DNA of 64,000 nucleotides, from the NCBI GenBank assembly GCA_950295325.1, contig OX485806.1, forward strand, positions 45,813,169-45,877,168, given 5' to 3'. The position numbers and the translations under genes are program-made. The notes beneath the pieces are model-generated. The model was not told the origin of the DNA, did not search any database, and worked only from the letters and a program-made list of their open reading frames with translations. Each line of letters opens with the position of its first letter. The stretch's first letter is position 1. The stretch is from Polytrichum commune. Its lineage: Eukaryota; Streptophyta; Polytrichopsida; Polytrichales; Polytrichaceae. Of this stretch, positions 1-64,000 are shown one piece after another.

Positions 1-3000
1 ACACTTCTTGCGGCGCGCCCAAGACGCTGGTGGGCTCATGAAAGAGGCTTGCACCGGCCTGGATTCTTTGACCAAAATATTTTGGGTTCATTCAACGCTC
101 GGGAATTTAAAGGCCGTATGCGCATGGATGTGTCAACATTCGAATACTTGTGCAGTATGTTAAGTGCAAAACTTAGCATTAAAGCAAACATACAAGCAGA
201 TAATGGAACTTAGAAAGCCAAATTGAAAGGCACTAGAAAGAGACAGAATCGGATCCAAAAAGGAGAATGGAACTGAAGAATGGAGTTGTGACCGTAAAGA
301 AAATGGAGCCGTGACCGTATAAAGAATGGAGCTGGTTACGAGAAGAATTGGGAGCTGGTCGAAGGAGGAGAAGGAGAGTTGTAGGAGAATGGAGCAGGTT
401 GCGGGAAGATTGGGAGCTGGCCGAAGAAGACGACGGCTTGGCATTAGGGCTCGGTCACGGAGATAGGACCCACGGCCTCAGGGGCCTCTACTCACGGGTT
501 TAGACCCTGTCACGGAAACACAAGGCTTACGCGCGGCTATAAGACCTTTTTACATGATATTGGGACTACCAGGGATTAGTAAGAGGAATTTAGGAAATTT
601 AAGGCCGAGCTAGAGACATTATGAAATAATTAGGATTGGGATTTGAAAACATTTTGAAGAAGCATTAATGAAGTATGTTAGGATATAGGATGTTGAGGTT
701 TTAAAGACCATTAAAAAGGCATGATGGCCGAATATAGGAATATAGAATTTTGGAAACATTATGAAGTAGAATATAGGAATGATGTAAGAATGATTTCTAT
801 ACATTATGAAGATCTTATGGAACTTCATAATATGAGATCAAAGCATGATGTAAGCATTGTCTAAATATTATAAAAAGACACGATATGTAGCTACGACAAA
901 GATAGAGTGGCATTCCCATAATAGGAACATATAAGAGCTTCGACGGTTATAACCGTTTTTTGATAGATACGATCCACGGATGTCATAGATGAGTAGTTAT
1001 CTAGGATAAGAAAGATTGGGACTCCGCGGATATAGATTTTGAATCAAGTAAGAAAGACTATATAAGGGAAGCATTTTAGGAGACCTATACCTCGTTTTCT
1101 ATACAATGAAGTTATCTTAAATTTGAGTATAAAAAACACTTGAAGTTTTTTGTATCTCTCCTCTCGGAGCATTTTTGCAATACATTATCTTTTCTACAAA
1201 TGCGTGTGATCTTTCTACCTCTCTCTCAAATTGAACTATGAGTCGTCAATGGTACTTTGTAGCTTATGTGATTGAGTAACCGAGAGTAGAATAGATTGAG
1301 TAGACTCTTTTGAGAAAGAACTCAAAAGATAGTATGAGGGTGAGAACAAAGCACTCAAGACAAATTGGAGAATCAATGGAACTTTGAGAAGGATTGAATT
1401 AAGAAAGCGATTGTCAAACTTCAATGAAGGAAACAAGATTATCTCTCAAAGCGGAACTTATCATTGATCTCCTCAAAAGAGAATTATAAATATACATGTG
1501 ATTGAATGATTGAAGAATTATATGCATATTATGATTTAAGCAAAACAACTTAACGAATGCAACTCCTTCAAAAGAGGAGGAGCTTATTATTGAAAACTAC
1601 ATAATTGACTTATAAGTATTATACATATTATACTACATATGGATTGTTGAACTTATGATTAACAAGAATGATGAAGACATTAATTCATATCAAAGTTTGA
1701 ATACATACGAATGAAGTAATATTACTTACTACAATTGTTATTGAAGCTTCTTACTTTAAGATTCTTTGTGAGTTGTTGGATGTCATTACATTTTGAAGGA
1801 TTATCTATTCAAGAGAAGATCTCTCTCTCTTGAGCAAAACTCAAGAGAGATAGGTTTATCTTCTCGTCATCAAGAAACACTTTGTAGTAAAAGTGTTTTT
1901 TCTCTTAAGATACTTTGTGAGTTGTTGGATGTCATTAACAATAAAAAAGGAGATCTTCCTCTTGAATAAACCTCAAGAGAGTTATAATTATTCTTGTCAT
2001 TAAAACACTTTGAATGTTAAACGTGACATTGCAAAACAATCAATGATGTGTTCATGAAATTATAACTACTATATGCATACATGTCAAGTTACAATATTAT
2101 AAGTAGTAACACTTGAGCTTAAAAAGGAAGACTCAAGAATATTAGATCTTCTTCATCATTATAAGATTATTATCATTTGTATGATTAATGTTTATGGACT
2201 ACTAACATTAAGGATTCATACAATTTATTGAATACTATATTATTATCAAGGATATTGTTACACCTCTTGAAGCTTTCTTTAAATCTAATGATTCTTATTA
2301 TCAATGATGCCTTACATTGAGAGTAAGAATTAAGATAATGAGATTGTGTTCACTCCAATAATTATATTCATATCATAAGGAGAAGAGAGGGATTATTAAT
2401 TCGATACCGAACATATTAATGAGGCACGGTAGTTCTCAAGCGAATATAAATTTACGTGATGTCTCACCGTGAGTCTTCTTGAGCTAAATTGCAAGGGAAC
2501 GACCCACGGGGTGCATCACAGTACTCTTGCGCCGTGCTTGCAGAGGCAAGATACAAACATGCGGCTTGCAGTTCCAGTTCAGGTGAAGGTTGTCGTTTCC
2601 ATATCCAGGCTAGCTACAGGCAATTCAATGCAGAGTATCGCAGACTTGTATAAAATTGGTCTTTCTACAAGTCAGCTTGCGGTCTCTCAGTTCAATGCTG
2701 CAGTCAAATCAATTTTGCTAAAGAAATTCCTAAGATGGCCTTCACCTAGTGTAATGGAAAAGTTTGCGGAGGAATTCCAGGACATTCACAACATACCTTA
2801 CGTGATCGGGGCTGTGGATGGCTCCCACATTCCCATTGTGGCTCTGCGGCTACACGCTCCAGATTACTACAATTGTAAGGGATTCCACTCAATTCTCTTG
2901 CAGGGTGTGGTTTCCAATAAATGTCTCTTTTGGGATTTCGACATCGGATGGGCTGGCTCTATGCACGATGCAAACTTGTGGGCAAGAACCGACATTGGAC

Positions 3001-3623
3001 GGTTCTGTGAGGATGGAAGACTCTCCCCCTACGCTCTTGTCGGCGATGCCGCCTATCCCTGTCGCCCCTGGATGCTTTCTCCTTACAGAGGGCACCAGGA
3101 CGGGTTGACAAAAGAAGAATATCATTGGAATTTCGTACAAAGCTCGACACGAATGTGCATCGAGAGAGCTTTTGGGATGCTTAAGGGCAGGTGGCGCATA
3201 TTGTTAAAGAGAGTCGACGTTCATTTGAAGAATGTCCCTGAGCTTGTCAGCACATGTTTGGTATTACATAACATTTGCATTATATTTGGGGATAGTTTCT
3301 GGAAAACCGAGTGGTTGCAAGAGGCAACTGACGAAGTGCAGAGCGGCCTATCCGCCGGAACTCAGGTAGGGGCATCCACAGAAGAGAGACTGGCCGTTGC
3401 TAACCACGCATTGGCCAGCCTTGCTGGGATCGACGACAATTACAGAGAGACCCTGGAATACATGAAGCAAGATTGTGCCAAAGAGTTCCAAATTGCAATG
3501 GGAACAGGAGGAAAAACACCGAAAGAGCTTTCTGCTAGAAGGAATGGAATAACACATAGTCTCTGGATGGCCAAAACAAAGGCTTGTATTGCAGAAATTT
3601 TTCCGGAACATGATGACTGTTAA
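1..3623 (+). pseudogene. PIF/Harbinger transposase (DDE_Tnp_4 type), split by an LTR insertion
   Basis: This is the nuclease that would cut and join the Harbinger element. Bases 1-157 encode an N-terminal part in frame 1 (RRWWAHERGLHRPGFFDQN, then a STFEYLCS motif). The frame resumes at 2524 and runs to the stop at 3621-3623. Discounting the insertion and one copy of its CAGTA duplication, the two parts are in the same frame. Catalytic landmarks of the family follow in order: AVDGSHI (first Asp), GSMHDANLW, VGDAAYPC (second Asp) and IERAFGMLKGRWRIL (Glu). No stop or frameshift is seen outside the inserted LTR. The start codon lies before the window. The ATG-less stretch 2469-2523 that reads into the second part is LTR sequence, not transposase. 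Confidence 0.88.
158..2518. mobile_element. Solo LTR of 2361 bp inside the Harbinger transposase
   Basis: The insert begins TGTTAAGTGC and ends GGTGCATCA, the TG...CA ends of an LTR. It is flanked by a perfect five-base duplication, CAGTA, at 153-157 and 2519-2523. No gag or pol reading frame and no second terminal copy is visible inside, so a solo LTR left by recombination is the simplest reading; a short non-autonomous element is possible. The interior has imperfect repeats around 1750-2000, where TTGTGAGTTGTTGGATGTC occurs twice. I do not recognise the family. Confidence 0.8.
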
Positions 3624-3632
3624 AGCAACTAT

Positions 3633-5272
3633 CTAGAGTTTTTCTACGAGCTTCTGCATTGTTTGCTGCATGCTCAAAAGTAATGCCATTTTCATATCGT
3701 CGCTTGACTTCATTCCTTGCATTAGGCTTATACTGCTATCTTTTATCTCACCAATACAACGCTCTAAAAAAATTTCTTCCTTACGCTTTGGCTCGGGGGA
3801 CTTGGATGTGCTTTCCCCGCTACGAATCTCCGATGTGTTTGGGTCGGATGTCTCACCGCCCTTAGGCCCATCCGGATTCACGGCGTTTGCATGCGCATGC
3901 GACACCACGTTGGCCCTGTCATACATAAACTCATCGACAAGCTGGTACCAACGACACTTCTCCGATCGTTGTGACCCCGACTTCGCATTCATCGCCTTAT
4001 CCTCCTTATAGTCGTTGTAGATTGCAGCCCACTTCTTGCGGCAAGCTTCGCTATCCTTCGTGAAGTCAGGACACATGGAAACGAGCTTGGTGTGCAATCG
4101 CGACCAATTGTCCACACCTGCACGCCCACACAAACCCAATGCTCATATGTCTTTGGCCCATTGCCATTGGACTGTCCGTATGTACGAAACATACACAAAC
4201 ATGTATGAAATGAATGCAAAGCATCCCCGTACACCCGAACAGTACCTGACATTAGAATGATAGAAGTAAACCATCATAATCCTAAACCCAGCCCTCACCC
4301 CTTCCCAAAAAAATTCAAAAAAATTCAAAAAAAAAAAACTAAGAACTGGTTCACAGTCTACTGTGCAGACAGAATTCCAGAGCACACTGTGTACCAGAGC
4401 AGAAAAACAGTCAATGATGGAGAAGCAGCAGTTGAGAGCAGACTGCCTGATCTCAGCAGTTTGCAGCCATAACTCTATAAAAATTTCCAGCAGCCTAAAC
4501 GCTACTGCCCTGCAATGTGGAACATAAGCAGCAGACTGTGAGGCCTCTGTGCCGCTCACAAGTGAGGCTGTAGACAGCATAATCCCATTTTCTGAATACC
4601 CGAGGCTACTGACAGGAGGAAAAATCGGACAGCAAAATCCCATCGTCTGGAAAAAAAAACCCCGGAGCATTTGCTGGCACGACAATTTGCAATCCCCCGG
4701 GGATGTGGCACAGGGCAATTGGCAAAAAAAAAATGAGAGCATTATTATGTGTACACAAAACCAAAAAAAAGTTTTTGAGGGAGAAAAATACCTTGTTTTG
4801 GCGGGGCACCGAACGTCTTTTGCATTTCACCTCGAATGGTGATGAGCTGTATGACCCAGTGGTCCTTCCACGGGCCTACATTCTTCAATGTCTCGACCTC
4901 CTCTTTCGCATCATCCAATTCGACGACATCGATTTTTTTCTTCAGACCTCTCCGTTTCTTGGCCGGTTTGGGTTGGTCGGTCAAGCAATCTTGAGGGCCA
5001 CGTTTCTGCGACCCCTCCGTGATGTCAATGGTCGTGGGAGGACTACCTTGGACTGCCGGCGGGAAACCCAAGCCATGCACATGTGGCATGAACGAATGCG
5101 GAAACATGAAGGGCATTTGATTTTGTGGACCTCCGAATCCTTGGAAAAATGGAGGTGGAGGCATGACGGGGAGCTGTGAACGGAATTCGGCAGGAATTGG
5201 CAGTGGTGTGGAACCTGTCGCGCCATTCTGCATGGATCCTGTGATATTGGGCATTGTCCCTTGGGAGTCCAT
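3633..5272 (-). CDS. Harbinger ORF1: Myb/SANT-like (trihelix-type) DNA-binding protein, two exons
   Basis: In PIF/Harbinger elements this partner binds the transposon ends and helps bring the transposase to the nucleus. The start ATG is at 5272 (minus strand). Exon 1 runs 5272-4792 and ends at AACAAG|GTATTT. Exon 2 starts after GTGCAG at 4117 and ends at the stop at 3633. The exon lengths (481 and 485) join in frame to give 321 residues. Residues 1-80 are rich in Pro, Gln and Met. A basic stretch, KPAKKRRGLKKK, could be a nuclear signal. The tryptophan-containing helices span the junction: GPWKDHWVIQL in exon 1, then VDNWSRLHTKL and ACRKKWAAIYNDYKEDK in exon 2. The C-terminus is a Met- and Leu-rich helix. 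No disruption is visible, so it may be intact. Confidence 0.8.
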
Positions 5273-5359
5273 CGTGGGCACCGGGAAAAAACCAAAAACA
5301 CCAAAAGGGAAAACCACAAACAGGTGGATGGAGGGTAGAGGGATGGAAAAGAACACCAA

Positions 5360-5378
5360 AATATATATATATATATAT
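5360..5378. repeat. AT dinucleotide microsatellite
   Basis: About nine AT units lie upstream of the ORF1 start codon, within the likely promoter or 5' untranslated region of the minus-strand gene. Confidence 0.9.
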
Positions 5379-5950
5379 GCAAACAAAAACCTCAAAAAAA
5401 AAAAACCAACAAATTGTCACAGATGCTGGAGAGTGTTCACGCCAAACGCAAGTGGTGTGGCTTCTGTTCCGAGGGAGGAGTGTGTGCAGGCAGGGAGGCC
5501 TTGCAGGCGTCGTGATTTCGCCAATTTTGGGCCAGGCAACCTCAATGCGCGCACAGCAGGCTGGCGAATTCGGTGCCCAAATCACCGCAGGAGGCTGGAT
5601 GTTTGCAGAATAGGGTGGAGGAGAGGAGGAGTGCAGCGGAGGGAAGGTGTGCCGAGGGGAGTGCCGCGGATGGGAGGAGTGCCGAGGAAGAGTGCCGCGC
5701 AGGTCGCGAGGTCGAAGCAACAGCATCTTCGACAACTGATGGTGGAATGCCGAAATGGTGGACCCCGTGCTAATGTGGCCCGGCAGGCTCGCACTACCAG
5801 AGGGTTTCCCCTGGTAGTTTGCCACTGCCGCTCCCCGTTGCCACGTTGGATTGCCGCCTTGCTGCCTGCCACCAGTGTGGTAGGTGGCAAGTGAGCTCGG
5901 CCAATGGCGGGCAGGAGTACGGCCTGCCTGCCGCCCATATGGTAGTGGCC

Positions 5951-8888
5951 TAAGGTAGGTAATAGACTCCCCTCTAGCTTGAGTCACTTCAAAAATGGAT
6001 TTGAGGTGGTTTGTTGATACCTATTCTAGCCATTTCATTCAAGGAGGGTGGGGGGGGGGTGGCATGGTTCTAGCCATCCTATTCACAAAACTAAGGAGGT
6101 AGGCCCACAAAGCACAAAAATGATCAATAATGGGCACAAAAGGTATGTTCTAGGCATAAAAATGGTTGGTACCCATGATGCAAGGTGACGGTTTTGCAAT
6201 TGAACTGAGTGGGATCATGAAGGTGACCAGTTGGCTTTGCGGACCACTAATAATTGGGTTTTGATCTAGCTTGAGTCTAGTACCCAATTATGTTGTGTTG
6301 GTTCTAGGCAATGAAATTGAGGATCTTCATCATTTGCAAGGTCATCATACACGGGGCCTAAGGATTGGTTTAAGGAAGCTAGTGGTTTTGATCTTGATTT
6401 TTCATCAAATATTCAATTGAGGTTTTTTTTTGTCTTTTATACCTATGTTTAACCCAAAAAATAATAGGTTTTAAAAAAAAAATATCAAGCACATAGCCAC
6501 ATGAATGTGCAATAGATACAAGTGTTGGTTTGAGCACCTTCTACCTTAGTTTGGTAGGTAAGAAAATTGGTCATTTGACTAAGAGGTGGAGGCATATTTG
6601 AGTATAACTTTCACATGTGGGGTTCTTGATATATATAACATGTATGCCCAAAAATGCCAGACAAAGTTCTATGGTTGTGCAAAACATTTGTCTTTCTTCT
6701 TGCAAGGTTAAGAGCTGCACCCCAAAATCCAATGACGACCTAAAGTTGGAGATGGTTTATGGCCTTTGTGATGAACTCCAAAATATTCAACCAGTAAGGT
6801 TTCAACCACCATTTTTAGCATGTTCTATACATATACGTCTTAATATTTAAAAACTACTAATATTTTGGAATTGAACATGGTCTTCACATTTGTAGTACTT
6901 GTAGTAGAAGAAGTGGAGGTGTAAGGATAGAAATGAGAGATCAAGTGAAGAAGAGGAGATCAATTGCTCATTTGTACACGAGTTCACTAAGAAATTCCAC
7001 ATACACCCATGTGCAAATTAGATAGTGTGGCTTTAGGATGCACAATGGAATGATTAATAATTTGGAGTGACGTCTTTGCTACGTATTTTGACGTGCGGAT
7101 GTCATTATTTAGCATTAAGGGATTGTTTATACCATGGACCATGACGTCGTCCCAAGGTTTTGTGAAAATCTATGATTGTCTGTTGAGCTTGTTCCAAAAC
7201 CACTTTGGGTTACACCAAGGAAAAAATCTCAGAGTCACCATGAGATTTGAGGTTCCTAAAATATATATTTTAAAGCCTATATTATGCATCAACATGGTCC
7301 AATGGTTTTGTGGTGGGAGAAGAAAAATACTTGTTTTAGTAGAAAACGACAAGGGCCATGACAAATAAATGATGTTATAATAATTAAATTTAATGGAGTT
7401 TTGGGGTTGTAGAAAGAATGATAGTTTTATTATTATAAAATATTAACGTTATACTTTGAAAGCACAATAGAAAAGATGGTTGTTTGCAACATTCTCTCAA
7501 TTCTCTTGCATCCTTGTTTTGGCATAGTTTGGATATTAGTGTGTCAATTTTATTTTTAAAACGAGAAAGGATACACCACTAATGAGGAGTCTGGTAAAGA
7601 GTCACAAAGAAGGTGGTCATAAAATTTAGAATGGATGGAAAAAAACAAATCTAATTTTCAAGAGTAACTAGACATTGATTTTTCAAATGTTGCATGGTCC
7701 TAATCTGCTCCCTTTCCTTCTAGTGTATTTCATTCATCTCCAATTATACACACGTTCCATTTTCAACAAGGTGGATAATTTTGCAAAGATAGGAAGAAGT
7801 GATAGCAACAACAAAAAAACAAGATGTTGAAAATTTAAAAAAGGCATCTAGCAAAAGAAAGAGTGGGAAAAATGAAGAAAAATGACATTAAAGATGTGAT
7901 TGCGGTTGGTAAAATCAACAAAGAAGAATAAAATATGGCAATAATCAAGTAGATAAAATCAACTAATGTCTGAGGCAAGATGAACGAGAAATTTGCAAAA
8001 ATAACAAATAAACAAGGTAATTTTCAAAATTATGAATTACTTTTAATTATAAAATATGAATGTGATAAATACGGTGTATAGGGTTGTATGTGATTGTATG
8101 TGGGCCGTATGATGAGGCCGTGAAAAGCCTTTGCCTTAGTTATAAATCATTATGTTCCATTTCCCCCAAATTGCGAGTGGCCACTACTACAAAGGCTTTA
8201 AATTTAGTTACTATATTAAGTTTTTTTGGTGCATGAGAGGATTTGAATCCTCTTATCCTCCATCCAAAGTCTTCTACCTCCTCCATGTTTTCTCTACCTA
8301 CTAGCCAAACCTACATTTTCCGTTCCTACCTATTCACATTGCTCTCATATACAACATTTTAAGAATTTTTAATGTTATTTTTTATATTCATCAATTTTAG
8401 TTCTTTCTTGCTTTTTTTTAATTATTTTTATTTTTTAAAAGAAATTATGTAGTATTTAACTTTTGGATGAAACTATTTTCAACCATTCTTAATTATCATG
8501 CAAAGAATACATGACAAATAATGAGGATTTATAAGATTTTAGGAAGTGATAAGAAAAAAAATGCAGATCCTCTTATAAATGATATGGCAATAGGTCAAGT
8601 GCAAACAATCATATTTTTGCAAGTGTTATAAAGTTATGAGAAAAAATGTTATTCTATTTATACCTACTTGATTTCAAACAACTATGATTACATCATCAAT
8701 TGTTGCAACACAAGAAAAAATCTCAAAAGAATATTGAAATTTGTTCTAATTGGTTGTTGGTAATTTTGGGATTTTTTCTATCATTCCAAAAATCCAAAAA
8801 TTTCATGAAAAACATGGATAATTTTTTTGGATTTGAAATTCAAATAAATTTAATATTATATTTATCATATGGTCATTATTTAATTCTA
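5951..8888. other. Non-coding stretch, no gene recognised
   Basis: AT-rich sequence after the Harbinger right end. Short open frames at 6617-6850 and 7093-7368 show no motif I can name. A run of G occurs near 6047-6059. Around 8228-8262 a GATTTGAATCC block resembles part of a tRNA T-loop, but no tRNA fold is supported. I see no gene here. Confidence 0.6.
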
Positions 8889-9960
8889 TATTGCTAGATT
8901 TTTGTAGCTTGTACTGCCACAACTGTCAGCCAATAATTCATACATTTTTGTGGCTTTACGGAAAAAATCACTTGCTTTCTCATAATTTTCTAGTAGAGAT
9001 AAATATGTTTCTACATCATTTACTTCATTTATAATTTGAGCATATTTTTTAACTAAACCCATGTTTTTTACTTTAGCAAAGTCCAATTTTTTTTCCACGT
9101 GATTCATTGCCCAATCTTATTATTCCCTTGCTAATTCTTTTTTTAAATTATGTTTTGCTTCATCCATTCATTCATTTTCAATCCCTTTGTTGTTTACAAT
9201 GCACAAATTGTACAATACTATACAAGTTGCTATAATATCAGGCATGTTCCTCAAAGGTACTTCACATCGTTTCATTATCAGCCTCCATCTACCTTTCAAG
9301 ATTCCAAATGTCTTTTCTACACACATTCTTATTGAAGATTGAAAAAAAATTAGATTTGCATCATAAGATTATGCAATATGTTTACCCTTGAATAGATAGT
9401 ACCTCTAAGGCCTCACTGGATATGCAATGTCTCTAATAAATTTATATGGCTAAGCATATCCAATTTCTATAACTTGAGAAAAAATCCAATCGTGAAGACT
9501 TCTTACCCAACCAAATTCATAAAATTCAAAACATACAATTTGGTCCGACAATTCCATGTAGAATTGTTGAATGAAAATAATTTCTATAGTAGTATTGTTT
9601 TCCGCTAATCATAAAAGCTAGAACATACTTATGAGAAACCTTTAGTGCCCCTATGATATATGGTATGTCATGCAACTGCTTAAACCTTGAAGCTATAATT
9701 CCAAATTATGATGCACTTTGGATTTGCATAAAAATTGGTTAAAGATGCTTCATAATAGCTCTACAATATTCCTTAATTTTTTTTGACAAATACTCTTATG
9801 TTTTCCATATTTGTAATCCATCACCACTATCCAACTTATGCGATGACATTGCTACCCTATCTTGCATTGGCATAATAACCCAAAAGTGAGTATCATGTTT
9901 CTTCAAATAAAGATTCAACCTCTTACACAAAAATATGAAGGCAATGTATTTTACTTGAGT
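8889..9960 (-). pseudogene. Decayed PIF/Harbinger transposase
   Basis: Reading the minus strand from about 9960 downward, pieces of a second Harbinger transposase appear in the expected order. They are KKHDTHFWVIMP, YCRAIMKHL (near 9750), LHDIPYIIGAL, YYYRNYFHSTILHGIVGPN, a GWV..LHD block (near 9490), RDIAYPVRP (near 9420), and RMCVEKTFGILKGRWRL (near 9310). The C-terminal tail is an open stretch at 8886-9107. Several stops and frameshifts separate the pieces. The first catalytic Asp block, normally GA(V/I)DGSH, reads GALKVSH, so the active site is lost. It differs clearly from the transposase at 1-3623 and is an older, separate lineage. Confidence 0.72.
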
Positions 9961-10698
9961 TTGTTTCCTAAATTCTCTTTCCGTTCACGAACCCAATAAC
10001 AAGCAATCTACAAACCCGTACATCCGTTCTTAACTCCATATGCTTCTCTCTTTATGCTTTATACTTTCATAAACCAAACTCAAAATTACAAACTTTTCCC
10101 ATTATCCTTGCAAAATTAATGCTTAAATGTCTACAATATGTTTCGCAAGCATGTATAAAAACGTGTATAATCCTAATAGCAAAATAAATCTCCTCCTCTT
10201 CTCCCCCATTGCAACCATGCTTGCTGAAATTTAAGGTGAAAACGAAAAGATAAGAGAAGTGAAAAGAATTGAAAAGAAGAAAAAACAAGAAAATGGTCAA
10301 ACTTGATTTTTTTTCCAAAAATGTTCTTTTTGGTTATACATGCTTGCGATTGAATTTTTTCAAAAATGCTAATTAAAAAAAAATCAACACATTCACTTTC
10401 GGTTTATGGTCATTCCTCTTGAGCCACATTTGGTGTACACCTAGTGAGGGGCCCAAAGGCATTGTAAATTGATTTTTTTAAGAAATCGGATCATCCAACT
10501 TCATGTAAACTGGCCCTAAGATAGTGACGCACAACTCAACTAAACCCACATTCCCCGTCCCCAAATCGTTGTGGGTCCCCTTCTTGTTGGAGTTTTCAGA
10601 GCCATATGACGACGTTCTCTACGCAATAGGTCCTATTTTCACTGGTTTTGATTTTCTTTAGAAACATTAAATCATGTCTGCGACATTTCTCACACCAG
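9961..10698. other. Non-coding stretch
   Basis: No motif, repeat or RNA gene recognised. The short minus-strand open frame at 10067-10318 is low-complexity Phe/Leu and is not convincing as a gene. Confidence 0.5.
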
Positions 10699-12324
10699 GT
10701 GAAATGGAAACTTGCAAAGTTGATTCAGCACACAACCTTGGTGCAGTGTAAGTTGCTCTGGTCCACTCCCTCGAGTAGGCATCCCGTTTAATTGGAGGGA
10801 CCTCAACCATTCATTATCACCATTGCAAGCCCAGATGTCCACCACCAACTTCTATTATAATCTCGCGTAATTCGAGTGCTGAGGCGGAATGTTGAGGGGA
10901 GGGATGTGGTACTATGATTGACAACAGTTGTAGGTGTAGAACAAACCGACCTCATCTCAGATTCAGATAAGGGCAGTAGGTTAGAAATTTGATTCTCTAA
11001 ATAATTTTGGGTGTTCTTGTTCAGCAATCAGGAAGAATTTATTTTCTTGAGTGTTGGTTCTAAATCGCTTTAATTATTACTTCTAATGGGAAAGAAAGAT
11101 AATGGGGCAGAGGTCATTGAGAGGAATCTATGGATACCATTTGTGTCTGAATAAACAGGAGATTTAGGGTTTCAAATGCAGATGAGGGCTCATGTTACAA
11201 ATTTTATCCTCAGATAAATTGTGTGGAAGTTTGCGATCTCGGGAGAAGGGTCCTTACCCCTGCTCATATGATTTACCGCCTTGCACACAAGGTAACCTAT
11301 TTCAGTCCAAATATTCAGCTTCAAAATTGTACCAGGTGTCAATAACCTAAAATTGCTTGGGCTAGCATGTGTAATGTTGAACTTTGATATATGAAATAGA
11401 GTCTCTTAGCAATGTAATTCATTGTGCTTGAAGTATCATGAGAACCATTCGAATGACCTGGTGGTGTGAGCAGGAACGATCTTTATCTGGAGTGATCACA
11501 ACAATTCTTAACTTGCTCCCTCAAGTATGTTCACTTTGCTAGTTCTGTCTGAGTTTTCACTTGTATGATGGTGTTTTAATCGATTAAAATGAAATATAAT
11601 GGCACTAGCAGCCTACCTCCATGACTTGCTGAAAGTTATAATCGACTTTTTGGGTGCACATTTCAGGACGCATCATTGAATGATTATATGCCATTTATGC
11701 TTAGGCATTCAATTCACTTAGTTCCACTCTCCTTCTGTGTTTTTTCTATTTGACATAAACTTGTTCAAAATAGATCTAAGTTGACCACAAATTGCATACT
11801 GAGGCATGTATTGATTCTTGTGCTCTTATATATGATGATGCTGGATAGCTGCCAAACGAAGATGATGACCCTCAAACGGTAAGTCTTTTTCTTGCTTACA
11901 ATTACCTGAAAACTTTTGAAGTTCACTAACATTAGATTAAGAGCCCTACTAAACCCTTGTGGCACATGTCTGTTATTATCTCTAGGTATTTGAAACGGAA
12001 TGGCATGAGAGGTTTGTATAATGCATACTAGTGGTTCACCAGAATCAATAACGTACTTGCTATTAAAATGAATCTTAATATGGAGCATACCACAAATATG
12101 TGCCGAACAGATCACACTGACAACATTTCAAATCTGAATGCGATTTTTTTTCATTAGTGGAAACCTCTCTATTGTTTCTCACTCCAACTTTAAGTTGATG
12201 TGTTGGATATATTGTATGTAAGTATATGATTTGATGATCAAGTTGTCACCATTCTGATATAAGATCTGTCCTCTATTTGCAGGTGCTTAAACTGTATTTT
12301 CTGGATGATGTCAACGAATTCTGA
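10699..12324 (+). other. Possible small exons of an unidentified spliced gene
   Basis: No long frame exists, but several short stretches have good splice borders. 11214-11291 lies between CCTCAG and GTAACC and reads DLGRRVLTPAHMIYRLAHK at its end. 11474-11524 lies between GAGCAG and GTATGT and reads ERSLSGVITTILNLLPQ. 11667 onward follows TTTCAG and reads DASLNDYMPFML. 11849-11878 lies between ATAG and GTAAGT and reads LPNEDDDPQT. 12283-12324 follows TTGCAG and ends VLKLYFLDDVNEF plus a stop. All of these are in phase 0. A weaker exon may lie at 10699-10747. I do not recognise the protein. It could be a real gene, a captured gene fragment, or chance. Confidence 0.35.
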
Positions 12325-12988
12325 GCATTGTCTTCCAGTTTTTCTCGGATGTTGATGGAGATGTGTCCACTTCATAGAGCAGGGGCGGCAAATGTTGTAG
12401 GCATGGAGTGCAAGGGAGATTGCGAATTGTGCATGAAATTTGAGTAGGGATTGTTGATTCAGCTTCTTACTTTTGAATGTACCCATACATGGAAAGCCAA
12501 GTTTGTTGGTAACAACTTTAATTGAGCACAAAGCATTAGTTATCCATATTTCCATGCGATAAATGAATTTCTGGAGATGATCCAACCATTTCGGAACAAA
12601 CATGCACCCTGCATCTGTCAGAACGGCATTGTTTTTAAGCGCAACGTGAAAATATGTATATTGACATGGAGATTTCTGGTAAGTAAAAAACCTTGCGAGA
12701 GAAAATGAAAACCAGGTGGTAGAATTATTATGGACACGAAGGTTGTTACAAGAGAATGCATGCTGTTTTCGAATGTTAGTGGTGAGGTAGTTGAATGATG
12801 GATTAGGTGTTACTACCAATCTTATTTATTGACACCTTCCTTGTGATGCTTGTAGTACACGGAGATGTAATTCAAGAAATAGCGAAAATAGCTCATACAT
12901 AGTGTATCTTTGACACAAACATGCCACTCATGCAAACTATGGGTGAGTTTCCATGTCTCCTCGTTGACCCACTAGATTCTTGACATTA
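12325..12988. other. Non-coding stretch
   Basis: Nothing recognised. The 193-codon minus-strand open frame at 12238-12819 has no motif I can name and overlaps the possible last exon above. Confidence 0.4.
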
Positions 12989-13445
12989 CAGTCCACCCTC
13001 TATAAATGTTAGGCTCTGGAGTAAAATTTTCCTAACATTTATAGTGAGTTAACATTGTAATAGTTATAAGGGGAGCTTTTTGAATGCTTAACAAATATAA
13101 ATTCATTACAATTATGGAGGGAGAGTTTTGCAAAATTATCATATATAAAATATGTGTATCAAATCAATCTTTTATTTTTATGAAACAAAATAAGAATCAA
13201 TATAGTCCAAATGAATAATTTGATCACAAAAGTCAAATTTGGTGGCTTTTGCCACTTTGAAAGGTTGTGAGTCAATGTAATGAATGTCATCACACAGTAC
13301 TGGATGTATTTTGTAGGTTAACATTTATAAGTGGCAAATTAACAAAGAGGGGAGTAAATTATTGTTAACATTCTAGTTAGCAATATGAGGGGAGTACGAT
13401 TTTGTTAACAAATATAATGAGTTAACGTTTATAAAGGGTGGACTG
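12989..13445. mobile_element. MITE of 457 bp, Tc1/mariner (pogo/Tigger) type
   Basis: The left end reads CAGTCCACCCTCTATAAATG and the right end is its near-perfect inverted copy (CATTTATA form changed to CGTTTATAAAGGGTGGACTG), with about 22 of 25 bases matching. TA dinucleotides flank both ends (12987-12988 and 13446-13447), the target duplication of this superfamily. There is no coding capacity. The CAGTC terminus resembles that of the pogo-type element at 38510-40559, which suggests mobilisation by a related transposase. Confidence 0.8.
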
Positions 13446-13683
13446 TAGTGGGCTGGATGTGTTCTCATGAAGATCACAAAAGCAACCAAACAACTACGTT
13501 CTAGTTGCCTTTCAAAGTGTGGAGGGCCGTGACCATGGGCCACTGGACTTAAAATAACAATGGTTGGTTGATACATATGAACCTTGTTTCATCTACATTT
13601 GTCCTTATTCCCATTAGAGTCTAGGGGTTGAGCAACATACATGGAAACCCATCCTCACTCTACTAGTGGTTGGGTTGCCGCTA

Positions 13684-14407
13684 CAGTCTAACCTCGTTAA
13701 TACAACATTCGTTTATACAACACCCTCGATATTATGACACATTTTTGCACGACCAAACTTTTTAGTTCAAAACTCCCTCTTTTATATGACTACGGCACTC
13801 GATAATGCGACATTTAGAATCTACGTTTTGTCATATTAAAGAGGTAGTTAATGCTAAAATTCTTTTCATCTATGTTATGTACATCTAAAATACATCCATT
13901 TTCACTTGGAAACTACTTGGGAACTTCACTTATCATTGGGAACTTAAGGAGAATTAGGGTTACTAGTGCATAATGGACATGGTTAGGGTTAGAGTGGCCC
14001 CCTGCCTAATACGTTGCTAAATGTCATGCATCATTGTTGTCTAGTTTCTTATTAGAGAACTCTTCATATTTTGGTGTTAATGAAATTATTAGTTTTCAAA
14101 AGTTAGTAGGAAATTTAGATAAGATGATAGTTGCTAACTTGGGTAAGCAACACTAGAGATCTTTGGACTCCTTTTTCAAGAGTTCTTGAGAGTATTTGTA
14201 TTTGTTTGGAGTCATATGTTATTATTTCATACCATCTATGTTGCTTAAACTCGTTGTATATATATTTTAAGCTCATATTACTTATGTTTTCGTATTCCCT
14301 CGATAATACAACAACTTTACGCCATTTGTCATTAATGAGAAGATGACACCTCGATAATACAACTTTTTTGTGTTTCCCAAACGTGTCATACTAAAGAGGG
14401 AGAGCAG
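13684..14407. mobile_element. Probable pogo/Tigger-type MITE, degraded right end
   Basis: The left end reads CAGTCTAACCTCGTTAATAC next to a TA, almost the same as the first bases of the pogo element at 38510. The right end near 14407 is CTAAAGAGGGAGAGCAG followed by TA and matches the inverted left end only in part (about 11 of 19 bases). Motifs such as TCGATAATACAAC recur near both ends. The left boundary is well supported; the right is tentative. Confidence 0.5.
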
Positions 14408-15319
14408 TATAAGATATCTTCCGCCTCAAGCATCTTTTCATGTTTTTGAAACAATGAATTCATTGCATGTGCCGGTCATGCACCCTTGGATAACCTAAAC
14501 CATGATACTCCCACTGAACTCTTTTGGGTCAACCTCTTCTTCAAGTCCATTCCATGACTTAGGTTAAGCAACTATGCTTGATGTTATTGATGCCATGGTT
14601 GTCCTACTCTACAATGATAAGGGTTTCAAGCCAATCATTTAAGAGCTCATAGATTGCATTGCATCATTATTGAGAAAGAGAAGCGTCCCATTCTTATTGA
14701 AACCATCAAAGAGGTAGTAGTGTTGTAGCTAATAATTGTTGACCTCTCTTATGTATTGCTCACTGACTATATATCTTAAGGGAAATGATTTTACAATCAC
14801 TGGAGTTTCAACAACCTAATGCTTCGGATTGATTTGTATGTTTAGTTGGAGGAGAAGCTGAAGAAGTGGAGTTCAGAGCCTCAAAAGTTGGTTGATATGC
14901 CAAATCAAATATCGTTCTCAATTCTTGGGTGAAGCATTACGGAGCCTTTAATTTACAAATGTTTTTTTCATCTCTATCCATACGAAAAGCTGGGTCGCCT
15001 TCCCTTTTCTTAGTTATCATTCATGACTGTGTGTACTTCATCCATATCAATTCATCCAACCACGGGCTGCAAAATGCACTACGATCGCACAGCCAATTTA
15101 TTGAAGAATCGGGCGGCTGAGGAAGCATGTTATTTACATCGGACGTTCTATATTCAAATACGTCGATGTTGTCATTGGATGAAGTCTCGCAGGCAAAGCA
15201 CTGGAGGTTCAAGAGGGTACCAAAAGGGATGGAGAGAGATGAGGCCTGGATGAAGGAAATTAGAGGACACGAGTGAGAGGTGGAGGTTTGGAGAGGATAG
15301 TGTCGAGCGGGGTTCCCAA
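14408..15319. other. Upstream region of the GLK gene
   Basis: No coding feature recognised. It should contain the GLK promoter and 5' untranslated region, but I cannot point to a convincing TATA element or transcription start. Confidence 0.4.
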
Positions 15320-16843
15320 ATGAGGGCCATGGTGGTCGGAACAGGCGATGGAGATATGGCGATGGAGATGGTAAGTGTAGAGCAATCTGTCCAGGTTGAT
15401 ACCTTGTCATATTGCGTGTTGGAGGGTCTGATTGACTCCACTTTTCAAACGAGCGGAAAATTGCTAGACAGAGTGAAGCTTGGCGACTATGTCGAGCATA
15501 CTGACTTGGAGGAGGGCTGCGGGATTGATGGAGAGGTTTCGGAATGCCTGCGCTTTGTTGAGAATTCTGACTGCGGAGTTGTTGATTGCCAATATCTCAG
15601 CAAGTTTCCTGAGCAAGTCGAGTCAGAGGATGCAACTTTAGACGGGGAAAGAAGAGAGGGAGAAGACTTCCAAGTTTCCCATCTTGTAAGGCATGTTAAG
15701 ACGGAGAATCTAGAGAAGCTTGAGAGTTTGAAGGTTCCAGTGGAGAGTCTGAAGGTTCCTGTTGAGAATCTAGAAATTATCCGTGGGGCAGAGGTAGGGG
15801 AAGAGGAGGCTCTGCTGCTTGCCGAAGCGGCTAAAATCGGCGATGGAGGCGCTGTTTCGGACAGCGGTGACTGTTGCACTGGTGAGAAAAGGGACAGTCA
15901 AAAAATTAGTTGTCTCAAACCTAGCTGCAAGAATGGTGTATCTTCTCTGCCGGCGGGTAAGAAGAAGGCGAAGGTAGACTGGACACCGGAGCTCCATCGT
16001 CGTTTCGTGCATGCAGTGGAGTCGCTGGGTGTGGAAAAGGCATTTCCGTCCCGTATCCTGGAACTTATGGGAGTGCAGTGCCTCACGCGACACAATATTG
16101 CTAGTCACTTACAGAAGTACCGCTCTCATCGACGCCACCTTGCAGCTCGAGAGGCAGAGGCAGCATCCTGGAGCCATCGCCGACCTTTCGCTCAAGCCCC
16201 CTGGACTCGAAGCGCACGACGCGAAGGCCTCCCTTATCTGGTTCCGCTGCTCAGCCACGCAACGCCACATATTCAACCACGGCCCGCAATGGCCATCCCT
16301 GCGCTGCAGCAACCGCAATGTCTTCAATCACAAGTTCCCCTCAAAGTGTGGGGCTACCCCACTGTTGATCACTCCAGTGTACATATGTGGCAACAACCCA
16401 GTGTGTGTTCTCCATCTTTCTGGCAAGCTCCTGATGGCTCTTACTGGCAACATCCCGCTGCTAACTACGATGGTGGAAGGGCGCCTGGTGCGTGCTATCC
16501 TCATCCCATGCGAGTTCCCCTGGCTACTATGCCGGCCGGGTCACCCATGGTGGCGTCAGGCTTCCCTGACGAAAACTACTATTGCGACGAGGCACTCCCC
16601 GTGTCAATGTATCTTTGTAATACCGCCTATGATTGTGATTTAGGGAGGGCCGCAGGTGCTGCCGCTTGCAGCAAACCGACTGAGACCCATTTGTCAAAAG
16701 AAATTCTTGATGCTGCCATCAGTGAAGCGCTCGCGAACCCTTGGACTCCTCCGCCGTTAGGGCTGAAACCTCCGTCCATGGAGGGAGTTATTGCAGAGCT
16801 CCAACGGCAGGGAATCAATACCGTGCCGCCCTCTATATGTTAG
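15320..16843 (+). CDS. GLK: GOLDEN2-LIKE (GLK) transcription factor, single uninterrupted frame of 507 residues
   Basis: GLK proteins act in the nucleus to switch on chlorophyll-synthesis and light-harvesting genes during chloroplast development. The GARP (Myb-like) DNA-binding domain is at residues 218-274 ([12 protein letters not shown] through [20 protein letters not shown]). It is followed at once by the family signature AREAEAASW. The middle is Pro- and Trp-rich ([19 protein letters not shown]), as in known GLKs. The C-terminal GCT box spans about 457-507 ([20 protein letters not shown], then ELQRQGI). The N-terminus is acidic and has a short ESLKVPV tandem repeat near residue 135. ATG codons at 15320 and 15329 are both possible starts; the second has the better GCCATGG context. 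The frame has no stop or intron, which is unusual for this family. Confidence 0.93.
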
Positions 16844-19800
16844 ACGTCTGTAATGTTTGGCATCGGGAAGCTTTAGATATAATAGCACTCGCTTCTTTCT
16901 GCGACTCTCCGTGTTCCAATGACCGCTGGTATATATTCTGGCGTCCAGCTGAGGAATCCTCTCGGAATTTTGTTACGAAGGGAAGCGTTGTTGTTAGAAG
17001 TATGGCCTCTTTAGATTCAGCATTGGCAGCGACGAACGTTGCCATCTACTATGGATATTACCGGGCATGATGATGGTTGCGGAAAGGTGCGTGGATTTGA
17101 TTCCGCACGGAAGTTCCTCGGTAGGTAGTCTGGGTCAGATACTTGTTAGTGACAGTGGCCAATGTTAATAGTACGTGAGATCTTAATTCTCCGGAAAGGG
17201 GAGGATTGATTAATTTATCAGCATCAGATAGAACTGTCACATGACCTTTGTCCATCTGAAAGACAGTCAAGGTGAGAGGATCCGTGCCTCTGATGTTCCC
17301 CACATTACTACTTGGTGGGTATCCAGAATTGGTGTAATGTTATCTATGTGCCGGTTTCATTACGGTGACGAGAGTATGCTTTTCATGAAACAATTAATTG
17401 CATGATCATTAATGATAGTATGTTGAATAGAATCGTCTCTTTTAATTAGGGGATATACAAGAAAGCTTATTCAAGATAGAACAAGATAGGAAACAGCTGT
17501 TTCTGATAACTCAATCAACAATCGCCTAAATCCTGTTGACAAGCTCTAATGCAGTTTTCATTGCATTAGAGGCTTGACGTAATTCAATCAAGCGACTAGA
17601 AACAATTGACGAGAGTCATCATAATGTAACCAGTAGTTTCTCAATCGAACCATCAGTTATATTTTATATTAGTTACTTCATTGAATATGTGCTGGCATCT
17701 CACAGAGAATATCTGACAAATGATGTTCATTACTATGATGCTAATGCACCTCGCACCTATGAATTTGGAGTTTCGTTGAGGTTTTTCGATGAGGGATTGC
17801 CATTTCTGTGGCAACAGTGTAGGACTACCCCTTCGCGGGTGTCGAGATTCCTGCAGGCACAGATTAGGACACCTCATTGCAGATATTACCGGTAAATGAT
17901 GGATGGCGGACCACGATAGATGTGTGAAGCGAGAGGATCATGAGCATCTATGGCATCATTTAGAGGATATCTGACAAATGATGTTCATTACTGTAACAGC
18001 AAGCGAGAGGGTCAAGCGCATGGTGATGTGACCAGCTGCATCGAGCAGTTCGAGAAAATTGACAATTTAGTTCTTCTCGGGTGAGAGGGTCACTTATTTA
18101 CCTTGGGGACTAGGCCGAGATTATCATCTTTTCTCTGTTTATCAAGTGCATAACTTCAACGTAGTGAAGACCCTCTTACGTGTTCATCTACGGTTTACAA
18201 TTTGCACTCACAATTTAGAGGGTTTGTATAAGAATTCATGTATTCACGATTCATGATTCTTAGTTGTTGAATAGCAGCCTAATGTTCTTTATACCCTTTG
18301 AAGATCCAGAGAACTTGGCGTCTATCCAGTAGCATCATGTACTCTGTTCTCATCAGCTTCGCGAAAGTGGCATCTGCTCTCACTAGAAGTTTCCTTCAAA
18401 GTAATGATAGTGACCCAACACACGACATATACAGAGAATGGGCGTTGCTAACCAGTGTCAACTTTTACAAAGGCCCTTCACGGACTCGTGACTGGTAACT
18501 TTTTGGCTGTATGTCGCTTGACAGGTTCAATTTTTTTGCCTTCTTTGGACGGGTTGAGCGGAAACTTGTCGGGCTGGAATTTTTTAATCTATTTATGTAA
18601 AAACTAAATCATAACAATCATGAAACAAATTTAAAAGTCATAAAACTTTCACAAACTAAGAAACATGTGAAGAAATACCATGGCAAGGTCTTTGCTATTA
18701 TATGATTCAAATCTATAATTTTGATAGAAAAACAACCTATGTAGTGCAGTTGAAATCTTAGACCTATGGAACATGTACGCGCAATGAAAACTTAATGTAT
18801 TTACCCTTCTTTCTAAAGGAGAAATACAAAGAAGATCTCAAGAATTTCATTACATTAGTTGAGCTCATAAATGATCAAAATTATTGCAAGGTGGAATTCA
18901 AGTTTGACCCCTGTTGAACAACCAAAAGCTTTAAAGGGGTTTGTTAGGTAACTAAAAATTAATCTCATTCTACAAAAACATTACATAAAAGAAATGGTTT
19001 CTCATGTTCAACAACTAATTAAAAACTTAGGGTACTTTTGGGAAGTGTAGTGGATTATACAGCACTCGATTTAGGATGAAAAAATTAACCTCATATGAAG
19101 GTAGATGGTGCTAAACCTGTCATTTTGGGCATTGGGCTTAGACACTATCTTGAAAGTTTAATCTTTCTTGTTAGCAATTGACAAGATATTCTAGAACACT
19201 CTATCATGGTGTGCTTGATTTAGATTAAGTGGTCATATGGGTCCCCCCCAATTATGTTGACTATTGAACTTAGAATAGTGTAGCATATATTGAATACGCA
19301 GTCCAAGCTTTTTTAAATATATGTGTTTTTGGTGTCCATTCTTAAATCCACACCTAACCACATACCACACAAATACAAGTGTCCAAATTATTGCTATGTT
19401 GGAATATCATGCATGTCTACCTATAAATTTGCACTCCATACATAAAACTTAGATGGACTCACATATTTATTTGTAGATAACTACAAGCCAACACATAAAC
19501 CTAATATCAAGGTGGTGAAAATTTTCAAAAAATCTCAATATAAACTATTTGCGGAAGATTTGAGGGTGTTGGTTTTGCATGGAATGTTGGTTTTTGCATC
19601 CTCTAGCTTAGTACATGTGAAATGTAATTTATGTCCATGCTCTTCCTATGAATGTATGAACCATAATTAAAGTAAACCAAATTCCAATACACTTTGGATG
19701 CTTGATGGTTCATAATGACATCTTACTAAACATTAAAATTATATGTGGCAGACATATATTTGATATCCAATATTTTTCTGACAGGTATCTTTATGACCAC

Positions 19801-21040
19801 ATATTTTGTGGGGGCTTTTTTGGCCTATCACATGATGGGTCCACAAGTATTTTGACAGAAATTTGGCATGTGGGGCTGAAATCGTGGACAAGAATCAATC
19901 CTGGTACTAACTGCTAGGAGTTTGACGTACCTGCAAGACCATCTGCTAGTAATGCTATGGTTACATAGAATTCAGCAAAGCTAGATTGGGGCCCTGTGAA
20001 TGTTTTTAGCTCATCTCACTTCCATGCAACATTATTAAGTGCGTTCGTTCATGTGGGCAATGAGAATATAATCATGAGTTTTAATCTGCACTAGGTTGGG
20101 GTATTCCATGATCATATTCTTGGGGCGCATATGAACAAATACATAGTGTTTAATAATTTTATGCAAGTGTTTTGAAACAATAATGTTTCAAATAATGCTC
20201 AAAGAGGTGTGTTTGAAAAACATATTATAAGATATTGAGGCCTCAAAGTAACACCTTCCTTTTGGTGACACCTATTTTTAATTCTTGAGATGTGAACAAG
20301 TGAGTGCAATGGTACCATCAAATAAGTCATTATTAAAAAAACGACTAATCATGTGCAACATTAAGTATAAAATTATATCACTTCAACCATTCATAATAGT
20401 AGTGTAAGAAGGTGTTAAGGACACAACCTCCAAAAGCTTTTGATACTTTTACCTTAAATGTTTTACTTTCCACCATATATAAAAACTTATATATACGAAG
20501 CTTATATGTAGAAGGTTAGGGTATATAACACTATATTAGTTAATTTGAAACTTTCTCTTGTCTCAAATTAATATATGGACCACAACAACATGAAGTCGCC
20601 CGAAACTATATTATCAACAATCTCAAATATATTATCAATCCTAGTATCCCCAAATCAATGGTTGGCTGACATAAGCACATTGGGTAGAGCATTTGAAATC
20701 AATTTCACCAAAAAAATCATATAGAATGTTGGATATTATTAGCATGTCCAATAAAATATAGACACTACGATCTACAAAGCATCGTGTAATAAATGCATAT
20801 TTATTCAACCTTGTAATTTAGTCCCAAATATAATAATAAAATAAAATTCATATTTTTTTATGAAATATTCTATATGGATATTCATCCAACCCCAAACAAT
20901 ATAGCATTCCTAAGTTCAACCCAAACTCTACCCCAATTTTAAGGAGCACACATATGAGTAATATTTGTCTACTACAGTTATATATGAAACTATAATCATG
21001 ATTACACAATTCTACCAACTTCTCATTTAATTTGGCTTGC
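16844..21040. other. Non-coding stretch downstream of GLK
   Basis: No gene recognised. At 17546-17579 a near-perfect hairpin pairs CTCTAATGCA with TGCATTAGAG. A TATCTGACAAATGATGTTC block occurs twice, near 17707 and 17967, about 260 bases apart. The rest is AT-rich with only short open frames lacking motifs. Confidence 0.5.
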
Positions 21041-21931
21041 TTATTGTGCGATCCGAGCAAGGTCTTTTATCGCAAAAATTATGTACTTTTGAAAGATAGA
21101 CACTGATCCACTATGATTTTTCCATGGTTTCCATGCTATTAATATGGAATATGTATCTATCCAACATGGACCATGCTCAGAATCCACCTTCCATCGAAAG
21201 TTATGGTTTGTATCCCACCATGTGTAATGCTGAATCACATCTTCATTCCATGCCGTCGATCGGTAGTACTCCACCTGAATCTGTAAAAAATGAGGGCCAT
21301 AATTTACAAAATTTGGTTGGGACAAAGTTCTTGCCACCCACATTGGCTTTGCATATGTCTCATCTCCAGGACGTAAAATGAGCATATAACCTTCATATCA
21401 ATCAACTGCAATATGGAAAGATGGTAGGGGACAGTTTTTAGCAGGCCCGATGTAATGGTCATTTACATCAAACTCTTCACGAACCTCTCCATTTTCCAAA
21501 AGGATAGCCTTCGAAGCTTGTACATCGACACGAGTTTGTGGAAAAATCCGTGTCTCAAAGTAAGGGGACTATTTTAGTGAAGGTTTGCCAAGGCGGCATG
21601 AACACGTGTTTAATACTGTATCCAACTCCTGTAACGATGCCAACATGATCCAACAACATCCACTACCCTCACACTCTCCAAGTATTGTATGAAATTTAAT
21701 ATGTTTTTTACAATATCCTCCGAATTCTTCATGGGTATTGGTTTGCAAGGCTTAGGTTGCCCGTCTGGTAACATCGTCCTTCCATCTGCATCAATGCACC
21801 ATACAAGGAGACCTTCTGGTGGGCTTCAGTCTTGTGTCATGCACAACACCTTGTATCGCATGGCTGGAACACCATTATCATGCATGTAAAACTGAAATTG
21901 TTGTGCCTTTGTATGCTTGATCAATCAGTGA

Positions 21932-23567
21932 TGTGAGCCCAAAATTGCGCCCACATGTCTTCTCAAGCGTAAAAATTACGAAAACCTTAGAGTTCGTGTT
22001 TGTTTGATTTGTCAAAAGCATACAAAAAAGAGTGATGTGTTAGAGTTTAGTTATAGTTGAATTAAGTGTTGAACTTGAGTTAGTAAAAGAGAAAAAAACC
22101 AAAAACAAGTAATTAGTTTAATTCAGTTTTAGGGACACCTAAGTTTGAGAAACTTAGACTAGGCTTGGGTGGCCGAGCTTAAAGTATTGTTTGTATTAGG
22201 CTTACACTACAATTGTGTAAGGGGGGGATCCCTCCTCAATTCAGATCAGACACTAAAAGTTCGGATCCAGGAGAGAGGCCCTGGATGCTCGAAGAGGGGA
22301 CCGACACTCTCTCTCTCGGGAAGATGGTGGCAGTAGCACCGAAGAGGCCTCCCTATCGGCTTCTGGACTAAATGGTTGCAGCCGAGGGCACCAGGGATTT
22401 TGGCATGGTGTAATGCGAGTGTTGAAGAAGGGAGACTGGGAGGCTAGAAGGCAGAACGCTAGATGACTACCTTTGCTTCTCGTTCAAGGTAAAATGCTTT
22501 GGGCCAGCGGCCGAGCAGGTGCATTTGGCGATGGCTTGAATCAAAAGGGATTCAGCAATGTGCACTGACCGAAGGACCAACAGTTAAGGTGGAGGGAGTA
22601 AGACTTCATAGGTTCAGTGAGGAGTGCCGAGCGAGGCAGCTGGTGGACCCAACGAGACCACTCGCTGGCCATCAAAGGTGTGCGGATGCGAGGGCTGCCA
22701 CGGTGCAGCGGGAGGTGCACTTCCGAGAATAGCTGAGACTATACAGGTGTTGTAACCAGCAGTTGCATTGGCTGCAAGCTCAACTGAAGGAGGAGAGGTT
22801 CAATCTGGTGGGCTCGGTGACTGGGAATTGGAGGGGAGATTGGGTCAGCGGCAGAAATCAAGGGGAGAGAGTGCTGGGAATGCGGTGGATTACTGATGAT
22901 TTCGTGATGAAAGCAAGGAGCGGTGAGGGTGCATTAGGTTGAGATTAGATCTTCTTCAATTTCCCTATTTCAACGAGTTCTTGAAGGTTGTCCGAACTGG
23001 GTTGCTGCCTTGAGGCAGGGGGCAGGAGGCATGATTTGAATGCTGGGTGGTTGCTTGTCAACTTGGAAAACACACAAGCCGCGGGTCGAAATGGCTCGGC
23101 AGTGGCGATCTTCTACCGGACTGGGATTTGAAGGAGGCCTTGAGGCGACTGGGCAGGCTATGGTTCTCTTGTCGAGCATAGTGTAAGGAGGGTGAAGGCC
23201 CTGGTGGCACATTAGTGGCCAGTGGAGATGTGAGCTGGCCGAAGGAAGGAAGGGGAATTAACGAGGTGGCAGGGAGGACTTACCCACAGTACTGGCAGCT
23301 GGGCAGGGGATAATAATCAATTTGTAGTGAAGGAATTAGTGACTTAGATTAGTGTTAGTATAGGGTTTAGATGAGTTGTGTTGAGCTACGAGTATTTGTT
23401 AATACTTGAAGACCAAACAATAAAAAAAAATTAAAAAATTAATGTGTTTTATTCAACTCTCACTGAGGGTTGGTTATGTATTTCCATAAGCTGAGAGGAA
23501 GGTTGTGAAAGAGGATCCTTCACCAGGACTAGGACGCAATTAAGGATGGGGGTGAATCTGGCTCACA
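21932..23567 (+). mobile_element. Solo LTR of 1636 bp with 5-bp target duplication
   Basis: The insert begins TGTGAGCC and ends GGCTCACA, an exact eight-base inverted terminus. The five bases AGTGA flank it on both sides (21927-21931 and 23568-23572). No gag or pol is present. It splits the minus-strand DUF7869-type pseudogene, whose sequence resumes on either side. The first bases (TGTGAGCCCAAAATTG) closely resemble the inverted right end of the element at 36467-41132, so the two may be relatives. Confidence 0.85.
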
Positions 23568-25060
23568 AGTGAGCCGCGCCCCACTTTGAATATACGGTTC
23601 TATAAGTGCCTTGAAGAAAGGCACCTCCTCGATCATATGGGGGATGATGGGAACGTTCTCCGAATTCATGTATGACTTCATTAATAGTGGGATTATTGGA
23701 AAATCCTTTCCTCGCAACTTCATGCTCCATTGCCCAAAAGATGCATTAATATCATCATGCAAGTGATCTACCAAAATAAAAGACACAAACACCTCCTTGA
23801 AAATGCCTTTTGCAACCAACAATGACCAATATGCAAAAAAAAATCTATTTTTATTGTCCTTGGCATAATTGTCCAATTCAACACGCATAGTGGGGGAAAG
23901 TTTCATGATACTCACAAGTTCACTAGGTGGCTCTGTCAACAAATGCAAGCATATATCTTTTCCATCCAATACCGCTTCATATAGAGGTATTGATTCGTGT
24001 TTTCAAATAACAGTCTTGAAAATAGGACATCGGTTTCTCCAAATCATGTAACAGCCTTGCAAATGACCTTATCGTATGGTTTGAATCCGCCGGATATAAA
24101 TCGAGAGCATAATGAGAAAACTTGATATCATCGTGTTCATGTGCAATCATTCCTGCTATGCCAAATCAAGGATTTAATATTCATCTATAAATAATTCATA
24201 TTGTGTACATCTATGTCCCCAAATACAACCCTACAAACACAAAGTTGTGTTCATATAATGCGATGAATTTTTTTTCCAAATTCACTTGTAACCAATACAT
24301 GTAGCTTAAAAAATCCATCCGTGGCTTTTATTCGATTTGCAAAGCATGGTGAGGTTGTTTTGGCATGGTCCATTTTTTCATGGATAACTGTAAAGACCTC
24401 TAAAGGCTTGGAGATGGACAAATCTCTATTTGTTACGGTATTCATTACGGTGCGCCTCTTGCATGTTCACATGCTTGAAATAGTTCAATTGATGTGTTGC
24501 ATAGGACTTTGTCCCCATCGTGTGTGCATCCCGAAGGTGCTTCAACTTCTTGATAAGGTTTGCTTTCTTGATTGCACTTAATTTTGACAAAAAAATTGGC
24601 TTCAAACCGGCCTTCTCGCCAACTGCATTTATATCCAACAATATGTCTTTCTATTTTATGCTTGTGGGAAGAACCTTCTCTACAACCTTTTCACCGGTTT
24701 TGAGTGTACGTGTTTTGTGTGGCATTGCATTGGCAAAGGGAACAATAATGGTCGCCAGAGTGGGAGTTGTTTGCCTTGTTGCTTCTTGAGGTTTCTTTAA
24801 ACCCACGTTCCATGGTGACAGGACCTGCAATCTTCCTTGGCATAAACAATTTTTCTATAAAAAAATTCTTTCCACACACCATGAATGATATACCATGCCG
24901 TACAATACACATCTATGCTTTCAAAGGTGATGACCTTGTGACCCATCCAGTTCACATGTATTGCCCTATAAATATCAAATAATGTTTTTTGATGGATCTT
25001 AAACAAAAATCTCCAAGCCACACTTCTTTGCAGATGACCTTTATTTTATCCCAGGGGAAT

Positions 25061-25492
25061 TGTCATGTGAGGTGACATCGGGGGTTAAGTCACGTCAAAT
25101 TAGGAGTAAATGGACTTTATTAGGAGTCCATGTGTGTTTGGATGGATTATGGACTCCATTGGGAGTCCTAGTTAGTTGTTCATTCACTTCATGGATGAAA
25201 TCCACATAGGATTGGGGTTATGTGGAGAGGAAGGCATCTTGACTTGCCATTGTTGTCAAGTCAAGTCTTGTGAGTGTGTTTTGAGAGAGAGAGAGCTTGT
25301 TGTTGCTATCTTATGGCTATGGTGTAGTAGATCATGAGTAAAGCCTTTGCATTCTTTCTCCATCACTTGCACTCTTGGATTCTCCCTTTGTGGAGTGAGA
25401 GATAGCTTGACTCTTGTGTGTGAATTTCAGATTTTCTTAAGCTTTGTAAGGAGACTTCTTAGTTTCTTGAGATTGGAGAGAGAAACCCTCAT
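25061..25492 (+). repeat. 5' LTR, portion shared with the 3' LTR
   Basis: These 432 bases align without visible gaps to 34637-35068 and to the start of copy 2 at 54269. The true LTR may run beyond 25492, but the 3' LTR is broken at that point, so the end cannot be set. It contains self-complementary blocks: ATGGACT..AGTCCAT pairs and CTTGACTTG with CAAGTCAAG. The first bases TGTCAC pair with GTGACA just downstream in the intact form; here one base is changed to TGTCAT. Confidence 0.85.
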
Positions 25493-25935
25493 ACTTGACA
25501 ACAATAGGCTTATTTTTCATTTTTGGTTGTATTTCTGAGCTAGAATGGCCCAGTAGTGGGAGCAAATGAGTGATACAAGTGTATGAAAGCTTAGTTTGCA
25601 ATTCCTTGCAACCCTCAAGAAGATTTTGAGAAAAATCTCCACATTTATCTTTTGGTGTCTCTTTGTGTTTTCTTGAATTGTTGATGGTTGAATCTTGAGA
25701 CCAAATGGAATCTCAAGTCACATCTTTCTTGCTTGCAAATTGTGGAAGCAAAGTTTAATTTTTTTCTTTAAAAACAAAAAAAATAAAAAAATCCGATTTG
25801 TTTTTAATTTTTTTGAGCTCTGGACGGATCCGGAGCTCACCGGACCCTCCTAGAGCTCCAGGAGCTCCAGGCAACAAACCGGGCGGGCGGGCGCAGGCCG
25901 GGCCCACGGGGGCGGGCAGGCGCCAGCCAAGCCAG

Positions 25936-26940
25936 GTAAGCCTTCCCCTACTTCTTTTATTTTTATTTTTATTTTTTATTGTTTTGTTTTCAATATAAAC
26001 ATTTATTTTTATTTTTATTTTTACATTTTTACTTTCACCTTTCAAACTTGGCATTTAATTCTCACAAACTTTGAGGTTCAAATTTGGGGGCATACTAGCT
26101 CCGATTGGAGTGAAATTTGAGCCTATCTTGTGTGAAATTTGCCAAGGAATCCAATGGTGTAATTGGATTGTTGATTGGAATTCAAAATCATTGCTGAAAT
26201 TATTAATTTCAACGCTGATTTTTATTTTTGGGAGCAAATTAACTCCGAACGGAGTGAAATTTGAGCCTATCTTGTGTGAAATTTGCCAAGGAATCCAATG
26301 GTGTAATTGGATTGTTGATTGGAATTCAAAATCATTGCTGAAATTATTAATTTCAACGCTGATTTTTATTTTTGGGAGCAAATTAACTCCGAACGGAGTG
26401 AAATTTGAGCCTATCTTGTGTGAAATTTGCCAAGGAATCCAATGGTGTAATTGGATTGTTGATTGGAATTCAAAATCATTGCTGAAATTATTAATTTCAA
26501 CGCTGATTTTTGTTTTTGGGAGCAAATTAACTCCGAACGGAGTGAAATTTGAGCCTATCTTGTGTGAAATTTGCCAAGGAATCCAATGGTGTAATTGGAT
26601 TGTTGATTGGAATTCAAAATCATTGCTGAAATTATTAATTTCAACGCTGATTTTTGTTTTTGGGAGCAAATTAACTCCGAACGGAGTGAAATTTGAGCCT
26701 AATTTGTGTGAAATCTTCCTAGGAGTCCATTGGTGCACTTAGTTTGTTGATTGGAGTCCATAATCACCTTGGAAATGAGCCCTTTCAACGCTGATTTTTC
26801 ATTTTAATTACCAATCTCAAACCTTTGCACAATTTTGGAATTCTGGGGGGCATAAATAAACACTTGGCATTTGGCAAGGGATTGCCATTTAGATAGCCCG
26901 CAACAGGTGCAGGTTGCCATTACCTTGTAGATAGTTGCAG
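25936..26940 (+). other. Possible leader intron of copy 1
   Basis: A GC-rich leader (about 25811-25935) ends at CCAG|GTAAG, a canonical donor. An acceptor, GTTGCAG, lies at 26940, 19 bases before the gag start codon. The same pair occurs in copy 2 (55146 and 55883). The 144-bp repeats would lie inside the intron. Splicing is inferred from the borders only. Confidence 0.4.
26095..26742. repeat. 144-bp tandem repeats in the leader, four full units plus a partial
   Basis: The phrase GTGAAATTTGAGCCTA recurs at 26110, 26254, 26398, 26542 and 26686, an exact 144-base spacing. Because 144 is a multiple of three, open frames run through the array on both strands (about 225 codons each), but neither shows a domain. 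Copy 2 has two full units plus a partial, so the number varies between copies. Confidence 0.95.
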
Positions 26941-26959
26941 GTACTCAAGTGATTATTTT

Positions 26960-29671
26960 ATGGTGCAAACTAGGAGCCGATATTATCGATCTCCATCACC
27001 AGATTACTTGGAGGACGTGCATACCACAAATCTTGAGCCAGAGGTAGATACCAACGAGGCTTTTGAGCCTATTTTGGCGTTGGACACTACTAGTAGGCTT
27101 CGGATTTGGAGTGTCGGCACGTTCGACGAAATGGAGGACGATCGCCACAATTCAGTGCGTGATCGGTTTTCAGGTCGAGCTGGGGGCATTTCCTTGCCCG
27201 ATTGGAAACTCCGGTTTCGTACCTGGATTAAGGAGAAATGCCAAAGGTCTTCCAATTTCAATGATTGGTATGCCTTTGAACTTCTGCCTCAACATTTGGA
27301 GTATGAGGCACTCCAAACTTATGAACGCTGGACAGAGGGTCATCAGCGACAACTTCGGGAGGTGGAGCAGTATTGGGAGGCCCGGGTTGAGCTTATTTCA
27401 GCCCTTAAAGATGGGGCGGTTGCCACCTTAGCTCCACCCACCTTAAAGGAGGAGGAACCATCAGAGGAGTCAAAAGACAAAGAACTAGCATTTGGGCCAA
27501 TAGTGGCTGGCAGTAGCACGGCTACCTTTTCACGGATGGCATGTGCTACATAGGCAGCATTGACGGCTGTTGGTCCACCACCTCCATTTAATCCCCTTAC
27601 TGAATTTGTCGCACACTTGGAGGTGGAGTATGGTGGATTTCGGCGAGATCAGATGCAGCGCATTCAAGATTTCCGCCGAGAGAAGGATGATACTTCACGG
27701 ACCATGTATACGCGACTCGCACGATTTGCTCTTGAGTCGGGAGGTGTTTTTGCTGAGAGTCAGCTTGTCAAAATCTTTTTGTCTAAGATTGACAAGCGGC
27801 TACTTGAGTTGGCATCACCTCGGATTATCCTCGACTACGAAGGCAGAGCTACGCTTGCACAAGCGTTTGCCGTGGTTGAGAGATGTGATCGGACTCTCTG
27901 TCAACACGATGCCACAGACATGGTATCCTGGATAACAGAGAATACGAAATCAAAGAGAATTGTCACAGCTACTAGTAGTTTAGCTGAGACTCAACCCGTT
28001 AAGGAGCAAAAGATTTTGCATTGTTGGGGTTGTGGAGAAGCTGGTCATTCGAAGAATGATCCCAATTGTCCTAAGAAGAAGAAAACTCAGCCTTTGGGAA
28101 AATTAAAACAAAAGATGGAACCAGTAAAGGCAGGGGACAATTATAAGAAGAGACAATTGAAATGTAATCATTGTGGTGGCACTAATCACGATGTGGATCA
28201 TTGTTTCCAACTTCATCCTGAGATGCGGCCTGCCAGTTATGTCACTGGAAAGTCTCCAAGGGAGCAGAGTCTTGAGGCTAAGGTGGCAGAGCTTGAGCAA
28301 AAGCTCAAATCTTCTGCATCTTTTGCTCAAATTTCTGAGCCGCATGCGGGTGGTGGCACCTCGGGTTCGGACATGTATATGTTTGGGGCATCTGGAGAGG
28401 TGGTGGCTGTGGCTTCTACTCGATCTCAAACATTGGCAGATGCGGTGGCTTCTACAAGTGGTGGTAGCAACGAGGTGTCACGTCCTCGCCATGCCGGACC
28501 AGCAGATCAAGTTGGTCAAGCACGTTTACCTCTCTCATTTGGATTGGTAGACACCACTGTTGTTGGGGCAAAAAACCCTGTACCTTTGAGAGATGGGGAT
28601 TCCATCTCGAAGGATGTTACGCAGGCATTGGCATATAAAATTCTCCATATGCCAATTTTCTCGGGTTCGGAGTTGATGGCTCCGGATTTCAAGCCTGCTG
28701 GAGTTTTCCATTTAGCTGGGAGAATGTTAGAAGGTAAGGTGGATTTGCCATCCCTTCAAGTATCCCAAGCTGTTGTTGACGTACCTGTGGCTGAGGAGGT
28801 GGAGGACTTAGCCAATTTGCGAGCGAGCCTTGCGGATGCGGCGATCATTGCTTTTGGTAAGCACACTGATATTCCACCATCAACAATTTCAGCAGTGGAC
28901 ACGTCATTTTCAAATTATGCAGCGGGAGCGACATATCTTGCAAATATTTCTGCAAGGCCTGCTCGCGAACGGCATAATTTGCAACCTGGAGTTGTACGGC
29001 TGATGAACGACAAATCTTTGTTTGTTGTTTCACACGCGGATATTCCTGCTATTCGTGCTACACCACTGAGAGTTATGATGGATTCCGGTGCTCAACCGGT
29101 TATGATTGGCAAAGGACTTGCTAACAGTCTTGGATTGACGCCAGCAAACTTAGATCCTTGTCCATTGACAATTGTGACTTCAGTAGGGGGCACTGAACGT
29201 GCAACAGGTTACACCAAGGCACCTCTATATTTGATTTTTAATGTGGGGGCAGGACCTACCTACACTCATTTGTCAATGAAGTGTGTTGTTACTAATGCTA
29301 CCAACTATGATATACTTGTTGGTTAGCAAGTTTTTTATCCACTTGGCTTTGGTTTGGATAATTGGACTGAAGAGGCATGGATTAGACCGGGATGGTCTTC
29401 TGGTGATGGCAGGAAGGTATTTATACCTGTAGCATTTGCAGCTACTTCTATGACTATGATTGCGGAGGAAATGTTTGGTTGTAGCGGTTCAGTTGCGGAT
29501 TTGCCTTGTGTTCCAGTTTTGTTGGAGGAAACATTGGACTACTCTTGTAATGTAGCAGAGCAACAAATTTTGCCATCTTTACAAATTCCTGCTCGACATT
29601 TCAAGGATCCACCTCCACCATGGCGTACTCCTAAGGAATTATCCAACCATTGTTGACACATTGTAGCGGAT
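26960..29671 (+). pseudogene. Gag and aspartic protease of copy 1, three premature stops
   Basis: The frame starts MVQTRSR at 26960, a usual gypsy Gag start. It contains a Gag core (EFVAHLEVEYGGF, then TRLARFALESGG), a zinc knuckle CWGCGEAGHSKNDPNC (C-x2-C-x4-H-x6-C), a second knuckle CNHCGGTNHDVDHC (C-x2-C-x4-H-x4-C), a short heptad-like helix (LEAKVAELEQKLK) and the protease motif MMDSGAQPV with its TNYDILVG flap-end motif. Stops at 27551 (TAG), 29324 (TAG) and 29654 (TGA) are all sense codons (CAG, CAG, CAA) in copy 2. So the break is specific to this copy. Confidence 0.9.
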
Positions 29672-31057
29672 TTGGGGCTTGGAGAGACACCTCCAATGTC
29701 ATCGTCATTTTCTTTTGCTCAACCCATTCGTTGGCAACCACCACCTGAAGGTATTGTCCTTATGGAAATCTTTGGGGGCATTGGCATAGGATTGGCGGCA
29801 GTGTTGGAGGCTGGGATTACAGTTTGGCGATATATTCATGTGGATAATGAATATGCAGCCAACAGAGCCGTCCGACATCACATCCAACAATTGTTGTTGA
29901 GGTACCCCACACAATTGTCAGCCTCTGCCATTCTTGGATGTTGTGGTCAACTTCCTCAAGATGTCACTATGATTAGTGATGAGGATTTGAGAAGATTGGG
30001 CTACGTGGATTTAATTATTGCAGGATGGCCTTGTCAAGGCCATTCACGGGCAGGAACTGGCCAGGGTTTGAATGATCCTAGGTCTAGTTTGTTCGCGGAT
30101 TTGATGCGATTGACACAATGGTGGTTTACCCACCAATCAATTCCGCCAAGGTACATTTTTGAAAATGTGTCATTACTGGGTGATACACGACACAAAGTGG
30201 TGAAGGATGGTGAGTACATTAACCAAATTTTGGGTACTTCAACATTCCTGGATGCTGCATCCATGGGATCCTTTGCGCATCGGCCTCGTTGGTTTTGGAC
30301 CAATTTGGTATCACCTCAGATGCTTTCAGCGGTGATCGTCCGCATTCCCCACCTTATGAATCGCAAGGTGGATGACATTTTAGATGATCATCGTATTTCC
30401 TTGGCAGTTATCAAGGATGTCACCTTGCCATTTGCATTAATTAACAAGGTGGAAATTCCGAGAGGTGCACTACCTACTTTTGTGACATATCCACGGTCTT
30501 TTGCATTTCGATCTCGTGGACCAGGCATGGTTTGGGATTCAAAATCCCAAACTCATGATGAGCCTACGGCAGATAAGCGAGAATGCGCTATGGGTTTTCC
30601 TACAGGCACCACGGCTGCTCATGGGCTTCAGGATGGTCAGAAATGTTTCCTATTGGGACAAGCTATGGATCTCAATAGCATTTTATGGATAATTGGAATT
30701 TGTCTTGCTGCTCAAAAACGTATGAATGACCAATTGTTTCCTCTGAGGGCAGAGAACAATGGTCAGGGGGCAATGGAGCCGCAATCCAAGGATCACATGG
30801 AGGTCAATGACACCGAGGGATTATTTCCTTTGAAACTTCATGTTGCGGAAAAGCTTCGAGCCCAACGTGTTTTTTCGGCTTTGGCCCAAGAGTTTGGGAA
30901 GTTGGAGGCCTATAAAATGTCTCCACTTCTATTTCTTGGTGACACTTCATATGTGGGTAGTTATTTAGCTACACAAACTGATTGTAGTGGAGAAGATACA
31001 CATTTGGATTCAAGTGCAGATGATGGAGGCAAAGGTGTTGCCCTCTCCACGGACTAG
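29672..31057 (+). CDS. C5-cytosine DNA methyltransferase domain of copy 1, complete and unbroken
   Basis: This is an S-adenosylmethionine-dependent enzyme that would add methyl groups to cytosine in DNA. With residues counted from 29672, motif I is MEIFGGIGIGLAAVLEAGI (31-49). Motif IV is IAGWPCQGHSRAG with catalytic Cys121 (codon 30032-30034). Motif VI is YIFENV (Glu164). Motif VIII is AHRPRWFWTNL (202-212). The C-terminal motifs are AMGFPTGTT (306-314) and FLLGQAMDLNSILWI (326-340). The order is the normal I-to-X, not permuted as in plant DRM enzymes. The HRPRWFW block resembles DNMT3-type enzymes, but the recognition region is short and the subfamily is uncertain. A 120-residue tail follows with no known domain. 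The upstream protease frame is the same reading frame beyond the stop at 29654. It ends at UAG 31055-31057. Confidence 0.9.
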   Translation: MGLGETPPMSSSFSFAQPIRWQPPPEGIVLMEIFGGIGIGLAAVLEAGITVWRYIHVDNEYAANRAVRHHIQQLLLRYPTQLSASAILGCCGQLPQDVTMISDEDLRRLGYVDLIIAGWPCQGHSRAGTGQGLNDPRSSLFADLMRLTQWWFTHQSIPPRYIFENVSLLGDTRHKVVKDGEYINQILGTSTFLDAASMGSFAHRPRWFWTNLVSPQMLSAVIVRIPHLMNRKVDDILDDHRISLAVIKDVTLPFALINKVEIPRGALPTFVTYPRSFAFRSRGPGMVWDSKSQTHDEPTADKRECAMGFPTGTTAAHGLQDGQKCFLLGQAMDLNSILWIIGICLAAQKRMNDQLFPLRAENNGQGAMEPQSKDHMEVNDTEGLFPLKLHVAEKLRAQRVFSALAQEFGKLEAYKMSPLLFLGDTSYVGSYLATQTDCSGEDTHLDSSADDGGKGVALSTD

Positions 31058-31063
31058 CAATCA
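31055..31063 (+). promoter_or_regulatory. Putative stop-readthrough site UAG-CAA-UCA, copy 1
   Basis: The stop that ends the methyltransferase frame is followed by CAA TCA, matching the UAG-CAR-YYA context known to allow readthrough in tobamoviruses. The reverse transcriptase frame continues in the same phase. Copy 2 has the same nine bases. It could instead be an inherited CAG-to-TAG mutation. Confidence 0.45.
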
Positions 31064-33913
31064 CAGGCTGTGCTGGCACCAAGTGGCAATCCTTCTATGA
31101 AGAAAGAAACCACGGAGTTTGACGATTGGCCAATTGAAGTGGGGCCAAAACTTACTGGTGCCGAAGCACGAAAGGTACGGGCATTTATTCGCTCTTACCG
31201 TAATTATTTTGCCTTTAGTCTTCATAATCTTGAAGGATATAAAGGTAAACCTGTTCGTATTCAACTCGAGGACGACCATCGTATTTTCAGACGGCCGTAC
31301 AGACTTAGTACATCTGAAAGGTTGGATGTTCAAACTCGATGTCAAGAATTATTGGTAGCGGAATTGATTGAACTCTCCAATGGAGAGTATGCTTGTGCCA
31401 CGGTTATGCCTTCAAAGAAAGATATCTTTGGCAACTGGACGGAAAAACGGATGTGTGGTGATTATCGTCCAGTCAACCGCAAGACCACGTCGGATCGATA
31501 TCCAATGCCGATGCCAGAGGAGTTGTTTGATGCACTGGGATTTTCTAGAATCTTCAGCACTCTGGATTTGAGGTCTGGTTATCATCAATTACCTTTGTTG
31601 TTGGGTGATCGGGTGAAGACCGCATTTTGGGAAATTGATAAAGATGGCAATGATCAACTTTATCATTGGAAATTTCTGCCATTTGGTCTCAATAATGCAC
31701 CAGCTGAATTTCAGCGGGTGATGTACCAATTATTGGCTGGTTTGCTGTTTGCTAGATGTTACATTGATGATGTTATCATCTTTAGTAATAGTCCACAGGA
31801 TCATGTGAGACATTTGCAAGCGGTATTTGAACGACTTCAACGGTGGGGACTCCGTTTACATCATGGAAAATGTAAGTTTTTCCATGATCAATTGCCCTAT
31901 TTAGGCCACATGATTGTTCATGGCGCTTTTGGTGTGCAACATGCGAAGGTGGATGCTTTGCACAAAATTCTTGCACCTAGTGATGTACCACGACTTCGGG
32001 CATTTCTAGGATTGGCAAATTATTATAGGAGGTTTGTCAAAAACTTTAGTTTGATTGCTAAACCTCTCACCATTCTTACGGGGAAAGACCAACCATGGAT
32101 TTGGAGTCGGGAACAACAACAAGCAATTGATACATTGAAGCAGAGGCTCGGTTCAACGCCAGTGCTTCGACGCCCGGATGTGTCTAGAGCTTTTCAATTG
32201 CACACGGATTGGAGTGCAGTGGGATTGGGAGCGGTATTAACACAGAAAGATGTAGAGGGAAAGGAATATGTGGTGGCTTATGCATCTAGAAGCAATAATA
32301 GTGCTGAATCTAATTATTCTTCTTATGAAGGCGAGGCCTTGGCGGCCGTTTGGGCCATTGCACATTTTCGACCTTATTTGTATGGGCAAAAATTTACTTT
32401 GGTGACTGATCATCAGTCTTTAAAATGGCTTATGGAATCAGATAAGCTCACCGGAAAATTTGCTAGATGGGTATTGTTACTTCAAGAATATGACTTTGAA
32501 ATTGTTCACCGAGCAGGAATTGCCAACTTGGATGCAGACGGATTGTCTTACAATCCAAGCCCTTCAAATGAGGATATAACTGGAGCCAGGTGGCATGGAG
32601 ATTGTGATCGTGAGGCAGTACTGGGTTGGCATGCTGCCACATATCTCACAATGATGTCGGGATTGGCTGCTGAGATCCTTGTGGAACAACAAGATGAGGA
32701 GATTGATAAATCTCTCGTTGTTAGTGATGTGTGGGAAGACCAGGCGGTCTTGCACAAACTTCAACAAGGGATATTTCCTCTCGGACTATCTGCTATGGAG
32801 CGAGATAGAGGTAGTCATCGAATAACAAGGTTTCGTTGGGCAAACGGCTTGTTATTTCGTGTGTGGCCAAACGGAACGAGGTGCATCGTTCCAAGGCCAG
32901 ATCAAAGAGCTTCTTTAGTGCGGAAATTGCACGAGGAGCTTGGACATTTTGGAGTGCGAAGGACACACTCTATGTTGCGCAACCAATATTGGTGGACTGG
33001 TATGTATCAACAGGTTGCTACTTATGTTTCCCGGTGTGAAGTATGTGACCGGGTCAGATCAAGTTTTAATACTTTATCACCTCAACTTCAGCCTTTACCT
33101 ATTATGAGCTTGGGATATCGTTGGTCTTTGGATTTTGCCGGACCGCTTACTATCACTCCACGTGGGGCAAAGTATGTACTTGTGATGGTGGAGCATTTTA
33201 GTAAGTGGATTGAACTCGTGGCTCTTCCCCAAAATTCCTAAGAATTGGCAGCTATGGCATTTCTTGATCGAGTTTTCGCACGGTTTGGAGCACCTGTAGA
33301 GGTGTTGACGGATCAAGGGAGAGAATTTCTGGGATCTTTCGAGGCTTTGTGTACCAAGGCTTTGATTGATCATCAAACAACCTCCAAAGATCACCCTGAG
33401 GCAAATGGCTTAGCTGAACGAGTTGTTCAGACTGTCAAGCGCGGTTTGCGGAAGTATGGATTGCTTCATGGCAACCATCGTGATTGGGACTTGATGTTAC
33501 CATGGATAGCAATGGGTTACCGTTTCAGCAGGCAAACAGCTTTGGCATCCTATAGTCCTTACCAACTTTTGTATGGATGGGAACCAATTTTATCTAGCTC
33601 TGTGCGAGAGAAATTGGCTCCCGTAGTAAACTTGGATGATCCAGATGTTTGGGCTCAATGTCTTCATGACCGAGCAACGTTCTTCCAAAAGGCCATGCCT
33701 ATGGCTATGGAGAACTTAAATATAGCTCAACATCGTGATACATTACGGTATGGCCGGATCCGCAGTGGAGCTTATCGACCTCAGGTTCGTAGATTTTCCC
33801 AAGGGGGATTATGTTTACTTGCAACGGAAGGCGCCTACGACATTGGATGTCAAGGCTGGGCGTATAATTGTGCGGGTAAAAGATGTGTTACCAAGTGGTA
33901 TATTATTGCTTGA
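31058..33913 (+). pseudogene. Reverse transcriptase, RNase H and integrase of copy 1
   Basis: The frame runs from 31058 to a TAA at 33239, then on to 33913. Reverse transcriptase shows MCGDYRPVNRKT, LPFGLNNAPAEFQ and the catalytic YIDD at 31760-31771. RNase H shows HTDWSAVGLGAVL, YEGEALAAVWAI and VTDHQSLKWL. Integrase shows the zinc-binding LHEELGHFG..H and CEVC, then a core with DFAGPL, VLTDQGREF and EANGLAERV. The TAA at 33239-33241 falls inside the integrase core, between its first and second acidic residues, and is also in copy 2. A one-base gain near 33800 (CCCAAGGGGG against CCAAAGGGG in copy 2) shifts the integrase C-terminus out of frame. The tail resumes in the frame 33735-34052. Confidence 0.9.
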
Positions 33914-34025
33914 AGGCAAGGATGGACGGGATTGTTGTGAGCATTCAAAGAATTGTGCTCCATGTCACCTTTCCATCGACAGCTCTGTGCATCCCGAGTT
34001 GACGGTTGTACCACAGGGTCTGCCT

Positions 34026-34201
34026 TGTTATGTGTGTAGAGAGAAGAAATGAGCTGCAACAATGTTATTGTGCGACCATTATCAACGTGGATGGCACATG
34101 GCATGTTTGACACCTCTCCTTTGGACTCTTCCTTTGGCAATTGGGTTTGTCCTCGTTGTCGGAAAGCCTCTCACTCCATGGCCGTTAATGGTCATGATTG
34201 A
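34026..34201 (+). pseudogene. Decayed PHD finger after the integrase of copy 1
   Basis: PHD fingers are Cys4-His-Cys3 zinc folds that often read histone H3 tails. CYVC (34026-34037) gives the first Cys pair. After a TGA at 34050, MLLCD, RGWHMACLTP and, in a shifted frame, NWVCPRC (ending 34159) complete the pattern. One expected zinc-binding Cys is Tyr (CDHY), and two extra bases near 34110 shift the frame, so this copy cannot fold as drawn. The reading then ends at TGA 34199-34201. Copy 2 lacks this region. The upstream segment VLPSGILLLEGKDGR links it to the integrase. Confidence 0.7.
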
Positions 34202-34526
34202 GGACTTTGTGGATGTTTGCCACATGTCTTAGTGGTGAAGTTGTTATCTAGTTGGTCGGAAGTTTTATGGGATTGAAAATCACATTGGGAGAGTTATCAA
34301 AGAATTCAACATAAATTGTTGAAGGCGATTAAGGATGGGGCTCACATTGCACCTAGCCTACAGTTCTTAGGTTACTTCCTCAACCATGAGTTTAATTCCT
34401 TAGATTACCACTACCCAATATGGATATATACAGATGTAGCAACAACTTCATCATGTTCAACACCTCTACCGATGAGTGTGTTTGTTCCTAGCTGATTGGA
34501 GGGGCTCCTTATCTGCTAGGGGGGCA

Positions 34527-35177
34527 CTTGAAGAGGTGGTTGTTTAGCATATTACTTTGCTATGTTTATTTTTCTAATTGATGTTGATGACGACACTCGA
34601 TCTGTTGTGTTTAACGATCTTAGTTTACACGACAGTTGTCACGTGAGGTGACATCGGGGGCTAAGTCACGTCAAATTAGGAGTAAATGGACTCCATTAGG
34701 AGTCCATGTGTGTTTGGATGGATTATGGACTCCATTGGGAGTCCTAGTTAGTTGTTCATCCACTCCATGGATGAAATTCACATAGGATTGGGGTTATGTG
34801 GAGAGGAAGGCATCTTGACTTGCCATTGTTGTCAAGTCAAGTCTTGTGAGTGTGTTTTGAGATAGAGAGAGCTTGTTGTTGTTATCTTATGGCTATGGTG
34901 TAGTAGATCATGAGTAAAGCCTTTGCATTCTTTCTCCATCACTTGCACTCTTGGATTCTCCCTTTTTGGAGTGAGAGATAGCTTGACTCTTGTGTGTGAA
35001 TTTCAGAGTTTCTTAAGCTTTGTAAGGAGACTTCTTAGTTTCTTGAGATTGGAGAGAGAAACCCTCATCTTGAAGAGGTGGTTGTTTAGCATATTAGTTT
35101 GCTATGTTTATTTTGCTAATTGATGTTGATGACGACACTCGATCTGTTGTGTTTAACGATCTTAATTTACACGACAG
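34527..35177. repeat. 109-bp direct repeat flanking the 3' LTR segment
   Basis: A block starting CTTGAAGAGGTGG and ending TACACGACAG occurs at 34527-34635 and again at 35069-35177, differing at only a few bases. The LTR segment 34637-35068 lies between them. The second block ends just where the first is followed by the LTR start, and then genomic flank begins. The junction at 35068 sits at a short ACTTGA-like microhomology. Confidence 0.85.
34637..35068 (+). repeat. 3' LTR segment of copy 1
   Basis: These 432 bases match the 5' LTR from TGTCACGTGAGG to AACCCTCAT. A CACGTG G-box lies at 34640-34645 and is also in copy 2; it is mutated in the 5' LTR of copy 1. Paired blocks that can form hairpins are at about 34687-34708 and 34727-34745. 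The sequence that follows in both 5' LTRs is absent. Confidence 0.85.
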
Positions 35178-35731
35178 AACAATTGGCAACAATGATGCAT
35201 ACAATTTTTTTTTTTGGCAACTTCTCTAATGGATTTTTCACTTAGCAACCTTTGAAGTTTACACTTGTTTGCAAACGGAGTAGCACGTGCCAATGTCTCC
35301 TAATTACGTGGCCAGATGTTTGTTTGGAGCTTCTTTTGGATTTGCATGTGTTGTCACTCATGTTCACGCAAGCTAACTCCTTCAATCGTGACATTCTTCA
35401 AGGACCACCTACGGAGGGGGATCCTCAAAATGAATGAGTGACTTTCATATGACAACTCCAACGTCTTCGGTGTCAAATGGATTTTCATCAATGCAATTTT
35501 GTGGATGTGTGTTACAACAAATACCCTCCACCACAACAACTCCACTATCATTAACAAGTATCACCTCCAAATTCACCTACAAAGCTATTGAAAGCCCCGT
35601 AGATCCAACAATGGGGTAAAACTGTATGGAAGGCGAAGAACCCCCAAATGATCTTCCTGTACATGGTCATCAATAGTAGCCTCCGTGTTTATATCTAGTT
35701 CATCCTCAGATGCAGATACCCAAGTGACCAT

Positions 35732-36081
35732 GTTTTCAGAGGAGCAATTTCTTTTTTTACTAAATCACTCCATTGTGTCTACACACATGCACATTGAACC
35801 TTATCAAAGATGGACACAAGTTTTAGGGTCCATAAAAGAATATTGAAAATGTATCACTTTATTAACATTGGGGCACTTAGTCCCAACACATGTTTACCAC
35901 AACTACAATGTAGACTTGCAATCATGTGAGTGAACCCAAAACCTATTTACCTAGATACAGGTTCACCAAGGGAAAATTTAATCCAAAACTATCTATATGA
36001 CTACTATATCATTGCGGATTGTAAGGATTGGGTTGTTCGATCAACACAACATCAACATAGTGCAACAATGATATGAACGAT
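35732..36081. other. Non-coding stretch
   Basis: Nothing recognised between the DUF7869-type pseudogene start and the 77-bp repeat array. Confidence 0.5.
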
Positions 36082-36466
36082 GGGTTTGGATCGACCGACC
36101 CAAACTTTATGCCATGATTTGTTCAGGGTCATCGTCAATTCGTTCATATTGTGGGAAAGGGTTTGGATTGACCGACCCAAACGTTCTGACATAATGAGTT
36201 CAGGGCCATCCATAGTTCATCTACACTATGGGAAGGGGTTTGGGTCAACCGACCCAAATATTCTGGCATAATGTGTTCAAGGCCATCCATAGTTCGTCCA
36301 CATTGTGGGATGGGATTTGGGTCAACCAACCCAAACCTTCTGACAAAATGAGTTCAAGGCCATCCATAGTTCGTCCACACTTGGGATGGGGTTTGGGTCG
36401 ACTAATCCAAACCTTCAAACATAATGAATTTAGGGCCATCCATAATTCGTCCACACTATGAGATGG
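36082..36466. repeat. 77-bp tandem repeat array, left part (five units)
   Basis: Units start with GGGTTTGG(G/A)T at 36082, 36159, 36236, 36313 and about 36389, a 76-77 base spacing. Each has a palindromic core of the form GTTTGGGTC..GACCCAAAC and a GGCCATCCATAGTTCGTCCA block. The array stops exactly at the insertion at 36467 and resumes at 41133. Confidence 0.92.
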
Positions 36467-36949
36467 TGTCACCAAAAAGCCTCCACCCTTCAATTTCGTC
36501 CTAGCCCGAATGGAGAAGTTTATAATGACATGAAGAGATTTCTCTCTTTGTAACACAATGTATGATTCCAATCTATTGTTGGAATATACACAACTTAGCC
36601 AAGTCTATACTATGTCTTCTTACACTCCTTAATCTCGGGTAATGTCACATCCTTATACTTCTCTAAAGTTCACCCGGCCGCTTTGGCCACGCATGCCTTC
36701 AAAGATATCCCTCTTGTGAAGCGAGTCCTTGCCGTCGACTCCACACTACTACATGAGTTCTCGCTTATTGATTCCATGAATTACACAAGTTTAAGTATTG
36801 ATAAATATTTGTTACTTATTGTAGTTTTTTCCTCACGCTTCAACCACTATATTGGTTTAATGAACTAATGGTTATCCCTAATGGAACCAAGCAAACTTCT
36901 TTTGCTCCCCTAGACTTTACTAGCTAATAGTATAATCTTCCCATTACTT

Positions 36950-38507
36950 CTCGGAATGTCCTAAAATTTTATCTGTAACTAGGGAGACAAAACAAAAAAA
37001 CATCTCACCAATTTGTGAGCCTATCCCATTTTCTGTCCGACAGTTATGACCATTTTAGTATGTCAGTCTACCCAGATTTCAGAATGTCATCACTTCCTCT
37101 CACAGGCTCCAAAGAACTTCAAATTTTGGGAGCAATCACAAAAAACTAATTGCTTGTGACCCCCTAAAATTTCAAACTATTTTCATTTTCTGCCAAAACG
37201 TTATGGCCTTTTTAGTCTGCAACTCTTGAAAACACTTCAGAATGATATATCTCCTTCTCATCTACTCGGAATGACTTGAAATTTGTACCACAACTAGGAA
37301 ACCTTAGAACAAAGCATCCCTCAAAATTTCATGCGTTTCCAAGCCTCTGTCCAGGAGTTATGCCCATTTCAGCTCAAAAATGTAGGCAAAGTTCAGAATG
37401 TCATAACTTCCTCTCACAGGCTCCAAAGAACTTCAAATTTTGGGAGCAATCACAAAAAACTAATTGCTTGTGACCCCCTAAAATTTCAAACTATTTTCAT
37501 TTTCTGCCAAAACGTTATGGCCTTTTTAGTCTGCAACTCTTGAAAACACTTCAGAATGATATATCTCCTTCTCATCTACTCGGAATGACTTGAAATTGTA
37601 CCACAACTAGGAAACCTTAGAACAAAGCATCCCTCAAAATTTCATGCGTTTCCAAGCCTCTGTCCAGGAGTTATGCCCATTTCAGCTCAAAAATGTAGGC
37701 AAAGTTCAGAATGTCATAACTTCCTCTCACAGGCTCCAAAGAACTTCAAATTTTTGGAGCAATCACAAAAACTAATTGTTTATGACCCCCTGAAATTTCA
37801 AACTATTTTCATTTTCTGCCAAAACGTTATGGCGTTTTTAATCTGCAACTCTTGAAAACACTTCAGAATGATATATCTCCTTCTCATCTACTCGGAATGA
37901 TTTGAAATTTGTACCACAACTAGGAAACCTTAGAACAAAGCATCCCTCAAAATTTCATGCGTTTCCAAGCCTCTGTCCAGGAGTTATGCCCATTTCAGCT
38001 CAAAAATGTAGGCAAAGTTCAGAATGTCATAACTTCCTCTCACAGGCTCCAAAGAACTTCAAATTTTTGGAGCAATCACAAAAACTAATTGTTTATGACC
38101 CCCTGAAATTTCAAACTATTTTCATTTTCTGCCAAAACGTTATGGCGTTTTTAATCTGCAACTCTTGAAAACACTTCAGAATGATATATCTCCTTCTCAT
38201 CTACTCGGAATGACTTGAAATTGTACCACAACTAGGAAACCTAAGAACAAAGCATCCCTCAAAATTTCATGCATTTCCAAGCCTCTGTCCAGGAGTTATG
38301 CCCATTTCAGGTCGAAAATGTAGGCAAAGTTCAGAATCTCATAACTGCTGCTTTAGTACTCCAAACATCCTCAGATTTTGACCATGTTCATATAAACAAG
38401 TTGTTTACGAACCCTCTAAATTTCAACGAAGTATCTTCTTCTGCTCGGAAGTTATGCCCCTTACAACCTAGACTACTCAAGAAATACCCAAGAAATATGA
38501 ACTCAAG
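36950..38507. repeat. 313-bp tandem repeats, about five units
   Basis: The phrase CTTCCTCTCACAGGCTCC recurs at 37093, 37407, 37720 and 38033, a spacing of 313-314 bases. The inner units are almost identical. The first (from about 36950) and last (from about 38200) are diverged. Small open frames repeat with the units but show no domain. The array lies wholly inside the LTR-type element. Confidence 0.93.
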
Positions 38508-38509
38508 TA

Positions 38510-40559
38510 CAGTCTAACCTTGATAATGTCACCCTTGTTAATGGGACACCTTGATACTGTCACCTAAAAGTTTGAAACCGATTTTCTTAGTGTAAAACTC
38601 CCTCGTTATTATCCCTATCACCCTTGTTAATGTCACTATTTTTTTCCAAAATCCGTAGTGTAAATGTGATAATATCAAATATGGATGGATTGTATGTGAT
38701 GGTTGGATGGACATATTGTAGTAGCCAAAAGGGTCATGAGCCACCCCTGTGATAAATGCAATGTTATTCAAAGGGTCATGAGCCGCCTCTGTGCACCAAC
38801 CCTGAACGGTGCTGTCTATACACGACACTCAAAGGTGCTGTCTATACACGACACTCAAAGGTGTTGTCTTTGACGGCGCTGCCAAGACTTCTTGGCCTCT
38901 ATGCACCCCACCTTCCGTCACATGTGTTCACCTATGTGTCTTTGAGGGTTTCAGCTTGTGTGAAGTAATTTAGGATGTTAAGTTCTACGGTTTAGCTAAG
39001 CTGGTACAGAGTAGTGTCGACTTAAGCTAAATTAGTTCAATTGGTTTGCAATGTAGAAATCTCAAGATATGTGGCACGGTCTTCACTGTTTCTATAGTCA
39101 ATAGTCGCATAGGAGAATCTAGTAAGATCCTGAAGACATCTTCAATTTTGATGAGACAGGTTTGTATTATAAAGCCTCTCCTTGCAAGACTTTGAATATT
39201 GGGAAGGCAAAAGGAAATAAAAAGAAGAAGGACCGTGTGACATTGGGGCTTTGCACTAATATCTCAGGGAAGGAGCGATTGAAGCTTTTTTTCATTCACA
39301 AATCAACACGTCCCAGATGCTTTCCTCGGAAGTTTGATCCAAATAGTATAGTACACTATTATTCTAACAATTCAGCCTGGATGAATGGTGATGCTTTTAC
39401 ACATTGGGTGAAGAGTGAGAACCAAAGAATGGCATTGCAAGATAGAAAAATTTGCATTATTATGGATAATGCAGGAAGCCATGATATTCATGGTGAGGTC
39501 AAAAAAGTTATAGATGGATTTAATGCTTTTGTACTCTCCCATATCACTATATTGTTTCTTCCACCAAATGTGACTTCAGTTGTTCAGCCTTTGGATCAAT
39601 GAGTGATTGCAGCATTCAAAATGTGCTATAAACGCAAGCTTGTTGCCTGGACTTTGCAACAAATTGATAACTCAAATGAAGATTTGGGGAAACTGAATGT
39701 TGATCTATTTCAAGCAATGCTATGGTGTGTGGCGGCATGGCATGAATTAGATGATCAAACCATTAGAAATTGTTGGAGAAAGTCTGCCATATTGCCTGCA
39801 GCGTGGAATGCAGATATCAACAATTCTGATGAACGTATGAAGTCCAAAATGGAGGAAGCAGCTTTGGAATTGGGCAATCTCATCGCCGCATTGAATTTGG
39901 GTTTGGATGTTGAAGGCAAGCCTATAGAAAAGCTTAGTCCTTTAGAGTACATAAACATGGAAGGTGAAGATGATTTTGAGGTGGAATATTCTACTGAGGA
40001 ACTTGTGCAATTAGTGCAAGATGGCGAACATGTACTTGATTCCATGGAAGAAGACCCATTGATTGTTGATAGCAATGATGATGAGTCTAAAGTAGTGAAG
40101 CTAAGCGATGCACAAAAATATGCTAAAGATGTTTTGAATTTTATGGCTAGCCAAGGTTCTCAGATTTTCAACACTCATGAGTTGTTAGGAATGGAAAACA
40201 TCCATGACAAACTCATTAGAATTGGTGTTGGACATTTAACATCACTAAAACAATGTGACATTAGAAGCTTCTTTGTCTCTAGTGAGAGGTCTTTACCTGA
40301 TCTCAATGACACATTGTGATGTGCTCATGTTGTTATTCACAATTTTGAATTATATTTTACATTCAAAAACATTGAAGTCTTGTGTTTGTTTTTTTTTTTT
40401 TTTACATTGTAGTTTCATTTTGATTTTCTACCTTTTTTTTTTTGATAATATCACATTATGCACAAATCTTCAAAATGTGACATTATCAAATATGTCACAC
40501 CTTGTTTATATCACACTTTATGGTGAAACGGATGGTGTGATATTATCAAGGTTAGACTG
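38510..40559 (+). mobile_element. pogo/Tigger DNA transposon, 2050 bp, both ends present
   Basis: The left end CAGTCTAACCTTGATAATGT is matched in inverse at the right end (ATTATCAAGGTTAGACTG). TA flanks both ends (38508-38509 and 40560-40561), as expected for Tc1/mariner relatives. Further GTGACATTATCAA-type blocks occur inside both ends. It carries a damaged transposase and sits at the edge of the 313-bp repeats inside the LTR-type element, so it arrived after that element. Confidence 0.9.
39138..40319 (+). pseudogene. pogo/Tigger transposase, one stop and no DNA-binding N-terminus
   Basis: The DDE nuclease part is recognisable: IFNFDETGLYYKAS at 39138 holds the first Asp, IIMDNAGSHD the second and FLPPNVTSVVQPLDQ the third. 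A TGA at 39600 then stands where the family normally has Gly (QPLDQG). The same frame continues to the stop at 40317-40319, with WRKSAILP and an acidic C-terminal part. The helix-turn-helix (CENP-B-like) N-terminus expected before the DDE part is not found in the 630 bases upstream, so it was probably deleted. Apart from the stop, the frame is open for almost 400 codons. Confidence 0.88.
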
Positions 40560-41132
40560 TACTACAACTTGAAGCCATAAAATATCTTAAAATTATTCAC
40601 ACCAAAACTAATTCTAACAAGAGGTCAAGCCCTTTTCAAGGCCAACTAGCCTTGGCTCTCCAACTAAAAACTAAGCACACACATGTGCTCCAATCTTGCT
40701 TCCAACACATCCACACTTATAACACGTGGGGTGCCTTGGAGCACGAAGGGAAGAGAGGATGAGTGAGGGAAGAATGAGGGATTATATAGTGAGTTTGAGG
40801 GGGTGAGCACCCTCAAGGCTCACGATAAGCCCTCGAGATCCCCTCCTACTTTGTAGGCTCTAATCCTATCTCCTAAACCTTCCTCCCTCAAATGATCAAC
40901 AAGGATCCTAATTCAAACATTTAACTAACCTTGGCTTTCTACCTACCACACTTTACCAAGGTTTGTCCTTCTCCTACTTAAATCCACTCCACAAAAGCCT
41001 AATGCTTCAAACTAAGCTTTCTTCAAGCTTCACTCTTTTTATATTTTTATGAATAATCATAAATTACCAAAACACCACTTGTAATATTTTACAAGTGTTC
41101 ACAACCAATGTGGGCATCAATTTGGGCTCACA

Positions 41133-41320
41133 GATGGGGTTTGGGTCGATTGACTCAAACCTTGTGACATAATGATTTAGGGCCATCCACAGTTTGGCCA
41201 CACTATGGGATGGGGTTCGGGCTGACCAACTCAAACCTTGTGACATGATGAGTTTGGTGCCATACCCAGTTCGTTCACACTGTGGGAAGAAATTTGGGTA
41301 AACCAACCCAAACCTCTAAC
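41133..41320. repeat. 77-bp tandem repeat array, right part (about 2.4 units)
   Basis: GGGTTTGGGTCGATTGACTC starts just after the duplicated GATGG, and the same GGGCCATCCA block as in the left part follows. This is the continuation of the array at 36082-36466. Confidence 0.9.
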
Positions 41321-44300
41321 AAGATGATGTAAAGCCACCGAGGACACCGAGGAGATGAATCAAAAAGTGGCGACCAATGAAAAAGAGTATACACAAGAGG
41401 AAACGAAGCCATAGGAGAAAAAAATTGGGAGCCGACAACAAAGAGTTGGGAGCTGGGTACGGAGGAGCTGGAAGCCACGTAGCGAAAGCTGGAAATTGGG
41501 TAGCAAGCTCTGGGAAGTCGGGTAGCGAGTTGTGGAAAGTCGGGCAACAAAGAACTGGGAGTCGGGGGTGAGAAGTTGAAGACATCACTCTAGTAACTAA
41601 AAGAGAAGGAAAGATGCCCAATAGAAATAAGACCATGTTGGGGAACCCAGTGGGAACATGGAGTTAGAGCCCTAGATGGAAGCATGTAGATGAAATGATG
41701 TAACCAGGATAACCACCCATTGGACGGACTTGACCACCTCAACTACTTTGGATGTATGCAAATGAATGCAAATGAATGTAACCAAATTTGGATGGATGGA
41801 ACTACGCGGGATGCAACCAAATTTAGTGGCACATCTAGGCAAATTGTTAAAATGCCCCAAATGTATTCCACAAGCACATATATATAGCACATGGCTATTA
41901 CCTAAAATATATTTGCCTACACCAAAATTAGACATTAGATACATATAATGCTAAAAATAGAATATCCAAACATTTGGTAGTAAGGGAAACAGGCATAACC
42001 GCCGCATTAAGAAATTCCTAGATATCGGAACCTACATAAAAGGGCACTTGAGGCCCCTAAAGCACCTTATTCAAACACAAGCAATTTCACGTGAGTGTCG
42101 AGAAGATCATTTGAAGCGTATTACGAAGACTTTTGAGATTCTATTTGAAGACCTTCGAGGCCAAACAAGAAACCTTTGGGAAACCAAAGGACTCGTAAAC
42201 CTTAAGCAAACTTGGATCCGAAGCTGCGGGAGATCAAGTGATAAATCAAGACTTAGACCTTCCGGAGACCTTTGAGTCCAGATGAACAACCTTCAAGGAA
42301 ACCCAAGGTCTCATAAATTTCAATCAATCGGGGCGCAAATACGCAGACGGTCAAGCAACAGTTCAAGACCTTGAGGAAAGTCAAGAATTTCAAGACCCTT
42401 GAATAGTTGGTTGAATTGAAGTCCCTTGTGACTAAGGGACCTAAAAGACTCTAGGCACAACCAAATCCAAGACCTTGAGACTGAGGGACTTGAAGGACTT
42501 AGGCTCGCTCGACATAAGGTTTTTTGAAACGAAGGGATTTCATAGATTTAAGAAATTACCGGAGCGTGAAAACTGTGAGACTAAGGAGATTTGCCAAATC
42601 ATAAAGACTCTAAGACCTAGAGGGAATTCATCGGAGCCTTGTAAAATGGACACTTGAAGGAACCCACAAAATAAAGACCTAAAGAGAAATCTTTGGTGGA
42701 TTTATCAAAGCACATGTTTGAATATCCAAAGGTTGAAGATAAGGGTACTTACTTACCAAAACCCTCGAGCATCTTTGGAGTGGAAGTTTTGGGTTAGGTA
42801 CTGAATGACGGGAGAGGCATAAATGCACGGACACAAAATCATTGAGAGAGATTAGACAAAGGAGAGGTTGTCAAGTGGACTACATCAACCACCGCCACGC
42901 AAATCAGCACAAACTAAGATTTCACTTCATCATACCTCTCACATCAAGAAGGGGGATTTGGGGAATAATTAAGAAAAATATGTTGAAAGTACGGGAACAT
43001 TGACCATGGATAATATTAGATCATACACATGAATAACTAGGAATATTGATCAAATACTTTGGATGTAAGATTCCATGAAATCAATATGGAGATGTACTTG
43101 GTGAATGATGAAATAGATAAATTCTCATAATGAAGTACCATTCATCAACTAAGTAGATTTGCATTAGTGAGGGGGTATGCATGAATTACATAAGGACTTT
43201 GATACTCTTAACTACAAACTCTTGGAATTTAGATTAAATAAAGACTGATTATAAGTCATTCAAAACCATGAAAAATATAAGAGTGTTTCTACATGATATT
43301 GGATGTAGGAATAAATCCCACTCCAAAACCACTTAACCTTGACATTAAAATTTACGGGAACATAAACTTAGGACATCTATTCCTTGAGGATCCATGAGAG
43401 CCAAGATAAGGAACGTTATACAACACTAAGTGTCAATAATAATATACATTTGACCACCTTCATAGAAATGGGAATCTAGAACAATCTAATTTTGGTTGGA
43501 ATAATGTTTGTGTAAACCGGTCAACAACCGGCTACACCATCTAAGGTTGAGGGTTGAAAGTGACCTTGACATTTTGGCAACCATGCTGGGATTTTACCAC
43601 ATGGACGCTGCACCTACCTAAATTAAAGTATTTAACTACAAATTTAAAATATTGGGACAAGTTGGATGGCAAGAATGAATGGAAAATATATACCACATAT
43701 GGTGTGGAAAACTTCAACAAGATATAGGTGAAGAATGCAAATTAGCATAGACATTTGGACCACAAAAACAAAATCGTGTGGAGAAAGTTGTGCAACGAAA
43801 ACTTGATCAATTTAATCTTTGAGGGCTCTTTGTGCAGATCGACATAGAAGGTGAGAAAGAAGATTCAAAACAACAAGGAATACCGGCCTTGGGTAAATGG
43901 CCGTGGAATTACCCAAAATATGACACAAGTAAATCAGCTTTAAGAAAATGGGAAAGAACAAGGAAATTTCATGATATGATGTGGGGATATGCAAAAGATT
44001 TACGAAGACAAAATATGGCAATTATTTGGGGAAAAATAAATAGGTTATATTTACCGGTCTCAATTTGAAAAGAGCATTGATGGTGGTGTGGGAAACCAAG
44101 ATTCAAAATTAAAATACGAACAAAAAACAAGACATTGAAATTTATTATCCAAACAATCATCCATAGGCAAACGTGTGCAGTACGGATGTATTGAGGCGAC
44201 AAAGTTGAGAGAGCCAACCAAGACCATGATCCCAAAACTCTCTAAGTAGCATACATGATTGATCATGAGGATACATTTTGTACGAGAAGTACATCACCAA

Positions 44301-44889
44301 CCCCCAGAGAACAAGATGTCGAGAATAAGCATGTGGAGCGCATGCATTCTAGAGAAGTCCGTGTAAGACAGAATGAACAACAAAATAGAGATACGAGAGG
44401 TACAATAGGCATATGCGACAAAGAACCACAGGAAATGAAAGAACCCCCAATGCGTTTGAACCACCTGCAGTAGGCTCCCATACCACTAAATCTAATCGTA
44501 ATAGAATTCAAAGTGAAGAGGAAGTAATGGTGAAATAAAAAAAAGACAAGAAGATTCAAATGAAGATAACTTAAACCAAGAAGAAAATGAGGACGACGAT
44601 GATCACTTGATACTAGGTACCCCTATTGGGACTTATGTTTTGAGGACAAAATATACAAGAAAAAACATCAGTACCCACACTCTAGCAAGCGAAATTCAAG
44701 ACAAAGGTAAAACTCATCAAGAAAACTCATTCGATATGAAACCTCCCAACAAAAAAAATGGTAGAACCTAAATTTGTTTTTGAAGAAAGAACTTAAACAC
44801 AGAAGCTCTAGTACTTTTGGAGTGGATACTCAGGACCGGAGGATGCAAGAACCTCAAGAAACCAAAGAACCTATTAGCCAAGAAGAATT
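41321..44889. other. Region without recognised gene; may include leader of a gypsy remnant
   Basis: Around 41390-41570 there are imperfect GGGAGCTGG / GGAAGTCGGGTAGC repeats. From about 42050 to 42660 the sequence is rich in AAGACCTTGAG-type phrases. Short open frames at 43832-44068 and 44255-44473 might be part of a Gag, but no motif confirms this. No LTR pair was found. Confidence 0.4.
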
Positions 44890-47800
44890 TGATGAACTGA
44901 AAAAAAATGTTTGATGAAAGATTTCAGCAATTTCAAAACTTTGGAAATAACCTACATACAAGGGTTAGCCCACCACCCCCGATTAACAACAACCCACTTG
45001 GTCTTGGTAACAACCCCCCCAATACAATCAACATGGCAGCACAACCTCAAAGAACAAAGGTCCTTTTGCCTACCTACAAAGGCAAAACCAACCCTGATAC
45101 TTACATACAAAAAATTAATAATGTTTTCTTAGCTAACCAGGAATACACTAATGCACTCAAAATATAAATATTTCCGGTTACATTGAAGAAAAAAACTTTG
45201 GAATGGTATTATGAATTTGGGGCTAACCATTTCCTAGATTGGCCAACCTTGAGAATTGCCTTTCGTACAAGATTCAAATCAAAGAAATCAAAGGGAGAAG
45301 TCATCGAAAGCTTAGGCTCCCTCAAACAAAAAAAGGTAGAGACAGTTCAAGAATTTAATGAGTGGGTTATGGTGGAGGCAGCGAAGATCAATTTCCAACC
45401 CAATGACCGATTCAGGAAGGCATGGTTCCTTAATGGACTGAAAAATTAATATGCTTAACACATTGACTTAATGCCAACCGATGATTTGGATGAAGCAAAA
45501 GCATTGGCACAAGAATTAGAATTAGGACAAATAAAAGAGGGAAAACTCCTCGATGATGGTGACAACAATGAATCAAATGATGATTTCAAAGAAGAAAAAA
45601 AACAAAAGTAAAGAAAATTAACTCGACCAAAGATGACATAAAGACTCTCAAAGAAGAAATAGAGGGGTTGGCTTTAGGAAGTAGGAAATTTCAAAAAGGC
45701 GTAACTTGTGGGCGATGCCGAAATAAAAGACACTACATTCAAGAATGCCAAATGAAACAACGTACAAATTGTAACAGTCTTACTCACAACACAAGCGAGT
45801 GTGTGTATGAAAGGCATGAATCTCAAAGACGAGAGATTCCGAGACAAAAGATATGGGATGACCAAATACAACCCCAATCCAACTAAAGACCAGGAGGTAT
45901 AACCCCTAGGCAAGAAATGAACGAGAGAAAAATTATGTTTGAACCAAGGCTTGATTTTATGAGGGAAGAAAGATCCCCATATGGGGAACATGATTACCGG
46001 CGAGAAGCAGGAGGCTCCTACCGAGGAAATGAATATTGCAGAGACAAACAGCCTTACTATAGGCCCAATGACAACTACAAAGACGATTTTAGGAAGGAAT
46101 GATATTACCCTACAATAGCCAAGATTATCAAAGGGAAGATGAATACCCCTACCAAGGAGGTCTCAGGGGACCTATCAACCATGATAGGTATGAATATACT
46201 AGAAGTTTGATGAATGGTAACAACACCAAGGCAGCGTTGAGAATTGGGTACATTGGCGGACCTGAGTGAGAGGGCAACCTCCACAAGTGTTTTTATTGTC
46301 ATCAGAAGGAACACCAAAAGTCAGATTGTCTGCATTTTACTAAACATCAACAAGAATTGAATGGATTTAAAAATTAAAAGCCAGCCATGGGAGTCAATGC
46401 AATGTCCCCTGTTGTGTTTGTGCAATGACAAGAGTCCAGTGGACCGCAGCTGATGAAGGCAAGAAAGATAGCGAAAGTGAAAAAAATGATGACAAAGATG
46501 ACTCAAGTAGTGGCAGCTCCGAGGATCAAGAAGACCATCAAAGAAAAAAAGGAGAAGAAAACTCCGATGATGAAAAAATATATGTGTTTGAGCAAGACGA
46601 ACACAACAATGAGGGCAAAGAAAATGACGACAAGCCGATAGGAACCAATAATGATGAATGGAAGGCAGACAAAGAAGTCCATCAGAGTAATGAAAGAGAT
46701 ATAAGAGGAATAGGGCGAAGCTCTATCCATGCCAAAAGAGTTCGCACCTTGGTTCTCATAAAGAGAAAAGAAAGAGGCAGAAGAACCCACAATTCAGAGC
46801 CCTGAGAAAGGGATTGTTCCAACAAAAATCCAAGAGAGGGTGAACAAAATCTTAGAGCATGTGATGAAACACACAAAAATGAGCATTTTAATAGGACAAT
46901 TGCTAGAAAGAGCCCCCTATTGCAAGAAATGGATAATGGCTACTCTTACCAGCCAAGAAAGAAACATGGAAAATTCAACCCCCACAAATACAAATACATT
47001 TGACGAAGAAATGCCCATAATATCAGTAATTATGAAGAACAAACGAATTCCAAATGCATTAATTGATGGTAGATCAGGAGTGAACATCATCACGGACACA
47101 TTAAGAAAGAAATTGGGACTCAAGAAGATAGAGCTCGCACCATTTACCATAAGGATGGCTGACCAAAGAAAAATCATGCGCAAATGAATCATTTGGGATG
47201 TACGACTTGATGTTGGTGGAATCGTGATCCGGACCACATTCACCGTCATAGACATGGTGAGTACCGGAGATAGTTATTCCTTGTTATTGGGAAGACCATG
47301 GCTGAAGGAGGCTCAAGTACAACATGACTGGTTTGTCAACAATTTAACATTGAATCAAAGGGAAAACAAGGTGGAAATAAGCACCCAAAACACCCCGGCA
47401 CTACCACCTACAAGGAGACCCTTACATTCGGAAGATTACGACTAGAAAATGAGATTATCCAATGAAAAGAAAGCGATAATCTATGAAGCATTTCCATAAC
47501 TACTACCTATGGGAGATTTGGATTTAAGGAGTTTGAAGAAGTTACAAGGGTCAAGTTGCAATGCAATAGCAGTTGATACCCCCAAGAAGATAGGAAAACC
47601 TAAAGTAGAAACAGGTGAGCAGGAGAAACCTCCACCGAGGAAAGCAACCAAAAAAGAGCAAAGAGGCATGGTGGAAAAACCTATATATCCCAACAAATTT
47701 TACAAAGTTAAAGGACAATATCCCTGCCTCAAAGGTAGTCAAAGGAAAGAAAATAATAAGATGGATAGTTGAAGATGAAGATCTAGTTAAGAACTTGAAC

Positions 47801-49195
47801 TTAGGAACCTTTGAAGATCCTAAGTTAGTCAAAATAGCTAAAGATTTGGGCAAATATGAAGCAAAGGTAAAAGATCTATTGTTACAACTTAAAGATGTGT
47901 TTGCATTTACGTACAAGGACATGAAAGGGATACCCCCGTATGTGTGTGAGCATAAAATTGAACTACAACTAGAAACAAAGTGAGTGTGACAAATGTGCTA
48001 TAGAATAAAATCCAATTATGAGGCCAAGGTAACAAAAAAAATGAAAAATACTGGGAAACATGAGATTTATACCCTGTTGATAAAACGGAATGGTTGTCAC
48101 CTATTATGATTATCTAAAAATATGGAAAACTCCAAGTATGTGTTGATTATCGGAAGTTAAATGCGGTCATTAAGGTGGATGTTTTTCCTCTACCTTGTAC
48201 AAAATCGATTTTGGAAGCAGTCGCTAGATACGAAATGTACATGTTAACGGATGTGTATAGTGGGTACAACTAGATAGCAATTGTGTTGGAAGATCCATTG
48301 AATTTTTCTTTTATCATAGAGTATGAAGCATTTGCATACCGGGTAATGCCCTTTGAATTGATGTGTGCACTTGCCACCTTCTAAAGAGGTATGATGAAAA
48401 TATTTGTAGACTACCTAGACAAGTGCATGAAAGTTTTTCTAGATGATTTCATTATGTATGGAACCAAAGATGACCATATTAAACATCTAGAGAAATTTCT
48501 CATCAAATGCCGTGAGAATGGAGTAAGTCTCAACCTAGAAAAATGTTATTTTTGCATTAATTCAAGGAGACTCCTAAGACATGTGGTTTGCAAGGAAGGA
48601 TTGTTGGTGGACCCTAAAAGATGGAATTTGTCAAATGATTACCCCTACGAACCATAATACGAGGAATTCGGAGTTTTTTAGGACAAGCCACATATCATCA
48701 AAAAAATCATTTGGATGTACGCAGAAATCACTAAACCCCTTTATTTATTTTTGAAGAAAGGGGAGAAGTACATTTGGACCAAATCTTGCCAAGAGGTATT
48801 TGAAAAATTAAAGAAAAGACTTACAACTACACCTACATTAATAACTCCCAATTGGACTATGGAGTTTCATGTGCATTGTGATGCCTCCAACATTACCATT
48901 GGGGCAGTCTTAGTCCAAAACATACATGGAGATAGAGATTCTCCAATACATTATGCAAGCTTTGGTGATGATTTATTCGGCGGGTAAATTCAGATATTAT
49001 CTCTTAGCCAACTATTTTGTTTTCTATGTGGACCATCAAGCTTCAATCTATTTGGTTAACCGCCCTATAGTGTTAAGACAAATTGCTAGGTCGATGCTCA
49101 TAGTTCAAGAATATGACTTTGAAATTGTTTACAAACCTAGTAAAAGACGTGTAATGGTTGACACATGTGAGCCACTCAAACCGCTCACAGTTTGA
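44890..49195 (+). pseudogene. Decayed Ty3/gypsy gag-pol remnant, unrelated to the methyltransferase element
   Basis: Gag motifs include KVLLPTYKGKTNPDTYIQKI, LEWYYEFGANHF and three zinc knuckles (CGRCRNKRHYIQEC, a partial CNSLTHNTSEC, and CFYCHQKEHQKSDC near 46285). A protease remnant reads ALIDGRSGVNIITD near 47060, and SLLLGRPWL follows. Reverse transcriptase blocks are CVDYRKLNAVI (near 48140), LTDVYSGY and a catalytic FLDD at 48436-48447. RNase H begins HCDASNITIGAVL and ends near KPSKRR at 49150. Many stops and frameshifts are present. No integrase follows, so it is truncated. Confidence 0.85.
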
Positions 49196-49600
49196 ATTAA
49201 AGCCTATAATATAGAAAGACAAAGAAGTTAGTTATTAGAAATAATTAATATATAGGTGGCTACTAGGTTTTGGGACATCCGCCTATGAATACGAGATGTA
49301 TAAGAGACTGGTATTAGGTCTGGACCAACCCGGGTTCAAATCCAGTCGGTTACATTGACTGGTATTATCCCATGTTGAGCTAGTATTAAGGTAGGAATAA
49401 TTTATAGGCAGATACAAATACAAAGTTACTACACAGATGTGAGTAAAACCTTTTCAATTTTTTTTATTTTTTTTTAAATGTGTTATTATTTATCTAAGTG
49501 AATTTATCAAACTGCTCATGGTTGAGTTAAGGTTCGTGGTCTAAATAGAAAAGAAACTAGTGAATAAAAATTAGATTTAGGTCAATAATTTAGTATGAAA
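49196..49600. other. Possible tRNA-derived SINE-like sequence
   Basis: GGTTCAAATCC at 49333-49343 resembles a polymerase III B box. TGGCTACTAGG at 49257 is a weak A box 76 bases upstream, wider than usual. A T-rich tract follows near 49460. This is suggestive only. Confidence 0.25.
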
Positions 49601-49609
49601 ATTTTAAAC

Positions 49610-49840
49610 AATGGATGAAGACAAATAAATGACAATGTCGAATGGATAAAGAACAGCAAACGACAACGTCGAATGTATGAAGGATAACAAACGACAATAT
49701 CTAATGGATGAAAGACAACGAACGAAAATGTCAAATTGATAGAGTACAACGAATGACAATGTCGAATACATGAAGAACAACGTATGACAACATCGAATGG
49801 TTGAAAGACAACATAGAACGATGTTGAATGGATGAATGAT
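49610..49840. repeat. 31-bp tandem repeats, about seven diverged units
   Basis: Units of the form GTCGAATGGATGAA..ACAACGAACGACAAT follow one another at a 31-base spacing. Open frames on the minus strand across it (Ser-, Phe- and Ile-rich) are a by-product of the repeat. Confidence 0.8.
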
Positions 49841-50389
49841 AATGTAGGACAACAACAAATAAAGGATGATGTCAAACGGATGAGGTGTTGAATGGATGAA
49901 CGCATAAAAATAGGACAACAATGGGCGGAAGATGATGTTATGCAGATAAAGTCGAGTGGATGAAGGTTATTGGATCAAACGGTTAGGAACCTAAGACCAT
50001 TGGATCTAGGAATTTAGATAATGGCGGCCAGCATGGTGGCGGCCGTAAATGCCAATTATAAAATGTAGGTATAACAAAATTTACGACTAAAAAGGCTTGG
50101 TGAATGGAAGGGATAGTCCCCCGAAGGGAGCGTGGAGGCTCACTTTTCATTCTCTCATTATTGTGATTATAACTACTTCTCTCTCCCCCCCTTCTCTATA
50201 TAGGTAGATGCAAAGAGTTATTGACTTCAGGGTAGGAATAGGAATGATGAACAAAAGGTTTTATGAATCCTATGAATGTTCAATTAAAAGGTTTTTGAAA
50301 CCTATTGAAGAAAAATATTATTATCTAGTTGCATTAGCTTTGATATCCTAAGTTATTAGATGTATAAATTGTTACTACATTAGTTATTG

Positions 50390-51180
50390 CCTTAGTTTGT
50401 ACACTAGTTTATGTGTTAGTCTTTGCATTATTGTTGGATCAATCTTCTCCATTAATATTCTATCTTAGTCTCCTACATTATATTTTGCATTGGTCTCCTC
50501 ACGGGTAGATCACTCTAAGGCTTTTTTGTGCACCACATGCAGCTGGGGTTTTTTTGTTTTGGGGTTATTTACCTTCAAGGGTTGAATTAAAGCCTCCCTA
50601 TAATTACTTAAATTTCAAAAATGGCCCATTTGTTTGCACACTTCCATTACTTATATTGTCCAAGTCACTGCAATTTTTTGTACTCTATATTCCTTTTAAG
50701 TAATAAAAGCTAATCTACTTCCTAACGCAATTGACGAGTGTTGAGGGAAAGCATGGAAACAAAGAAGGGTGCAAACATCCCAGTGAGTCCTAAACCCATT
50801 TACATACCATACTAAACATACCTTCTAGGATCCTTATCTTCAGCCCCTATATTAATTTTACAAAAAAATAATGGCCCACGTTTTATGTCCATCTAACTTA
50901 CTTATAATGGGATTGTCTACATTTAATGGCCCCTTCATTATTTGGAATTCCTTTATAATTTTTATTTCAAATGATTTTAATCCTCTCTATATTATGCCGC
51001 ACGTCGTTTTTAAAATGCACTAAGTGATCTACCCGTGGGTCTCCTACATTAGTCTCCTACATTAGTCTCCTATATTAGACTTTTGCATTATGTTGTGCAT
51101 TAGTTCCTTGCATTAGATTCTACATTAGACTTTGTATTAGTCTCCTACATCAGCCTTCTACATTACTCTGTAGAACATTA
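50390..51180. repeat. Short imperfect repeats of CTACATTAGTCTC type, split by a MITE
   Basis: Phrases such as TTAGTCTCCTACATTA recur irregularly on both sides of the insertion at 50500-51037. The unit length varies between about 12 and 25 bases. Confidence 0.7.
50500..51037. mobile_element. hAT-like MITE of 538 bp with 8-bp target duplication
   Basis: The ends are a perfect 15-base inverted repeat, CACGGGTAGATCACT and AGTGATCTACCCGTG. GGTCTCCT flanks both sides (50492-50499 and 51038-51045). An eight-base duplication points to the hAT superfamily. There is no coding capacity. Because the target is itself repetitive, the duplication could in principle be coincidence, but the inverted ends are exact. 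Confidence 0.82.
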
Positions 51181-51239
51181 CTCCTACATTACTACTGTCT
51201 GTAGAACAAATGGTTGGGAAGGGATTCTATAATGAATTG

Positions 51240-54200
51240 TTTAATTCCTTGACAATCTGCAGTCTTGCACATAATGATGATGCAGGACTTGTTTCCTAAA
51301 GTACCAGTTGCTTACGAAATATTGGGGTATCTGTCTCTACATATAAGAAGATGGTTTAGGTTGTAGATATACACAACTTCTTTTGTGTATTTGGGTTGTT
51401 TATGTTGCATTTTTTCAGGATTTTTGTGCTAGAGGTATGTGTTGGGTAATCTCTATGTTCAAATTCTGTATTTGAGTTTGGCTTGGTATGAAATCAATGG
51501 TGGAATGTGTACATTTGGCTACTTCTTGGAGGAGCTTTGTGGGAATTGTAAGCTCATAGGTCGAGGAGTGACTAATTCACCTTTTGTAATTTTTGGTGGA
51601 TGTCATCGTAGATGAGGTGTGGGGGTGGGGCAAGTAATTGTAGTGACATGTATCTGGGATTTTTTTGAGTCTCTTTAGTATGGTTACAAATATGGGGTCT
51701 AGGTTTATCGACATTTGTTGGTTGCATTCTTGTGGGAGAGGCCCCATTGTGATGATATAGACAAATACTAGGAATTGTGGTGGATATTTTTTAAGAGGGA
51801 TGTTGTATCTTTTTAGGTGTTGAAGAGTGGTTGAGGTGTTGTTGTTGGGTTGACACATGATGTATAGTTTGAACAATTCTTCCAAGTGTTGGTAGACTAA
51901 GGGTGTTATACCAAAATGTGAAGAGGAAACTATACAACTAGATGGAAACATAAGGATGAGTGCCATGCGTCAATGAATAGCAACCATCAAGCCACCAAGT
52001 ACCCAAAAACCACCAAAGGGATAGCTAGATCAAAGCAAACATCCAACAAGGAAGGCGAAGTTCCCAAAGAGTGGCAATCTAGTAGCACAAAAACCATTGG
52101 GAACGTAAATGGGTAAAGCTTGTAAATTTTATCTACAATGAAGAAGAAAGTATAAGCATTAGGTAGGTAGGCCCATGGTGAGAATGTAAGGAGTGGATTG
52201 TCCACTAAACAGTTGTTGACCTTGGTGGAAGCTTAGTGGCGGGCTTGGGTGTGATGCACTGGGGAAGCCGAGTGGTGCTTGAAGTTGTCGAAGGAGACCT
52301 CGTTAATATCTGATAGTCATGGGTGTGCTCGGTGTGTGTTGAATGCGTGCAGTTTGATTGTCTTGAGGGTCCGGTAAGGTGGCAGCAAGAGTTTACATGA
52401 CGTTGTGTATACGACTATTGGATTGTTGGAATTGTATGGCCATTGCGCTCAAGATGCTATGGATATTTGTGGTGTGAATCTTGAGTGTTTTGGTTGATGC
52501 TTCAACATGCCTATCCATGTTGAGATTGATGTTGTTTTGTGAATGTGGAAGCTCTCCCGTCTACTGTTTTGACCAACTCATTGATAGTTTTTTTTAGGGG
52601 ATTTTCCATAACTAAGGGTGCCAATGGCATTGTTGCTCATTGTTTGTACCTTTTGGGTGATGGCTTCACAAGTGGGAGTCTATGCAAGGCATAAAGCAAT
52701 ATTGTTAGGTTCCATACCATCAATGCTACCCTTATATAGTATGAAATCTACCATTCATTCAAGGATGTAGGTGGGCTTGTGTAGCGATTCCTTGTACACA
52801 ACCCCATTGAGACATTGAAAATGGGACCAACCAGTTTGACAATCATCCGTGCAATGGGCGGTATAACCAAAGTTGATTCCAACGATGTTGTCCTTACCAA
52901 GCAACCTTTTGAGTGTCCTTGTGCGTTGAGAAGTCCATTCACATTTGGCCGATCATGTCAATGCTTAAGGTGGCAAATTGTTTTGTCCATGTGTTTGAGT
53001 TTGGTGTGAACTCTGCATCACATGTCCAGAGGTTGTGGTGTGCTCCTCAACATTTTGATAGTTCGTTTTTTGACTTTCTGATGCTTTTTCAATTCTTAGA
53101 TTGTGGTATTAAAGCGTTGACAGTGTACTGTCAATGATATCTCCACCTCCTACGCACTAACCCAACACACATACAATACTACATATTACAAAAATGCACA
53201 ACATACAAATCCAATGCTACCTCCATTACAACTACAACTTAGACCTACACACATTTATCTTATTAGTTGGAGACATCCATTCAAACTTAGGACCAATCAC
53301 ACATTCTTCATCACATGCTTGCCAAATTCACAAAAAAATACTATCACAAATAATCTTTGATGAACATTGTGAGTTGCTATTTTGCAATAAGCTACGAAGA
53401 CTCGTGATAATATACCAGGTTAATTTGTAATCGCTGGAAAAATATCATATCTCATTAACATGCTCGGTTAAGCCATCAATTTTTAACCTCCCATTTCTTA
53501 TGATTTGAACATAGATGCTTTTGGAGTTAAGAGAACTTAATCTCAATTATCTAACTCTTAATGCAAGGCTTGATAATTGTGAGAAATAACCAAGATGGAG
53601 TGAGCTCTTGGATGTGTTCAATATCCTAAAGTTCCATGCGTATCAATATCTCCTTAATTGTTGATGAGAAAAGAACCCTTCAAGATCTCAATTAAGATTT
53701 CTAAAGAAAGTCAAGCTCTTAGTTCACTTTATGACTTCCATAATATCGTAAGCCTTACAATGTCAATTCATTCATATAGGTACTCATATCAAGTTACATA
53801 ATCAAGCCTTAACTTTATTATAAGATTATGTTAGTTTGCATAACACCAAATCGTTTCCTTGATTATATACAATATTAATGAGAATTGAGTGTTAATGTCT
53901 TAGGTGGTAGAAGATGCATGTTTTTGTGTCTTTAGTCTTTTAATTCAAGTGTTATCATTTGGAATATAAGCATGATACGTTTATATATAATGAAAACGTT
54001 TATGACAAGTTTAACAACATTAATATATGTATACATATATACAATATTGCATACTTTTAATCTAACATTACCATAATAGTTTCACTTGTGACCAAAAATC
54101 ACGACTTCAATTATCTCTTGAAGTAATTACTTCCGCAAAGCATCCCAACTTAAAGTTGTTAATACTCCCTTTTGAGGAGTGTCAACACAAAAGAAGAGAA

Positions 54201-54268
54201 GCATAAAATTATCACTTATTATAAGATTCAAACTTCAATATATGTGTTGACGTTAACTCAATCATCAT
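51240..54268. other. No gene recognised; possible LINE trace
   Basis: Most of this stretch shows nothing I can name. At 53194-53430 an open frame reads LLVGDIHSNLGP, which resembles the GDI.xNPGP motif near the start of some LINE second frames. It is too short to be sure. From 53440 to 54268 the sequence is AT-rich and may be part of an old LTR. Confidence 0.3.
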
Positions 54269-54702
54269 TGTCACGTGAGGTGACATCGGGGGCTAAGTTA
54301 TGTCAATTTAGGAGTAAATGGACTCCATTAGGAGTCCATGTGTGTTGGGATGAGTAACGGACTCCATTGGGAGTCCTAGTTAGTTGTTCATCCACTCCAT
54401 GGATGAACTCCACATAGGATTAGGGTTGTATGGAGAGGAAGGCCTCTTGACTTGCCATTGTTGTCAAGTCAAGTCTTGTGAGTGTGTTTTGAGAGAGAGA
54501 GAGAGCTTGTTGTTGTTTTCTCATGGCTATGGTGTAGTAGATTATGAGTAAAGCCTTTGCATTCTTTCTCCACCACTTGCACTCTTGGATTCTCCCTTCG
54601 TGGAGTGAGAGATAGCTTGACTCTTGTGTGTGAATTTCAGAGTTTCTTAAGCTTTGTAAGAAGACATTTTAGTTTCTTAAGCTTGGAGAGAGAAACCCTC
54701 AT
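54269..54702 (+). repeat. 5' LTR of copy 2, portion comparable with copy 1
   Basis: Matches 25061-25492 and 34637-35068 from TGTCACGTGAGG to AACCCTCAT, with a few changes. The CACGTG G-box is at 54272-54277. As in copy 1, related sequence continues past this point (ACTTGACAAC), so the real LTR may be longer. Confidence 0.85.
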
Positions 54703-55145
54703 ACTTGACAACAATGGCTCTAATTTTTCATTTTTGGTTGTATTTCTGAGCTAGAATGGCCTAGTAATGAGAGTAAATGAATGATACAAGTGTTTGAAAG
54801 CTTAGTTGGTCATTTCTTGCAACCCTCAAGAAAATTTTGAGAGAAATCTTCCCATTTTTCTTTTGTTGTCTCTTGTATTTTCTTCAATTGTTGATGGTTG
54901 AATCTTGAGATTCCATTTAGTTTCAAGATTCTCAAGTCACATTTTCTTGCTTGCAAATTGTGAAGCAAAGTTTAATTTAAATACAAACATAAACCACAAT
55001 CAAAATCCGATTTATTTTTAATTTTGGTTGAGCTCCGGACCCTCTTGGAGCTCCTGGAGCTCCAATTCTGAATCCCGGGGGCGGGCGGCGCAGGCCGGGC
55101 CGGGCCCCACGGGCGGGCAGGCGCCAGCCAAGCCCTGGCAGGCAG

Positions 55146-55883
55146 GTAAGATACCCTTACCCTTTTTTTAAATTTTTTAAATTTTTAGTTTTTAGTTTTA
55201 GTTTTAGTTTTTTTTAATTAAAACAAATATTTTTTTATTTTTTATTTTTTTTCACATTTTTACTTTCATCTTTCAAACTTGGCATCCAATTCTCACAAAC
55301 TTTGAGGTTCAAATTTGGGGGCATTCTAGCTCCGATTGAAGTGAAATTTGAGCCTATCTTGTGTGAAATTTGCCAAGGAATCCAATGGTGTAATTGGATT
55401 GTTGATTGGAATTCAAAATCATTGCTGAAATTATTAATTTCAACGCTGATTTTTATTTTTGGGAGCAAATTAACTCCGAACGGAGTGAAATTTGAGCCTA
55501 TCTTGTGTGAAATTTGCCAAGGAATCCAATGGTGTAATTGGATTGTTGATTGGAATTCAAAATCATTGCTGAAATTATTAATTTCAACGCTGATTTTTGT
55601 TTTTGGGAGCAAATTAACTCCGAACGGAGTGAAATTTGAGCCTAATTTGTGTGAAATCTTCCTAGGAGTCCATTGGTGCACTTAGTTTGTTGATTGGAGT
55701 CCATAATCACCTTGGAAATGAGCCCTTTCAACGCTGATTTTTCATTTTAATTACCAATCTCAAACCTTTGCACAATTTTGGAATTCTGGGGGGCATAAAT
55801 AAACACTTGGCATTTGGCAAGGGATTGCCATTTAGATAGCCCGCAACAGGTGCAGGTTGCCATTACCTTGTAGATAGTTGCAG
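55146..55883 (+). other. Possible leader intron of copy 2
   Basis: The donor GCAG|GTAAG at 55146 and the acceptor GTTGCAG at 55883 are in the same relative places as in copy 1, although the sequences just after the donor have diverged. The gag start codon is 19 bases downstream of the acceptor. Confidence 0.4.
55320..55690. repeat. 144-bp tandem repeats in the leader of copy 2, two units plus a partial
   Basis: TGAAATTTGAGCCTA recurs at 55342, 55486 and 55630. The units match those of copy 1, which has two more. Confidence 0.95.
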
Positions 55884-55902
55884 GTACTCAAGTGATTATT
55901 TT

Positions 55903-58900
55903 ATGGTGCAAACTAGGAGCCGATATTATCGATCTCCATCACCAGATTACTTGGAGGACGTGCATACCACAAATCTTGAGCCAGAGGTAGATACCAACGA
56001 GGCTTTTGAGCCTATTTCGGCGTTGGACACTACTAGTAGGCTTCGGATTTGGAGTGTCGGCACGTTCGACGAAATGGAGGACGATCGCCACAATTCAGTG
56101 CGTGATCGGTTTTCAGGTCGAGCTGGGGGCATTTCCTTGCCCGATTGGAAACTCCGGTTTCGTACCTGGATTAAGGAGAAACGCCAAAGGTCTTCCAATT
56201 TCAATGATTGGTATGCCTTTGAACTTCTGCCTCAACATTTGGAGTATGAGGCACTCCAAACTTATGAACGCTGGACAGAGGGTCATCAGCGACAACTTCG
56301 GGAGGTGGAGCAGTATTGGGAGGCTCGGGTTGAGCTCATTTCAGCCCTTAAGGATGGGGCGGTTGCTACCTTAGCTCCACCCACCTTAAAGGAGGAGGAA
56401 TCGCCGGCGGAGTCTAAGGACACGGAACTGGCACTTGGGCCAATGGTGGCTAGCAGTAGCACGGCAACCCTTTCACGGGTGGCACGTGCTACACAGGCAG
56501 CATTGACGGTTGTTGGTCCACCACCTCCGTGTAATCCCCTTACTGAATTTGTCGCACATTTGGAAGTGGAGTATGGTGGGTTTCGGCGAGACCAGATGCA
56601 GCGCATCCAGGATTTCCGCCGAGAGAAGGATGATACTCCACGGACCATGTATACGCGACTCGCGCGATTTGCTGTGGAGTCGGGAGGTGTTTTTGCTGAG
56701 AGTCAGCTTGTTAAAATCTTTTTGTCTAAGATTGACAAGCGGCTACTTGAGTTGGCATCACCTCGGATTATCCTCGACTACGAGGGCCGAGCTACGCTTG
56801 CACAAGCGTTTGCCGTGGTTGAGAGATGTGATCGGGCTCTTTGCCAACATGATGCCACGGATATGGTATCTTGGATGACAGAAAGTCCGAAACCAAGAAG
56901 AATTGTCACGGCTACTAGTAGTTTAGCTGAGACTCAACCCGTCAAGGAGCAAAAGATTTTGCATTGTTGGGGTTGTGGAGAAGCTGGTCATTCGAAGAAT
57001 GATCCCAATTGTCCTAAGAAGAAGAAAACTCAGCCTTTGGGAAAATTAAAACAAAAGATGGAACCAGTAAAGGCAGGGGACAATTATAAGAAGAGACAAT
57101 TGAAATGTAACCATTGTGGTGGCACTAATCACGATGTGGATCATTGTTTCCAACTTCATCCTGAGATGCGGCCTGCCAGTTATGTCACTGGAAAGTCTCC
57201 AAGGGAGCAGAGTCTTGAGGCTAAGGTGGCAGAGCTTGAACAAAAGCTCAAATCTTCTGCATCTTTTGCTCAAATTTCAGAGCCGCATGTGGATAGTGGC
57301 ACCTCGGGTTCGGACATGTATATGTTTGGAGCAGCTGGAGAGGTGGTGGCGGCGGCTTCTACTCACTCACAAACATTGGCAGATGCGGTGGCTTCCACGA
57401 GTGGTGGTAGCAACGAGGTGCTACATCCTCGCCATGCCGGACCAGCAGATCAAGTTGGTCAAGCACGTTTACCTCTCTCATTTGGATTGGTAGACACCAC
57501 TGTTGTTGGGGCAAAAAACCCTGTACCTTTGAGAGATGGGGATTCCATCTCGAAGGATGTTACGCAGGCATTGGCATATAAAATTCTCCATATGCCAATT
57601 TTCTCGGGTTCGGAGTTGATGGCTTCGGATTTCAAGCCTGCTGGAGTTTTTCATTTAGCTGGGAGAATGTTAGAAGGTAAGGCGGATTTGCCATCCCTTC
57701 AAGTATTCCAAGTTGTGGTTGACGTACCTGTGGCTGAGGAGGTGGAGGACTTAGCCAATTTGCGAGCGAGTCTTGCGGATGCGGCGATCATTGCTTTTGG
57801 TAAGCAAACTGATATTCCTCCAGCATCAATTTCAGCAGTGGATACGTCATTTTTGAATTATGCGTCGGGAGCGGCATATCTTGCAGACATTTCTGCAAGG
57901 CCTGCTCGCGAACGGCATAATTTGCAACCTGGAGTTGTACGGCTTATGAACGACAAATCTTTGTTTGTCGTTTCACGCACGGATATGCCCACTATCCGTG
58001 CTACACCACTGAGAGTTATGATGGATTCCGGTGCTCAACCGGTTATGATTGGCAAAGGACTTGCTGACAGTCTTGGATTGACGCCAGCAAGCTTGGATCC
58101 TTGTCCATTCACTATTGTGACTTCAGTAGGGGGCACTGAACGTGCAACAGGTTACACCAAGGTACCTCTACGTTTGATTTTTCATGTGGGGGCAGGGCCT
58201 ACTTACACTCATTTATCAATGAAGTGTGTTGTTACTAATGCTACCAACTATGATATACTTGTTGGTCAGCAAGTTCTTTACCCACTTGGCTTTGGTTTGG
58301 ATAATTGGACGGAAAAGGGATGGATTAGACCGGGATGGTCCACTGGAGATGGCAGGAAGGTATTTATTCCCGTCACATTTGCAGCCACTGCTATGACTAT
58401 GGTTGCGGAGGCAATGTTTGGTTGCAACGGTTCAGTTGCATATTTGCCTTGTGCTCCAGTTTTATTGGAGGAAACAATGGACTACACTTGTAATGCGGCA
58501 GAACAACAATTTTTACCATCTTTTCAAATTCCTGCTCGACATTTCAAGGATCCACCTCCACCATGGCGAACTCCTAAGGAGTTATCCGACCATTGTCAAC
58601 ACATTGTAGCGGATTTGGAGCTTGGAGAGGCACCTCCAACTTCATCCTCATTTTCTTTTGCTCAACCCATTCATTGGCAACCATCACCTGAAGGTATTGT
58701 CCTTGTGGAGATCTTTGGAGGCATTGGCACAGGTTTGGCGGCAGTGTTGGAAGCTGGAATTACAGTTTGGCGATATATTCATGTGGACAATGGGTATGCA
58801 GCCAACAGAGCCGTCCGATACCACATCCAACAATTGTTGTTGAGATACCCCGCACAATTGTCAGCCTCTGCCATTCATGGATGTTGTGATCAACTTCCTC

Positions 58901-59502
58901 AAGATGTCACTATGATTAGTGATAAGGATTTGAGAAGGTTGGGCCACGTGGATTTGATTATTGCAGGATGGCCTTGTCAAGGCCATTCGCGGGCAGGAAC
59001 TGGCCAGGGATTGGATGATCCTAGGTCTAGTTTGTTTGCGGATTTGATGCGATTGACGCAATGGTGGTTTACCCACCAATCAACTCCGCCATGGTACATT
59101 TTTGAAAATGTACCATTATTGGGTGATACCCGGCACAAAGTGGTGAAGGATGGTGAGTACATTAACCAAATTCTGGGTACTCCAACATTTCTGGATGCTG
59201 CATCTTTGGGATCCTTTGCTCACCGGCCTCGTTGGTTTTGGACCGACTTGGTATCACCTCGGGTGCTTTCAGCGGCGATTGCCCGCATTCCCCGCCTTAT
59301 GGATCGCAAGGTGGATGACATTTTAGATGATCATCGTGTTTCTTTGGCAGTTACCAAGGATGACACCTTGCCATTTGCATTAATTAACAAGGTGGGCATT
59401 CCGAGAGGTACACTACCTACTTTTGTGACATATCCACAAAAGGTGTGCATTTCGATCTCATGGACCAGGCATGGTTTGGGATTCAAAATCCCAAACTTAT
59501 GA
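55903..59502 (+). CDS. Gag-protease-methyltransferase polyprotein of copy 2 (1199 residues, methyltransferase C-terminus cut by a frameshift)
   Basis: One open frame encodes Gag, protease and most of a C5-cytosine methyltransferase. Zinc knuckles lie at residues 355-370 and 402-415. The protease DSGA is at 708-711, with DILVG at 784-788. The methyltransferase begins near residue 931. Motif I is EIFGGIGTGLAAVLEAGI (936-953), motif IV is AGWPCQGHSRAG with catalytic Cys1025 (codon 58975-58977), motif VI is FENV with Glu1068, and motif VIII is AHRPRWFWTDL (1106-1116). Near 59437-59445 one extra base relative to copy 1 (CACAAAAGGTGTGC against CACGGTCTTTTGC) shifts the frame, so the last 20 residues or so are not genuine and the C-terminal motifs are lost from this frame. 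The methyltransferase is thus fused in frame to Gag and protease, not a separate nested gene. Confidence 0.92.
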   Translation: MVQTRSRYYRSPSPDYLEDVHTTNLEPEVDTNEAFEPISALDTTSRLRIWSVGTFDEMEDDRHNSVRDRFSGRAGGISLPDWKLRFRTWIKEKRQRSSNFNDWYAFELLPQHLEYEALQTYERWTEGHQRQLREVEQYWEARVELISALKDGAVATLAPPTLKEEESPAESKDTELALGPMVASSSTATLSRVARATQAALTVVGPPPPCNPLTEFVAHLEVEYGGFRRDQMQRIQDFRREKDDTPRTMYTRLARFAVESGGVFAESQLVKIFLSKIDKRLLELASPRIILDYEGRATLAQAFAVVERCDRALCQHDATDMVSWMTESPKPRRIVTATSSLAETQPVKEQKILHCWGCGEAGHSKNDPNCPKKKKTQPLGKLKQKMEPVKAGDNYKKRQLKCNHCGGTNHDVDHCFQLHPEMRPASYVTGKSPREQSLEAKVAELEQKLKSSASFAQISEPHVDSGTSGSDMYMFGAAGEVVAAASTHSQTLADAVASTSGGSNEVLHPRHAGPADQVGQARLPLSFGLVDTTVVGAKNPVPLRDGDSISKDVTQALAYKILHMPIFSGSELMASDFKPAGVFHLAGRMLEGKADLPSLQVFQVVVDVPVAEEVEDLANLRASLADAAIIAFGKQTDIPPASISAVDTSFLNYASGAAYLADISARPARERHNLQPGVVRLMNDKSLFVVSRTDMPTIRATPLRVMMDSGAQPVMIGKGLADSLGLTPASLDPCPFTIVTSVGGTERATGYTKVPLRLIFHVGAGPTYTHLSMKCVVTNATNYDILVGQQVLYPLGFGLDNWTEKGWIRPGWSTGDGRKVFIPVTFAATAMTMVAEAMFGCNGSVAYLPCAPVLLEETMDYTCNAAEQQFLPSFQIPARHFKDPPPPWRTPKELSDHCQHIVADLELGEAPPTSSSFSFAQPIHWQPSPEGIVLVEIFGGIGTGLAAVLEAGITVWRYIHVDNGYAANRAVRYHIQQLLLRYPAQLSASAIHGCCDQLPQDVTMISDKDLRRLGHVDLIIAGWPCQGHSRAGTGQGLDDPRSSLFADLMRLTQWWFTHQSTPPWYIFENVPLLGDTRHKVVKDGEYINQILGTPTFLDAASLGSFAHRPRWFWTDLVSPRVLSAAIARIPRLMDRKVDDILDDHRVSLAVTKDDTLPFALINKVGIPRGTLPTFVTYPQKVCISISWTRHGLGFKIPNL

Positions 59503-60001
59503 GGAGCCTACGGCAGATGAGCGGGAACGCGCCATGGGTTTTCTTACAAGTACCACGGCTGCTCACGGGCTTTAGGAAGGTCAGAGACGTTTCCTATTGG
59601 GGCAAGCTATGGATCTTAATAGCATTGTGTGGATAATTGGAATTTGTCTTGCTGCTCAACAACGTATGGATGACCAATTGCTTACTCTGAGGGCAGAGAA
59701 CAATGGTCAGGCGGCAATGGAGCCGCAATCCAAGGATCACATTGAGGTCAATGACACCGAGGGATTATTTCCTTTGAAACTTCATGTTGCGGAAAAGCTT
59801 CGAGCCCAACGTGTTTTTTCGGCTTTGGCCCAAGAGTTTGGGAAGTTGGAGGCCTATAAAATGTCTCCACTTCTATTTCTTGGTGATACTTCATATGTGG
59901 GTAGCTATTTAGCTACACAAACTGATTGTAGTGGAGAGGATACGCATTTGGATTCAAGTGCAGATGATGGGGGCAAAGGTGTTGCCCTCTCCACGGACTA
60001 G
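59503..60001 (+). pseudogene. Methyltransferase C-terminus of copy 2, out of frame
   Basis: After the frameshift, the reading matching copy 1 continues through a TAG at 59573-59575 (CAG in copy 1). It then gives GQAMDLNSIVWIIGICLAAQ and the same 120-residue tail, ending at UAG 59999-60001. So the C-terminal motifs are present in DNA but cannot be made from the main frame. Confidence 0.85.
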
Positions 60002-60007
60002 CAATCA
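59999..60007 (+). promoter_or_regulatory. Putative stop-readthrough site UAG-CAA-UCA, copy 2
   Basis: Identical in sequence and phase to 31055-31063 in copy 1. The pol frame follows in the same phase. Confidence 0.45.
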
Positions 60008-62947
60008 CAGGCTGTGCTGGCACCAAGTGGCAATCCTTCTATGAAGAAAGAAACCACGGAGTTTGACGATTGGCCAATTGAAGTGGGGCCAAAGCTTACT
60101 GGTGCCGAAGCACGAAAGGTACGGGCATTTATTCGCTCTTACCGTAATTGTTTTGCCTTTAGTCTTCATGATCTTGAAGGATATAAAGGTAAACATGTTC
60201 GTATTCAACTCGGGGACGACCACCATATTTTCAGACGGCCGTACAGACTTAGTACCTCTGAAAGGTTGGATGTTCAAACTCGATGTCAAGAATTATTGGC
60301 AGCGGAATTGATTGAACTCTCCAATGGAGAGTATGCTTGTGCCACGGTTATGCCTTCAAAGAAAGATATCTTTGGCAACTAGACGGAAAAACGGATGTGT
60401 GGTGATTATCATCCAGTCAACCGCAAGACCAAGTCAGATCGATATCCAATGCCGATGCCGGAGGAGTTGTTTGATGCACTGGGATTTTCTAGAATCTTCA
60501 GCACTCTGGATATCTTGAGGTCTGGTTATCAACAATTACCTTTGTTGTTGGGTGATCGGGTGAAGACCGCATTTTGGGAAATTGATAAAGATGGCAAGGA
60601 TCAACTTTATCATTGGAAATTTCTGCCATTTGGTCTCAATAATGCACCAGCTGAATTTCAGCGGGTGATGTACCAATTATTGGCTGGTTTGCTGTTTGCT
60701 AGATGTTACATTGATGATGTTATCATCTTTAGTAATAGTCCACAGGATCATGTGAGACATTTGCAAGCGGTATTTGAACGACTTCAACGGTGGGGACTCC
60801 GTTTACATCATGGAAAATGTAAGTTTTTCCATGATCAATTGTCCTATTTAGGCCACATGATTGTTCATGGCGGTCTTGGTGTGCAACAGGCGAAGGTAGA
60901 TGCTTTGCACAAAATTCCCGCACCTAGTGATGTACCACGGCTTCGTGCATTTCTAGGATTGGCAAATTATTATAGGAGGTTTGTCAAAAACTTTAGTTTG
61001 ATTGCCAAACCTCTTACCATTCTCACGGGGAAAGACCAACCATGGATTTGGAGTCGGGAACAATAACAGGCATTTGATACATTGAAGCAGAGGCTCGGTT
61101 CAACGCCAATGCTTCGACGCCCGGATGTGTCTAGAGCTTTTCAATTGCACACGGATTGGAATGCAGTGGGATTGGGAGCGGTATTGACATAGAAAGATGA
61201 AGAGGGAAAGGAATATGTGGTGGCTTATGCATCTAGAAGCAATAATAGTGCTGAATTTAATTATTCTTCTTATAAAGGCGAGGCCTTGGCGGCCGTTTGG
61301 GCCATTGCACATTTTCGACCTTATTTGTATGGGCAAAAATTTACTTTGGTGACTGATCATCAGTCTTTAAAATGGCTTATGGAATCAGATAAGCTCACCG
61401 GGAAACTTGCTAGGTGGGCATTGTTACTTCAGGAATATGATTTTGAAGTTGTTCACCGAGCAGGAATTGCCAACTTGGATGCAGACGGATTGTCTCGCAA
61501 TCCAAGTCCTTCAGATGAGGATTTAACTGGAGCCAGGTGGCATGGAGATTGTGATCGTGAGGCAGTACCGGGTTGGTATGCTGCCACATATCTCACAATG
61601 ATGTCGGGATTGGCTGCTGAGATCCTTGTAGAAGAACAAGATGGGGAGGTTGATAAATCTCTCGTTGTTAGTGATGTGTGGAAAGACCAGGCGGTCTTGC
61701 ACAAACTTCAACAAGGGATATTTCCTCTTGGACTATCTGCTATGGAGCGAGATAGAGGTAGTCATCGAATAACAAGGTTTCGTTGGGCAAACGGCTTGTT
61801 ATTTCATGTGTGGCCAAACGGAACGAGGTGCATCGTTCCAAGGCCAGATCAAAGAGCTTCTTTAGTGCGGAAATTGCACGAGGAGCTTGGACATTTTGGA
61901 GTGCGAAGGACACATTCTATGTTGCGCAACCAATATTGGTGAACTGGTATGTATCAACAGGTTGCTACTTATGTTTCCCGGTGTGAAGTATGTGACCGAG
62001 TCAGATCAAGTTTTAATACTTTATCACCTCAACTTCAACCTTTACCTATTATGAGCTTGGGATATCGTTGGTCTTTGGATTTTTCCGGACCGCTTACTAT
62101 CACTCCACGTGGGGCAAAGTATGTACTTGTGATGGTGGAGCATTTTAGTAAGTGGATTGAACTCGTGGCTCTTCCCCAAAATTCCTAAGAATTGGCAGCT
62201 ATGGCATTTCTTGATCGAGTTTTCGCACGGTTTGGAGCACCTGTAGAGGTGTTGACGGATCAAGGGAGAGAATTTCTGGGATCTTTCGAGGCTTTGTGTA
62301 CCAAGGCTTTGATTGATCATCAAACAACCTCCAAAGATCACCCTGAGGCAAATGGCTTAGCTGAACGAGTTGTTCAGACTGTCAAGCGCGGTTTGCGGAA
62401 GTATGGATTGCTTCATGGCAACCATCGCGATTGGGACTTGATGTTACCATGGATAGCAATGGGTTATCGTTTCAGCAGGCAAACAGCTTTGGCATCCTAT
62501 AGTCCTTACCAACTCTTGTATGGACGGGAACCAATTTTATCTAGCTCGGTGCGAGAGAAATTGGCTCCCGTAGTAAACTTGGATGATCCAGATGTTTGGG
62601 CTCAATGTCTTCATGACCGAGCAACGTTCTTCCAAAAGGCCATGCCTATGGCTATAGAGAACTTAAATATAGCTCAACATCGTGATACATTACGGTATGG
62701 CCGGATCCGCAGTGGAGCTTATCGACCTCAGGTTCGTAGATTTTCCAAAGGGGATTATGTTTACTTGCAACGGGAGGTGCCTACGACATTGGATGTCAAG
62801 GCTGGGCGCACGATTTTGCGGGTAAAAGATGTATTGCCAAGTGGTATATTATTGCTTGAAGGCAAGGATGGACGGGAATGTCGTGAGCATTTGTGGAGGC
62901 CACCTTCAACCTTCCAGCCTAACTTAGACGGTGTAACCCGCTGCTGA
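60002..62947 (+). pseudogene. Reverse transcriptase, RNase H and integrase of copy 2, several stops
   Basis: The same pol domains as copy 1 are present, with YIDD at 60707-60718. Premature stops are at 60380 (TAG for TGG), 61064 (TAA for CAA), 61190 (TAG for CAG) and 61940 (TGA for TGG). The TAA at 62186-62188 in the integrase core is shared with copy 1. Three extra bases near 60514 add one codon in the LD.RSGY motif. The integrase C-terminus, unlike that of copy 1, is in frame to 62891 (FSKGDYVYLQR, VLPSGILLLEGKDGR). The last 18 codons before the stop at 62945 are foreign sequence. Confidence 0.9.
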
Positions 62948-64000
62948 ACCGGTTTACATGGAAGTTACTCCCACCAAAATTAGATCTTCTCTTCTCCTTC
63001 TAAGTCTCGTGAAGGTGTTTGCATTCTTCTGTATCTCAATTCCGTAACATGCAGTTCCAATATCCTTATAAACTCTCTAAGAGTAGTTGGTCTAAGACTA
63101 CAAGTTTATGTTTCCCTGAATCTAATGTCAAGGTTTGGTGTTCCTAAACCTTTAAATAGATTTAGTAACATAATACTTTTCTCAATCAAGAATATTGTGT
63201 TCAAGGCCCTTTTATAATTCCCTAGGGGTAAAGTGTCCAAGTTGTCAAGTTTATGTTCCCCGAAAGTGCCCTTAACGAGAACACTTCTACAATATCTCTC
63301 AGTATGTAGTTTCTCTTAGATAATCTCTTAAATGGATAGGTTCCTTAGATCTTAAGATAATGTTCCCTACTTCTCTAATGTCAAGGTTAAGTGTTTGTGA
63401 AGGGAAATCATTCCTTAAGTCTAATATCTTGTAGATTCATTCTAACTCTTTCATGGTTTGAATGACTAGTGAGTCATTCATAAACCAAGAATGTTGTAAG
63501 AACGTTCGCAAGCATATTCTCTTGTTAACTTATATAGCCCGGTTTCAATATCTTTGAATATGAGAACATTCTTTGTAGGCTTACTCCTTATACTCAAAAG
63601 AGGTGGATAAGTTCTATCACCAATCCCCTAAGATGTCTTCTAAGGTTAGGGCTAAATTAAACCTAGTATTTTCCTCCTCAATTCTCTAATTATTTCTCCT
63701 TTAACACCTTGGATGGATTTGATAGGTATGATGTGAGGGGATGTTTTGATATGCTATTTGGCGGATCCTCCCCTTGTAGTGATTATGCTCTCATATGATG
63801 ACAGTGATGTGACCCCGTTAAATCAAATCCGAGGAGTTGCCTAAGCGTGGAGACATATACCTCAATACCCCCTTTATATTCAAGTATGTGGTACGTCCAC
63901 TTCTAGCCACTAAGTTAGCTATCATGAGAAACTCCCAAATTACAAATCATTGGTAGTTCATTCTAGGTAAATCTTCTTAGGTAAATCTCGTGTATAATGT
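62892..64000. other. Unidentified sequence replacing the 3' end of copy 2
   Basis: The sequence beginning TGTGGAGGCC at 62892 has no match in copy 1. It starts with TG at the breakpoint, so it may be the edge of an LTR element inserted in copy 2 that runs past the window end. Phrases such as CTCTAATGTCAAGGTT recur within it. No coding frame is recognised. Confidence 0.4.

Follow-up and report, generated by a model that had tools for sequence, protein, structure and literature searches.

A DNMT3-type cytosine methyltransferase encoded next to Gag in a Ty3/gypsy retrotransposon of a land plant

The element and its methylase domain

We analyzed a stretch of 64,000 nucleotides, referred to here as the window, and found within it a retroelement at 25061-35176 that is composed of a repeat A (431 bp), a coding region, a repeat B (108 bp), and then A and B again, all parts lying on the plus strand. 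Repeat A1 (25061-25491), recognized from direct repeats and flanks, starts with TGTC and forms the 5' end; an untranslated leader with tandem repeats of 144 bp (26083-26805) and the part of ORF1 for Gag, a zinc knuckle and an aspartic protease (26960-29326) follow, the protease match itself (29060-29200; PF13650, E=5.8e-4) being under the curated cut-off. The C-terminal part of ORF1 (29672-31057) encodes the DNMT3-type C5 cytosine methyltransferase, and its stop codon TAG, followed by CAA TCA (31055-31063), is in frame with ORF2. ORF2 (31070-33241) comprises reverse transcriptase (RT), RNase H and the zinc-binding part of the integrase, the integrase core continues at 33245-33913 (PF00665, under the curated cut-off), and a decayed PHD finger, placed by a match from another copy and thus with approximate limits (34020-34165), lies at the integrase C terminus. 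A purine-rich tract (34517-34526), likely the plus-strand primer site, adjoins repeat B1 (34527-34634), which is followed by repeat A2 (34637-35067), with 11 mismatches to A1 in 431 bases, and by repeat B2 (35069-35176), whose terminal GACA closes the element. The left target-site duplication (25057-25060) is one base off the right one (35177-35180).

With in-frame stops ending at 27553 and 29326 in the ORF1 part, at 29656, and at 33241, where ORF2 is closed, and with a frame change near 33805 in the integrase core, the window copy is dead. A second copy of the same family (54269-62891, plus strand) is 95.5% identical to 26371-33945 and has a shifted methylase frame; its 3' repeats were sought up to 600 bases beyond the window and not found.

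The 461-codon open frame at 29672-31057 was verified in the window sequence, its start being merely the first TTG past an in-frame stop. Its product matched the Pfam profile DNA_methylase with an E value of 1.6e-11, which exceeds the curated cut-off, and a search of solved structures (PDB) with this single sequence placed DNMT3A at the top (E=1.7e-6). With a profile of 39 sequences, DNMT3A and DNMT3B came first (5.6e-21 for DNMT3A), followed by DRM (1.2e-11), HaeIII (2.1e-7) and DNMT2 (2.8e-6). Along the frame, we found motifs I (FGGIGIG), IV (GWPCQ), VI (ENV), VIII (AHRPRWFW), IX (GFPTGTT) and X (LLGQAMDL), with the catalytic cysteine codon at 30032-30034; the numbering is our own assignment of C5 methyltransferase motif definitions, and we take the order to be the usual, unrearranged one. 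A preliminary description of this DNA had reported motifs I, IV, VI and VIII and C-terminal motifs in that order and had proposed a C5 methyltransferase inside a Ty3/gypsy element. The motifs were indeed present in the frame, and the significant Pfam match, the DNMT3A profile match and a Ty3-like RT bore the proposal out. We consider it confirmed that 29672-31057 encodes a DNMT3-type C5 cytosine methyltransferase, with methylating activity as a prediction from its sequence.

The predicted model of the domain had a mean pLDDT of 74.5, with most of residues 20 to 350 above 80, and the well-modeled fold covers approximately residues 20 to 355 (about 29729-30736). In a fold search, the model resembled DNMT3A and DNMT3B, with TM-scores (by target length) of 0.74 to 0.80 for chains consisting only of the catalytic domain; the 50 fold matches listed were DNMT3 entries, and matches to viral proteins were somewhat weaker (best E 4.9e-14 versus 2.5e-15). 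Between the core and the stop lies a tail of about 100 residues (about 30740-31054) that is weakly conserved (31 to 43% between the two families described below) and poorly modeled.

It seems to us quite improbable that the domain has lost DNA methylation and has become a component of the particle that binds nucleic acids or methylates RNA. Motif X usually has an asparagine where the window methylase reads GQAMD, a departure that we count against our preferred explanation, and the location adjoining Gag and protease would also suit such a role. Against it, the PCQ, ENV and HRxR motifs were mostly kept across 26 aligned methylase sequences, a few rows being broken, and profile and fold fit DNMT3, not the RNA-methylating DNMT2. 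A comparable domain from Klebsormidium gave no methylation in yeast, which would favor the loss of activity, although the authors call that test inconclusive in the text consulted (PMC5890265).

Reading frames, repeats and class of the element

In three other copies that we read, the coding region consists of two frames in the same phase with one stop between them. Frame 1 (1365 codons) encodes Gag, protease and methylase, while frame 2 (about 1047 codons) encodes RT, RNase H, integrase and a PHD finger (PF00628, E=2e-10 in one copy read). The preliminary description had placed a complete methylase between protease and RT. The order holds, since MMDSGA of the protease precedes the window methylase and CYIDD of the RT follows it, but the copy is dead, and the two-frame structure assigns the domain to the Gag-protease product. 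In these frames, the methylase terminates the Gag-protease frame and not Pol, which it would join by read-through of the UAG, and the integrase terminates in the PHD finger.

The junction between ORF1 and ORF2 had TAG in all 24 distinct junctions matched, followed by CAA TCA in 23 and by CAA TTA in 1. In a second family of the same genome (family B, the window element belonging to family A), TAG CA(A/G) TTA was present in all 10 junctions obtained from 11 loci, the eleventh locus being out of frame there. We take UAG-CARYYA at this place to be the tobamovirus-type leaky context, and the UAG in this putatively leaky context is thus kept in two families. The best solved matches of the PHD finger were CHD4, PHF12, KAT6A, ubi-d4 and PHF21A, and it also resembles those of UHRF1 and AIRE; several proteins of this set (CHD4, KAT6A, ubi-d4, PHF21A, UHRF1 and AIRE) read unmodified H3.

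We examined 15 copies of the window's family for their ends. Ten displayed the layout A-coding-B-A-B (one with A2 in two pieces and one with A partly duplicated), two displayed A-coding-B, and in three, one or both ends were missing from the stretch fetched. Among the 12 copies with both ends, the 4-bp target duplication was exact in 10 and matched at three of four bases in 2, namely, the window copy and one other. Of three family-B copies, one showed the full layout and another a repeated B, while the third stretch was without repeats. Immediately 5' of B1 we found a purine-rich tract in the window copy, in five of six further family-A loci and in one family-B locus; a tRNA primer site was sought downstream of A1, and none could be assigned.

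The RT of another copy had Ty3 as its best solved match (E=5.3e-38), and the Pfam domains are ordered PR-RT-RNaseH-INT with a DDE integrase. Tyrosine recombinase was absent, Integrase_H2C2 and rve being present instead. A full LTR was not found at both ends: the 5' end carries A, and the 3' end carries B-A-B. On its domains and ends, we regard it as confirmed that the element is a Ty3/gypsy element, one predicted to act like an LTR element despite its split repeats. In seven other copies, mostly picked for open frames, A1 and A2 differ at 0 to 2 sites, indicating that the family transposed recently.

The element may integrate after a circle has been opened within the repeat. Ordinary reverse transcription with the purine tract before B1 would yield B-A repeats at both ends; a two-LTR circle opened at the B|A joint would then give A-coding-B-A-B, and an opened one-LTR circle would give A-coding-B. 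The two forms seen are exactly those expected of circle opening, though the A-coding-B copies may also have arisen when B1 and B2 recombined after insertion, without a circle.

Copies, selection and C-to-T changes

We then determined how widely the methylase occurs in the genome. A search with the methylase protein scored 92 of 597 candidate places, at 85 to 100% identity, of which 42 were uninterrupted by a stop within the match (hand count). A search with the Pfam profile scored 123 of 352 candidates; 30 loci cut from it comprised 19 of the window's family (about 84 to 89%) and 11 of the second family (50 to 60%). Methylase-bearing copies number about a hundred or more in the genome. A methylase sequence or remnant lay just upstream of all 44 RT copies scored, the best 44 of 3949 candidates; adjacency was established for 37 by listed coordinates and for 7 by upstream DNA, 3 of these 7 retaining merely 68 to 195 residues. 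As these 44 places are the best matches, they do not survey gypsy elements as a whole and are silent on methylase-free relatives. The domain is accordingly present in other copies of its family, 3 of them as short remnants, contrary to the absence that the preliminary description had named as refuting it.

Selection was assessed on 33 distinct methylase copies without a frame break, of which 26 belonged to family A and 23 with at least 440 codons were tested; split or short matches and variants occurring exactly twice were dropped. Among these 23 family-A copies, variants in at least three copies comprised 20 synonymous and 15 nonsynonymous changes (pN/pS 0.23), versus 53 and 148 for singletons (pN/pS 0.86; Fisher p=5.8e-4). 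When one family-A copy was compared with two family-B copies, the methylase had a dN/dS of about 0.12; Gag and protease, with one defined value each, lay at about 0.10, and RT, RNase H and integrase at 0.02 to 0.05. Throughout, dS was close to saturation, and some values were undefined. Pooled over nine copies, pN/pS was higher for the methylase (0.45) than for Gag, protease, RT and integrase (0.24 to 0.33), which we count against our preferred explanation; only the short PHD finger exceeded it (0.62, 7 copies). The pattern of codon changes shows the predicted methylase to be under purifying selection in replicating lineages. Between families A and B, identity was 89% for RT and 63 to 65% for the methylase; we considered whether the two families had recombined between ORF1 and ORF2 to explain this difference and found this needless, synonymous divergence being near saturation in both.

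These data bear on the possibility that the methylase is chance baggage, a host gene captured by one copy and without a role. The death of the window copy would suit that idea, but purifying selection, the adjacency of the methylase to all 44 scored RT copies (the best of the 3949 candidates), its presence in two diverged families, and relatives across bryophytes and algae make it scarcely credible.

Changes found in one or two copies were dominated by C-to-T/G-to-A, at 0.013 to 0.015 per site and copy and equally in CG, CHG and CHH contexts, versus 0.003 for transitions at A/T sites, a four- to fivefold difference. This spectrum resembles a methylation footprint, which silencing by the host would explain as well as self-methylation. 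The methylase could thus serve self-restraint, tagging new copies for silencing so that the host suffers less damage and persistent lineages are favored, an idea similar to one raised by de Mendoza et al. in the text consulted (PMC5890265). The predominance of C-to-T in all contexts, as in densely methylated copies, would be in line with it. Since host methylation leaves the same footprint, however, and selection works on transposing lineages, for which self-silencing is a cost, we consider self-restraint unlikely.

Relatives, host and proposed mechanism

Three protein searches, the first two of which scored the best 8000 candidates, gave 56, 32 and 107 overlapping hits. Hosts named among the matches were Calypogeia fissa (1), Sphagnum (4), Marchantia polymorpha (13), Haematococcus lacustris (3), Monoraphidium neglectum (1) and Closterium (2), and the closest named relatives of the window element are from bryophytes. 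Neither vascular plants nor Klebsormidium were named among these hits, which for vascular plants is weak evidence of absence. Two proteins with bacterial bin names (P0002 and P0161) were assumed to be contamination, and no relatives were confirmed in viral contigs or prokaryote genome contigs by a search sensitive to close relatives only. Among the long proteins with these domains, 128 in number and two of them translated in this analysis, 66 had the order RT-RNaseH-methylase-integrase-PHD.

For RT and methylase trees, we sampled 38 elements: 25 of the 71 whose methylase follows RNase H and the full set of 13 in which it precedes RT, among them both window families; rows with short domains had been removed beforehand. 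Each tree split by methylase position (SH-aLRT 99 and 96), and their agreement points to co-inheritance of RT and methylase. In a methylase tree of 48 selected rows, in which long branches and odd composition were warned of for four unnamed rows, the position split had 100/100 support, and the named bryophytes formed, with one unnamed row, a single lineage (99/98) adjoining that of both window families (97/93); the two were sisters with 98/93 and 97/93 support. Because the trees are unrooted and without methylase-free outgroups, they fit both a single acquisition followed by a move and two gains of related enzymes. The Sphagnum rows P0038 and P0048 fell among liverworts at modest distance with moderate support (89/89 and 84/69), possibly by old paralogy or horizontal transfer.

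Related proteins from Marchantia, Calypogeia and Sphagnum (e.g., P0074, P0025 and P0048), deposited as hypothetical or unnamed, belong to the same methylase clade, in the lineage sister to the window's. In bryophyte models such as P0074, the protease motif precedes the methylase, and P0079 and P0086 run on into RT. Algal polyproteins from Haematococcus, Monoraphidium and many unnamed contigs share gypsy RT, RNase H, integrase, a PHD finger and a related methylase with the window element but have the methylase between RNase H and integrase, whereas it precedes RT in the window. The preliminary description had presented the element as an embryophyte system; the land-plant host stands, but, judging from the green algal proteins, the methylase-bearing lineage extends beyond embryophytes. 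In Closterium sp. NIES-53, P0183 had a methylase match in a gypsy-like model and P0184 a methylase beside a Copia RT domain (PF07727). Copia elements may likewise have acquired a methylase, as P0184 suggests.

The assembly comprises 408 Mb, of which about 406 Mb lie in seven contigs of 42 to 78 Mb. A search for Copia RT (150 of 1204 candidates scored) gave scattered matches and one dense cluster per large contig, at 33.41-33.47 (C1), 47.27-47.33 (C2), 33.16-33.20 (C3), 35.45-35.52 (C4), 46.55-46.61 (C5), 25.46-25.49 (C6) and 13.58-13.68 Mb (C7). These clusters are probably centromeres marked by one Copia group; Physcomitrium centromeres reportedly carry Copia clusters likewise, and the host is likely a moss with n=7. 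Within the window, a 507-codon frame at 15320-16843 (+) carries a GARP-like Myb domain (PF00249) and, judging from its motif, is presumably GOLDEN2-LIKE (GLK)-like. The bryophyte affinity of the closest named relatives, this presumed GLK-like gene and the seven contigs, each with a Copia cluster, uphold the land-plant host named in the preliminary description. Other features of the window are a Harbinger-like DDE_Tnp_4 transposase (PF13359, E=9.8e-31) at 2469-3623 (+) and 3633-4139 (-), beside a weak Myb/SANT-like match; a frame matching DUF7869 (PF25273, E=3.4e-23) at 23529-23969 (-); a unit of about 313 bp in four tandem copies at 36983-38426; and a DDE_1 transposase in two frames split by a stop at 39162-40319 (+).

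Retrotransposon methylases of Klebsormidium and dinoflagellates, mentioned in the preliminary description, are both described by de Mendoza et al. (2018; PMC5890265). According to its text, KnitGypsy-Dnmt3 of Klebsormidium nitens is, like the window element, an LTR element of the gypsy type in which a Dnmt3-type domain lies unrearranged, with conserved key residues, repeats arranged in DIRS fashion and purifying selection, and it is termed there an independent acquisition in the Klebsormidium lineage. Its domain, however, is placed in the Pol ORF of an element hosted by a charophyte, whereas the window domain, in a land plant, ends the Gag-protease ORF before a putatively leaky UAG, read-through of which would connect it to Pol; the words PHD, Gag, moss and Marchantia do not occur in the main text of that article. 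SymbioDIRS-Dnmt3 of Symbiodinium likewise combines a Dnmt3-type enzyme with A-coding-B-A-B repeats and has two forms differing in domain order (PMC5890265, text consulted), but it is a DIRS element with a tyrosine recombinase, while the integrase of the window element is of the DDE type and its target duplications are 4 bp long. Physcomitrium DNMT3a/b, which share the DNMT3-type catalytic domain, are described in the available text of PMC6453930 as host genes with DUF3444, whereas the window domain is unrearranged and fused to Gag-protease; DRM, in contrast, has rearranged motifs. For streptophytes and dinoflagellates, DNMT3 is also mentioned in elements of the LTR Copia and DIRS types (PMC12344493, text consulted). 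No report of a methylase-bearing retrotransposon in a bryophyte was found among the open-access listings that we searched, two of them giving the best 15 of 32 and 20 of 36 papers. The element is thus of a known kind, that of Klebsormidium gypsy with Dnmt3; new are the land-plant host, the hundred or so copies or more, the Gag-side position, and the relatives in Marchantia, Calypogeia, Sphagnum and green algae.

The explanation that we favor, and hold to be probable, is that of an old green-lineage Ty3/gypsy group with a DNMT3-type enzyme that would be packaged through its link to Gag and would methylate cDNA de novo. Translation would mostly halt at the UAG, so that the methylase is made and packaged in Gag-like amounts, while the rarer read-through product would provide RT and integrase. 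The Gag-side position before the leaky stop suggests packaging, and the new cDNA is the nearest DNA in the particle. There, or soon after uncoating, the methylase would mark the element's new cDNA de novo, and the new copy would reach the genome already methylated; the PHD-bearing integrase would direct it into chromatin with a suitable H3 tail.

The enzyme might instead act in trans, methylating host chromatin or competing elements and thereby altering the sites and level of the element's expression. In its favor, de novo methylation of chromatin is a known activity of DNMT3-type enzymes, the genome has about a hundred or more copies, and the predicted PHD finger would tie the element to histone tails. 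Encoding with Gag in ORF1 fits packaging, however, and such an effect would be a weak selective source for the element itself, which leaves action in trans on the unlikely side, if conceivable. Returning to the packaged enzyme acting on cDNA, we propose, more tentatively, a history in which methylase-bearing gypsy elements had a single origin deep in green plants and were inherited or passed through chlorophytes, charophytes and bryophytes. The methylase would have moved once within the polyprotein, and in bryophytes it would be Gag-linked, particle-packaged and ahead of a leaky stop, with DDE integration from circles opened inside the repeat.

Such transposons have been stated to be absent from land plants, with tracheophytes named (PMC6338049, text consulted). 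With about a hundred or more copies in a bryophyte and relatives in Marchantia, that statement fails for land plants as a whole. The window element connects algal methylase-bearing retrotransposons to land plants, and its Gag-side methylase before a conserved, putatively leaky stop leads to a specific prediction, namely, an enzyme carried inside the particle with cDNA as its substrate. Why a retroelement would keep the type of enzyme used for its silencing has now become a question for plants that can be transformed and whose methylomes can be profiled.
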